Source: Apium graveolens (lineage: Eukaryota; Streptophyta; Magnoliopsida; Apiales; Apiaceae). From it: a DNA stretch of 64,000 bases. Below, one piece after another: positions 1 through 64,000 of the stretch. Under the pieces are notes generated by a model. The model was given only the letters and a program-made list of their open reading frames with translations. It was not told the DNA's origin and searched no databases. How positions within the stretch are numbered: position 1 is the stretch's first letter; the number at the start of each line of letters is the position of its first letter. Location: contig NC_133647.1 in the NCBI RefSeq assembly GCF_009905375.1, positions 137,325,263 through 137,389,262 of the forward strand, read 5' to 3'. A program made the position numbers and the translations under genes.

Positions 1-106
1 GTATATACTTGATTTTCAATTTTCATTCTTCCTCTCAATAATATTCAGAATAATCAAATATATAAAAATTAAAATATTTTTTTAAATTTTTTTCGAGCCG
101 AAACGA

Positions 107-290
107 GCTCGGCTCGAGCTCGTTTTCTTAACGAACACATTTTTGTGTTCGAGCTCAAGCTCGATCCCTTAACAAACCGAGCCGCACATGCCAGAAGCTC
201 GGCTCGAGCTCGTTTTCTTAACCAACATATTTTTGTGTTAGAGCTCAAGCTTGATCCCCTAACAATTCGAGCTCTTAACGAGTCAAGTTC
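107..290. repeat. Two-copy ~90-bp tandem repeat rich in GAGCTC/CTCGAG
   Basis: The segment beginning GCTCGGCTCGAGCTCG at 107 recurs at 197, a 90-base period, with the same order of landmarks (TTTTCTTAAC, TTTTTGTGTT, GAGCTCAAGC). The second copy has point changes. Open reading frames here come from the repeat and have no protein-like features. This kind of Gln/Leu-poor GAGCTC-rich repeat is common in plant transposon debris; I cannot assign it to a family. Confidence 0.6.
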
Positions 291-344
291 GAATTTGTTC
301 GCGAACAGCTTGGTTCGCGAAGAGCTCTAGCACTATATGATAAG

Positions 345-1173
345 TGATAATTATTTTACTCGCATTGATGACATGGACAAATGAGTTAGATTAAAGATAG
401 CTCATAGGGTTACACATTTGCATTTTTAAGAAAGGTATAAGAAGCTATCAATGTTTATATTATTCAATTCTATAAATTATTTTAACTAGTACTCCATATC
501 TCCAATAGGTATTTTTAGGAGTTTTGAAAATATAGCCTCTTAGTGTTGGATATACAAGAAATTTTGAATATGCGAGATACTAGAATTTTAAAAATATATA
601 AATTGTACTATATATTTGTTTATTATGAGTAATTTAAATAGAATATAGAGTATAGATCAATCTCCCAAAAAAATGAATGAAGTTTTTTTTTACAAAAATA
701 AAAATACTTGAAGGGTTTTTATTTTTTTGGAAACGATAATACTTAGGTAAATTCTTTTATATTACCCCGCGTTCCTAAAAATATATATTTATTTCGGTCA
801 ACTTTCATTAAAATTTAACTGAAATTTACACATATCATATAATCGAAAAAAATAATTATAAAAATATCTTGAAAAATTTATTTAGTCTATTCTAAAATGT
901 AACTTTCATGTTTTAAAAATAGATAATTTTTAAAATGATAGAAATGAGGGAGTCAAAGAAGGATATTTCCATTGTTAATGCAGATGGTGCAAGAAGGAAT
1001 GAATCAATTATAGATAGACAGATAAAGGGGGCCTTGATGTGAAGGAAGTGTTGTTCAGATAGGCTGGATTGAAGGACTTGCAGTTGTGAGATTAAGCTTC
1101 AGGGTTTTTGGTTTTAGTTTATCTAGGTGTCTCTTTTTTGGATAGTGCAGTTATCTATTGTGGGCTTTATTTC
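345..1173. other. AT-rich non-coding DNA
   Basis: A/T-rich sequence with homopolymer runs and no open frame of note. I see no recognisable repeat, promoter or gene fragment until the SINE target duplication at 1174. Confidence 0.5.
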
Positions 1174-1184
1174 AGTTTCTCCTA

Positions 1185-1412
1185 TTTTTTTATCGTAGAG
1201 AACTCGCAACCGCTACCCTTCGGGTACGGACTGGGTAAACCCCAAGGACTCACGCAATAGCCACCAAACCACGTGAACCAAGATAAACCGCACTTTAGCG
1301 ATAGACTCTGATTCAAGAGACATAATCATAAATTCTCCTCGCGTGGAATTCGAACTTGTGACCAAGAGAATAATTATCCCCTCTTTAATCAACTGAGCCA
1401 ACACTTGCTGGA
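1185..1412 (-). mobile_element. tRNA-derived SINE, full length, with 11-bp target site duplication
   Basis: Read on the minus strand, the element starts with a tRNA-like RNA polymerase III promoter. The A box (TGGCTCAGTTG, plus-strand 1390-1400) is followed about 45 bases later by a B box (AAGTTCGAATTC, 1346-1357). It ends in CTACGATAAAAAAA. It is flanked by a perfect 11-bp direct repeat, AGTTTCTCCTA, at 1174-1184 and 1413-1423, which is the expected footprint of LINE-assisted insertion. Length is ~228 bp, usual for plant SINEs. It has no coding capacity; the 63-codon minus-strand frame inside it is incidental. The 3' half is shared with the truncated copy at 39,209-39,305. Confidence 0.88.
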
Positions 1413-1423
1413 AGTTTCTCCTA

Positions 1424-2252
1424 ATTCTAAGTAATCCGATTTTGTTAGATTGTTTATCACTCTAATATATGGGTTTTTTTTATCAAAAAAGATAATAGAT
1501 AATTAATTAAGAAACTGAACTATAATTATATATTTTTAAATGAAAGAAAATAATGTTAATAGTGTTATATATATAATAAAATTAATAGTTATTATAATAA
1601 AAATAAATATAAGTAACAATAAACAAATCATTTGTTAATCGAGTTAATGTAATATCATTTTCTTAAAAAAGTTTGGAATGTATAAGTTTGATTTAAAATA
1701 TTTTTTCAATAGATAATTTTAATTTTTATCTTATAAATGAGGAACACATTTAGATTGTATTTAGGTATAAATATTATCTATGGTTTGTTTTATTTTGTAA
1801 AATTAGAAAATTACTGATGGTCATTTAAAAAATTAAGACTACATAAATCCTATAAAACATAAAAATTAGGAAGAAATATGATAATAATAATAATAAATTA
1901 TTAAAATTTAAAATTAAAATAAAAATCTAATGAAATACATTTAAAGTACTATAACAATTAAATGTAAAGTATTTTTTTCAAAATCATTACAAGAATAGAA
2001 ATAACTATAAAATATTATTACAAAAACGACAAGATGCATATAGCAAACAACTTTTCAACATTTTCTAAAACTCCAGAATAGAAAATTTATATAAAAAAGT
2101 AATTAAGTAAATATATTTTGTGGTATAATTAAATTATTTCTCTTTTATTAACAATATGTATATTTAGGTTATCAAGGTTTTATATGAGTAGGTGGGTCTT
2201 AGTGGCAAAGACAGTGACCGAGGTGAGTTGCATGTGATAAAGTACAGTTATA
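1424..2252. other. AT-rich non-coding DNA between SINE and CACTA end
   Basis: Very A/T-rich with short microsatellite-like runs (for example ATAATAATAATAA near 1880). No coding signal, promoter or repeat family recognised. Confidence 0.5.
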
Positions 2253-3560
2253 CACTACAAGAAAAATGACTAAATACAACCAATTCAAAATCGGTCGTAT
2301 TTAACTAAATACAACCAGTTTTAGGGCCGGTCGTACATATTCAACAAGTTAAATACGATCGATAAATACGACCGCAGTCGGTTAAATTGAATTTTCACAT
2401 AAAAATTGAAAATCGCGCCGAATTTTTTTGAATGAATTTAAATTCAATTGTATACGATCGAAAATATTGTTCTAAATTCGACCGCATCCTAAAGAATTAA
2501 CGAGCATCGGAATATTAAAAAGAGGCTCGCCGGAAACCGGAAATCAAACCGTAAAGTTTCCAGATTTCAGGGAGCTTAAAAATCCGGCGATTATTTCCGG
2601 CAACAACAAAAACACAAGTTTTTCGGCCAAATATTAGATCTGGGAAAGTTTTCAATATTGGTGTTTGTGTAGTGAGAGAGAAGATGTAAATGGCATATTC
2701 ATTAACAATCTTTACAAGTCATCAATCCAAAAAATAAGGCTTTAAACATTTCAACCCAAATATTCAAAACACACGAACACTAATCCACTAAACGAAAACA
2801 CAAGCACTAAAATATAGATATATCAATATAATAATACCAAACTAAACATACAATATATTACTTTAATCACCATATTCCGCACACATATATACAATTATTA
2901 ACACAACACCACCGCGCGATAAAGCTGTTTATGTTAGGACTAAAGCTGCTGATATTACCGGCCCTGATGGTGCTCCTGTTCAGAGTAGTACGCGTGATAA
3001 TCGAGGTGGCGGTGGTGTGGAGGTGGCTACGGCGGTGGTGGTGGAGGCTATAGTGATGATGGGTATGGTGGTGGTGGATGAGGTGGCTACGGCGGCGGTG
3101 ATAGAGGCTATCGCGATGGTGGGTATGGTGGTGGTGGAGGCTATGGTGGTGGTGGTGGATGTGGCGGAGTACGTGGTGGTGGTCGGGGTCGAGGCGCTGG
3201 TGGTGGCGGGGAAGAGTGTTTGGGGTGAGAGAGACAGGGTGTTTGCGTGAGGGAAGCAGGGGGTGGGGGTTGAGGTTAAGAAAATTTTTGATTTTATAAA
3301 TATTTTAGTTATGATTTTAAACTATTATTTCAGCGGTTGGATCGTTGCTTGAGTGGTTGATTTTTGTTCATTAGATATAGTTCACACGGATCACTGACAT
3401 GACAATAAATTCAACTATATTCGGTTGAATCTACGAGTGTCAAATTAATTAATTGTTTTATAGTTTATGTTAGTAAATTTGCAATTTCTAATAATACTAG
3501 GACATAAATATCATAATTATTTAATATATTATTTGTTAAAATTTCTTTATATTTCAATAC
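2253..3560 (+). mobile_element. CACTA (En/Spm) transposon, left end
   Basis: The terminus CACTACAAGAAAAATGAC at 2253 is the canonical CACTA-superfamily end. It is followed by subterminal copies of a short motif in both orientations (AAATACGACC / CGGTCGTATTTA, roughly 2275-2500), as in the transposase-binding zone of these elements. Inside lie a captured cold-shock/glycine-rich gene fragment (2915-3230) and then a 176-bp satellite array. No matching right terminus was found before the Copia LTR at 5190, so the element appears truncated. The end coordinate given is only the limit of the non-satellite part. Confidence 0.7.
2915..3230 (+). pseudogene. Captured fragment of a cold-shock-domain glycine-rich protein (GRP2/CSP type)
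   Basis: Reading from about 2934, the frame gives RTKAADITGPDGAPVQ followed by a short RDN-type linker. This matches the end of a plant cold-shock domain (the usual form is RTKAVDVTGPDG) and the start of the glycine-rich tail. A one-base shift near 3017 then moves the frame. In the next frame the tail continues as many GGYGGGG-type blocks to about 3225, with one internal stop near 3080. Family members are RNA chaperones with an N-terminal cold-shock domain and Gly-rich/CCHC tails. Here the RNA-binding N-terminus is missing and the copy is broken. It sits between CACTA subterminal repeats and the satellite, which suggests transduplication of a host gene segment. The 77-codon Val/Ala-rich frame at 3017 is an out-of-frame shadow of the Gly tail. 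Confidence 0.75.
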
Positions 3561-3689
3561 AATATTAATTTTTGAAAATCTTCATAAAAGTATGGTTAGA
3601 TTACTTTAAAAAAATTATTAAAATTTATTTTATTCGAGATGTTTTAAATATATGTTTAACTATACGAAAAAAAGAAATGAACAAGTTAA

Positions 3690-5189
3690 AATAAGTGATC
3701 CAACTGTACAAATGCCAAGGTTCATATATATTAGTGATATAATAAAAATTTCAGAAAATATTAAATTTATTTGGTTTGCTATTCTAACATTCAACTGGTT
3801 ATTTGACTAGTACTGTTTACTAGTGTTTAGTCCCCAGTCGATGTTTCAATTTTTATAAAAATATTTATGTATGATTCAACCATACGGACGTCAAGACGTT
3901 TATATATTAGTGATAAGACAAAATTTTCAGAAAATAATAAATTTATTGGTTTGCTATTATACTAGTCACCCAGTTATTTGACTAGTACTACTTACCAGTA
4001 TTTAGTCCGATGTTGATATTTCTATTTTTTAAAAATTATTTATAATTGATCCAACCGTACGGATGTCAAGAACTGTATATAATAGTGATAAGATAAAATT
4101 TTCATAAAATAATAAATTTATTTGATTTGCTATTATAACAGTCAACTATTTATTTGACGAGTACTAATTACTAGTGTTTAGTCCCATGTCGATGTTTCGA
4201 TTATTTTAAAATTTTGTATGAATGATCCAACCGTACAGATATCAAGATCTGTATATATTAGTGATACAACAAAATTTTCAGAAAATAATAAATTAATTTG
4301 ATTTTCTATTATAATAGTCAACCAGTTATTTGACTAGTACTGCTTACCATGCTTACCAGTGTTTAGTCCCATGTCGGTGTTTCAATTTTCTTAAAAATAT
4401 TTATGAATGATCCAACCGTACGGATGTTAAAATCCGTATATATTAGTGATACAACAAAATTTTTAGAAAATAATAAATATATTTGGTTTGGTATTATAAC
4501 AGTCAACATGTTATTTGACTAATACTTCTTACTAGTGTTTAGTCCCATGTCGATATTTTGATTTTCATAAAAATATTTATGAATGGTCCAACTGTACGGA
4601 TGTCAGGACCTGTATATATCAGTGAAACGATAAAATTTTCAGAAAATAATAAATTTATTTGGTTTGCTATTATAACAGTCAACTAGTAATTTGACGAGTA
4701 CTGATTACTAGTGTTTAGCCACATGTCGATGTTTCGATTATTTTAAAATTTTGTATGAATGATCCAACTGTACATATGTCAACATCTGTATATATTAGTG
4801 ATACAACAAAATTTGCAGAAAATAATAAATTTACTTGGTTTTCTATTATAAAAGTCAACCACTTATTTGACTAGTACTCCTTACCAGTATTTAGTCCCAT
4901 ATCGATGTTTCAATTTTCTTAAAAATATTTATGAATGATCCAACCGTACGGATGTCAAAATTCTTATATATTAGTGATACGACAAAATTTTCAGAAAATA
5001 ATAAATATATTTGGTTTGCTATTATAACAGTGAACATGTTATTTGACTAGTACTGGTTACCAGTGTTTAGTCCCATGTCGATGTTTCGATTTTCTTCAAA
5101 AATATTTAAGAATGATCCAACCGTACGGATGTCAAAACCTGTATATATTAGTGATACGACAAAATTTTTAGAAAATAATAAATTCGTTT
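3690..5189. repeat. 176-bp satellite array, nine units
   Basis: The landmark GATCCAACCGTACGGATGTC recurs with small changes at 3697, 3873, 4048, 4224, 4409, 4585, 4761, 4937 and 5114. The spacing is 175-177 bp, except one 185-bp unit that contains a small internal duplication near 4345. Other shared blocks in each unit are GACAAAATTTTCAGAAAATAATAAAT and TTTAGTCCCATGTCGATGTTTC. The last unit is cut by the Copia 5' LTR at 5190. The same family occurs at 38,270-39,208 and 41,090-41,703. Confidence 0.92.
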
Positions 5190-6491
5190 TGTAAGTCATA
5201 TGTCATAGCCTATTTGTATATTCGAGGATTCAACTCAACTCAAATAAGAATGTAATAAGTAAATAGTGGATCGACCGTCAGAGAGATCTCGCAAAGTAAT
5301 ATCTGTCAAAGGATTCAGAAACAAGGTTCATCTATAGACTTGAGGAGTTAATTCACTGGAAGAAGTTCAAGAAGTTGATCATGCCTCAGTGATATAAATC
5401 AAGATCGTGGATTTAATCAAGTGACAGAGATCTCGTCAGGGTATCAATTAATTACAAGGATTTAATCTGAAGAAAATCAAAGTGTCAGAGTCAAGACATG
5501 AAGAAATGTCACGGAAGTTAGTCACTCATGAACCAGACAGTACATCGAGTGTCAACGTTGAAGTGGTGGAATTGATTCATAATTTTCAGAAGATTTGCAG
5601 AAGAATGGTTGCTGCTCAAGACTAGAATTAATTCTCTATTAATTAATTAATTCATCTAATTTAATTAAGAAAATAAATTATATCTGCGAAGAATAATTTA
5701 TTTATTAATTGAATTAATTGATTAATTAATTCTGAATTAATTTTAGGAATTTTCAGAAGTTTAATTGGATTAAATTCAAATCTTAAATCAGCAAGACAAA
5801 TGGAAATGAACTAGCATGACAATCTGGATTGTCATACCGATTGTCATGCTAGGCCATTTTCCATTGTCATACCGAAAGTTACTCTAGGAGGATAATTGTC
5901 TTGCTAGTTCATTCTGATTGTCATGCTAGTTCATTCAGATTGTCTTGCTAGTTCATTCAATCGTCCTACCGAAAGTCTTGCCAGCTATAGGATTGTCATG
6001 CCAATTCAATTCTATTGGTTTGTTGATTAAAAAGAAGCAGAAGACCTTCTTTCAATAATCTATCATTCAAACAGAAGAACAAAGAACAAGAAAAGCAGCC
6101 GCCTTGAAATATTACATTTTTCATCTGTTTAATTCAAGATCAATTTCTAGATTGTAAAGTTAAATCCAATCAACTAGAAATCTTTATCTTGTTCTTGTGT
6201 AACAATCTAGCGGATCAAAATCCCTAGAACTTAATCTCAAATTGCGTTTAGCATTTGAATCTTTTTATTACAAAAATAGAAAAAGTTCATGTCGAATTTA
6301 TTCTAGATTTGTGATAATTAATTTGAGATTAATTCCTTGTAATCGATACAGTTGTTGTAACACCTTTCAAGTTTAATAATATTTTTATTTAACTTGAATT
6401 TTGTTTCACATTTTTTATTCCGCATTTAATTCGATTATTCGGTACTGTTTGTATTCAACCCCCCCTTCTACAAACACATTGGGACCCAACA
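5190..6491 (+). repeat. 5' LTR of the Copia element (1.3 kb)
   Basis: It begins TGTAAGTCATATG and ends GGGACCCAACA, directly before the primer-binding site. Its end is typical for Copia LTRs. It is unrelated to the LTR at 19,046-19,658. It interrupts the satellite array on its left side. Confidence 0.75.
5812..6005. repeat. Degenerate ~24-bp repeats inside the 5' LTR
   Basis: The block GATTGTCTTGCTAGTTCATTC and variants (GATTGTCATGCTAGTTCATTC, ATTGTCATACCGAAAG) recur about eight times. Such short internal repeats are common in the U3 region of plant Copia LTRs, where they may act as enhancer-like elements; that role is an inference. Confidence 0.6.
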
Positions 6492-6493
6492 AT

Positions 6494-6505
6494 TGGTATC
6501 AGAGC
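6494..6505 (+). other. Primer-binding site (initiator tRNA-Met)
   Basis: TGGTATCAGAGC lies two bases after the 5' LTR and is the usual plant Copia primer site, complementary to the 3' end of tRNA-iMet. Confidence 0.85.
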
Positions 6506-6587
6506 CTTCTGATTAACGAACAAATCAAGATCCTAGACTTTTGTGATTTTTCAACTCCTTGAATTTTTATTTATTCAAAAATTCATA

Positions 6588-7602
6588 ATGACTTCACATA
6601 AAGTTGGAACCGTTAAAATTCCACAATTTGATAAAGAGAATTATATCATGTGGAAGAAGAAGATGCTATTATTTTTACAAGTTGCAAATCCCAAATATTC
6701 AAACTTGTTAAAGAAGGGTATAAAAACTCTGATGGTTATTGAACCGGAGGTAATAATAGATGGTGTGGTGACTACTGAAGCTAGAACCTATCCAAAAGAG
6801 CCTGAAGATTTTACTCCTGCTGAGAAGGAAGAAGCCTCCTTGGATGCCAGCCTTCAATTAATATTAATTGATTCCCTTGATCCCTTGATGAACAGACATG
6901 TGATGAACTGTAAAAATTCCAAACACATGTGGGAAACTATTGAGGTGATTAATGAAGGCACAGAGGAAGTTAGGGAGAACAAGTTGGAAATCCTAACCTC
7001 TGAATATGAACATTTCAAATCAAATCCAGGAGAAGGAATTACTGAAGTGTTTGAGAGGTACAATGCGTTGATCAACAACCTGAACATCAATGGAAAGTAT
7101 TATTCAATCAGGGAGGTCAACAAAAAGTTCCTTTTAACACTGCCAGCTCATCTTGAACATAGAATCACTGCCATTAGAGAAGCTAGAGATCTGAGTGAGA
7201 TTTCTTTGGACAGGCTCTATGGAGTGTTAAAAACCTATGAGTTGGAGCAGATTCAACAGAAGGAAGTCTACGGGAAGGATAGAATGGTCAGCACATCTAC
7301 TGCACTTGTAGCTGAAGGTCAACAACAACAACAATCTCAACAGTTAGAAAGAATGGTACAGTTTTCCAAGGGTGAGGAAAATGAGTTAGTAGCAGAATAT
7401 GATCCTCCTACTACAAATCAATCAAGTGATGATTTTTATTCCTTGGAAGAGCTGGAGCAATTGGAAGATGAATCAATGGCCTAAATTGTCAAGAGATTCT
7501 CCCATGTCAGATTCAGGAGGAATCCCAAGCTTAAGTACAAGTCCAACTACAACAAATTCCAGAAAGGTGGATCTTCATCCTCTAACACCAGCAGTGGTGG
7601 GT
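6588..7602 (+). pseudogene. gag: Copia gag (capsid part), interrupted
   Basis: The likely start is the ATG at 6588 (MTSHKVGTVKIPQFDKENY), the usual opening of Copia Gag; the frame can be read from 6543 but without family resemblance. The region with SLQLILIDSLDPLMNRHVMNC and the W-x4-VINEGTEEVRENK stretch is the UBN2/retrotransposon-gag domain. Gag would form the virus-like particle in the cytoplasm. A TAA at 7482-7484 interrupts the frame, after which about 39 further codons of basic, Ser-rich Gag linker continue to a second stop near 7600. The zinc-knuckle part then resumes in another frame at 7613. Confidence 0.85.
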
Positions 7603-7612
7603 AAAAACAGGA

Positions 7613-9412
7613 ATGGTTGATCGGAGCACCATTAGATGCTATAACTGCAATGAGTTGGGACACTTTGCCACAGAATGTAGGAAGCCAAAGCATGTAAGAA
7701 AGAACTCTGAAAGGGCTTATCTGGCAAAAGGAAGAAGCTGGGATGATACTGAAAGTGAAGATGAAGATGAAGGAAATCTTGCTCTTATGGCTATTGATGG
7801 AAAAGCTTCATCGTCAAGAATAGAGGTAAAACTTTCTGATGCTGAAATGGTTTATCATCTAAGAGGTAACTTAGATTGTGCACGTCGTGATAATGAACTG
7901 TTAAGTTTACAGATCACAGACCTTGAGAAAGAGGTCAATGAATTAAGACTTGTGCACATTAATCAAGACAAATTAAAAGAACAGGTATCTTTTCTAGAGA
8001 ATAGAGTTGACTGTTATAGAAAACTCGAAACTATTCTCAAAGACAAAATCACCGGTCTTGAGACTAAGGTTAGAGCCTACTTCAATTCTTGTTCGAAGGC
8101 TAAAGAGTTCTACAGTAAGCAAGCTGTTAATTAAACATCTGGAATAGGTTATGATTACAATGCTGCTATTGGAGAATTAGGCATAAACTCCCCTCCTCAT
8201 GTATGTGCTAAAGGGAGGGAAGTACCACATGTGCTTAAGGGTGTTGATGAACCCCTCTATAAAGCATCAATTGCTGAACCATTTGATGCGACCTCTTTTG
8301 TTATTCAAGAAGAAATACGTGCTGAGGATCATGCTTATGAGAAGATTGTTTCCAAGTCAAGTGAGTCGAAAGTTCCAGTCAAAGTTGTGAAAGCAACTGA
8401 GACTAACTCAGACACACATGAGTTGGATAACAATAATGCCATGTCTACCATGCATAAATTGCCTGCTGTTAATCACTCTCATAAAGCATGTGGTGTTGCT
8501 AATTGTATGTCTTGTGCTTTTAATATGATGTATGCTTATTTTAATGGTAAGCATGTGTCTAATGATAAGACTACTCCTCGTCAGCATGTGAATAACAAGA
8601 AGCATGATATGTCTAAGATTATTAGGACTTGGACTAACTCTGGAAAAATAACTCAAAATTTGCTAAGCAGTGGAAACTGGAAAGAGGGCTTAGGTTATGG
8701 AGAAAATAAAAATGAAAAAGGAACTGTAGAAATTAAGCCTGTTGATAAGCAAAATCCGAAGTTAAAACCTGTTAAGTTTGTAACTGAAAAATCTGAAAAT
8801 GAGAAATCAGAAGTTAAAAAGGAATTAGCTTCTGACAAACTAAAACAGGAAAAGACAGCTGAAGTTAACATAGGCTTAATGACAAAGAAGCAGCTTAAGC
8901 ATAAGCTGAAAGATGTTAAGAATGGAAACAAGGTAAAATCACCTAGGAAAAACAGGAATGGAAAGGAAGGTGTGAATAAAAGCAATAACTATAAATCTGT
9001 TCCTGATGCTCCTAGGAAAGCATGTCATAACTGTGGAAGTTCTAACCATTTGGCTTCTTTTTGCAGGAAGAATAAGAATATTAACTCCTTATCTTCAAAA
9101 TCAGGAGTAAAGAGTCAGTCTGTTAGATACAAACCACAAAATCCTTGTTTTCATTGTGGTAGTTTATGGCATTCCATTTATACTTGTAAGGAATATCATA
9201 GTTTGTACTATGATTATTATCAAATAAAATCTTCTTTAAAGAAAGTTTCTGTTGTTCCTTCTAGTGTAAGTTCTGATTCAAAGTCTGGTAGTATAAGTTC
9301 TGATAAGAAAACTGTTAACATAAAATCTGATGCTAAATCCGCTGCAAATGTTAACAAACCTAAAAAGGCCAAAGGATTCAAGCAAGTCTGGGTCCTTAAA
9401 ACTAATAATTAG
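7613..9412 (+). pseudogene. Copia gag C-terminal / nucleocapsid region with three zinc knuckles
   Basis: One frame runs from 7613 to 9412 with a single internal stop (TAA at 8132-8134). It has CCHC zinc knuckles CYNCNELGHFATEC (~7649), CHNCGSSNHLASFC (~9023) and CFHCGSLWHSIYTC (~9148). Between them are a heptad-rich coiled-coil segment (about 7890-8090) and a Lys-rich stretch (about 8750-8960). This long, multi-knuckle Gag tail fits the SIRE-like lineage. The TAG at 9410-9412 and TGA at 9422-9424 separate it from the protease region in the same frame. In SIRE elements a gag/pol stop can be genuine and suppressed, so these two may not both be damage. Confidence 0.8.
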
Positions 9413-9424
9413 TGGTCTTTTTGA

Positions 9425-11101
9425 TTGCAGGGCAACAGGAAAAATATTTTAGTTCTGGACATTAGATGTTCAGGACATATAACTGGAAATAAGGCCCTGC
9501 TATCAGACTTTGTGGAGAAAGCTGGCCCAAGTGTTTCTTATGGAGATAGCAACATTGGAAAAACTTTGGGATATGACAATATCAATCTTGGGAATGTCAT
9601 CATTAAAAATGTAGCTCTGGTCTCAGGACTTAAACATAACTTACTGAGTATAAGTCAAATCTGTGACAGAGGTTATCATGTTGATTTCTTTGCAGAACAT
9701 TGTGAAATAGTTAGTAAATCTAAAGGAAAAGTTGTTCTGAAGGGATTCAGGCGTGGTAACATTTATGAAGCTAAGCTTTCAACAAGTTCTGATGGTTCTG
9801 CAATCTGTTTAGTGAGTAGAGCCTCAATTGAAGAAAGCTGGAATTGGCACAAGAAACTCTCTCATTTAAACTTCAACAAGATAAATGAACTGATCAAGAA
9901 AGATCTTGTGAGAGGACTGCCAAAATCAGTGTTTGCTCCTGATGGTCTTTGTGACTCATGTCAGAAGGCCAAACAAAGAAAATCTTCATTCAAGAGCAAG
10001 ACTGAATCATCAATTCTTGAGCCTTATTATCTACTTCATGTTGATCTATTTGGTCCAGTGAATGTCATGTCTATTGCAAAGAAGAAATATGCGTTGGTCA
10101 TAGTAGATGAGTTCACCAGATACACATGGGTGTATTTCTTGCACACAAAAAGTGAAACTGCATCTATCCAGATTGATCATGTCAAACATCTGGATAAATT
10201 GATCAAAGATTCTGTGAAAATTTTGAGGAGTGATAATGGCACTGAATTCAAGAATCTGATAATGGAAGAGTTCTGCAAAAATCATGGAATAAAGCAGGAA
10301 TTTTTTGCTCCTGGAACTCCACAGCAAAATGGAGTTGTTGAAAGGAAGAATAGAACTCTCATTGAAGCTGCACGAACAATGCTTGAAGAAGCAAAGCTTC
10401 CAACCTATTTCTGGGCTGAAGCTGTGCAGACTGCTTGTTTTACTCAAAATGCAACACTCATTAACAAGCATGGAAAAACACCATATGAGATGGTGAAGAA
10501 CAAGAAGCCAAATCTGAAATACTTTCATGTATTTGGATGTAAGTGTTTTGTTCTCAAGACTCATCCTGAACAGCTATCCAAGTTTGATCTAAAAGCTGAT
10601 GAGGGAATCTTTGTTGGATATCCACTTTCCACAAAAGCCTTCAGAGTCTATAATTTGAGAACAAAAGTGGTCATGGAATCTATCAATGTCTCTTTTGATG
10701 ACAAGAAGATCACTGGACTTGAAGATTGCATTGATCATGATCAGCTGAGATTTAAAAATGAAGATTCATATTCTGATACCTTAAGTCCTGACAGTCTAAG
10801 TCCTGATACTGTAAACTCTGATGGATTAAACTCTGATGTTATTGAAACTGTGGTGACTACGTCAAAGGAAGATGCACCAATGCAGGGGGAGCATACTCAA
10901 GATATTATCACATCTCAAGAAGCATCAGAACATATATCTGGCTCTTCAAGTTCTGATTCGTCAAGTTCTGATAAGCCAAGTACTGACAGTGCTGAAAATC
11001 TAAATGCTGAAGGATCCAACTCAGAGAGCATAGTTTCAGGGGGAGCATCAGAAAATGAAAACGAAGACAGCTTGAAATTATGGGGGAGCATCCAGTTCTA
11101 G
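9425..11101 (+). pseudogene. Copia pol, protease and integrase part
   Basis: In order: an aspartic-protease remnant, GAG-pre-integrase, integrase core and the integrase C-terminal region. At the protease active site the usual D-S/T-G is replaced by D-I-R (LVLDIRCSGHITG, residue ~12), so the protease looks inactive. The pre-integrase zinc finger is intact (WHKKLSH near residue 140 and CDSCQKAK near 180). The integrase catalytic triad is present: D in HVDLFGP (~205), D in RSDNGTEF (~268) and E in NGVVERKN (~304). The Ser/Asp-rich tail (SPDSLSPDTVNSDG) precedes a frameshift near 11,080 that cuts it from the reverse transcriptase frame. The start at 9425 is a convention; the protein would be part of a polyprotein. 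Confidence 0.88.
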
Positions 11102-12762
11102 AGAAAACCTTCCATCTTCAAGGAAGTGGACAAAATCATATACACCTGATTTGATAATTGGAAATCCTGATGCAGGTGTCAGAACTAGAACAGGTACTTC
11201 GAATGAATGTCTTTACAATTCTTTTCTCTCTCAGTCTGAGCCAAAGAAAGTGGAAGAAGCTCTTCAAGATGCTGATTGGGTGCAAGCAATGCAGGAAGAG
11301 TTGAATGAATTTGAAAGAAACAAAGTCTGGACCTTAGTGCCAAGACCTAAGAATAGATCTGTTGTTGGTAGAAAATGGGCATTCAGAAACAAAACTGACA
11401 GTGATGGCATAATTGTAAGGAACAAGGCAAGGCTGGTTGCAAAAGGATATTCTCAACAGGAGGGAATTGACTATGATGAAACATTTGCGCCAGTTGCTAG
11501 GTTAGAAGCCATAAGGATATTCATGGCTTATGCTGCTCACAAAAAGTTTACTGTCTTTCAAATGGATGTGAAAAGTGCTTTTCTCAATGGAGAATTGGAG
11601 GAGGAAGTATATGTTGAACAACCTCCAGGCTTTGTAGATTCCAAACATTCAGATTATGTCTACAGGCTTGATAAAGCACTTTATGGACTTAAGCAAGCTC
11701 CTAGAGCATGGTATGAGACTTTAGCTCAGTTTCTTCTGGAAAGTGGATTCAACAAAGGAACTATTGACAAAACACTATTCTATCTCAACCATGGCAAGGA
11801 CTTACTTTTGGTCCAGATCATCTTTGGGTCTCCAAATGACAAACTTTGCAAAACGTTTGCCAAACTAATGCAGTCAAGATATCAGATGAGTATGATGGGA
11901 GAACTTAGTTATTTTCTGGGCCTTCAAGTCAAGCAGAGTGAAGAAGGCACTTTTATTTGTCAATCTAAGTACACCAGAAACTTGCTGAAGAAATTTGGAA
12001 TGCAAGACTGTTCAAGTGCATCCACTCCCATGGCCACTGCAACAAAACTGGATAAGGATACTGGTAATTCAGTAGATATTACTGATTACAGAGGTATGAT
12101 TGGCTCACTTCTCTATCTAACTGCTAGTAGACCACATATCATGTTTGCTACCTGTCTTTGTGCAAGATTTCAAGCAGATCCAAGAGAACCTCACTTAACA
12201 GCTGTAAAAAGAATCTTTAAGTATCTTAAAGGAACAGCTGATCTAGGATTATGGTATCCTAGAGAATCAGATTTTAAATTAATAGGTTACTCAGATGCAG
12301 ATTTTGCAGGTTGCAAAATTGACAGGAAAAGCACAAGTGGAAGCTGCCAATTTCTTGGAGGCAGATTGGTTTCTTGGTATAGCAAGAAACAAAAGTCAAT
12401 TTCCACATCAACTGCAGAAGCAGAGTATATTACTGCAAGAAGCTGCTGTGCACAGATTCTTTGGATGAAGAATTAGTTACTGGATTATGGGTTAACATAT
12501 TTCAAAATCCCTATTTACTGTGATAATCAAAGTGCTATTGCTATGACAGGTAATCCAGTTCAACACTCTATGACAAAGCACATCAGCATCAGGTACCATT
12601 TCATCAGGGAACATGTGGATGAAGGTACAGTGGAATTGCATTTTGTTCCCACAGATCAACAAGTAGCAGATATCTTCAAGAAAAACCACTGTGTGAAGCT
12701 ACCTTTACAAAATTGGTAAATGAACTTGGAATGATTTCAGGTTCTTTCTCTAAATCTGCTTA
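11102..12762 (+). pseudogene. Copia pol, reverse transcriptase and RNase H, lacking the YVDD box
   Basis: The frame is open 11,151-12,476 and continues after a TAG (12,474-12,476) to about 12,762. Reverse-transcriptase motifs are clear: [50 protein letters not shown] and [13 protein letters not shown]. Where the catalytic YVDD normally stands, the sequence runs directly from LLLVQI to IFGS (about 11,811-11,826), an in-frame loss of about five codons. The enzyme should therefore be dead. RNase H follows ([19 protein letters not shown], residue ~378, and STAEAEY). A further frameshift occurs near 12,682. Confidence 0.9.
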
Positions 12763-14073
12763 AACTTGTTCTATGTTATCAGACTTTATGATCAGTATTT
12801 ACAGAATTAATCTCTTTATGTATTCTGTGCTTAATTGATAAATGTTTTTAAGTACTGACTGTTGTCTGATATATATCTCTTAACTCTAATAAGTGATATA
12901 TCTATTTAAGTAATCATTCAATCCTATGAGGATAATTGTGCTAGATACTGACCTACTAGTCTTCAATAAACAAATGATCCCATGAAAGAAGTAATTATTT
13001 CTGTGGAAATCTTATGACACAAGCAAATTCTGATACTTGAGCTTAGTTTAGTTTACTTTATTCATCTTATTACTAAGTCCCAAATTAGAATAATGCTACT
13101 CATCTGTTTAAGTTCTGATTCTAGTAAAACTGCTGAATGTACTAAGTGCTGATAAACCTCACTTATCAAAAGAAGAAGAAAAAGAATCAAAGAATAATAT
13201 CAGGTACTCCTTTGAGATCTAGAGTAAAAATGTGAATGGGACGACCCAAGTGCATAGCTGGTATTAAGTAAATATGCATTAGAAAAGCAAAATATTTTCT
13301 TGGTGACTTTTCACACTCTATGATTACTGGAGAAATACTCTGATAATAGCATAAATTCTGATAAGCAGTCGTAACTCACTTACACTGAGAAGCCACTGTA
13401 AAATAGAATTAAAAAAAAAACAGTTGAGGTGGACTCATGCATGAACTCATTTATCAGTAGGTTTCAGGATAATGACAGCTCTTTAGCAAAATTTTAATTA
13501 TGACTTATTTCTAAGATGTACTGAAGTAAATCAGACTTTACTCTTTATTAGTTATTTAGCTTAATGCACACACAAATCACTCCATATGAATGATGAAATT
13601 TTTGTGGTGGTCTATGTTCTTTTAGACAAACAGTCACTGTGTCACCTTGCACAAATTCTGAGGACACGTTCTAGTTATATGTTCTGATGATTAAGTTCTG
13701 AAGACTATAACTCAGAACTTGTATGAAAACTTACTAAGATAGATATTCCTTGTTCGAGTTAAGACATTATGTTCTGATGACTGTTAAGTTCTGGTATAGG
13801 TCTAAGTTCTGATTTTCAGTCTAACCCTTTACATGACTTATCTGTGAGTAAAATTTGGTAACAGTCTCAGATTAATTTAGAATATATTGAAGTGGAAGAT
13901 TAATAGTCTATGGTTAGGACTAATGGCACTCGTCCTTGAACAGTTCACTCTTATTACATGTGCACATTCCTTTTCAAATGACTGTTATTCTTTTTCAAGT
14001 CTAGGGAGACGAGGTAGACTTAACTCTATCTGTCAGCATTAAATATCTTCGCGTCTCCTGGCATTCTCTTGCC
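12763..14073 (+). other. Copia internal non-coding spacer rich in AGTTCTGAT motifs
   Basis: No coding frame. Short repeats of AGTTCTGAT, AAGTACTGA and related words occur throughout and match those in the 3' LTR and the pol/accessory ORFs, so this stretch belongs to the same element as the right LTR. Confidence 0.6.
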
Positions 14074-14081
14074 TATATAAA
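14074..14081 (+). promoter_or_regulatory. TATA box upstream of the 91-codon ORF
   Basis: TATATAAA lies 80 bases before the ATG at 14,154, in a context (pyrimidine-rich, TATATAAACAGCC, then a CA-rich leader) that resembles a plant core promoter. It would allow a subgenomic transcript inside the retrotransposon. Inference from spacing and sequence only. Confidence 0.45.
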
Positions 14082-14153
14082 CAGCCACTTCACATTAGCC
14101 TTTCCATCAATTTTTCTCACAATCTTAACTTCATATTCTTTTTCAAAAACATC

Positions 14154-14429
14154 ATGGTCCGATTCAACATGTTTTTGAATTACCAAAATTTTCATATGGA
14201 GCTAAGCTGCGCCGACTGGCAGCAGGAGTGGCATGTAACTGCCATTCCTGAAGAAATATGGGGCTCTGTCCCACAGGCGGTGCTGAACCGACTTCTGTTC
14301 TTCGAGATGGACTACCAGCTTCATCTTGATCGATTGGAGGAGGAAAGGCGGGAAGCTATCCGTCAGCAAGAGCGAATCATTCGACTCGCTATCTTGTTTG
14401 TCGAAGATAGGAAGAGGAAGATGACTTAA
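14154..14429 (+). CDS. Small accessory ORF of the Copia element (91 aa), unknown function
   Basis: An uninterrupted ATG-to-stop frame preceded by a plausible TATA box. The protein starts MVRFNMFLNYQNFHMELSC, has a central region with EEIWGSVPQ and ends in a charged amphipathic helix (LEERREAIRQQERIIRLA) and a basic tail, suggesting a coiled coil. I do not recognise a characterised domain. It lies between pol and the long accessory ORF. Its integrity among broken neighbours is notable, although a short frame can survive by chance. Confidence 0.45.
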   Translation: MVRFNMFLNYQNFHMELSCADWQQEWHVTAIPEEIWGSVPQAVLNRLLFFEMDYQLHLDRLEEERREAIRQQERIIRLAILFVEDRKRKMT

Positions 14430-14947
14430 TCTCGTCTTCTTCCTGTTCTTCTTCATCCTCAGCTTTGTCAGGCTTCTTAGCTAGGACTAAGGCTGTTGAT
14501 GTTAGATTTAGAAGCTTAGGACAAGATTGTAAAAGATCTGATGTAATTTCAATTTCATCAATGTATTATTTTGATATATTAATGGAATTTGTTTTTGTCT
14601 TATGATCTTGTCTCTGAGAAATTTTGATACGCATTGATAAATCCTGATAAATATTCTGATGATCGTATAAATTATGTCTGACTTTAAGTTCTGATAATGT
14701 TTTATCAGTACTTACTTAACTGATTGATTTTACTCATTCTCACACACAGTTTTTTTCAGAATATTGATATTGCAGAGTAAAATATTTGAATTAGTGGGAA
14801 CAGTTTCAATTTTAAATTAAAACTGATTCACCTTGATTAATGGAATCTAGGTAAGTGGAACGGTTTTTCCTTGAAAAACTGCAAGTGGGTGGTAATTATT
14901 CCTTATTTACCGTGCCCATTACTTTTTGCCTTCTCTATGTATGACAG
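14430..14947 (+). other. Non-coding spacer between the two accessory ORFs
   Basis: 3' UTR-like sequence followed by AGTTCTGAT-type repeats. No coding frame seen. Confidence 0.5.
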
Positions 14948-14970
14948 GTGTCAAGGTATTTACCACTACT

Positions 14971-14978
14971 TTTAAATA
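14971..14978 (+). promoter_or_regulatory. TATA-like element upstream of the long accessory ORF
   Basis: TTTAAATA about 190 bases before the ATG at 15,170, followed by a CT-rich stretch (15,050-15,110) typical of plant leaders. A weak match to TATA consensus. Confidence 0.35.
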
Positions 14979-15169
14979 CATGTCTGCCATGTGTCCTCAA
15001 CGGTTACTTTTTGTGTATAAGTAAAAGAGAGCAAAGATTGTCAAATCTTTTATTTACCTTTATATTTTATCTCTCTCTTTACTTTTCAACTCTCTCATCT
15101 ACTGACGATTTTCTTTTAAGAGGCATTTTCTCAAACACATTACAGGTTACCGATTTCTTTCCAAACATA

Positions 15170-18100
15170 ATGGCACCCAAGGACATTCTCTTTGATGGAG
15201 CAAAGTTTGTTCCTAATAACTTCTCTGCGATACTAAACACTACAGAGGCACCCTCTGAACTTCATTTCATTCAGGACTTTCTCACTAGTTCTGATATTGG
15301 GTTTGCTCTAACTGAGCCTACATCCATTTCTGGAGTTCAAGTACTGGAGTTTTGGAGGAGTGGAGTATATGACAATGGTGGTGCTCAAGGGTCCCCAAGT
15401 ATAATATTTTCATCAGGGGAAGATGAGTATGTTGTGACTTTGTCTACAGTTAGACAGGCATTACAGCTACCTGAGGACTGTGTTTATTCTACTGTTGATG
15501 ACTCAGTTCTTCAAAACATGATGGTTAGTCTGGGATATGAAGGAACATTGACCAAGCTTGGACAGTTGAAGAGATCTTTCATAAGGAGGGAATGGAGTTT
15601 CTTCTTTGATTGCATTACCAAAGCTTTCGCCAACAAATGTTCAAATTTTGATGCAATTCCCATATTCAGCCAACAAATCGGGTATGCAATTCTAAATCAC
15701 ACTGATTTTGATTATGCACGAGCAGTCTTAGGTTTTATTGGGGATAGGATGACAGAAGATCGCAATACTGTATATTTTGCAAGATTTTGTCAGCTTATTT
15801 ATAGTTTTTGTTGTAATCCGCCCCAAAATTTTGGTGATCTCATTCCATCTTTCAGAATAGCTAAGAGAGCTTTTACTGATTTATTATCTTCTGATAATAA
15901 AAAGGCTGTGTTAAGACCCCTTTTAATACCTTTATCTGTCAAACAAGCCTTAATCACCTATGATCCTGTTAAGTACACTGCACTTTATCCTGATGTTCAA
16001 ACATCAGAACCTGGTTCATCAGTACCTACCACCTCTACTCAGCCACCTCAAACCTCTCAACCATCTCTCAGAACATATCTCAAGTCCTATGTGAAGCCTA
16101 CATCTTCTAAGTCAAAGAGAACAAAGACTGTTTCTCAAACACCTCAGAAGAAGAGGAGGATTACTTTGAGAGATGAATCAGATTCTGAGGAACAGATTCT
16201 TTCTTCAGAACCTGTGGTAAATGAAGCTGAGAAAGCAACTTCTCAGAAGGATTCTGATATTGGGGGTTCTAAGCTTCTCAAAAGGCTTAGACGAATGACT
16301 GTTCCTGAAACTCCAAAAGAATCCAAATCAAACAAGAAATACAAGAAACAGAGGGCACAAAGGCCAGTTTCAGATGATGAGGAGGAAGCAGCTAAGGAAG
16401 GGAATCAGGCATCTCTGATCTCACAAGAAAAAGAATTTGATCCAGTTACTTCTTCTCCATCCACTCCATCTCAGGAAACTGTATCTGACAAGGCTAATTT
16501 CCCATCTGTGTCTCTTGGTAATCAAGGCACAAGTGCTGATAATGTTGACCAACACTTAGTTGTGCCTGGAGTAATTTTCTTAGAAGCTCCAACAGCAACA
16601 AATCTTTTGCCAACACCTGTTACTGATGCTATTCAAACTCCGGAATTATCTAAGTCACCTTCTCTGCATCTAGACACTGATGATCAGACTTTAGGTGAGC
16701 ATCAGGATATGGCTGTTGATCAGAACTTAGTATCAGATCAGCAATTAGAGGATGCTGATGCCTCCATTGCTACTCACACTGCTATTATATCAGATGATAC
16801 TGATTCTATAAGTTCTGATGCTGCACATGCTGGGGATACTGGTGATGCTGCTCCAACTGCAAATACTGATGCAGCAGGTCCTTCAGGACACATTCCTCTT
16901 TCTAAGTCTGAACTAGTAAAGAAGTTTGTTACAGAGGAACCACCAGTGCCTTGGAGTGAAACTCCTGCAGGACAGGAGTGGACTAAGGAATGGAACTCAG
17001 TCTCATGTATTCCATCTGCGTTACATCTTACTGAGCACTTGACTAAAGCTGATGAAATGTTAAATTCTGATGATTTCAAAACTCAGCTTCGTGTCACTGC
17101 ATTGAGTACTAAACATCTACAAGGTCTTCATTCAACTACTCATGCAGAAATACACAAGATTCAGGAGAACTTTATCAAACAAGAACAAGTTTGGAAACTT
17201 GATAAGAAAAAGTTCTTTCAACCATCTATGGACAGGATTGCTTATATTGAGAAGACTCAAGATCGTCAACAAGCACATATTGATAAAATTCTGCAAAATC
17301 AAGCTTCTCGGCAATCACAACTGACTGAAATCCAATCTTCAGTTGAATTGCTTATCTCTCTTCTACTTCCTGCTGATGCCAAAAAGGGGGAGAAAGTGAT
17401 TAAGTCCAAATGCAAGGATGACAAGACACTGCAAGGAAAGGATGATGAAAAAGATGACCAAGGAAACTCTGGAATGGGTGGAGGTCATAGTCAAGGTAAA
17501 AGATTCTCATCAAGAAATGCTGAAATTGCAAGTCACAGGATAAGTTCTGATACTGGGAAGAGAATAAGTTCTGATACTGGTAAAAGAATAAATTCTGATG
17601 AACTTCTAGATCTTGATGAAGAAATGTCAAGACAGTTATTTCTTCAAGAAAATCCAGGAATGGACTTGGAAAGTTTAAAGGAAGAAGAAGCTAGACTTAA
17701 ATCAAAGAAAGCCACATCTAAATCTGAAGCTTCTGGTAAAAAGTCACTTCCAAAACTGAAAGGTATTGTGATTAAAGAAAAGGCACAAACTGAAGCAACA
17801 TTTGCTAAATCACAACCAAAGATAGATCCAAGATCCAAGGGTAAAGAAAAGGTTGGTGAACCTATTAAAGTTTATGTACCTCCTATTGATGAAGAAATTA
17901 CTGATAAAGAAGATAATCTTGCTCTGACTTCAAGAAAAGTTCTTAAAACAACCTCTGACACAGCTCAAGTTGTTCAGAGTCAAGAAATTAAAAGTTCTGA
18001 TATTCAAAAGAAGCAAGTAACCTCTGACACAGCTCAAGTTAACTTGATATCAGAAGGAAGATCTAAAACACTCCTACCAGGATTCACTAAAGCAAAACAA

Positions 18101-18838
18101 ACTCAACCTTTGAAGACTACTGCAAGTCGTTTTGAAGCTAGAGTAGTTACTGGAAAGGAAGCAAGAGATAAAACTGGATTGGGAAGTGCTGATGAAAGAA
18201 GAGTACACAACACTACCAATGATCCAACTTCCTTGAGTGAACCAGGAATTGGAGCAACTCCTGAAAGATTGAATCAATTGGAATCTGTACAAATGGTTTA
18301 CCATACCTACTTGAAGGAACACATCTTGTTGTATTTCATGACAGATGGTAGGGTTTATCATATAAGACAAAATGCCATTCCATTGAAGTATTTTGAAGAA
18401 TTGGAGCATGTATTATTCTTACTTCAAGTGGATGACAGATTGACAGGGACTGCTGCAAACTATTTGAAAGAACAGATTCAGAGACAGAAAAGACTTTATT
18501 CTGTTAAGTCTGACAGCATATATGTTCCAAAGTACAGAAATCACAGTGGTGATATTGTTGATATGAAGCCTAATACTGCACAGATCAGAACATATCTTGG
18601 TATTAAGGGGCTTGAGTTTAATCTAGAGTCTGACAAAGCTTATGTCATAAGACTAGATCAGGAGTTGAGAAAAGCAAAGATTAATGATCTCAGAGCTGCA
18701 ATATTTCAAACTGGTGAAGATACTGCAGAGCTTAAAGATGTCAAACGGAGAATGATTGATGAACTCAGATATGCTGAGAAATGTTTGTTGAAGAATTATC
18801 TCAGAACAACTCCTGACATCAGAGAGATCAGAAAATGA
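15170..18838 (+). CDS. Long accessory (env-position) ORF of a SIRE-like Copia element, ~1,222 aa, intact
   Basis: The frame is open from 14,948, but the first ATG with protein-like context is at 15,170 (MAPKDILFDGAKFVPNNF), after a CT-rich leader, giving about 1,222 residues. The N-terminal ~250 residues are globular, with a conserved-looking core (FFFDCITKAFANKC, IGYAILNHTDFDYARAVLGF) of the kind seen in ORFs between pol and 3' LTR of plant SIRE/Maximus elements. The middle is Ser/Thr/Asp-rich with basic patches (QKKRRITLRD, a possible nuclear signal) and short repeats (ISSDTGKR twice). The C-terminal ~200 residues are again globular, ending in charged helices. I see no signal peptide or clear transmembrane segment in the ATG-15,170 form, so calling it an envelope protein would be unsupported. 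It has no stop or frameshift although gag-pol is dead. Function unknown. Confidence 0.75.
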   Translation: MAPKDILFDGAKFVPNNFSAILNTTEAPSELHFIQDFLTSSDIGFALTEPTSISGVQVLEFWRSGVYDNGGAQGSPSIIFSSGEDEYVVTLSTVRQALQLPEDCVYSTVDDSVLQNMMVSLGYEGTLTKLGQLKRSFIRREWSFFFDCITKAFANKCSNFDAIPIFSQQIGYAILNHTDFDYARAVLGFIGDRMTEDRNTVYFARFCQLIYSFCCNPPQNFGDLIPSFRIAKRAFTDLLSSDNKKAVLRPLLIPLSVKQALITYDPVKYTALYPDVQTSEPGSSVPTTSTQPPQTSQPSLRTYLKSYVKPTSSKSKRTKTVSQTPQKKRRITLRDESDSEEQILSSEPVVNEAEKATSQKDSDIGGSKLLKRLRRMTVPETPKESKSNKKYKKQRAQRPVSDDEEEAAKEGNQASLISQEKEFDPVTSSPSTPSQETVSDKANFPSVSLGNQGTSADNVDQHLVVPGVIFLEAPTATNLLPTPVTDAIQTPELSKSPSLHLDTDDQTLGEHQDMAVDQNLVSDQQLEDADASIATHTAIISDDTDSISSDAAHAGDTGDAAPTANTDAAGPSGHIPLSKSELVKKFVTEEPPVPWSETPAGQEWTKEWNSVSCIPSALHLTEHLTKADEMLNSDDFKTQLRVTALSTKHLQGLHSTTHAEIHKIQENFIKQEQVWKLDKKKFFQPSMDRIAYIEKTQDRQQAHIDKILQNQASRQSQLTEIQSSVELLISLLLPADAKKGEKVIKSKCKDDKTLQGKDDEKDDQGNSGMGGGHSQGKRFSSRNAEIASHRISSDTGKRISSDTGKRINSDELLDLDEEMSRQLFLQENPGMDLESLKEEEARLKSKKATSKSEASGKKSLPKLKGIVIKEKAQTEATFAKSQPKIDPRSKGKEKVGEPIKVYVPPIDEEITDKEDNLALTSRKVLKTTSDTAQVVQSQEIKSSDIQKKQVTSDTAQVNLISEGRSKTLLPGFTKAKQTQPLKTTASRFEARVVTGKEARDKTGLGSADERRVHNTTNDPTSLSEPGIGATPERLNQLESVQMVYHTYLKEHILLYFMTDGRVYHIRQNAIPLKYFEELEHVLFLLQVDDRLTGTAANYLKEQIQRQKRLYSVKSDSIYVPKYRNHSGDIVDMKPNTAQIRTYLGIKGLEFNLESDKAYVIRLDQELRKAKINDLRAAIFQTGEDTAELKDVKRRMIDELRYAEKCLLKNYLRTTPDIREIRK

Positions 18839-19034
18839 TGAAGCCAAGTCGAAGATCTACAACTACTTAAATTCTGATGTGTATACAGACTAAAGTTGTT
18901 ATCAGAAGTTGAATTGGTAAAAGCTTTAAGGACTGTAAGTTGTAGTTATCTTGTCTAATTCTCATGTATTTGTACTTAATGTTTTTGACATCATCAAATA
19001 TCTGTTAAACTTGTATATTTTGCTAATTTACAAG

Positions 19035-19044
19035 TTGGGGGAGA
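19035..19044 (+). other. Polypurine tract of the Copia element
   Basis: TTGGGGGAGA immediately precedes the TGTTAG start of the 3' LTR, the normal position for plus-strand priming. Confidence 0.8.
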
Positions 19045-19045
19045 T

Positions 19046-19658
19046 TGTTAGATATATTTGATAATGTCATGGCTAATATGTTTTATGTTTAGATTTCAGA
19101 TCTTATTTGAACAGGACAAATCAGTACTTAACTGATCAGTACTTATACTGGACGTCAGGACTTAAGGGATATCAGTACTTATGTTATCAGGAGATAAGCA
19201 TCAGGAGATAGATATCAGAACTTAAGTACTGAAGGACGATCAGATAAGGACAGTAGCTGATTAAAGTTAAGAAGATCAAGATAAACATAAGAAGATATAT
19301 GCATGAAGAAGGAATTCCGTAAAGAATGGAATACTTGGAAGAAAAGATATCTGATTGATATATATTAGGAAGCAGAATTATATTCCATATCAATTAGCGA
19401 TTATCTTGTAACTGTGTAATATATAAACACAGACATAGGGTTTACACTATAAGTGTTATCATTATCGAGAATATTATTTACTGTAACTCTAGCAGCTCTC
19501 GTGATATTTTGTTCATCACTGAGAGATAACAGTTCCAGATTGTAACAGAGTTTATTGTTTCAATAAAGTTTGTTTTCTGTTACATAAGTTCTTGAAATTT
19601 GATTTGATTGTAATAAACACTGTATTCACCCCCTCTACAGTGAAAGTGTGACCTAACA
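19046..19658 (+). repeat. 3' LTR of the Copia element (613 bp)
   Basis: It runs from TGTTAGATATATTTG to GTGTGACCTAACA. It is rich in AGTACTTA/AGATATCAG words shared with the element interior. A TATA-like ATATATAAACACAG (near 19,420) could mark its promoter. It does not match the 5' LTR at 5190-6491. Confidence 0.82.
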
Positions 19659-20171
19659 AGGTAAGAATACGTACTATGATATTTTGTTAAGTTAAGAATG
19701 TGTCTTTCTTTTCAAATTTAATTTCTGGATTTTCTAAGTTTATGCATATTTGTATAGTATAATTAAGGATCAAAATGCATAACATAACCAAGTATCCAGT
19801 GCATTGTCTTATATATTTAACCATTTTTATATTAACATGATCGTCTTATATATAGGAGTAAATATATATTTACATCCTAATTGTGCAGTATGAATCATGA
19901 ACCTCTATTTGTTTTAGATATCTTAGACAAAATCAACTGCTCTAATATTATCAAACAGATTGTAGTTATACAAAAAATTTAATTATCTTTTAAAAGTTTA
20001 CTTAACAATGTTTTAGCACTTACATATTATATTATGTTGGATATTCATATTTTAATATTATATTTTTATGTATATTTTAGGGAAAGGCCCCGGCTGACAA
20101 TGATGATGTTGATGATGGTCGGGAAAGTGAAAGGACATAATCTGATGATGACGATGACCGAGATATGATTG
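19659..20171 (+). other. Flanking DNA with a possible last exon of a transposon gene (20,081-20,140)
   Basis: The base pair AG at the Copia junction is followed by GTAAGAAT, a good splice donor. About 420 bases later a T-rich tract and TATTTTAG precede 20 codons (GKAPADNDDVDDGRESERT, stop at 20,138-20,140), an acidic tail like the end of a transposon or nuclear protein. The frame shows more acidic codons after the stop. The Gypsy element is inserted just after, at 20,172. This may be the 3' end of a gene of the CACTA whose right end lies at 35,481. Not recognised by family. Confidence 0.35.
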
Positions 20172-23100
20172 TGTAACGACCGACTAAACTCAAGTAATAT
20201 TCAAATTTTTAATTTAAACTCCCTCAAAAATTTATAAATTTTTCCCTAGAGAAATTTTGCTTTTGTACCCGGATAAAAAAATAATAAATAATTAAATAAT
20301 TAAATAAAATAAAATTTGAGGCTAGAATTAATTCTTATAAAATTTTATTAGTCGTTTAAAGATTTTATTGCGTGTGCGGAGATCCCTAATTTTATTGATA
20401 ATAATTATTAGTCATTAATTTTATAAATTTACTTTTTTTTATAAAATTGGAGCAGCTAATTAATTTATTTAGAATACTATTTTATTTTATCTAGTAAAAT
20501 TATTTTGTTAGATTTAAATTTTGTTAATTATGCATTTGAGACTCAATAAAATTAGTACCATAATTGTTTCAAGATATTTTAATTTAACTCACCTAGGAAT
20601 TTTTTTATCTTTATATTTTTTAATTGCGTAGTAATAATCTTTAAATCATTAAGAAAATTATTAAATAAAATAAAATACTTGGCTTATAAGTGAAGCTTGT
20701 TAGATATTTTGGGTAGATATTTTATTTAAGAAGAGTCTACATGAAGATACCTTTATAGGAAATTAATTAAATAATGGTCATTAAGAGTTACAAAGGTTAC
20801 TCTAGAATACTCTAAGTCTGTGAAGAAGTGAAAGATCAACACAGAGAATTTAGGAGACTCAATTGTATCATTAACTAACTACTGTACTCTTAATTTTGAT
20901 TAGTGTCTTTATCACTAAATTATTTCCAGATAATTATTAGGGATTATATTAGTATTGTTATTTGACAGTGTGTTGCAAATTTCAACATTGAGTTCTATTT
21001 GTGCTTATAATAAATTAATAAGATGTAATTAAAGGGGGTTACGGGTAAGGGGAAAGAGGTAGTAAAAATTAGACTTTTTTTCTTTTGTGTACAGATGATG
21101 GTTGCTGTAGTTAGCCCAATTACAAACAGGAGGAAGAACAACTGTATGTGAGATATGTGGCCGTCGGAGGAGGAGAGGAAGGGGCCGAGCCACCGCGGCT
21201 GTTCAGTCGCCGGCGGTGGTTTCTGATGCGATGGCGGAAAATGGAGGTTTCGTGTTGTGTGTTATTTGTGCGTATATTGTGCAGTGTATGTGTGTGTATA
21301 TTGGGGAGGTTAAAGGAGGAGCCACCACATTGGTGATGGCAATGGGTCACTCCGGTGGTGCTTGGAGAGGGAGTAGCTGTGCGGGGATGTGATGGTTGTA
21401 GTGTTTATGTGAGATTAAAATAAGGCAGCCACCGCCGCGGCGGTGGTGGCGGCGTTGGCATGGTCGCAGGCGAGAGAGAACGAGGACGGGAGAGCGAGGG
21501 AGTGCGAGAGAGGAAAGAATGAGGGAGAGGGAGAGAGAGAGGAAGAAAGAGAGGAAGAGAGGGAAAGAGTTTGTCCGGAAAATGGGTGGGTAGTGAGTTT
21601 TGGAAAAACGATTGATAGGAGCTTGTAGATCGGGCTATGGGCAACAAGATTATAGAAAGAAATTCAGGTTTCGGGTTAGCCGGAAAACGGCCGGCGGCTG
21701 CGGCTGCGGCTCCGGCTGGCGGCAGCCATGGAAGGTGAGGAGGTGGTGGGGGAGGAAAGGTTGAAGATGAGTTTGGGGAAGATGGGGGAAATCTGTAAAT
21801 TGGTAAAATGAAATTAAAATGATTTGATAAATGATAAGTATTGTTAAATTGATAATAAATATTGGGTAATAAATGTAATAAAAGAATTGGGCAAATAATA
21901 GTTACATTAAAAAAGGAAATAGTTGGATTAATGGGAAAAAGAAAATGAGATAAAAGTAATGTATTATTATTTTGGTTAAACAAGAATTAGAGTATTAAAT
22001 TATGGAATATAGTATAAGTTGTGATTAAAAATAATAAAAGATACTATGAGTTGATGCATTGTTACCAAGTTATTTAATAGTAAAATAATCATGAAATAAA
22101 AGTAGAAGAGTGTAAAGGCGATTATAAATAAATTCAAATTTTAGGGATATTATCGTTAGCTTAGTATAATTTAATGAATAAAATGACTCGATTAATTCAT
22201 TATTAAAATAATGAATTAAAAGTTTAATTGGAATTAAAAATATTTTAAGAAAGAATATTTAGAGTGAGTGTTTGAGATCCTTTATCGAATATTATTTAAT
22301 ATTTCTTATTTTATGAATTGATAGAAATTCTAGTTTACTTCGTGGAATTATGGAGCAATATTGAGCTCGCGTATTGCTTTAAATTATTATAATTATTTTT
22401 AGCATACGGGCGAGCAAGGCAAGTTTACTATCTCTCCACTCACCTTAAAAATAATTATTTTCGTAAATGTTTTTAATTATATTTTTCTCAAGTGTTGTTT
22501 ATTTTAAGTTTATTTATTTATTGAAGAATGATTTATTTTACGAACTTTAAGAAAAAATTATCATTATTTTGGATTAATTATATGAATTTAAATTTCCTTG
22601 ATCGAATACCCTATCTTTTAATAAACCTTAGTCGTACTCATTGTTCGAGACCACTCCTTTTAATTTCTTTTAGTTAAGGTTTGATTCCTTAATTCGGGTC
22701 AACCACATTCGTTTCTTGTCGGTTATATCTATTGTCCTGATGTATCCAATTTTATTGAAATCAAAGATTGATTCATTGTTCGAATCAGAAATTAATAGGA
22801 AATATATTAAGTTTATTACTCGTAATGATTGGTCCTACTCACAATGATCCTGAACGTTATTTAGTCGTTTGGTTATTCTTTTGCTTTGAGATAACCTAAT
22901 AATTTTTCTTTGAACTCGACCATTCTCTTTGTTCGAGATGGTTACCTTCTTTTCTTTCTAGACGCTGCTTTGTTCGTGTCATCTTAAATTATTTTATTGT
23001 TCTCTGGATTAATCCATTGTTCGGGTTAATGTAATTTATTTGAAAAGTGCTAGCTGTGTGCTAGACTTATCAAATAAATTTTCTAATGTCTAGCTTCGTT

Positions 23101-23987
23101 ATCAGAGAACTACTCGGGATTCATATCCTAAATTGGTCAACGTGGTCCAGAAATGTTGACCATGATTTGATTGTATGGTCCGGAAACGTTGACCATATTC
23201 AATCTAGTCCGTGACGGTTAACCATGGTTGGTGATAATGTGTTATGTTCAAACTGACATTTGCTTCTGTGGAAGCCAAGGTTGTGTGATAACCCATTTAT
23301 GATTAATTGCTATCAAAATTTGAAATGTAAGGTGGGACTTGCCTGAAGACACTAATCACGCTACACGCGAGTTCTGCAGGAGTCGATACTTGTGACATGG
23401 TAGTTGATCGAGCCATGGGGTATCGAAAGGTGGACGACCAATTTGCTCTTGTGTCATGTTGTTTAAAGATGTGTTTGAGTTTGTTAATATTCTCGGATTC
23501 GAGATTCATTATTTAAGTTGTGAGTTATCTTTTATTCTTAAAATTTCAAATGTATTCTGTTATTTCCTATTTTTGGGTATTGGATAAATAGTGAATTTGC
23601 TTAGCATATTAATGCTCACTCTTGCTATCATTATATTTCTTTTAGCAGTCAAATCAGAAAATGATGAACATCCAAATCTGCATGCGAAGGGCAAGGAAAA
23701 GATGCCAAGTTCAAGCAAGGATCGGTAGATTGTCTGTGTGCCAGCTATATGCTATAGAAGTCACCTAGTAGTGGAATAAAATTTTAGTTGTGTAATAAAG
23801 TTCTAGTGGTTAGTACTTTGGTTCGCGGAGTATGTATGGTATTAGTAAGTGATCTTTGGATCTATGGGCGTGATAAGATAAATGTAATAAGGTACTTTTT
23901 ATGATATTATAACAATAAACAGGTATTTGGTACACTACATGATGTGGTGACCTAAATCTGTGAAAGAGCGGATTTTGGGGTGCTACA
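20172..23987 (+). repeat. 5' LTR of the Gypsy element (3.8 kb)
   Basis: Starts TGTAACGACCGACTAAACTC and ends GGGGTGCTACA. It holds a GC-rich purine block (about 21,120-21,790) with AGAGAG runs, and short repeats around GTTGACCAT (23,130-23,230). Open frames in both strands here occur in non-coding LTR sequence and are not genes. Confidence 0.92.
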
Positions 23988-23991
23988 GAGG

Positions 23992-24003
23992 TGGCATCAG
24001 AGC
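23992..24003 (+). other. Primer-binding site of the Gypsy element
   Basis: TGGCATCAGAGC, one base different from the tRNA-iMet primer site TGGTATCAGAGC, lies four bases after the LTR. Confidence 0.75.
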
Positions 24004-24214
24004 TATAGTTATATTCTTATGATGCGACCCCTAGGAATGTAATGTGAGAGCGAAATAAGATTATACTAAGTATGTATAACTTTAAACCTATAAGTATTTA
24101 ACTAAACCTAACTATTAAGATATAAGACTTACTATAGAGTATATTAGAGAATTGAGTAGATTTTAGAGACTAATATCTAATAACGACTTGGTGCAATTAT
24201 GTATATGTATATAG

Positions 24215-25316
24215 ATGTCAGGTACCCGATCTGTTCGTGATAGACCACCGACGCCATACCCTCGAGACACATTTAGCTCTGGATTTGAGTCTGATAGTGA
24301 TCCTTCAGAGGAGATTATAATAATTGACAGTGATAGTGACGACTCATCCATTATTTATACCTCCACCAGCAGTTACACCACCTGAGATCGGTTATTTGGA
24401 TGATGAGGTTGACTCGGTACCTATAGTGACACATATAGCTGTTTCTGCTCCTGAGGTACAGGATTCTGTGTATGCTTCATTGGCAGAGATCACCCCTGTT
24501 ATACCGCTATATGCACTAACTCAGACATTATCATATGCTTATGTTCCACCCGAGTCTAGAGAGGGGGATGTCATGGTTGCTGAGTTGGTTAGTAACTTCC
24601 ACCCTGCCTCGGTCGAGCTCCAGACCCATATGATCACTGCTGATAGGTATCGTTTTGAGATACCAAGCCCTGTTAGGACCGAACATGTTGATGAGAGCCA
24701 GCTTTTACCAGTCCGTACTGAGAGATTGATTAGCTCTGCACCTCCAGGACCACTTGTCTTTTTATCTACTCTATTTTCTGCATCAGCTCCTGTTTATGTG
24801 CAGGCTCGTGTAGAGCCGACTGTTCTTGGTCCCATAGTTGCTGTTACTTCTGAGGCACCTGTTTGTGACACAGCGCCTCCTGCACCTCCAATATCTGTTC
24901 ATACTCCTGATACTAGCCCTGTAGGCGCTACGGCTGTTATGCCACTGTTACCCCTTGCTCCTGATGTGGCCGAGACTGGCACGATACCATTTCACCTTTA
25001 CTACTCATTGCTCCAGCAACATCAGTGGTTATGGCATAGGTATAAGGAGCTTTTTGACACTATGGAGTCTCTTATCAGGCTATTTACTGCTACGGACCCT
25101 ACTCGTGTTCACCTTGGTGGTAGTGCTTTGACTAGGGATGTTCAGATGGAGATTGTTCAGCAGATTGCTGAGACTATTCTGACTGGTTTGAGGAGTTCTA
25201 TTACTCGGATACCATCTATGAGTTCTGACCAAGTTGATAGTGCCACGGTGGCCGCACTTGTGGAGAGAGCTATCACGGAGTTTCGTGGGAGGATCACCTC
25301 GTTGTTCGGTCATTGA
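24215..25316 (+). pseudogene. Extra ORF upstream of gag in the Gypsy element, unknown function
   Basis: The frame can start at the ATG at 24,215 (MSGTRSVRDRPPTPYPRD), continues through an acidic stretch (EEIIIIDSDSDDSS), and shifts by one base near 24,345 into a long open frame to 25,316. The product would be about 365 residues. It is Pro/Val/Thr-rich in the first two thirds (many PPAP, PVRTE repeats) and has a helical, more globular end (YYSLLQQHQWLWHRYKELFDTM, then a region with QQIAETIL). I recognise no domain. Extra ORFs before gag are best known from Tat/Ogre elements; here it sits in a chromovirus. The codon-like composition and length argue that it is real coding sequence, now frameshifted. 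Confidence 0.55.
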
Positions 25317-26165
25317 CCGATCATGACTATGGATATTATGCAGTCTTTTGACTTTTTGAGGGATATCACGTCTATATAGTGTGTATTCCTATCTTTTGGT
25401 GACTCTTACTTTTGATGCTAGCTGCTGACTATACTGCTGATAGTTATAGTGATAGATTTGATGATGATGAAGCTTGCAGACTTTTTGTTTTGATGCAGTC
25501 TTGAGATTGACATAGTAGTTGACTTGATCTTTAGTAAGTAGTAGAATGTTATGACGATGTACTTTGATCATTTTGGGGTACTGATATTTTGACCCAGCCT
25601 GTTGGGGTATCACTTTTGTTATGTATTATGATATACTCTTTCTCAGCAGACTATGATAGCATCATCAGATGGTTGATGACTCTTTTACATTTTGGATGTT
25701 ATCGTATTTTATATTTGTTAGCATTTTATTATGTTGCCTTGGTAGATAGAGATTTTACGTGGTTACGATAACTACCGAAACTTTTCAAAAGATAGAAAAC
25801 CATTTTCTTTAAAACCAACATACTTTAGATGAACACGATTTACACAGAAACTACTAAGTTTTCAAAATTTAAAACTTTGAAAAACAAATGATTAAAACTC
25901 GAGATTAACATAATGAGATATGAATTATATTTTGGGAAAATAGTTTGATTATTGTTATGTTACTCAAGTTCAAGAGACATATTTTCGGAAAAAGGATTTC
26001 ATGATTATATTCGACTTGAATTTGAGGTTTACCTTTTTGTCATGATATACAAGAATTTTTTTTCGAAAAGACTATTGCTTACACCATGTTATTTTTTTTT
26101 TAATTTGTTGGGATATTATACTGTTTTGGAATATTTTAATCAACCTATTATTTTATTCTAAATAG
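25317..26165 (+). other. Spacer between extra ORF and gag of the Gypsy element
   Basis: T-rich sequence without protein-like frames; short open frames here look random. Confidence 0.5.
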
Positions 26166-27298
26166 CAAGAAGTTACCAAGAGGACGGCCTAAAAAGAATC
26201 CTCAACCTCCACCAGAAGAAGAGAGCCATGATACACAACCTCACGTACAACAAAACCAAAACCGAAGGAAACATAGGGACCCAACCCCACCTCAGAATCA
26301 AGATGACCCTATGCGACTATTGCAGGCATTTCTGCAATAACAAACTCAAAATCCTCCAACTAGAGGAGGGGGACCACAACATCAGCAAACCCATCTACTG
26401 TTACCTTCAAATCCTTTAAATCTTTTAACCCGCCTGAGTTCAAAGGTACCACTGACCCTGTTAAGGCTCGAGTTTAGCCTTGTGAGATCGAAAAGACATT
26501 TGAAATAGTTGATGTTGAAGAAGAGAAGAAAATTATCTTTGCTGCCTATATGCTAAAAGGAGAAGCCAACTATTGGTGGGAAGCCAAGAAAACACTTGAA
26601 ACCACTTTTCCTATACCATGGACTAGATTTACGGAACTGTTCCTCGAAAAGTACTTTCCAAAATACATGGAGAATCAGATGGAACTTAAGTTTTTAGAAT
26701 TTAAGCAAGGAAACATGTCAGTAGCTGAATATGAAGCTAAGTTCACTGAGCTCTCTAGGTGCGTTCCATACCATGTTGACACTGATGAGAAGAAAGCCAA
26801 GCGATTTCAGCAAGGACTAAAACCTTACATTCAGAACCGCATAGCTGTGTTTGAAATCACCAACTACACCACACTAGTTCAGAAAGCTGCATTTATGGAA
26901 AGTGGAAGCGAGCTGTATGTTAAGGACGCAAATGTGAAGAAAAGAAAGTTCCAAAACCATAGTGGAAGAAGCTTTGAGAAAAAGGTTGAAAATTAGCCAG
27001 GGAAATGACCTTTTGTGAAACGTGAGGACATGAATGCTGGAAATAGAAGGATTGAAAATGTTGGTGCTCGAAAGGATAATCCAAGATTCAGGACCCCTCA
27101 AAACTCGAACTTGCTTCAAGGCAGACCACCTTTACCCGAGTGCAAAACATGTGGAAGAAAGCATCCTGGGGAGTGTTATCAGGCAAATGTCACTTGTTTC
27201 AACTGTGGACAAAAAGGACACTACGCATCTTGTTGTAAAGAAAAAGCTACTATTTGTTACTCTTGTGGAAGGAAGGGTCACATGGCTAAAGATTGCTG
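26166..27298 (+). pseudogene. gag: Gypsy gag with CCHC zinc knuckles
   Basis: A degraded start near 26,166 (SKKLPRGRPKKNPQPPPEE; the initiating ATG is lost) is followed by a frame change near 26,400. The retrotrans_gag capsid domain is then visible: PPEFKGTTDP, ANYWWEAKK, WTRFTELFLEKYFP and FLEFKQGNMSVAEYEAKFTEL. Stops occur at about 26,475, 26,994 and 27,006. Three cysteine-rich modules follow, CKTCGRKHPGEC, CFNCGQKGHYASCC and CYSCGRKGHMAKDC (about 27,140-27,297), the last two proper CCHC knuckles. Typical of Tekay/Del Gag. Confidence 0.88.
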
Positions 27299-27299
27299 A

Positions 27300-27722
27300 A
27301 AGCAAGCACCTAAGGAAACCTCTAGACTTAGACTTATGGAACCTCCAAGCAACAAGCCTACTGCACGCACTTTCAACATGATGGTTAAAGATACCATTGT
27401 TGATAATCATGTGATAGCAGGTACGCTTTTAGTTAATTCTGAAGATGCAGGTGTTTTAATTGATTCTGGTGCTATAAGATCTTTTATATCTTTGAACTTT
27501 ATGAGTAAGTTGGGCATCGAGTCAGCCACATTAGAAGAAGTTATGGCCGTAGAAGTAGCAAACCAGGAAGCTGTCAATGTTGATCAAGTATGTCTAAATT
27601 GTGACATAGAAATACATGGACAACATTTTACTGCCGACCTCATTCCTTTTAAGTTAGGAGAATTTAACGTGATTTTAGGAATGGATTGGTTAGTTAAATA
27701 TGAAGCACAAATCAATTGTTGA
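27300..27722 (+). pseudogene. Gypsy aspartic protease domain
   Basis: In frame with gag. The catalytic DSG is preserved in VLIDSGAIRSFIS, and the second half has the usual FNVILGMDWL motif. It ends in a stop at 27,720-27,722, after which the frame continues degenerate to the RT. The protease would mature the polyprotein. Confidence 0.85.
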
Positions 27723-29501
27723 CGAAAGCGAGTAAGTGTGAAAAAGCCAGAGGGTAAACGAGTAATGTTGTATGGACGAAAACAAAGGAAGAAGTTCTTA
27801 ATCGTGATGGAAACAAAGAGATTCCTTCGGCAAGGATGTCAATCTTATTTAGCTCACATAATAGACATAGAAAAGCACACCCCTAAGATCAAATAAATTC
27901 ACGTGGTTAATGAATTTGAAGATGTCTTTTCGGATACCGGGATTACCCCCTGATAGGGAGATAGAATTCACGACCGACCTTGCTCCAGAAACACATCCTA
28001 TTTCTAAAGCACCTTATAGGATGACACCCATTGAAATAAAGGAATTGGCGATCCAACTACAAGAGCTGCTAGAAAAGGGAGTGATTCATCCTAGTGTGTC
28101 TCCTTGGGGAGCACCAGTACTGTTTGTAAAGAAGAAAGATGGATCCATGCGGTTGTGTATCGATTATAGCGAATTAAATAAGATGATAATAAAGAACAAA
28201 TATCCACTACCGAGGATTGATGATTTGTTCTATCAACTAAAAGGAGCTGCTCACTTTTCAAAGATTGACTTAAGGTCAGGATATCGTCAACTAAAAATCA
28301 AGCCTGAAGATATTCCAAAGACTGCTTTTAGGACTCGATATGGATATTACAAATTTTTAGTCATGCCATTTGGATTGACGAATGCTCCAGCTGCCTTTAT
28401 GGATCTAATGAATAGAGTATTCAAGAAGTAACTGAACAAGTTTATAATTGTATTTATTGATGACATCTTGATATACCTCAAGACACCTCATGAGCATGCG
28501 AACACCTTAGATTGACTTTGGATATCTTAAGGAAAGAAAAGTTGTATGCTAAATTTTCAAAATGCAAGTTTTGGATGGAGAAAGTGCAATTCTTAGGTCA
28601 TATAGTAAGTCGTGAAGGAATTTCTGTTGACCCTAAAAAAGTGGAAGCGGTTGCAAATTGGGAACGACCAAAGACACCAATGGAAATTAGGAGTTTTCTT
28701 GGATTAACTGGCTACCATCGAAGGTTCGTCATAGATTTTTCCAAAATATCCACTCCGCTGACCAAACTCACAAGAAAGAGCGAGAAGTTTGAATGGACCC
28801 CGAAATGTGAAGAGAGTTTTGAAGAAATCAAGAAGAGATTGATATTTGCACCAGTTTTAACTTTACCCGATGAGAAAGGAAACTTTGTAATTTACAGTGA
28901 CGCGTCGCATAAAGGCCTAGGTTGCGTTTTAATGCAAAATGGGAAAGTAATTGCCTATGCTTCTCGACAACTAAAGGAGTATGAGACTAGGTACCCAACG
29001 CACGATCTGGAATTAGCAGCCATAGTGTTTGCACTTAATATTTGGAGACATTATTTATACGGGGAAAAGTGCGAGATGTTCACGGACCATAAAAGTCTGA
29101 AGTACATTTTCACCCAGAAAGAGCTGAATATAAGACAAAGACGTTGGTTGGAATTGATAAAGGACTACGATTGCACGATAAACTATCACCCTGAAAAGGT
29201 AAATATCGTTGCAGACGCTTTGAGTAGAAAAAAAAGACTTAAGATGTTGATTACTTCGGAAGAGCTGATCAGGGAGTTTGAGAAGATGGAATTAGAAGTT
29301 AAGATTCCAGTCCAAGCAAAAGAACACGTATTTGAGATTCATGTGCAACCAGAGCTAATTGAGAAGATACGCAGTTGTCAAGAGAAGTTTCCAGAAGAAA
29401 GAAGGTCTGAGTTGACCGGAAAAGAACTTCGAAGTTCAAAAGATGAAAAAGGAATTAAGAGATTTGCCTCACGATCTGGATTCCGAATGTTGAAGAGTTG
29501 A
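27723..29501 (+). pseudogene. Gypsy reverse transcriptase and RNase H
   Basis: After a frameshift near 27,935 the RT reads [41 protein letters not shown] and [17 protein letters not shown] stop at 28,429-28,431 precedes the catalytic box, present as FIDDILIY, so both aspartates are kept. Another shift near 28,505 leads into the thumb/connection ([17 protein letters not shown]) and RNase H with its acidic residues ([43 protein letters not shown]). Domain order and sequence are characteristic of chromoviruses. Not functional because of breaks. Confidence 0.92.
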
Positions 29502-30800
29502 AATATGAGATCATGAATGAAGCCCATAACTCACGATTTTCAATTCATCCAGGGAGCACAAAAATGTATCAGGACATCAAGCAAAATTATTGGTGGCCCA
29601 ATGAAAAGAGAGATTGCAGAGTGGGTTAGTAGGTGTTTAACATGTCAACAGGTAAAAGCTGAACAACAAAGGCCAAACGGACTTTTGCAACCTCTACAAA
29701 TTTCTGAGTGGAAGTGGGAGCATATTACAATGGATTTTTTGGTAGGTTTACCTTGAACTAGAACCAATCATGACACCATATGGGTTATAGTGGAACAACT
29801 AACTAAATCAGCACAATTCCTACCAATAAATGAAAGGTAAACAATTGAGAAATTGGTGACTCTATATTTAAAAGAAATAGTGACTCGACATGGAGTCCCT
29901 GTGTCTATAGTGTCAGATAGAGATGCTAGATTCACATCGATGTTTTTGAAAAGCTTTCAGGAATGCCTTGGTACAAGACTTAGTATGAGCACCACTTATC
30001 ATCCACAGACGGATGGACACAGTGAAAGGACTATTCAAACACTAGAGGATATGTTAAGAGCTTGCGCTTTGGACTTCAAAGGGAGTTGGGATGACCATTA
30101 ACCTTTAGTTGAGTTCGCCTATAATAATAACTATCATTCAACTATAGGTATGGTTCCTTATGAGGCATTATACGGAAGGAAGTGTCGCTCACCGGTTTGT
30201 TGGGATGAAGTTGGAGAAAGAAAGTTATTAGGCCCAGAAATGATCCAGCAGACTAAACAATCCATTGAAAATATCCGTAAAAGGTTAGTGGCTGCTCAAG
30301 ACCGACAGAGAAAGTACGCGAATCAAGGAAGAAGAGATAAGGAATTTGAACTTGGAGAAAAGGTTTTATTAAAGATTTCCCATTGGAAGGGCGTGATGAG
30401 ATTTGGTAAGAAAGGCAAATTGAGCCCTCGATTTATTGGACCTTTTGAAATCTTAAAGAGTGTCGGATCAGTCTCTTATCAATTGGCATTACCACCAGAT
30501 CTACAACATATTCACGATGTATTCCATATATCTGTACTAAAGAAATATCATCAGGATAACCGACATGTCCTTAATTACGAACCGATTGAGGTAAAATCTA
30601 ATTTAACTTATGAAGAGCAACCGGTGGAAATTATAGATCGGGAAGTACAAGAATATAAAAAGAAGAATATACCTTTGGTCAAGGTGTTATGGCGAAATCA
30701 CGCAATTGAAGAAGCAACTTGGAAACTGGAAAGTGAAACGCGCAACGAGTACCCGTTTCTATTCAGCAACGAGAGTGATTTCGGGGAGGGAATCCTATAA
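29502..30800 (+). pseudogene. Gypsy integrase with C-terminal chromodomain
   Basis: The HHCC zinc finger is split by a frameshift near 29,590 (EAHNSRFSIHPG before, CLTCQQVKAEQ after). The DDE core is visible: D in HITMDFLVGLP, D in VSDRDARF and E in [13 protein letters not shown]. In-frame stops are at 29,754, about 29,838 and 30,099. From 30,150 the frame is open: the GPF/Y-type region (KLSPRFIGPFEI, YQLALPPDL, VFHISVLKKY), then a chromodomain (VLWRNHAIEEATWK) in the last ~50 residues. In chromoviruses that domain steers insertion toward particular chromatin. Confidence 0.92.
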
Positions 30801-30810
30801 GGAGGGGAGA
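30801..30810 (+). other. Polypurine tract of the Gypsy element
   Basis: GGAGGGGAGA directly before the 3' LTR start at 30,812. Confidence 0.85.
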
Positions 30811-30811
30811 A

Positions 30812-33800
30812 TGTAACGACCGACAAAACTCAAGTAATATTCTAATTTTTAATTTAAACTGCCTCAAAAATTTATAAATTTTGCCCTAGACAAAATTTTG
30901 CTTTTGTACCCGGATAAAAAAATAATAAATAGATAAATAAATAAATGAATAAATAACTAAATAAAATAAAATTTGAGGCTAGAATTAATTCTTAGAAAAT
31001 TTTATTAGTCGTTTAAAAATTTTATTACGTGTGCGGAGATCCCTAATTTATTGGTAAGAATTATTAGTCATTAATTTTATAAATTAACTTTTTTTTATAA
31101 AACTGGAGCAGCTAATTAATTTATTTAGAATACTATTTTATTTTATCTAGTGAAATTATTTTGTTAGATTTAAATTCTTTTAATTATGTATTTGAGACTC
31201 AATAAAATTATTTTGTTAGATTTAAATTCTTTTAATTATCTAGGAATTTTTTTATCTTTATATTTTTTAATTACGTTAGTAATAATCTTTTCATCATAAA
31301 GAAAAATAATAAATAAAATAAAATAATTGGCTTATAAGTGAAGCTTGTTAGATATTTTGGGTAGATATTGTTTTTTAAGAAGAGTCTAGATGAAGATACC
31401 TTTATAAGAAATTAATTAAACAATAGTCATTAAGAGTAACAAAGCTTACTCTAAAATACTCTACGTCTATGAAGAAGTGAAAGATCAACAGAGAGAATTT
31501 AGGAGACTCAATTGTATCGTTAAGGTAACTACTGCACTCTTAATTTTGGTTAGTGTCTTTATCTCTAAATTATTTCCAGAGAATTATTAGGGATTAGATT
31601 AGTATTGTTATTTGACAGTGTGTTGCAAATTTCAGCTTTTAAGTTTTATTTGTGCTTATAATAAATTGATAAGATGTAATTAAAGGGGTTTACGGGTAAG
31701 GGGAAAGAGGTAGTAAAAAATAGGTTTTTTTTTCTTTTGTGTAAAGATGAGGGTTGTTGTAGTTAGCCCAATTACAAACGGGAGGAAGAACAACTGTATG
31801 TGTGCTGTGTGGCCGTCGGAGGAGGAGAGGAAGGGGCGGAGCAACCGCGGTTGTTGAGTACCCGACGGTGGTTTCCGATGCGATGGCGGAAAACGGAGGT
31901 TCTGTGTTGTGTGTTTTGTTTGTGTGTATATTGTCCAGTGTATTTGTGTGTATTTTGGGGAGGTTAAAGGAGGATCCACCACATCGGTGGTGGCGATGGG
32001 TGGCTACGGTGGTGCTTGGAGAGGGAGTAGTTGTGCGGGGATGTGATGAGTGTAGTGTTTCTGTGAGATTAAAAGAAGGAAGCCACCACCGCGGTGGTGG
32101 GGGCGGCGTTGGCATGGTCGCAGGCGAGAGAGAACGAGGACGGGAGAGCGAGGGAGTGCGAGAGAGGAAAGAACGAGGGAAAGGGAGAGTGAGAGAGGGA
32201 GAAAGAGAGGAAGAGAGGGAGAGAGTTTGGCCGGAAAATGGGTGGGTAGTGATTTTTTAAAAAAAGATTGATAGGAGCTTGTAGATCGGGCTATGGACAA
32301 CAAGATTATGCTAACAAATTCAGGTTTCGGGTTAGCCAAAAAACGGCCGGCAGCGGCGGCTCCGGCCGGCGGCAGCCATGGAAGGTGAGGAGTGGTAGGG
32401 GAGGAAAGGTTGTAAATGAGTTTGGGGAAGATGGGGGTAAATCTGTAAATTGGTAAAATGAAATTAAAATGATTTGATAAATAATAAGTATTGTTAAATT
32501 GATAATAAATATTTGGTAATAAATGTAATAAAAGAACTGGGCAAATAAAAGTGACATTAAAAAGGAAATAGTTGGATTAATGGGAAAAAAATGAGATAAA
32601 AGTAATGTATTATTATTTTGGTTAAACAAGAATTAGAGTATTAAATTATGGAATATAGTATAAATTGTGATTAAAAATAATATAAGATACTAAGAGTTGA
32701 TGCATTGTTACCAAGTTATTTAATAGTAAAATAATCATTGAATAAAAGTAGAAGAATGTAAAGACGATTACAAATAAAGTCAAATTTTAGGGATATTATC
32801 GTTAGCTTAGTATAATTTACTGAATAAAATGACTCGATTAATTCATTATTAAAATAATGAATTAAAAGTTTAATTGGTATTAAAATATTTTAAAAAATAA
32901 TATTTAGAGTGAGTGTTTGAGATCCGTTATCGAATATTATTTAATATTTCTTATTTTATGAATTGATAGAAATTCTATTTTACTTCATAGAATTATGGAG
33001 CAATATTGAGCTCTCGTATTGTTTTAAATTATTATAATTATTCTTAGCATACGGGCGAGCAAGGCAAGTTTACTATCTCTCCACTCACCTTAAAAATAAT
33101 TATTTTCGTAAATGTTTTTAATTATATTTTTCTCAAGTGTTGTTTATTTTAAGTTTATTTATATATTTAAGAATGATTTATTTTCAGAACTTTAAAAAAA
33201 ATAATTATCATTATTTTGAATTAGTTATTTGAATTTAAATTTCCTCGATCGAATACCCTATCTTTTAATAAACCTTAGTCCTACTCATTGTACGAGATGA
33301 TTCCTTTTAATTTCTTTTAGTTAAGGTTTGATTCCTTAATTCGGGTCAACCACATTCATTTCTTGTCGGTTACATCTATTGTCCAGATGTATCCAATTTT
33401 ATTGAAATCAAAGATTGATTCATTGTTCGAATTAGAAATTAATAGAAAATATGTTAAGTTTATTACTCGTAGTGATTGGTCCTACTCACAATGATCCTGA
33501 ACGTTATTTAGTCGTTTGGGTATTCTTTTGCTTTGAGATAACCAAATAATTTTTCTTTGAACTTGACCATTCTCTTTGTTCGAGATGGTTACCTTCTTTT
33601 CTTTTTAGACGATGCTTTGTTCATGTCATCTAAAATTATTTTCTTGTTCTATGGATTAATCCATTGTTCGGGTTAATGTAATTTATTTGAAAAGTGCTAG
33701 TTGTTTGCTAGACTTATCAAATAAATTTTCTAGTGTCCAGCTTCGTTATTAGAGAACTACTCGGGGATTCATATTCTAAACTGGTCAACGTGGTCCAGAA

Positions 33801-34594
33801 ACGTTGACCATGATTGTATGGTCCGAAAATGTTGACCATATTCAATCTAGTCTGTGATGGCTAACCATGGTTAGTGATAATGTGTTATGTTCGAAGTGAC
33901 ATTTGGCTCTGTGAAAGCCAGGGTTGTGTGATAACCCATTTATGATTAATTGCTAGCAAAATTTGAAATATAAGGTGGGACTTGCCTGAAGGCTCTGATC
34001 ACGCTACACGCGAGTTCTGCAGGAGTCGATACTTGTGACATGGTAGTTGATCGAGCCATGGGGTATCGAAAGGTGGACGACCAATATGCTCTTGTGTCAT
34101 GTTGTTTAAAGATGTGTTTGAGTTTGTTAATATTCTCTGATTCGAGATTTATTATTTAAGTTGTCAGTTATCTTTTATTCTTAAAATTTCAAATGTATTC
34201 TGTTATTTCCTTTTTTTGGGTATTGGATAAATAGTGAATTTGCTGAGCATATTAATGCTCACTCTAGCCATCATTACATTTCTTCCGCGTGCGAAGGGCA
34301 AGGAAAAGATGCCAAGTTCAAGCAAGGATCGGTAGATTGTCTGTGTGCCAGCTATATGCTATGAAAGTCGCCTAGTAGTGGAATAAAATTTTAGTTGTGT
34401 AATAAAGTTCTAGTGGTTAGTACTTTGGTTCGCGGAGTATATATGGTATTAGTAAGTGATCTTTGGATTTATGGACGTGATAAGATAAATATAATAAGGT
34501 ACTTTTTAAGCTATTGTTACAATAAACAGGTATTTGATACACTGCATGATGTGGCAACCTAAATCCGTAAAAGAGCGAGTTTGGGGGCGCTACA
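30812..34594 (+). repeat. 3' LTR of the Gypsy element
   Basis: Collinear with 20,172-23,987 over its whole length; starts TGTAACGACCGACAAAACTC and ends GGGGGCGCTACA. It differs by scattered substitutions and small indels, including a ~40-bp loss near 34,285 relative to the other LTR. Confidence 0.92.
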
Positions 34595-35481
34595 TATTGT
34601 ACCCTATAACGTAGTCTCTCGCGGCGATCCTATAATTAGGGGTTAAATATTGATGTAATGGGTTATGAATGTCTATAGGATAATTATCCTTGTGAACTAA
34701 ATCTATGAATATTTGTAAGATGATCTAAGTTAATGTCGGATTGTTTTAACTTTTTGCGTAGTCTGAATGGTTTTGTGATAATATTCATGTAAAGTACGGT
34801 ATCTTTCATATTTAGGTCGGTTTAAATGTGTGGATGATTTCTTATTATTAGCTTTGCATATTTTATATATATTTTGGTGCTGAATTACGCAACGATTTTA
34901 TATAAATTGGGATTTTTCATTGGACAAGTTTAGAATTCAATTTGAAAGCCGAAAAAGGCTGGAATAAAAAAAACAGCAGGATGCTGCTTCTGGAGAGAGA
35001 ATTTAACGACGGAATTCTGGGTAACTTACGACGGTTATGACGGAATTCTGTAATTATGCTGGCTACTTATGAATGAATTCAAGGTTACTTGGGACGGTTG
35101 TTCTTCATGATTTACTCATTTTTTATTTAAATTAATTTTGGCAAGCTTGTGGGCCCAAGATGCTAACTTACGACATACAAATCATCGTAAATTAAAGATA
35201 AAATGACAGTATATTCCATCGAAAGTGTAATTATCAGCCCACTAAAAGTGGGCTCCACTTCCCTAACTTGCGACGGTTTTCATAGATTTGTTACGAAATG
35301 AATACTTATGACGAAATGGTAACTTATGATGAAATATGTACTTATGAAAAAATCGGTACTTGTGACGGAATTGATATTTATGGCGAAAAGGTTGTTTGTG
35401 ACGAAAATCTGAACTTAAAACTTGAGCAAAAATGTCGAATAATTTCCGTCGCAATTGGGCCAATTGCGACGAATTCTAGTG
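34595..35481 (+). mobile_element. CACTA transposon, right end with subterminal repeats
   Basis: The sequence ends GCGACGAATTCTAGTG; its reverse complement CACTAGAATTCGTCGC is a CACTA-type terminus. Upstream, about 34,990-35,450, a short motif recurs many times: ACTTATGACGAAAT and variants (ACTTACGACGG, CTTGTGACGGAAT, TTGTGACGAAAA). This is typical of transposase-binding subterminal zones. The small open frames here come from these repeats. The left end is not in view; the element was probably interrupted by the Gypsy insertion. Confidence 0.7.
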
Positions 35482-36740
35482 TAAAAATATATATTTTTTA
35501 GCCCAATAAACCTTTAGCCCTGGTAAAAAAATATAACCAAATTTTTTAGCAAGGATCAAATTTTATCCTGTTAGCCCAATTTAGAGACGTATATATATAA
35601 CCAAATAAAGATATAAAGTAGAAAACAAAAATTAAGAGAAAAAAATAATTTAAAATTTCAAAACATAAAAATATATGCAACTAAAAAATTAGGTCTGGCG
35701 CTCAACACATTCAATTGTCATATATATTGGATTATTTATTCTTTCACAGTCGATTAGACCACTCAGGCACTCACCATGTGAGTAATTTTAACTTCTTTAA
35801 TTTTTAATTGATTTTGCATATGTGCAATGTGATATGTGTGTGCCTATATATACATTGCCTAGATGTTCTTTTTAATTGTACTCGTTAAGAAATTAGGTTA
35901 TAAATCCTGTGATTATTGTAAGTTATTAGCGATTAATCTCTTAGTTTAATAGTTAAATAGGTTATTTTTTATTTAATAGGCAAAGATATTAAAAATTTAG
36001 TATAAATTAAATGACATAATAATTTATTTATTTTACATGACTAAATTTCATTTATTTTTTATTTTATTATGGACAGAGTTTAATATATTCATTCAAGTTC
36101 AGTATGAACACGATTATTTTTTATGTACTCACATAAATTAAATATAATCTCATGTTTTGACTTATTGCGGGAATCAAGATCAAAAGAGGAAAACGTTATA
36201 TTCTTATTTTTCTAATCCTACGGCTACTACTAGTACTCCGCCTACATATATAGTTGGTTGTCCCCACTGAATAAAATTATGTGATAATGTCATAGTCACA
36301 TAGAACATGCATGCATTATCTTCTTCCAAAGCTAAGCTAATCTCATGTCAATATCATATCTCTTCATCACCTATTTAAAAAAGAAACACGTCACTGTGAT
36401 GTGTTTGCATTAGTTGTGTGCTTGATCATATATTTTATGTTCCTCCTTTCATCTTTTTTCTGTTATAGGATATTTCCCGTCCTACTTTATTAGTTGTCAG
36501 TGACGGTTTTTCAAAGTTACAACTGAGGCATTAAGAGTATGTGGGAAGATTGTGTGTGTTATTCATCCAAACACCCAGGTCCAATGCATCATCTTGTTCT
36601 TGTTAAGTAACCAATGGCTCTAAAATCTTAAGATTTAGAAGAAGGTCTGAACACGATCTTATACTCTTCCCCCTCATTCGTACAATTCGTATCGATTGAT
36701 AATCACAAATATAACCAATTCCAATACATCATAATAATAA
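35482..36740. other. AT-rich non-coding DNA
   Basis: No coding frame, terminal repeat or recognised family. A few splice-like T-rich/AG sites occur (for example near 36,470) without supporting protein similarity. Confidence 0.45.
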
Positions 36741-36754
36741 CAAATACCTTTGGG

Positions 36755-36960
36755 TGAGCTCGACAACAGACAACCGTTATCCATCTTTTTTCAAACTGTT
36801 GTCTATGTGGAATTACCTTATAGTGTCGTACAACAATTTTTTAAGTGCACTGTTGTTTTGAATTATAAACTCAACGCTTAAGAACCGTTGTTACTATGTT
36901 AACTTATAGTGACGTGTGACAACAATTTTATACATTATGTTGTGTAATTCAAGCCTCGAC
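36755..36960. repeat. CACTA subterminal-type repeats (AACCGTTGTC motif)
   Basis: Words such as GACAACCGTTA, AACTGTTGTC, CACTGTTGTTT and GAACCGTTGTTAC recur in both orientations. The same words fill 55,080-55,760 just inside a CACTA right terminus. This may be a remnant of the left end of that element, although no terminal CACTA is visible here. Confidence 0.5.
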
Positions 36961-36972
36961 AATCCTTACCAT

Positions 36973-38236
36973 CACTATAAGAAATTTGGCTAAATTCCAC
37001 CGATTTTGGTCTAAAATAGCTATTTTCGACCATTCCATTGTTGGTCGAACAAAGGCTAGTCGAAAATAAGGGGTGGGTTGAATTTAGCCAAATGCGACCG
37101 AACTAAATTTGACCTAATAAAAATGACCAACTTAATTCGACCGAAATTGGTTGAAAAAACTCAGCCCAAAATTACTACGCTAAATTCGACCAAATCAGGT
37201 CAAAATAAGTATTCTAAATTAGACCAAACTTGGTAGAATTTAATAAGCATGAGATTTTTAAAAAACAACAGCAGAATGCATTTTATTGCTCAACAAAATT
37301 TTTTGAACTTTTTACTAGCTTTTTCATAATGTAATTTCATAAAATAATAATGGACACAATAGAAATTTTTGTTTATTAATATAAAATTACAAAATATATA
37401 ATATAGATTTTAGAATAAAACAATTTCTATCCTTTTGTAACATATTAAAAATCAAATATTATAAATTTAACTCACCTAGATGATAAACAAATAAAAAAAA
37501 ATTAAATCGGTTCATATACATGAACTAATTAATACAAGTCTTAATTTACATCTTAGTTTTCGAAAACGAATTTATCGGAGGCGGATGGCATAAACTCTCG
37601 TCTGAGGTGATAATGATGAACTCGCAAAAATTGTTGTGAAATGGTGAACTCCCCGTAATCTGTGTGAATCAGATGAATTCATTGGAATTGGTTTAAAATA
37701 ATTCGCCACTTGGATAAATATAATTAGATGATATTTAGTATGAGAGATGTGTGTTTGTGTGTGTCTGTGTGTGTCTATATGTATATTATTTAGAATATAC
37801 AAAATATGTATGAGTGTGTGTGTAGTTAGAGAGTAAGGTTAAGTATGAGTGTAATTTTTTTATAAGAGAATTAAAATGAATGAGGAATATAAAGAAAAAA
37901 GATTAGGATAAAAGATTGAATGGTTGGGATGAAAGAAATGAGAAAGAAATGAATGATCAAGATTAATTCAAGTTGGCAATTCATGTACTTTCTTCTCAGC
38001 CAATAGAAGCGGGACAAATGGCAATTTTGAAATATGCTAAATTCGACCAATAATGGTCAAATTTACAATTTTCAACCAGATTTATTCGAAAATATAACAC
38101 TGGTAAATTCTACCATTTTTGGTCGAATTTAGTAGTAAAATGTGAATAATTTTGGTCGAATTTAGCAGCTAAATTTGACCAATTCTGGTAGAATTTAGAA
38201 GTTAAATTGAACAACTACGGTTTGTGGTAGTATTTA
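36973..38236 (+). mobile_element. CACTA left end, copy 1
   Basis: CACTATAAGAAATTTGGC at 36,973 is followed by multiple subterminal motifs (AAATTCGACCA / TGGTCGAATTTA) at both ends of a ~1.26-kb stretch. The copy at 39,787 is homologous from its first base onward, while the sequences to the left differ, so the CACTA marks a true boundary. To the right, both copies run on into the 176-bp satellite. The inner part carries a minus-strand leader-like segment (see the copy at 39,787). Confidence 0.65.
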
Positions 38237-38269
38237 ATGCATGTGACACAGATATTTGTTAAAATATTT

Positions 38270-39208
38270 AAGATTTTAATATTTAAATAGATTGATTTTT
38301 CACATACACTGTTAATTTAAATATATTTTTGGTGATATGACAAAATTTAAAAAAAAAAGAAATTTATTTGTTTTTTATTTTGACAGTCAACCAGTAGTTT
38401 GATCGGTATTTGTTACTAGTGTCTAACCCTATCCTGATATTTTAATTTTATTAAAAAAAATTTATGAATAATCCAAACATACGGATGTCAAGATCTATAT
38501 ATTTTGGTGATATGACAAAAAATTTAGAAACAAAATAAATTGATATTATTTGTTATTTTAACAATCAACTAATAGTTTGAATATTACTTCTAACTAATAT
38601 TTAGTCCTATATTGATGTTTTTAATTTTTAAAAAAATATAGGGCTAATTCAACCGTACGAATGTTAAGATTTATATATTTAATGATACCATAAAATTTTA
38701 AGAAAAATATAAATTTATTTAGTTTTCTATTTTAACAGTTAACAAGTAGTCTTACCGATATTTCTTACCCGTGTTTAATCCTATATTGATGTTTCGAATT
38801 TTAAAAAAAATATTAATGAATGATCCAACCGTAAAAATGTCAAGATATATTTATTTTGGTGATGTGACAAAAGTTTTAGAAAAGAATAAATTGATTTTTC
38901 CTGTTATTTTAACAATCAACCAATAGTTTGAATAGTAATTCTCAATAGTGTTTAAACTCTTATTTATGTTTTTTTTTAAAATATATATGAATAGTTCAAC
39001 CGTACGGATGTTAAAATATATATTTTTGATAATATCACAAATTTTTTAGAAAAATATAAATTTATTTAGTTTGCTATTTTAACTGTTAACAAGTAGTCTC
39101 TCCTGTATTTCTTACTAGTGTTCAATTCTATATTGATATTTTCTATTTTAAAAAATATATCTAAGAATGATCCAACTGTAGGGATGTCAAGATATATATT
39201 TCTTACTA
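38270..39208. repeat. 176-bp satellite array, five units (second locus)
   Basis: Landmark copies at 38,470, 38,646, 38,822, 38,993 and 39,169 (spacing 171-176 bp) match the 3690-5189 array in order of blocks but are more diverged. The array ends in a partial unit against a SINE fragment. Confidence 0.85.
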
Positions 39209-39305
39209 GGGTTCATGTGGTTTGCATTCTATTGCGTGAGCCCGTGGGGTTTACCCAGTACGTACCTGAAGGATAGCGGTTGCGGCTTCCCTACGATAAA
39301 AAAAA
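39209..39305 (+). mobile_element. 3' fragment of the same SINE family
   Basis: The words GGTTCATGTGGTTTG, GGGGTTTACCCAGTACGTAC, GATAGCGGTTGCGG and CTACGATAAAAAAAA match the 3' half of the SINE at 1185-1412. The tRNA-like 5' half is absent; the fragment directly joins the satellite on its left. Confidence 0.85.
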
Positions 39306-39786
39306 GAGAGAACATATACTAATACGCATGCACGAATTCGAAAAACTCTCATGAATTGTTTGTTATTAATATTATTGTACCATCATAATAGTATTTACTC
39401 AAGGATAAAACCATCGAAGATAATAAAAATAAATTCTAATAAAAAATAAAATATTAAATATAAGTAATATGATCTTGCAGTATTCAGCATATTCATGCAC
39501 CACAATCTCAATCCACTGTTTTGGCATGATGAGGGACCCATAAGCATAATAATATTGTTAATTTATTGCTTTTTTCATGCCTTCTTTTGTCAAGTTTTTC
39601 TTCAAAACCTAATACCTCTTGTTCTCCTTCAGTTCCTCTCACCTTTGAAAAATTCGACCTCGATTTAACATTTGGATATAAACCTCACATTCCTTTGAAA
39701 ATCATCACAGGGTCCCTTTTTTGAACAATTTTAACGTCAGTTCATTTCAGGGGTAATTATGTAGTGTCACGTGCATTGGAATTATA
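39306..39786. other. Non-coding DNA between SINE fragment and CACTA left end
   Basis: No open frame or recognised repeat; T/C-rich patches near 39,570-39,640. Confidence 0.45.
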
Positions 39787-41073
39787 CACTACAAGAAATT
39801 CGACCGAATTTAGTCTAAAATAGCTATTTTCGACCAACTAGTTTTTGGTCGAACAAAGGTTAGTCGAAAATAAGGGGTGCGGTCGAATTTAGCTAAATTC
39901 GACCGAATAAATTTGACCAACTAAATTCGACTAAAATTGGTTAAAAAAACTCAGCCCCAATTTTTTTGACAAAAAATTAAATTTTTCGTAAAATTCAAAA
40001 ATCCCGCGCACAAATACTAAATTCGACCAAATCTGGTCGAAATTACACGCTAAATTCGACCAAATCTGGTCGAAATAAGTATGCCAAATTCGAACAAAGT
40101 TGGTAGAATTTAATAAGCACCATATTTTTAAAAAACAGCAACAGAATGGATTTTGGAACTTTCTACTAGTTTTTCCATAATTTAATTTCATAAAACAATA
40201 ACGTACACAATAGTAGTTTTTGTTTACTGATATTAAAATTACATAAATAAATAATATAGATTTTAGAATACAACAATTTATATCCTTTAGTAACATATCG
40301 AAAATCAAATATTATAAGATTAACTCACCCAAATGATAAACAAATATGAAAAAAATAAAAAATAAATTTAAATTGGTTCATATAAATGAACTATTTGATA
40401 CAAGTCTTATTTTACTTCTAAGTTTCCGAAAATGAATTTTCCCGAGGTGATGGCATAAATTCTCGTCGGAGGTGATGGAGATGAACTCGCCATAATTGTT
40501 CTGAAATGGTGAACTTGCCGAAATTGGTGTGAATTGGATGAATTCACCTGAATTGGTTTAAATTAATTCGCCATTTGGAAAAATATAATTAGATGATATT
40601 TAGTATGAGAGATGTGTATGTGTATATTATTGGGAATATACAAAATATGTATGATTGTGTATGTAGTTAGAGAGTAAAGTTAAGTATGAGTGTAATTTTT
40701 TTATAAGAGAATTAAATTGAATGAGGAATATAATGAGAAAGAGATGAGGGTGAAAGATTCAATGGATGGGATGAAAGGATTGAAAAATAAATGAATGGTC
40801 AAGATTAATTCAAGTTGGCATTCCATGTGCTTTCTTCTCAACCAATAGAAGCGTGACAAATGGCAATTCTGAAATGTGCTAAATTCGACCAATAAGGGTT
40901 AAATTTATAATTTCAACTAGATTTAGTCAAAAATAAAACACGGGTAAATTCTACCATTTTTGGTCGAATTTAGCAGTTAAATTTGACTAATTTTGGTAGA
41001 ATTTAGCAGCGAAATATGACCACTTTTAGTAGAATTTAGTAGCTAAATTGAACAACTACGGTTTGCGGTAGTA
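39787..41073 (+). mobile_element. CACTA left end, copy 2
   Basis: CACTACAAGAAATTCGACC at 39,787, with AAATTCGACC-type subterminal motifs, homologous to 36,973-38,236. On the minus strand it contains a TATA-like CTTATAAAAAAATT (near 40,700), then a pyrimidine-rich leader, then an ATG near 40,494 that opens MASSSPSPPTRIYAITSGK and about nine more codons. This could be a captured promoter and first exon; I do not recognise the gene. In copy 1 the ATG is lost. Confidence 0.65.
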
Positions 41074-41089
41074 TTTAATGCATATGACA

Positions 41090-41703
41090 CATATATTTGT
41101 TAAAATATTTAATATATTAATATTTAAATAGATTGATTTTTCACATACACTCTGAATTTAAATATATATTTTTATGATATGATAAAATGTTAAAAAAAGA
41201 AATTTATTTGGTTTTCTATTTTAACAGACAAGCAGTAGTTTGATCAGTATTTGTTACTAGTCTTTAACCCTATATTGATATTTCAATTTTTTTAAAAAAT
41301 ATTTATGAATAATACAAATATACCGATGTCAAGATCTATATATTTATGTGATATGACAAAAATTTTAGAAATAAAATAAATTTATATTGTTTGTTATTTT
41401 AATAATCAATTAATAGTTTGAATATTACTTCTAACTAGTGTTTATTCACATATTCCTGTTTCAAGTTTTTTTAAAATATATAGGAATAATCCAACCGTAT
41501 GGATGTTAAGATCTATATATTTTAATGATATCACAAAATTTTGAGAAAATGAATTTATTTAGTTTTTTATTTTAACAGTTAACAAGTAGTCTTACCAGTA
41601 TCTTTTACTAGTGTTTAATCCTATATTGATGTTTCAATTTTTCAAAAAAATATTAATGAATGATCCAACCGTACGGATGTCAAGATATATATATTTTGGT
41701 TAT
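41090..41703. repeat. 176-bp satellite array, three units (third locus)
   Basis: Landmarks at 41,311, 41,488 and 41,662 with 174-177-bp spacing; same block order as the other two arrays. Cut on the right by Copia sequence. Confidence 0.85.
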
Positions 41704-41704
41704 G

Positions 41705-42790
41705 AGCATCAAATTTACTATAACTCATTTACTTAAGTGGGAAAACCCAACCATTCCTAATAACGCAGAAAGAATGGTCCAAACGAGCCAACAACAAAGT
41801 GAATGTCAGAGGTAGAAGTGGCTTTGGTTTTAATAACCGTGGAAGAGGAAGGACCAACTATAGAGCCAATACCAGTAGTAAAGCATGTCAAAACCAGGCA
41901 AAAGAAGGAAGCGGTAACAACACACCGAGTCGAGATCGTACCAAGGTGAAATGCTATAATTATAATGCCTATGGGCATTATGCATCAGAATGCAGGAAGC
42001 CTCGATATGAAAGGGAGTGGCACTGTGACAAAGAGCAAAAACCAGAGGCTAACTTAACTCAGATAAAGGATTATGAATCAGCCTTATTACCGACTGAGTA
42101 TGAAGAAGTAAATGGCGTTGCGTTGCTACTAAATGAGGAAGGTGTGACTCCAAGGTTGGGCACTGAGATTGAGAGTGGAAAGGTGTCAAATGTCTAGTAT
42201 CTGGACAACAGGGCCAGCAACCATATGACAGGGGTTAAGCCAAAGTTTTCGCAACTAAATGAAAGCATAACAGGGAAAGTGAAATTCGGTGATGGATTCA
42301 GTGTCAGCATCAGAGGAAGGGGAATAATTATTTTAAAATGCAAGAATGGAGAATCTCGCAAACTTAACAAGGTATATTTTATCCATAGTCTCTGCAACAA
42401 CATAATTAGTTTGGACAGTTATCCGAAGAAGGTAACAAAGTAACACTAAATGGTGAGTTTCTGTGGGTACATGATAATGTCGTAAAATTATTGATGAAAG
42501 TGAAACATACCTCGAATAGATTGTACAAAATTCTACTTAATGATGAAGCAAATAAATGTTTACTAACAAGTGCAGAGGTTAGTACGTGGTTGTGGCATAC
42601 AAGATTGGGGCATGTGAACTTTCAAGCTTTGACCCTTATATCTAAAAAGGAGATGGCAGTAGGCTTAGTGTATTTGTCACTTCCCAAGTCTGTTTGTGGT
42701 GGGTGTTTAATGTCCAAGAAGTCCCGAAGACCGGTTCCGCAGAAATCAATTTTATACCCGTTCTCAAATGCAAACATCAGTCAATCGTCC
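41705..42790 (+). pseudogene. Copia fragment: gag zinc knuckle, protease site and GAG-pre-integrase
   Basis: A frame from about 41,766 to 42,443 reads an Arg/Gly-rich Gag tail, one zinc knuckle with its second Cys replaced by Tyr (CYNYNAYGHYASEC), then, after a TAG at 42,195-42,197, YLDNRASNHMTG, a Copia protease motif with the usual DNGAS changed. Another frame (42,491-42,790) holds the pre-integrase finger (WLWHTRLGHVNFQAL, CGGCLMSKKSRR). It differs in sequence from the Copia at 5.2-19.7 kb and resembles other Copia lineages. There are no LTRs; the fragment is bounded by satellite on the left and a transposase exon on the right. Confidence 0.85.
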
Positions 42791-42863
42791 ACTCCTTTCT
42801 CAAACTCTTTTGTTCTTCTGTCAGCTTTTAACCATGATCTATCCATCTTTTGACTTGAACAAA
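42782..42863 (-). pseudogene. First coding exon of a TNP2-type CACTA transposase (truncated)
   Basis: On the minus strand a T-rich tract and TTTTTCAG (acceptor at 42,864-42,866) precede an ATG at 42,846 and the peptide MDRSWLKADRRTKEFEKGVDD. This is the start of the transposase-associated domain found at the N-terminus of plant TNP2/En-Spm transposases (usual opening MD(R/K)SWM). The frame stops at about 42,782, exactly where the Copia fragment begins, so the rest of the gene has been lost. The upstream intron and leader extend rightward to about 43,660. Confidence 0.72.
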
Positions 42864-42866
42864 CTG

Positions 42867-43723
42867 AAAAAGAGAAATGGCACAATGATATGGTCAAAAG
42901 GACACAACTATAAAATGACACAACTACAAAAATGACATGGTCAAATAAGATGAATCCTTTTATTGGAGACATGGTCAAAACGACATAACTACAAAAACTT
43001 CAGCTACACTAACATAACAGAACAATGATATGGTCAAACCTGCAACTCCAAAAACAGAGCAGAGATGTACATTGAGCAATGATAAGAAAAAACATCTAAC
43101 ACAAACATAACATTGAGCTACAAAAATATAACATAACTACAAAAACTAACAACTATATTAAACTGCAATGAGTTGAGCAGAGAACATTGAGCTACAAAAA
43201 CATAACATAACTACAAAAATTGCAACTATAAAAACACAAATTAAACTACATCTAAATGAGTTGAGCTAAAAATTAAATTAAAAATTAAACACAAACAAAA
43301 CTAAAAATTAAACAGATATTAAACTACAGATTAGTTAACCTAGATTAGTTGAGCTATAAATTAAACAGGAATTAAACTATAGATGAGTTGAGCTAGATGA
43401 GTTGAGCTATAATTTAAACACATATCCAAAGCACAAATAAATTCAAGTAAAATATAGTCCCCAAATTACTAAACGGAGGACCTCACATATAAAATCGAAG
43501 GCTTAAACACCAGAAACACTAGAAACAAAAGAGGTTGAGTAGGTGGAATTACCTATAACGGAGGTGAGTAAAAGGAGGGAGCCGCCTCCGTGATGAAGCA
43601 GAGAGTAAGAGAGTAAGAGAGTCGAAGAGATGATAAGCGAGGAACGACCTAATTTCACTATGCAGTTATTCAGACATAATTAAAGCTCAATGACTGTGAT
43701 ATTATCTTAAATTTTGAGTACCG
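42867..43723 (-). other. Intron and CT-rich leader of the truncated transposase gene
   Basis: On the minus strand, 43,560-43,660 reads as a pyrimidine-rich leader (repeated CTCTTACTCTC) ending near GTTATAGGTAATTCC, a donor-like site. The ~680 bases after it are intron-like, rich in GTAGTTATGTTATG and AGCTCAACTCAT repeats, and end at the acceptor at 42,864. No other coding sequence seen. Confidence 0.5.
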
Positions 43724-45082
43724 GCTTGTGTGATTTCTTGGTAAAAGATCGGATTAATTTATCAAGTCGATGAATCTCTAACTCGGTTTAGGATTTTCAA
43801 AATTTCGGGTTGTGTAATTTCCGGGTAAAAGATCGGATTAATTCATCAAGTCGATGAATCTCTAACTCAGTTTAGGATTTTCGAGATTTTGGATTGTGTG
43901 ATATACGGGAGCAAAACCGAATAACTGCATCATGTCGATGAATCACTAACTCGGTTTTCCATTTTACAAGATTACGGGTTATGAGATATAAGGGTAAAAA
44001 ACCGAATTACTGCATCATGTCGATCAATCACTAATTCGGTTTAGGATTTGCGAGATTTCGGGTTGTGTGATATATGGGAAAAAAACCGAAGTACTGCATC
44101 ATGTCGATGAATCACTAACTCGGTTTTCCATTTTAAAAAGATTACGGGTTGTTAGATATACGGGTAAAAAACCGAATTACTGCATCATGTCGATGAATCA
44201 CTAACTCAGTTTAGGATTTTCGAAATTTCGGGTTTTGTGATTTCCGGGTAAAAAATCAGATTAATTCATCAAGTCGATGAATCTCTAAATTGGTTTAGCA
44301 TTTTCGAAATTTCGGGCAATGTAATTTCCGGGTTAAAAATCGGATTAATTCATCAAGTCGATGAATCTCTAACTCGGTTTAGGATTTTCAAAATTTCGGG
44401 TTGTGTAATTTTCGGGTAAAAAATCGGATTAATTCATCAAGTCGATGAATCTTTTTCTCGGTTTAGGATTTGCGAGATTTCGGGTTGGGTGATATACGGG
44501 GAAAAAAACCGAAGTACTTCATCATGTCGATGAACCACTAACTCGGTTTAGGATTTGCGAGATTTCGGGTTGTGTGATATACGGGAAAAAACTGAAGTAC
44601 TGCATCATATCGATGAATTTCTAACTCAGTTTAGGATTTGCAAGATTTCGAGTTGTGTGATATACGAGAAAAAACCGAAGTACTGCATCATGTCGATGAA
44701 TCACTAACTCGGTTTAGGATTTGCGAGATTTCGGGTTTTGTGATATACGGGAAAAAACCGAAGTACTGCATCATGTCGATGAATCTCTAACCTGGTTTAG
44801 GATTTGCGAGATTTCGGGTTGTGTGATATACGGGAAAAAAACCGAAGTACTGCATCATGTCGATGAATCACTAACTCAGTTTAGGATTTGTGAGATTTCG
44901 GGTTGTGTGATATACGGGAAAAAAACCGAAGTACTGCATCATGTCGATTAATCTCTAAATCGGTTTAGGATTTGCGAGATTTCGGGTTGTGTGATATACG
45001 AGAAAAAATCGAATAACTGCATCATGTCGATGAATCACTAACTCGGTTTCGGATTTGCGAGATTTCGGTTTGTGTGATATAC
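43724..45082. repeat. ~85-bp tandem array, 16 units, two interleaved subtypes
   Basis: TCGATGAATC (or a close variant) recurs every 83-86 bases from 43,767 to 45,030. Units share TTTAGGATTT, GATTTCGGGTTGTGTGATAT and ACTAACTCGGTTT. Two versions alternate: one with GGATTAATTCATCAAGTCG, the other with CCGAAGTACTGCATCATGTCG. They occur in blocks (first two A, then B, then A again, then a long B run), a sign of unequal exchange. The 76-codon frame near 44,721 arises because this repeat length can stay open; it is not a gene. The array lies exactly between two divergent CACTA genes. Confidence 0.92.
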
Positions 45083-45522
45083 TTATCTGGGTTATTTAGG
45101 GTACATTATATTCATAATCTGATCTTATTAATATGATATACTTATTCGTATAAATTTATCAAAATTGTAGGATAAAGTTAATTAATTGAACATATATTGT
45201 ATAAGATCATATTTTTAACAATACACTCATCCGTGTAAAATTATCAAAATTATTGGATCAAAATATTATTAACAAAATATTAACATAACCGTTGTTATAG
45301 AGGCCGTTTAATTACACATATTTAGACAAAACTATTGTACCTAAATCTAACATGGTTGTTTCTTAAAAATAATTTTCACTTATTTTACTTTTAATAACAA
45401 AAACAATATTATAGAAAACTGCATTGGCCGTTAGATGAAAGCCAGCTTGCAATCTCATCCATTGGTTTAAATTTTCGTTACCCCCCAAATCATTTTTTTC
45501 TCCCCCCGTTTTTTCCCGGTGT
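45083..45522. other. Region upstream of the CACTA second gene
   Basis: AT-rich with a few AACCGTTGTTATAG-type motifs (about 45,290-45,440) like the subterminal repeats at 55.1-55.8 kb. No coding frame. Confidence 0.45.
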
Positions 45523-45528
45523 TATAAA
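45523..45528 (+). promoter_or_regulatory. TATA box of the CACTA second gene
   Basis: TATAAA in GTTATAAAGTAAC, preceded by C-rich tracts and followed by a leader with repeated CAGCTCATTTCA. A good donor-like AGTAAGGTATATG near 45,650 would start a ~1-kb first intron ending at CATATAG before the ATG at 46,691. Confidence 0.5.
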
Positions 45529-46690
45529 GTAACATTCAGCTCATTTCAGCTCATTTCATCTCCTCACAACCCATGATCACTCAACCCCAGCTTAGCGGCG
45601 ATTTCAACGATTATACCCACGATCATTCCATCTCCAGCTTAGTAAGGTATATGCTCAACCCTAGAGCAAAGATTTCATAGATTTTTGGGGATTTTTTCTT
45701 GGGTGTTTTCGATTTCATAGCTTTTTATTTTGGGGTTTTTCTTGGGGTTTTTCGATTTCATAGATTTGGGGGTTTTGTGTATATGGATTTGGGTGGTTTT
45801 TTGATTATATGTATTTGGGGTTTTCATTCGATTACAAAATTTGGGGTTTTGTGTATAAAATTTTCCATGCAACAGCTCAATCGATTAAGGTTGTGTTTAT
45901 TCCTTTTTATGCTATTTGTATTCATTTTAATATGGTTGTTGACTTGTTTGTTGAGGTGTTCACTGATGATTCTTGTTTGGGTGGTTGATGATTCCTTTTT
46001 ATGTATTTGGGGTTTTTATGCTGTTTATATTCCTTTTTATTCCCTTTTACTGATGATTTGAGGATGTTCTGGTTGGATGATTTGATGATTTGGGTGGTCG
46101 ATGATTTGATGATTGGTCGCCTTGTTTGTTGAGATGTTATATTCCTTTTTATGCTTGGTTTTGTTGTTTTTTTTTGTAATTTTGATTTTAGAAATTGAAG
46201 TTTGATAAATCGGATATGGTTAATATGCTCATATTTGCTGTAACTCGGTTTGATAAATTGAAGTTACCTGGGTTTTATATGAGTTGTAAAATTTGAGCAA
46301 ATGAGACTTTTATATGTTAGCAAATGATCTAATTCAAATGTATGTAATTCATATGTTATCTGATCTAATTCATGGATTAAAATATGTTTTTTCTGACAAA
46401 ATATCAAGCATATATGTTATCTGAATTGGAATAATTTTACGTGAATCTTGACTTATGTATGATTTACTGAAGATATATGCTAGTTTATGTTCTAAAACAA
46501 ATAATTATTAACTAAATGACAATTGGAGACGTCTATAAGTCTTACTGGTATGCTAGTTTATATGTTAGTTTATATGTTAGCATATTTGACTATATGCTAG
46601 TTTATATGTTAGCATATTTGACTATATCCTAGTTTATACGTTTTATGTTTGTTATGTTTTATATGTTTGTTTTTCTGTGGCATATAGATT

Positions 46691-47592
46691 ATGGCTACAC
46701 CTAAAAAGACAATCAATTCAAAGAAGTCAGAGTTAATGACGAGAAAGTCACCAAGGATAGAGAAGAAGAGGAAGGAGTTTAAAAGGAACAACCGATCTTC
46801 ATCCCATTAGAGTACGATGAATGTGATCAGGGGTTTAAGGAAGACAAGGTCCTGTAACAACCAGACACCCACTGAGACCCCCACCCCATCCACTTCTTCC
46901 CAGAAATCCGTAAAGAAGAATGCTATATCTGAAACCTTGCAGAAAGAAAAAGGAAGCGAGCGAAGCCTGTTACCACCACAAATGATAATCAAGGACTAAA
47001 ACTGCTTAAGCGAGGCTGTGTAACCATGCATCGAATTGTGAGATGGAAGATCATGGGAAACAAACTTACAGTAACTTTTAATGGTAAAGGAGAGTCGTTT
47101 GGTCCTGAAGTGGGAGAGATGCAATCCTATATTGGGGTTTTGGCGAGAACCAAACCACCAATATGGCATGAAAGTTGGAAATATGTACCTGATGAAGTAA
47201 AGACAAAGATTTGGGACTGTGTGCTGGTAAAACAAATTAAAAATATTATGTGATTTGCTTCTTTCATTATATATTCATTTTTGAAATTGTTTTTTTTAAC
47301 TTGCTCATTTTTTAAAACTGCTTATGTTGATTTGGTACTGATGTGTATCTGATATATTTTAAATTGCTCCAATATTTAGATGACTTTTGTGTTGCCTCCG
47401 TCCGCCAAGAAGTTGGTTTTACGTTCGGCGGGTCAAAAATGGAGGGAGTTTAAAAGTCGGCTGACGACACATTACATTCTCCCTTATCGAGATCAACCTG
47501 AAATGCTGGCATATCCTCCTGCAGATTTTTCATTTATAGAAAAAGCACATTGGGATATATTTGTTGCTGATCGCACGTCGCCTGAGTTTTTG
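46691..47592 (+). pseudogene. CACTA second gene, N-terminal exons (plant transposase Ptta/En/Spm-like)
   Basis: First coding exon from ATG 46,691 (MATPKKTINSKKSELMTRK): a Lys/Arg-rich, probably nuclear N-terminus with a stop at 46,808-46,810 and a frame change near 46,990. The frame then reads RGCVTMHRIVRWKIMGNK, MQSYIGVLARTKPPIWHESW and KTKIWDCV up to a donor near 47,226. The next exon (47,380-47,592, acceptor AATATTTAG, donor GTATGT) gives FVLPPSAKKLVLRSAGQKWR and HWDIFVADRTSPEFL. This is the conserved region of the second protein of plant CACTA elements (Transposase_24 type), thought to bind subterminal DNA. Confidence 0.78.
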
Positions 47593-47689
47593 GTATGTTT
47601 CTACATAGCATTTATGAAGCACTTGACGACTTGTTAAGCATTGGAACAATATATACTTACTAATCATCTTATAACCAAACTTGTGCTTT

Positions 47690-49388
47690 TTATGAAGAAA
47701 TGTCATGATGAAGCTGTAGGAAGAAGGATGCTAAGTGTATAATCTCATCGCATGTCTCGAAAAGGTTATGCTAACCTCGAGTATAAATGGGTAAGTAATA
47801 GTGAAACAACTTAGTTATTACTCAAGTAATGTGACTGATATTTATACTATTACTAAGGAGTTCATCTACATATGAATGCAGTATCAATCTCATCCAGATG
47901 AAGAGGAAGTTGATCGATCATCAACCTGGGTCCTCACAAGGAAGGACAAAGATGGAAAATTTTTAAGTGACGTTGTTCAGAAAAAAGTAGAGGAAATTGT
48001 AAGTAATAAATTTGTGTCTTAATTCAGTTTGTTCACTACCTCGTCATTTAATTAGAACCTTTTTCCCTAAATTGTTAGCAAACTTTGAATTCCATATTAT
48101 ACTCCATGTACAAGTTTGACAGTTACATAATTGGATTAGTCTTTTATATGGAAATAGCACATACTGATGATATGGTACTCGTAATATTGTAGGAAAAACT
48201 GAAAAAGGAGGTTAAGGAAGGGACACTAAAAGCAGAAGGTGTTGATGATGTTTTGACCCTGGCGCTTGGTAAGCCTGAGCATGGTGGGAGGGTCCGTGGC
48301 CAAGGTGTTCATTTAAAACAGAGCATTTATTTTGATCTCCCTAGGCAAAAGAAAGCCAAGACAATGGATGAAAAGATTCAGGAAAGAGTTCAGAGATTAA
48401 TGGCAGAGGAAACTCCAAAGATTATCAAGGAGAAAGATGCTTTCTGGGCTGCAGAAATGGAGAAGCTCAGGGCAGAGATTTTAAAAAAACCTGTACAACA
48501 AGATGGTAGTCCGAAACACACTTCCCAACAAGCAAGTTGTCACTCTAATGACGGGGTTGACGGGGATATAGGTGTAAAGAATCCTTATACACGTGAAGCT
48601 GCAAAGAAGAAAATTTCGGTTTAAAAAGAGGGGGGTGTTCAGAAGTTTAAGAGGATTGATACTTTGTTTATTGATTTTGCGGAGGAACATGAGGATACTC
48701 AGAAGGTGGTCGGGGAGGATGAAAATGTTAGGTTTGTTGAGGAGAAAACATGTGAGCAGGTGAAAGTGAATGCTTTAGATAATTCTTTGATGAAATTGGT
48801 TGTAGGATCGCTCAGCAACATTGTAGCTTGTGCGATGATTGATGAGGTTATCGTTCCTGAGGGTGGAGAGTAGACAATTCATGGAGTAAGACTTGGTGAA
48901 GAGAATGCAAGAGTGTCAATCACTCAAGTCATTCAAGGTGATGCCAAGATTCCCTTCCCCATCGGTGATGAAATTGTGACTGTGGAATAAGCCGTAGGAA
49001 CTTTTATCCCATGGCCGAGAAGACTGATAACCTCAGGGAACAGTAACACTTCTAATGTTTTGTCAGCTCCAAAGGTCATAATCTTTTTCTATTAGTATTT
49101 TTCCTGCATGTAGTATGCATTTTATACTATTTTAACATGGTTATTTTATTGCAGAAAGGCAAGAAAAAGAAAATGAAGAAGACGTTTAAAGTGGTTGCAA
49201 ATGTTGAACCAGAGTTTGTGCTTGAGATGGGTGAAAATTACCCATCTGCACTTAAGTGCTTGTGGACATGGGCACAGGGTGCCCTAGCTGATGGGAGGAC
49301 TGTTTCTTTTGACCTATGCAAAGAAGCCTTTGCCTCGACAAAGAAACATGTCATTTACTTATCAATATTTATGCGGTGTGCTCTGGAG
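47690..49388 (+). pseudogene. CACTA second gene, middle exons
   Basis: Exons inferred from splice sites: about 47,690-47,790 (SHRMSRKGYANLEYKW), 47,881-47,998 (TWVLTRKDKDGKF), 48,193-49,073 and 49,156-49,388. The third is long: GKPEHGGRVRGQGV, a coiled-coil stretch (MDEKIQERVQRLMAEE), then GSLSNIVACAMIDE and HGVRLGEENARVSI with AVGTFIPWPRRL. This last block is the domain usually found before the protease part of these proteins. Stops at 48,622, 48,871 and about 48,988 break it. The last exon is Lys-rich with MKKTFKVVANVEPEFVLEMG. Confidence 0.75.
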
Positions 49389-50487
49389 GTGAAATTTCAG
49401 GCTCTGTCATTTGCCTTTTTATTCAGTAAGTTTTGCCACATATTTAATTATTTTTTTGTAGATAGTCCCTTATCATACTCTACTCACTACTGCTCATTTT
49501 ATATGTATCTTGTTAAATGACCATATCAGAAAATAGAAGATGAGCAGCATGATAAGGTTTGTAGATCGAAGTACGATTGGTGCCATCGGATGTGGTAATG
49601 CAGGCCAGAGGTCACGTGCACTGGCTGCACATTTTAAGAATGCTAAGAAAGGACAGTACTTTCTATTGCCTTACAATTCCATGTAAGTTTTAATAGAATA
49701 TCCGCGTAGACATTCTAACATAATTTTGTGGTTAAACATGATTATATGTCCTGCACTATATTAGTTGATTTTTTAAGAACATCATAAGTGAAATTCAAAT
49801 TTTAAGGTTAAATCAGATAATATTCAGTGAAATTCATAAGTTTAATTACTGAGTTTATAACTAGAAATGTTTGTTTTAATTTTTGGGTTGAACTTTTACA
49901 ATAGGTTGATATTTAAAATAAGTGAGAATGTGTCACCTTGGATTAATTTTGGGTTATTAATGTTGGCAACATGGTGTGCATTAGTACAAGATTTGCTTGA
50001 GTACAATATTAATATTAACATGGTGTTCAATTGTTGCAATTTGAGTAGCAACCATTGTAATCTGACTGTTGCAAATCCTGAGGCGGAGATTGGCCACTAC
50101 ATGGACCCTCTCAAGCGTTGAATTGCTAATGGGGAATGGGTCGATGTTGTGGACAAGTAAGTTCAATTTATAATTTTTGTGCTTGTAGTCTTGAACCATC
50201 ACTACACCATAAATGGCCTACAGCAACACCAAGAAAATGTTACAACAGGCCCAAAAAAGTGTTACCACAGCCAGAAAAAGGCCTAAGTTAACATAAAAAT
50301 TAAGTTGCTTTTTTTCGAGTTACCTTTGGCCCCTAAGGTAACATTACTTTTGCCCTGATGTAACATTCACTTTTGTGTTACAATAGCCGTCAAAGGTAAC
50401 ATTAATCTATGTCTATAGTATCACAATATGTATGTTACCTTTGAACTCAGAATTTTCAAAAAAAATGGGGCCCACCAGTGGGGCCCA

Positions 50488-50541
50488 CAGTGGTGACGTG
50501 GCATGTAGGTTCCGCAGTGGTGACGTGGCATGTGGGTCCCA
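50488..50541. repeat. Two direct 27-bp repeats with ACGTGGC core
   Basis: CAGTGGTGACGTGGCATGT occurs at 50,488 and 50,515. Each contains ACGTGGC, the core of ABRE/G-box-like sites bound by plant bZIP factors. They lie in the left subterminal zone of the 50.2-54.2 kb CACTA; any regulatory role is inference. Confidence 0.55.
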
Positions 50542-51009
50542 CAGTGCTAGCATCAAATTTGTACCTGGGGTAACACTTTGAACAACCTACTCTAACACTT
50601 TATGAAGCTACTGTAATAATTTACCAGGAAGAAAAATGAAAAACAAATATTATAAAGTGTAAAATCGATTGCAAAATTTAAAAATATATTACATTAATCT
50701 AATACATTCCAAATTTCATAATCTCAACTACATTCATAACCAGTTTACCATCTACTTAAATCACAATAAATTTAACCAATACAACCAACTAATCTACATC
50801 CCAAAACTTAATCCACTTCCTGCTAGTAGCTGTCGAGAACTTGACACGTATGCATTCATCAACAAATATATAGTTGTTACGACTGAAATGAGAAAGAAAC
50901 AAAGGTTAGGTCATACAATACCCTATATATATACCCCATGCAAAAGTATTGTACTTCTATATTCTATAACAACTACTATTTTACATACCTGATGCATATA
51001 TACATACAA

Positions 51010-51395
51010 CAATACCTGCAAACTCAATGATGCCAATGTATCTCTCCATCTAGCTAGCATTTTTTGCTGCATCAACATGAACAACAGCAGTATTATCTAA
51101 AAGAATGATAAGAATCAAGTACTAAAAAATAATCAAGTATTATCATTTGTTTAGCATGGACATCCTGGTAGGCTTAGATAATCATGTAAAATTAAGCCTG
51201 GAACAAAAGTAAAACTATTTTTTCATATAGCTTGGAATTATTAATGTGTAGCAATCATATTTGCAACCAACTAATCTAAACTACACTTAGATTAGAATTA
51301 ATAAATGAAGTGATCAACATTGGCTGCAAACTCAATGATGCCAATATATCTCCCCATCTAGCTAGCACTTTTCGCTGCATCAACATGATCATGGG
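51010..51395 (-). repeat. Duplicated ~65-bp exon-like segment
   Basis: The segment beginning TGCAAACTCAATGATGCCAA and including CATCTAGCTAGCA and GCTGCATCAACATGA is present at about 51,014-51,080 and 51,327-51,393 with six or so differences. On the minus strand it could end with a donor (TTTGCAG then GTATTG) in the left copy. Possibly a further captured exon downstream of the kinase exons; the gene is not recognised. Confidence 0.45.
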
Positions 51396-51489
51396 GTATC
51401 TCTATTTGTTTTCTTTAACTTTTCTAACACTAGCAGGATAAATTTCTTATGAACACAAAGTACTAGAAAGTTGAATATGAAGTACTAAC

Positions 51490-52442
51490 AAGCTGTTTCC
51501 GGTTTGGAGAATAACCTCAGGAGCCATCCAATATGGGGTACCCTTCATTGATTTGGCACCGGTCATCGTAGCCTATGCAGAAACACAAAATGGATTTGAT
51601 ATATTTGCACTTTGATACTAAGATTTTAAATAGTAAAAACAGTATAACGTATAATATAATTATAAGTGACAAGAGCATTTTCCATACCAGTTCAACAACT
51701 TTCTTAGATGCTCCAAAATCCGCAAGTTTAATGCACCCCTTATTATCAAAAAGGATATTTGCCCCCTACATATAGCATATGACTTAAGAATAAGATAAAG
51801 GAGCAGTCAAAGAAAAGCTTCTTTGCTTCCCCAGTTACAAATTTCCGAAAAACAATAAAGTACCTTGATGTCTCTCTGCATTATACCATTTTTGTGAAGG
51901 TATTCCAGTCCCGGTAACAGCTATTTTGTATATATTCTCAGAACCTGCTCGGCACATAAGTATAATAACCCTGTATAAGCTTCTACCGCAAAGATGTAGG
52001 TGAACTAAATTAAATCACGATAAATAGGAAACATTATTGGTAGCTCTTGTTTTAAATCATTATAGTTGTTTCCAGCTTAGCAATGGCCAATATATACATC
52101 CTTATGCTCTAAAAGTTCACTTATTTTGTTCATTACCAAAATAATTAGTTTCAAAACATATGTAATAAGTTTCATTCACTTACAGACTCGGGAAAAGAAC
52201 CAAACTTCTCGAGGAGCGACGGGAATGATCCTCCTGGAACAAACTCTAACAAAATATTAAGTGAATCATCCTCTTTAGTAGTTCCAAGATATCTCTGGAA
52301 AGAAATGGAAAAACAAAAAAAAAGTTATCAGATACGTGAACATATGTCCACATAATTCCAAATTTACTGTACTCACAACAATGTTTGGATGAGAGAGATT
52401 CTTTAACAACTTCACTTCCTCCTCAAGTTCCCGAACATGAGC
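51490..52442 (-). pseudogene. Captured NPK1/ANP-type MAPKKK kinase fragment, five exons
   Basis: On the minus strand five exons with proper GT..AG borders join in frame: 52,442-52,377 ([20 protein letters not shown]), 52,294-52,194 ([20 protein letters not shown]), 51,944-51,864 (GLEYLHKNGIMQRDIK), 51,775-51,688 ([20 protein letters not shown]) and 51,572-51,490 ([18 protein letters not shown]). They cover the kinase domain from the alpha-C/E region to subdomain VIII and match plant NPK1/ANP MAPKKKs almost residue by residue. The P-loop, the lobe after APE and the regulatory tail are absent. The catalytic HRD is QRD, and one codon in exon three (YTK then stop) is TAG. Introns are kept, so capture was at the DNA level. 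Not functional as a kinase. Confidence 0.88.
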
Positions 52443-52597
52443 CTGTATATAAGCATGTTCATCGAACAGTGATTTACATTAGTATCAGGCTATTACTATT
52501 AGAATATTATTACGGTGGGAAATTGAAGAGAATCATCAGAGACATTTACCCTGCAGAATCTTAAAGCATACCTACTACTGTTTATGTTTCAGATTCA

Positions 52598-52792
52598 CTA
52601 GTCATCTGCTACAAAGATATCTATGCTTGGCTGATGAACTATACATACAACAGTTCTCCGTGATGTTGGCTCTACTGCAATGGTAAGCCTCTTTCTTTGT
52701 TCAGTTGATAGATCATTTACTCGTAGGAGTCCAACTATCGCATTTCGCAGCACATCCAACTCAGCTAACTCCATCACTTCCTCAACAAACAT
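52598..52792 (-). pseudogene. Captured PDR-type (ABCG) transporter fragment
   Basis: The minus-strand frame reads [20 protein letters not shown], then [14 protein letters not shown], then [15 protein letters not shown]. This is the first or second nucleotide-binding domain of a plant PDR/ABCG full-size transporter. The ABC signature (usually [19 protein letters not shown]) is present, but the Walker B (FMDEPTSGLDARAA) is reduced to PTS by two internal losses that keep the frame. It lies just upstream (on this strand) of the kinase exons, so a transcript could fuse the two. Confidence 0.85.
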
Positions 52793-52799
52793 CTAAAAA

Positions 52800-53570
52800 G
52801 TGAGAAAATGTTAATATATCAACCTCGTCTGATTTGGTTAGACAAATCCAAATTCTTGCTCTAGTCAAATCTACTAAATCTAACAATCAAACTAAATAAT
52901 TTTTTTGACAAAAAAAACTAATTAAATTCATATAGTATAAGAACCAAGTAACAAAATAACCATTTTATGCTTACTCTACAAAAAAAATTAACTAAATTAA
53001 ATGAATAACCTTATTGTAGAACGTACATCAGAAGCAACAAAAAAGAATCTTATTCAAGCGACAAGCATCTCAATATAATTATCTCTCTCGTCTGGATCTA
53101 CTCAAACATCACATATTCAAAGTCGTTAGTTCTTGTAATTGACATAAAAATACTACATAAAAACATATTAGAAAAGGAATCACGTCATACTTGCATCACA
53201 AATCACATACCTAAATATAAGAGAGGGATCGAGTACCTTAATGTAGAAGGGAAGCTAAGCCCAAGCTCAGAAATTCAATTAGGACCTAAAATAAACCAAA
53301 CTAAACCTGGAACAAACTGTTAAAACCAATTAATTGGAGAAAAAATCAAAAAACAAAAACCCCCAATTCAAACATGAAAAACCTAGTCTTGTTTGAAACT
53401 CGAATCGGTTCAAGAAGCCCCCATATCCATCAATCTACGAAAATCTAGCTCTTACTTGAATGAAATCGACTTTAGTATACCATTAAAGCAGAGAGAAACG
53501 CAGGGAACAGCGTAGAGAGTTGAGAGAGAACGAGCAAGAAAGGGAGATAAAGGGATAGAGGTATAAAATA
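52800..53570 (-). promoter_or_regulatory. Leader-like 5' region of the chimeric antisense gene
   Basis: On the minus strand, 53,570-53,480 is CT-rich (CTCGTTCTCTCTCAACTCTC) like a plant 5' UTR. It is followed by AT-rich, intron-like sequence down to the ABC-transporter fragment. No TATA box is certain. Possibly a captured promoter/first-exon segment. Confidence 0.4.
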
Positions 53571-54694
53571 TTTTAACTTGCCCAAATTTTAACCCGCCTG
53601 TACAATTTACCACTTCTTTTGTATTTTAATTTTCTTTTTTTCAAATAAATTATTTATTATAAATTATAATCAAATTATTTATCATTTAAAAATAATATCA
53701 CTTGCTATAATTTATAAATCCAACCAATAAAATTAATTTTATTAAATTAGTTATTTTTAAAATCAAATAATAGAATTATTTATGTTTTTTATTTCTTTAA
53801 AAGAAAAAAAATTATATATTAAAAATTATATATTATTAATTAAATATGCAAAACAAAAAAATTATTAACTTATTTGATTAAAATTATATTTTTAAATTAT
53901 TAGTTAAATATATTACAAAGTTAACTAATTAAGACACAAATTATTAAAAAAATGATAATATATTATTGGTTGATACCCTATGGTAAAATAATTTCACACA
54001 TGTTGCATGGTGTAACACTTTATGTCTATAGTAACATGTTAGAAAAGCTATGGTAACATCAAACATGTAATGTTGCAATAGACAAAGATAAGCATAGCTA
54101 ATGTAACATTAGTTTGTAACATTAATGATCAAACTATTGCGATAGGCCATCTATGGCGTAGTGCATGAAAGACCACATATTTTTCAGTGACTTGATTTTT
54201 TTGTTGGTTTTTATGTGGTTGCAATACCATTAAAATTTACAAAGAGGATCTGAACAAGGTTGCGAAGAAGAAAATATTGTGGGAGAACATGGCGGTATTA
54301 ATCTATTCTACTCATGTTTTATGTATGCCATTTAAGGACATCGTTTTACTTAGTTACTTTTTTTTAAAAAATTTCAGGGAGTTCCGGTCCAGGCAGGAAG
54401 CAAGGATTATGGCCAGTTTGTGATGCGTTACATGAAGGAGATCGTTGAGGACAAAGAACTTGAGTTTGCGGCCAAGGTGAGATTTTCACTTGTGGATTTC
54501 CGATTGACTTTATACTCTTACTCCTACAATAGTACTTGTGACTTGTCTATATTTTTTTGTCTTTTTTTCAGTGGATGCGCAGGTCAAACTTGGATTATAC
54601 GGCTGATGACATCAATGAGATCCGTATTGAGTTTGCAAAATATTTCATTAAATCCCACACAAACTGGGTGTTTACAGTCAGGATCTTTTGTTGA

Positions 54695-55783
54695 ACTAGT
54701 TACTCAGTTTCTTTTTAATTATGCAGTTGATGTTGGTTAGACTGAATTGTTCATATTTTGGTAGATTTTGTCTCAATTTATAAGTGAATTGCATGGTCTG
54801 TAGATTGGTTTTAAATCTATTTTGGGGATTTAGGTTTCCGTACATTGGTTAGCAGATTTATTTTGGTTGAGTTCAAGGATGGATACGCTATAACTTGTAT
54901 TTGGTTTGATTTGAATGGATTGGTAAATCGATCAGTTTCAAGTTATGTATGTGTTTCTTTGTGTTTCTTTTGGTTGAATGGATTGGTTTGTTTTGAATGG
55001 ATTGATGTTGATTGTGGGAATATCTTGTTTTAAGTGTTACTAGGGGTTTGTTCGAAAGGCGAATTTTATATAAAAACTTTTACACAACATCAGATAATTG
55101 TGTTTTCAAACAAAAAATACCATTGTACCAGATTAATTGGGACAACAATATAATATTTTCATAACAGTTGACTAAGATGATCAAATTTGCAAAAATAAGT
55201 TAACCGTTGTGTCAAGCACTTCATATAACGGTAAAAGGTTAAAAGTGTTGACTGCAGACTTATACAACAAGAGAGTTAAACTGAAAATATTGTCTAAAGA
55301 GCGTCAAGACAGTACTTAACTACAACATTGTTTAAAGGTAATGGTATAAGCTTTAAAAATAACATTGTTTCTATGCTTTTTTTACAACACTAAAATTTCA
55401 AACTGTTGTCTAAAACAAACTCATATAACAGTTTTTCTAGTTAAATGTTGTAATCAAGCTTTCAAACAACACAATCTCGGATTAACGGTCGTTTGAAAAA
55501 GATATACGGTTGATTTTTGTTACTCTAGATTGACTGTTTAAAACCGTTATGTATTATGGACAAACTATTGCCTGTAGCTTCTTCCAACAAAGGTTGTTCA
55601 TAACAAAAAGTTGTAAAAAATACATTTCAACAAGCAGCTAAAACGGTTGTGTTAATCCTTTCTGGTAACGGTTAATGGCACCGTTGTCTGAAATCAATCA
55701 CACGGCTCCTCGATAGTCAACAGAAATTTTATATACCATACGACCGGGAAAAACAGTTGTGGGAGCCTGAAAATCTTGTAGTG
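54695..55783 (+). mobile_element. CACTA right end with AACCGTTGTC subterminal repeats
   Basis: After the Ulp1-like exons, 54,695-55,050 is 3'-UTR-like. From 55,080 the motif AACCGTTGTC / GACAACGGTT-like words recur in both orientations about a dozen times. The sequence ends GAGCCTGAAAATCTTGTAGTG at 55,783, whose reverse complement begins CACTACAAGATTTTC. This should be the right end of the element that owns the second gene (46.7-54.7 kb). No matching left terminus was found. Confidence 0.75.
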
Positions 55784-56016
55784 ATAGTTCAACACAATTT
55801 CCTAATTTTCATATTAAAAATAACCTACTTTTATAATCAATCTAGAGAGAGAATTACATTTTACAACCCTTAAATTTGGCTAAAACTCAATTTTGTATAC
55901 CTATTTTTATAAATTACAGTTGGCATCCCCAAATTTGAAATCCGTGTCAACATGCACCCTTTCTACCTAATTGTTTAGCCATAATTGTATATTTGGTATG
56001 TATTTTTTGTTTGTTG
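55784..56016. other. Short non-coding stretch between elements
   Basis: AT-rich; nothing recognised. Confidence 0.4.
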
Positions 56017-56160
56017 TGTTAGGGCCCAGGCCTAACAAGAGGACCATACCCATAAAATAAAGGAAGCCCACTTAGGAGTATTATAAATAGGAGAGGGGTT
56101 TTTACATATAACGGGTTGGCTAGTTAGAATATGAGTTAAGGTATAGGGTCAACAGTGGCG
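56017..56160 (+). repeat. Short LTR-like segment of a Gypsy-type retrotransposon remnant
   Basis: It begins TGTTAGGGCCCAGGCC, contains a TATA-like ATTATAAATAGG (about 56,080) and ends near GGGTCAACAGTGGCGG, a layout seen at LTR/primer-site borders of Tat-type Gypsy elements. The length and family are tentative. Confidence 0.4.
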
Positions 56161-56779
56161 GTAAAATGATGGGAGTATCTCAAAGAATGTTAATGGAAGA
56201 AGGCAGTCCAAATTTTCAACACCGGAGAGAAATGACAAAGCAGGTGCCTGAGCACTACTAGAAAAAATACCTCAAACATCGGTTAAAAACTGATGTCTAT
56301 GTAAAAAATGACCGATGTCTTCGCGATTTATGTTAAATGTATTTTTTCATAGACATCGGTTTTTACCCGATGTCTAAGGCAGACTTTCACAACGGTTCTG
56401 GAAAACTTCTGATGTCAAATGTCAGATTAGACATTGGTTATATATATGTAACTATTATTAAAAACCTATTTTAACATCATTTTCTTTAATATAACCAATG
56501 TTAATTTCAAAAATAGTCATCGGTTATTTATTCTAGAATTGATGTTATTACCCTTTTTACATGTGCTGATATCCCTATATTAATATCGAATATTACATAA
56601 TGCATTAACTATAATTCTGAAAAAACTTGATTATCAAAACTCAACCAGTACATATATATTATTACCCAATTGAATTCAAGATCAACAAATTCTCAATGTG
56701 TACAACTTATCTCAAATACTACTATCATTCTAAGCAAACTATTCCGGTGATAAGTACAACTATTCTGAATGTTTAAAAT

Positions 56780-56905
56780 CAACCATATTCCTAGTACTCA
56801 AGTCAACCCCTTTAATGCGGGCTAGTCTTCTTGTTATGTCAGCTCCAATCTTCTTGCAAGTCTAATCATTATCTGCCTTCTCAAGAGTACTAATCACTGC
56901 TGAAA
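56780..56905 (-). pseudogene. Unrecognised captured exon
   Basis: The minus-strand frame gives ISTLEKADND, a stop, then GADITRRLARIKGVDLSTRN. It has protein-like composition and lies in line with the other antisense exons of the 56.25-60.32 kb CACTA. I do not recognise the parent gene. Confidence 0.4.
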
Positions 56906-57327
56906 TGAATCAAACCATAACACAGGGGGTGAACAATATTATTAAATGTTTCAATAAAAAACGCTATACCGATTCACATCTTTCATAATAAATAGGAAAG
57001 ACAAGCTTAGTTAATCATGTAAAAAAAATTAACCAGCAATTACCATGCTTTTGGGCCCACACTTGGTGTTACAATGTATCAAAAAGTAACAATTTTTAAA
57101 GAGGTAAGATAGACAAAAATTACACAAACAAATGCATGCACACTGAAACTACTTGGCAACATTGACATTATCATTTGCTCTTATCCTTTCACATCATAAT
57201 TTATTGGAAGTAATTTAGAAAATATAAACAGAAATAATACTATGTTATCTTCAAAATTCAAAACATGGATACATAGATTGACTATATAGTATTCAATACT
57301 GTTTGCATAATATCTATAAAAGCTTAC

Positions 57328-57406
57328 CTTCTTTCCAGTTTCATCCTGTGTGAATCTTTCATGTGGAATGTAAACACCATTCTTTTCCCTTACCGTACTG
57401 ACATCT
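57328..57406 (-). pseudogene. Captured kinesin-5 exon
   Basis: The minus-strand frame reads VREKNGVYIPHERFTQDE up to a GTAAGC donor at 57,327. It matches the stretch just after the motor/neck of plant kinesin-5 (usual AAREKNGVYIP(R/K)ER). Only this short exon is present; not functional. Confidence 0.7.
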
Positions 57407-57588
57407 ATTTCAATTCAAATACATAGGCTATCAAGTATGAAACTTATATCATAAAACAAAAGAAAATCATTTTATAAACATATGTCATCAGTGGGCTAAA
57501 TGACTAGCATATCGTTTCAAATTATTTTAATAGTACAAAGTACACTGCAGTCATACAGAAGGGCGAATTACTTTCTTATGTAAAATAC

Positions 57589-58500
57589 CTGCATGGCCCC
57601 AGCACCAAGGACAAGCTGGCAAGTCTTTGTGTTATAGAACTTAAAGAGCTCTACAACACGCTGCACAATTTTGGTAGAAAGCACTGCCAAAGAATCATTC
57701 ATATCAATGTACTCTGACAACATCTTCAGCAAGACTAAGCCGCTGAAAAGTAAAAATTAACAATAATTTTAGCTTAAACCAGCAAACAAAGTGGTTACAT
57801 ATAAAGAAATGAAGGCTCTTCGAGATAGAACTCTAACCATAAACTATAAATATATCACATTGAATACATATCTAAACAACATACATGCCAGGAATATGAC
57901 GGAATAGATATAAATAACAATATTTCAATTTAAAGGAAAGCTGCAAAATTAACTGCTGGGACTAGAATATTCGTTGATGATAACAATTACATGTTTCAAA
58001 AGTATTTAGGTTTCTATCAAATAGGTCATTATACATTAATGATGATAATATTAATAATGAACAAACAAGGAAGATTTGAGGTAAATTCACGTGGTAGGAA
58101 AAGTAGCTGAGAGAACTTACCAGTTTACCATGTGATTTCCAACACCTCTAAAGGTAAGTGTTCAATCATTTTTACTAGCACTGTTAGTTGGAGCTGACAA
58201 AGTACTATCAACTGGCCCAGTTGAGGAGGAAGCATTTGGCCTGTGATTGCAGAGCTCCACGAATGCTATCATCAGCAACATCTACCTACGCCCATGTATC
58301 CTGGTCAAGTATTGCTCTTATGTTAGCCATCTACAGGTAACCGGGATATTGTTAGTTAACTAGCTATATGAGTTTACCTTCCTACAAGAATTAAACACCA
58401 TTAGAAAAACACTAACTCTAGATTCATGTTGGAAATCCATAAAGGCTTTGGTCTGTGATTGCAGAGCTCCACGAAAGCTATAACCCGGTCATCCAACAAT
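57589..58500 (-). pseudogene. Captured VPS54 fragments
   Basis: The clearest exon is 57,742-57,589 (acceptor TTTTCAG, donor GTATTT), uninterrupted: GLVLLKMLSEYIDMNDSLAV, then VQRVVELFKFYNTKTCQLVL and GAGAMQ, as in plant VPS54, a subunit of the GARP tethering complex. Upstream on this strand are damaged VPS54-like pieces at about 58,335-58,235 (MANIRAILDQDTWA, GALQSQAK) and 58,500-58,401 (GALQSQTKAFMDFQHESR). The GALQSQ segment is present in both, so part of the exon was duplicated. Small stops and shifts occur in the latter two. Confidence 0.75.
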
Positions 58501-59104
58501 CTGTTATGCTGAAAATCTGTTATGTTTATCCTTAAGTAGCACAACCTTGGATACTTTCTGATTTTCCTGGAAAGGTGGAATTCTTTTGGTAAGAAAGATA
58601 AAACAGAAAGAAAACTTAAAGGAAGAAAAAATAGCAATGTAGACCTCTGGCTTGTTCTTAGACGATGTACATAATCTAGTGTGCTTAATGTTTCGTCTAA
58701 GCAATGGGCAGATGGATACAAACACAAAGGAACATGGAAACAAACAAAGGATAAAAATGTTGCCATATAAAACTGGTGGAGTTGCAGAAAAATCTAAAAA
58801 CCAAGTATTCATGAAAGTCTTATTTATTTAGATATCATAGAATATACTCGATATTAATACAACAACGACAACAAGGATAAAAAATTTCCCCTACCATAAG
58901 CATAGATGTTCTACAATCCCATATCATCAATGAAAAATCTCCCCTACCATAAGCATAGATGTTGTAGCCGAAGGCGCCCTTTGTAGCAATATGGACTAGA
59001 TCGTACCTATCATACAAAGAAAATAAAAAAAATTAGTAATTGTATTACTTGTCTATCATCTTCTAAGCAAATAATTAGCTTCAGTGATAAGACAGATGTT
59101 GTAC

Positions 59105-59235
59105 CTCTTTTCTAACTTCCGTATCTCTGAAGGAAAGATCAACTATATCTGAAGTCGGAATAATTTTCCATGTTGGAATTATCCGAGTAAGCTTGCTCAG
59201 AGCAGAAATCACCAATCCGTTTGGCTTTACATCAT
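59105..59235 (-). pseudogene. Captured monoacylglycerol lipase/caffeoylshikimate-esterase-like exon
   Basis: The minus-strand exon between acceptor ATTACAG and donor GTACAA reads DVKPNGLVISALSKLTRIIP, then WKIIPTSDIVDLSFRD. It matches the lid region of plant MAGL-like alpha/beta hydrolases (usual KPHPVVxxLLT, IIPKWKIVPT). The catalytic residues are outside this exon. No stop inside. Confidence 0.7.
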
Positions 59236-59834
59236 CTGTAATTTGATTAAATAGAAGTTTCACGGCTTAAAACATGTACATAATGTTCTATATTTGAAGT
59301 AAAAATTATAAGCATCTATTTTTCTTTTTTCGAAATTCCTTATCCTACATGTTTATATACTGAGAAAGAGGGAGACAGGCCTGCACATAGAAGCAAGTAA
59401 AATAACACCATCCCAGAAAGCTGGTTTCTTTTTGTGTAAAAGGAGCACAACTACTCAACCCATTAATTCAAGACATACAATATCTAAAGTCAGCATGTTT
59501 AATCAATATAATATCTCATAATCTTTTTGATTATTTAAGCATAATTCTTCCAGTTTCTTATGATAGACATTATTTTCCGGTTACATGTGAAATAGAGGAA
59601 GCAACCACTGCTTAATATCAAACAAAATACCACTAATTTGTACACAAGAACACAAACCTAATTAAAGCTCACTGAATCTCAAGACCTGTTAAAAAAACCA
59701 AATAAAAATTATGAACAAACCTAATTGAGCAAATTAAATCTAATTAAACAAACAACCTTAATTGAACAAACAAACCTCTTTAGAACTTAGGGTTTCTCAT
59801 AGATAGAGTTTGATTAATTGAAGGTGTTCTTCAA

Positions 59835-60005
59835 TTTAGGATTTATTTGAAACATATGAACTCTTCCTGGACTGATATGGTGCGTGTGTGTGAGAGAGAG
59901 GAAGGTAGAGAGATGGAAGAGAGAGAGAACCAAAGAGATGGGAGAGAGAGAGGGGGGGAGACTGAGCTGAGAGAGAGCAGAAGTGAGAGAGACAAAAGGA
60001 ATTTT
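59835..60005 (-). promoter_or_regulatory. CT-rich leader of the second chimeric antisense gene
   Basis: On the minus strand a long TCTCTCTC-rich stretch (60,000-59,880) resembles a plant 5' UTR/core promoter region. The plus-strand frame of Arg/Glu-rich residues here is a shadow of the GA repeat. Inferred role only. Confidence 0.4.
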
Positions 60006-60477
60006 TTCCTAAAGGGGGGAAACGGGTTTGTTTTTGGGTTAAGGGGGAATAATCGGGAAATAAAAGGGGGGAAACTTTCCGCATTTTTTTTAACTTTTTT
60101 TAGTTAACCATTGATAACGGTTGTAAACTAAGACCGATGTCTAAAAAAACATTGGTTATATCAAAAACCGATGTCTAACTAACATTTCTCATTTTTGAAA
60201 AATATGTATAGACATCGATTAATTTACTAACCGATTTCTAATAAAATAATTAACATCGGTCATTTGAGCAACCGATGTCTAAGGACCGACGTCTATTGAC
60301 ATAATTCTAGTAGTGGAGGCTCAAGCACCAGCAACCAAAAAGGGAAAGAGCATCCAGAAGAAAACCAATCTGAAAGCAAAGTCAGTGTTTCAGCCTCAAA
60401 CATTGTTGTTCGAGCAAGAGGACATTATCTCGGTAGAAAGACCAACTCAGTCGGATCCTATCGATTGGAAAAAATAA

Positions 60478-61006
60478 CCGAAAGGCCGTGAGAGGACTCT
60501 CATCGAAGCCTCTACCGGATAAAAGGTTTTTTCCAGTGATGTGCGCTTATATCTCGATAATAAAGATCGAGATAAAAGCAAAGGTGAAGAAGATGATGAC
60601 ATAATAGATCCACGCGAAGATGACGTAGAGCTAAAATTGCTTTAAAAAGAGCATAAGTTGACTACTGAGAAGTAAGGCATAAAAAAAAATAATGCGCCTA
60701 CATCGTGAGTTCTCTGAGGTCTTGGAAGATTGCAAGTCCCTAGAATTTCAGACCGAGGAGTTTGACTCCACATGGTTCCCATCGAAGCAGTCGGCATTCT
60801 CTGAATCTCAAGAATTAACATGATCTCTTTGCTCAAAAAGGAAGCAGGAGAGGGGGAATGATGATGACGCTTCCGAAGAGGATGAGAGTCATCACACGAG
60901 TTCAAAACGTTGTGAGACCTCAACACTCAAGAAGCTTGCAGATGACCTTTCTCTAATAAAATCTATATTCGAACACAGAGCGGGGCCATCAAAGTTGAAA
61001 GAGATG
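60478..61006 (+). other. Degenerate Gypsy-type gag remnant
   Basis: Acidic, coding-like sequence (GEEDDDIIDPREDDVELKLL near 60,590) with many stops continues the frame of the gag remnant and fades before the Copia LTR at 61,007. Confidence 0.4.
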
Positions 61007-62676
61007 TGTCCTAAGTCCAATCATGTATGATGATTTAGGAATAACTTTTATGTCATCTGTTTTGATTCCATTGATATTAATAAAAGACTTGTTTTTGTTT
61101 TATTGCGGGCTTTATCTATTTAAGTGTTTAAATAAGATATACCATAGTTTAGAGTAAAGCTTTTTATGGATTATGATGAGATCAAAATAATGAGACCTAA
61201 AAGATGATAACTCTGAACTTAAATATTTCCTGGTCGTAGGATTACTAACTGGTAATTAGTAATCCGTAAAGATCGGTATATACTATGCTTGTTTCATTAT
61301 GAAGGATGTCTGTTCTCATAGACATTTGTGTGGTGATACTATAGCTAGTATGTAGGTGCTTCTTATAGAATAAGTACACTGAACATGACTCACACAGCTG
61401 AACAACTGATGGAGTTCACTCACGTGTCAGCAGATGTTCACATAGTGATAGTTGTACAAGTATCCTTAGACTTGAGGTCATCATAGTCATCTTGTATACA
61501 TTGAACTATACATTGGTTTAGTTCTTAGTCTCTAGGGACAATAATAAGGGCTCTACTGGGTGTATGAATTTGTACACGAAGATAGTGTATGATCAATAAA
61601 GTATCTACCCCTTCTAGTGAAAGGAAGAGAATGTTCAATGCTGATACACTTATGCTAGTTCAGGAATCTCTGGCCAGAATGAATGAAATTAGAAAGGAGT
61701 TTCTAATTCACATTAATTAGAACTAAGCATAGTGAATGGGAAAACATATGATTAAATAAGATAGGCTTGACACAAGTTCCATGCCTTGTATTTAATCATG
61801 AGATTACAGGGTAGAAGGAATTAATTGTACGGTAACTATTCACTGAATAGGTTCTTGGTATTCTAAGTAGTGAATTCGTATTATCCGGATAGTCGCGATA
61901 TGCTGAGAAGTATCTCTCACGATGTAGAATAAACATGATTAATTTATTAATTAATTAATCATATTTAATAAATTAGAGAATTTATATAAATAATGATAAA
62001 ATAGTTTTATTATTATTTATTTCTACTATCGGCTTAATATTGAACCTACAGGGTCACACCATAAAAGAGAATGATTTAATGGTGGAGAAATTAAGTAATA
62101 ATGGCTGGTAATTATTTATTTGTGAAATAAATAATTATTTAATAAATTTAATAATTGATTAAATGATATTTAATTAATTATAAATTAATTAAGAAAAGTT
62201 CTTAAAATAATAATTAAGAAATTAATTTTGGGAATTAAATCAAGTGAGAGAATTATTTTTTTAAAGTGTTTTGAGAAGGGATTAATGATTAAAAGGTGTT
62301 TTAATTATTAGTTAATTGGTTAATAAGAATAATCAATTAAAGGGTTAATAATATTAATATTTTATGGGAAAATTTTCAGCTGAAAATTTTGCCTATAAAT
62401 ATACTATTATAACCCTAATTTTGTCTCAACCTAAAAAAGTTAAGCAAACCCTAATTCTCCCACCCCTTCCTCATCCATTACATTGATCTCTTGGTGGATA
62501 CCGGTGGAGTGCTTCACACTTGAGGAGCAGCTGCTAGGGATCTCCGCTCATCGTTCTTGGATTGCTTTTAAAGGTTAGAAATCGATCCCATATGATTTAA
62601 TCACGATTTGTATGCCTTTATTTGGATTTTATATCAACAAAATTGTTTTACCATGCTTCTCTGATGTATAAAATCA
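61007..62676 (+). repeat. 5' LTR of the right-hand Copia element
   Basis: Starts TGTCCTAAGTCCAATCATG; the end at ATAAAATCA before a TATAA spacer and the primer site is inferred. The second half is strongly A/T-rich. It contains a TATA box near 62,394. Confidence 0.72.
62394..62401 (+). promoter_or_regulatory. TATA box of the Copia LTR promoter
   Basis: TATAAATA in GCCTATAAATATAC, followed by a leader with AACCCTAATTTTG, about 280 bases before the LTR end; the natural place for the U3/R border. Confidence 0.6.
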
Positions 62677-62681
62677 TATAA

Positions 62682-62693
62682 TGGTATCAGAGC
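62682..62693 (+). other. Primer-binding site of the right-hand Copia element
   Basis: TGGTATCAGAGC, the tRNA-iMet primer site, five or six bases after the LTR. Confidence 0.85.
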
Positions 62694-63090
62694 TTAGGTT
62701 GTATGCATATAGATCTGTGATAAAAATTTCAGAATTTTATGATCTTGTATGAATTTATTATAATTTTTGCAAGTTATATCATGGATTAATTATGATAGAT
62801 TAGAAATTGTTTTGACTATAGATCTGGGTTCTACAAGTGTTGTAGATCGTCTGGGTATTTTTTTCATAATTTTTTGATGAGTGGATTAATTATTATAATT
62901 TTTCGAAGTTGTTTTAATTAAAATTCGTAATTAAATATGTATATGTATATATAATCTGTTATATATTTATATGTTGTCACCTGCTGTAAATTAAAGAGAA
63001 GACAGTACCGATGTTGATGGCGGCACGGCCTCCAATGCTTTGTACGGCGACGGCCGCGGTTTAAAAAAAAATCGGCTGAAGTCAGGAAAG
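62694..63090 (+). other. Copia leader, AT-rich part
   Basis: No coding frame; a short GC-rich patch (about 63,000-63,060) with GGCGGCACGGCC precedes the main GC island. Confidence 0.45.
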
Positions 63091-63192
63091 GGGAAGGACC
63101 GCGCGGATGGCTAGCGCGCGTGAGGGTCACGCGGTCCAGGGCCACGCGCGGCGGGTGTCAGACACGCGTGGTCAACAGTCAACGCTTTGTGC

Positions 63193-63235
63193 TGACGTCA
63201 TGCTGACGTCATCAAATGACGTCATGCTGACGTCA
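63193..63235. promoter_or_regulatory. Cluster of four TGACGTCA palindromes
   Basis: TGACGTCA occurs at 63,193, 63,204, 63,217 and 63,228 (spacing 11, 13, 11). This 8-bp palindrome is the C-box/CRE-type site bound by plant bZIP factors, including TGA factors. The cluster lies in a GC-rich island (about 63,090-63,430), with three CACGTG G-boxes close by at 63,251, 63,329 and 63,380. Confidence 0.8.
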
Positions 63236-63250
63236 ACTCAGCGTTTGGGG

Positions 63251-63430
63251 CACGTGAGGCGTGTGTGCGCGTGGGGGAGCGTGGCTGACTGTTAGACACG
63301 CGCCTAACAGTGTGTGAGCGCGTGAGGGCACGTGGCTGACTATCAGACAAGCGTCTGACAACGCGTGTGCGCGTGGGGGCACGTGGCTGAGCTTCTCGGG
63401 GCGCGTGAGGGCGCGTGAGGGCGCGTGTCG
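63251..63430. repeat. GC-rich ~51-bp tandem repeat with CACGTG boxes
   Basis: CGTGGCTGA recurs at 63,280, 63,331 and 63,382, a 51-base period. Each unit has GTGTGCGCGTG or GTGAGCGCGTG and, in two, GGGCACGTGGCTGA. The last part degenerates to repeats of GCGCGTGAGG. Open frames on both strands reflect the high G+C and lack protein features. Confidence 0.75.
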
Positions 63431-63435
63431 TTAGA

Positions 63436-64000
63436 TTTATCTTTTCGAGATGCATTTAATGGTATATTATATTGTATTTTCTGAAATTGTTTCGGACTGT
63501 TTATAGCTAACAGTAGTGTATTAAAGTTGTTTTTAACTGTTTTAATTACTTTTAAATGCCTCATGTGATACATAGAAATGTATAATACTTAGACTAATAT
63601 GCTACATGATTTAACGTGCCTACCTTTACGTTTATTCATGCTTATATATGTGATATATACTTAACTTATCATGTGATGATAGCTTTAGGTGAACTTAATT
63701 AACATAAGGCGTATGTTAGACAATCTAGTATATTGAAATTGTTTCATGACCTTAATATAAATATTATGAATACAATCATGAGATTCTTGTTTTTATGAAA
63801 CATGTAATTAAATATGAATTTTTAATATTGAGAGAAAGGATGATTCTTTCAACAACAAATTTCTATCTGTAAGAAAGGGGTATTAAGTGACGCCTCTGGA
63901 CAATGCTCCCCCCGATCTGGGAATTATCTGATGGAATGTAGTATCCCTATTCCCACTAGCATTATGAATGCTTAATTTTCACTTAGGGGTTGTATAAATT
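63436..64000 (+). other. Copia leader after the GC island
   Basis: AT-rich with no coding signal up to the window end. Confidence 0.45.

What the first reader, a model, noticed from the sequence alone, without database searches (positions are those of the whole stretch)
50210..54163. CACTA element carrying fused antisense kinase and ABC-transporter fragments
Perfect 3-bp target duplication, matching terminal repeats and no transposase, but five intron-bounded exons of an NPK1/ANP-type MAPKKK lie next to a PDR ABC-transporter fragment from a different gene, both on the same strand. This is transduplication of at least two unlinked host genes by one CACTA. The exons keep splice sites, so an antisense chimeric RNA against two host gene families is possible.
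Basis: partly seen in the sequence, partly recalled or inferred. Interest (0 to 1): 0.86.

Follow-up and report, generated by a model that had tools for sequence, protein, structure and literature searches.

The report
Plant jumping gene carrying gene fragments
A non-autonomous CACTA transposon in a celery-like plant genome carries pieces of a kinase gene and of a transporter gene that line up as one spliceable chimera, and a celery protein filed as a kinase is the same chimera; gene capture of this sort is already known.

Summary
On its minus strand lie one PDR-type ABC-transporter exon and five NPK1/ANP-type MAPKKK exons, all in phase 0, with introns. It is a multi-gene Pack-CACTA, a known kind.

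New here: a 204-aa celery (Apium graveolens) protein named NPK1-like is the same chimera. Its PDR-kinase junction fits a cryptic donor inside the PDR exon, and its tail has a counterpart inside the element. Both copies share five kinase residues absent from the 11 longer NPK1-type proteins compared, so they probably descend from one captured ancestor. The window copy is decayed: a stop codon, and QRD in place of HRD.

'Antisense' is not supported: the exons are collinear behind a promoter-like pyrimidine-rich leader on their own strand, so the unit reads as a sense chimeric gene. Celery DNA, parent loci and RNA were not examined; the genome search did not complete (10 tries).

The parts
50197..50199 (.). 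target site duplication CAT (left)
50200..50218 (+). left terminal inverted repeat CACTACACCATAAATGGCC
   Evidence: 17/19 with right end
50239..50574 (.). left subterminal region with 9 GTAAC/GTTAC motifs and a 27-bp tandem repeat (50484-50546)
50789..50882 (-). tail exon up to its stop codon; encodes NYIFVDECIRVKFSTATSRKWIKFWDVD, counterpart of the end of the celery protein. The acceptor TTTCAG| at 50882 is inferred; joined there in phase 0 this copy would meet a stop at once
51007..51083 (.). 77-bp direct repeat, copy 1 (90% identical to 51315-51391), between kinase exon 5 and the tail
51315..51391 (.). 77-bp direct repeat, copy 2
51516..51572 (-). kinase exon 5 as far as the celery protein uses it (ends APE|, followed by GTTATT); homology to MAPKKK runs on to about 51490
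51688..51765 (-). kinase exon 4 ([26 protein letters not shown], includes DFG)
51864..51944 (-). kinase exon 3; in-frame stop codon, and HRD motif reads QRD
52184..52294 (-). kinase exon 2
52377..52442 (-). kinase exon 1 ([22 protein letters not shown]); begins downstream of the GAFG loop and the N-lobe lysine seen in the longer relatives
52649..52792 (-). PDR-type ABC transporter exon up to the cryptic donor GTT|GTATGT that fits the junction in the celery protein; the open frame and PDR homology go on towards a stop at 52598
53456..53561 (-). putative pyrimidine-rich 5' leader (60-nt window starting at 53561 is 85% C+T; highest of 200 controls 80%), ending at a donor-like GTAAGA; TATA-like stretch just upstream (about 53571-53563)
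   Evidence: role inferred
54012..54120 (.). right subterminal region with 5 GTAAC motifs
54145..54163 (-). right terminal inverted repeat CACTACGCCATAGATGGCC
54164..54166 (.). target site duplication CAT (right)

Best explanation
It is a non-autonomous, multi-gene Pack-CACTA. A transposase encoded elsewhere acts on the CACTA ends and subterminal repeats (inferred). At some time an ancestor of this element took up genomic DNA of an NPK1/ANP-type MAPKKK gene (five exons with introns) and of a PDR ABC-transporter gene (one exon, since shortened inside), and then spread as a unit. On the minus strand a promoter-like leader could drive a sense transcript that splices PDR and kinase pieces in frame through a cryptic donor in the PDR exon (inferred from the celery protein, not from RNA). 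The peptide lacks the N-lobe ATP-binding part of the kinase and most of the transporter, so it is most likely without kinase or transport activity (inferred from anatomy). The window copy is a further decayed relic, apparently in an intron of a broken Ulp1-like transposon gene.
For: TIRs, TSD, subterminal motifs, no transposase found. Kinase and PDR identity. Introns retained, so DNA-level capture and not retroposition. Celery protein P0001 is the same chimera: 163 of 173 residues identical to the window exons joined the same way, and a tail that matches the window's (29-column alignment, 90% identical). Of the 320 proteins held from the three listings (120 shown of 457, of 1099 and of 5220 hits), only P0001 holds the PDR piece or the tail. 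The 11 longer NPK1-type proteins compared (508-701 aa) have the kinase N-lobe in front and no PDR piece. 5 of 131 kinase positions are shared by both copies and absent from those 11 (4 of the 5 sites are uniform in them); 5 further changes, the stop among them, are private to the window copy and 3 to the celery copy, all 8 at sites uniform in the 11, which argues against constraint as a kinase. Literature: Pack-CACTA with several captured loci (PMC8903248, sections 8 and 10 read); soybean Tgm-Express1 (PMC1947982, abstract and passages).
Against: Parent genes and other DNA copies in the same genome could not be searched (genome search did not complete). The celery copy's DNA, and so its ends and splice sites, was not seen. 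No RNA evidence. The promoter reading is by composition only. Only 8 of 27 frames were scanned for transposase remnants apart from the kinase and PDR pieces. No plant PDR protein was compared.
Confidence: 0.87

Rival explanations
1. The PDR-kinase chimera arose first as a cellular gene (by ordinary duplication or another transposon), and a CACTA later picked up that single chimeric gene.
For: Celery has the chimera as a named protein, P0001. All 204 residues of P0001 but the first two of its tail have a counterpart inside the element, as whole-gene pick-up would also give.
Against: The peptide lacks functional parts of both domains; both copies change at sites uniform in 11 longer relatives; only P0001 carries the chimera among 320 proteins held, which are capped listings.
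Confidence: 0.1
2. The element is a source of antisense RNA or small RNA against MAPKKK and PDR genes.
For: The enclosing Ulp1-like gene runs on the + strand, so read-through pre-mRNA would be antisense to the exons (read by eye).
Against: The host gene is itself broken (stop read by eye) and weakly recognised (Pfam C48 E=0.06, below cut-off); the element would be intronic; no long ungapped internal inverted repeat (longest listed 36 nt at 78%); no Rfam match at gathering score; the celery protein is sense.
Confidence: 0.06
3. The unit is a young gene: some copies, such as celery P0001, make a functional fusion peptide under selection, for example a decoy that binds NPK1 partners.
For: The celery protein has no interruption and keeps HRD and DFG.
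Against: Substitutions at sites uniform in 11 longer relatives in both copies; no ATP-binding N-lobe; the window copy has a stop and QRD.
Confidence: 0.06

Closest known systems
Tgm-Express1 (soybean CACTA in the wp allele; PMC1947982, abstract and passages seen)
   Same: CACTA with fragments of several unrelated host genes (CDC2 and FPK exons among them) that keep splice sites and are joined into chimeric ORFs.
   Different: Tgm-Express1 carries five fragments, sits in intron 2 of the F3H pigment gene and has cDNA evidence; here two identified genes, apparently an intron of a broken transposon gene, and no RNA evidence.
Pack-CACTA elements of Arabidopsis, rice and maize (PMC8903248, sections 8 and 10 read)
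   Same: CACTA ends, no transposase, host coding DNA inside, in maize often from more than one locus.
   Different: Own TIR sequence; 3-bp duplication (that paper reports 5-nt TSDs for its CACTA set); one copy is known as a named celery protein.
Pack-MULEs and Helitrons with captured genes (PMC13317346, section 7 read)
   Same: Transduplication giving chimeric transcripts.
   Different: Other transposon superfamilies; ends here are CACTA.

Membership tests
CACTA (En/Spm) superfamily | TIRs beginning CACTA | tested here: met
   CACTAC at both ends, 17/19 matching
CACTA (En/Spm) superfamily | 3-bp target site duplication (length recalled; PMC8903248 writes 5 nt for its set) | tested here: met
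   CAT/CAT
CACTA (En/Spm) superfamily | subterminal direct and inverted short repeats (described in PMC8978399, passage) | tested here: met
   GTAAC/GTTAC 9 in the first 400 bp (max of 1000 controls 7) and 5 in the last 200 bp (max 5)
CACTA (En/Spm) superfamily | mobilised by a CACTA transposase | not testable with these tools
Pack-CACTA (gene-capturing, non-autonomous) | no transposase gene inside | tested here: met
   largest frame 109 codons; no transposase profile in 8 frames scanned of 27 listed; short remnants not excluded
Pack-CACTA (gene-capturing, non-autonomous) | contains host gene sequence, with exons and introns | tested here: met
   PDR exon and five MAPKKK exons
Pack-CACTA (gene-capturing, non-autonomous) | intact parent genes elsewhere in the same genome | tested here: inconclusive
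Pack-CACTA (gene-capturing, non-autonomous) | more than one copy at different sites | tested here: inconclusive
   second copy known only as celery protein P0001; its DNA and site not seen
NPK1/ANP-type MAPKKK | complete kinase domain with glycine loop, ATP-binding lysine, HRD, DFG (motif names recalled) | tested here: not met
   fragment begins downstream of the GAFG loop of all 11 relatives, HRD reads QRD, stop in exon 3; a fragment of such a gene, not a member
PDR (ABCG) ABC transporter | full nucleotide-binding domains plus membrane domains (recalled) | tested here: not met
   64 codons only; its two halves match separate stretches of PDR-type sequences (TIGR00956/TIGR00955; a weak second alignment about 33 residues further on); a fragment only

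The most novel reading that the evidence does not exclude
A Pack-CACTA has built and spread a new exon-shuffled gene in celery and its kin: PDR and MAPKKK exons are joined in frame by a splice donor made out of PDR coding sequence, with a further tail of unknown origin, and some copies are transcribed and translated into a fusion peptide.
Probability: 0.15. Interest if true: 0.6.

Novelty: new member of a known kind. Interest (0 to 1): 0.36.

Why it matters
It gives a concrete, checkable case in which a public protein name (celery 'NPK1-like') most likely labels transposon-borne, recombined gene fragments and not a MAPKKK. A pair of copies, one open and one decayed, allows tests of whether such chimeras are expressed or selected. 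Interest is moderate, since multi-gene capture by CACTA elements is well described.

Tried and rejected
Own-genome search for parents and copies: same request sent 10 times, never answered. Scan of viral contigs for the terminal sequence: 0 matches (the tool says records near the window's genome may be left out). Pfam on the PDR piece: nothing at E 0.01. RNA families at gathering score and tRNAs in the window: none. Hairpin source of small RNA: no long ungapped inverted repeat inside. A larger CACTA at 39787-55783 enclosing this one: ends share only the 10-bp TIR, and the looser criterion gives 8 chance pairs in 20 controls, so left open. Papers: I saw no report of this element in the listings of 7 searches of an open-licence library; most listed papers were not opened. 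The Catoni 2019 paper was not held.

Corrections to my own steps: my first PDR exon end (52652) was 3 nt short; the same call gives 52649, used here.
Full report
What is there. The stretch 50200-54163 has the anatomy of a CACTA transposon: inverted ends CACTACACCATAAATGGCC / CACTACGCCATAGATGGCC, CAT on both sides, and GTAAC/GTTAC words crowded near both ends. A search of 2,668 CACT[AG]/[CT]AGTG pairs in the window put this pair first of 3 that passed; ends this similar with a target duplication came up in 0 of 20 control sequences, whereas the looser criterion gave 8 pairs in those 20. The finding's start is 10 bp inside the element. No frame exceeds 109 codons. Of 8 frames scanned of the 27 listed, none matches a transposase; one gave an irrelevant E=0.14 match to a bacterial glucosidase model, and the tail peptide sent in the same call matched nothing.

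The cargo. On the minus strand, in order, come a pyrimidine-rich leader-like stretch (53561-53456), a PDR ABC-transporter exon (52792-52649, its frame going on to a stop at 52598), five MAPKKK exons (52442-52377, 52294-52184, 51944-51864, 51765-51688, 51572 to 51516 or about 51490) and a tail (from about 50882 to a stop at 50789). Kinase identity is strong (Pkinase E=2.3e-38; [quoted passage not shown] PDR identity is weaker but consistent: residues 2-42 match TIGR00956 at 1e-10 and 43-61 match TIGR00955 at 5e-5, both below the full-length cut-offs; three PDR-type chains match at 8e-6 to 8e-4; Pfam gave nothing. The two halves of the piece match separate stretches, and a weak second alignment (0.3 bits) sets the second half about 33 residues further on than the first, so an inner stretch seems to be missing. 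The exact ends of that loss were not determined, because no plant PDR was aligned.

A sister copy. The joined kinase exons returned as best of 457 hits (120 shown) a 204-aa protein, 'NPK1-like' of Apium graveolens (P0001). It begins with the PDR piece and goes on into the kinase piece. Joined in the same way, the window gives 163 of 173 identical residues. The junction fits a GT donor inside PDR coding sequence (GTT|GTATGT). After the kinase part P0001 has 31 residues; 29 of them align with 28 residues that the window encodes inside the element at 90% identity. Among the 320 proteins held from the three searches, whose listings were capped at 120 each, only P0001 holds the PDR piece or the tail. 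The window's genome is therefore probably celery or a near relative; this protein is the main evidence. The gene model behind P0001 was not seen, nor whether it rests on RNA.

One capture. I compared 11 longer NPK1-type proteins picked from the 120 shown (of 5220 hits); 12 proteins were fetched, and P0126, a partial one, was left out. One of the 11 (P0202) is also labelled partial and has a repeated segment. 5 of 131 kinase positions are shared by both copies and absent from the 11; at one of the 5 the relatives themselves vary. Private changes: 5 in the window copy (one the stop) and 3 in P0001, all at sites uniform in the 11. Two further differences between the copies, in the PDR part, were not polarised. 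The shared changes suggest one ancestor after capture; the changes at uniform sites say that kinase function is not kept. Carrot P0252 differs from window/P0001 at 13/11 sites, the unnamed P0205 at 11/9, P0204 (Actinidia) at 13/11, the others at 14-16/12-14, so an Apiaceae source is suggested but not proved. Without celery DNA no dN/dS was possible.

How it works. Movement by a transposase from elsewhere is inferred from the ends. Retained introns show capture as DNA. The way of capture (for example hybrid elements from neighbouring insertions, as told for Arabidopsis in PMC13317346, section 7) is not shown here. Sense transcription is inferred from the order of parts, the leader (60-nt window 85% C+T against at most 80% in 200 control copies) and the celery protein. 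Antisense action is possible only through transcription from outside: by eye, the element lies between exons of a + strand Ulp1-like gene with a stop of its own; Pfam C48 reaches only E=0.06, below cut-off and no better than an unrelated family at 0.06, so that naming is tentative.

What is known. [quoted passage not shown] Captured gene fragments in Chenopodium CACTAs are another case (PMC8978399, passages). I saw no report of this element in the listings of 7 searches. It is a new member of a known kind.

Noticed in passing
56253-60315: A second CACTA-like pair, TIR CACTACTAGAA on both ends, TSD GAG, with shared 13-15-bp subterminal words; looks like another non-autonomous element.
   Followed up: partly
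39787-55783: Pair CACTACAAGA with TSD ATA that would enclose the whole finding; ends share only 10 bp, so unresolved.
   Followed up: partly
48193-54660: Possible broken Ulp1/C48-like, probably transposon-borne gene on the + strand, read by eye; the Pack-CACTA seems to sit in one of its introns; Pfam support only E=0.06.
   Followed up: partly
14945-18838: 1297-codon open frame without a Pfam match at E 0.01.
   Followed up: no
3725-5184, 38321-39199, 41163-41697: Three arrays of ~176-178-bp (one as 347-bp) repeats whose consensus starts look alike by eye.
   Followed up: no
43722-45082: 84-bp tandem repeat, 16 copies.
   Followed up: no
51007-51083 and 51315-51391: 77-bp direct duplication inside the element, 90% identical, between kinase exon 5 and the tail exon; origin unknown.
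   Followed up: no
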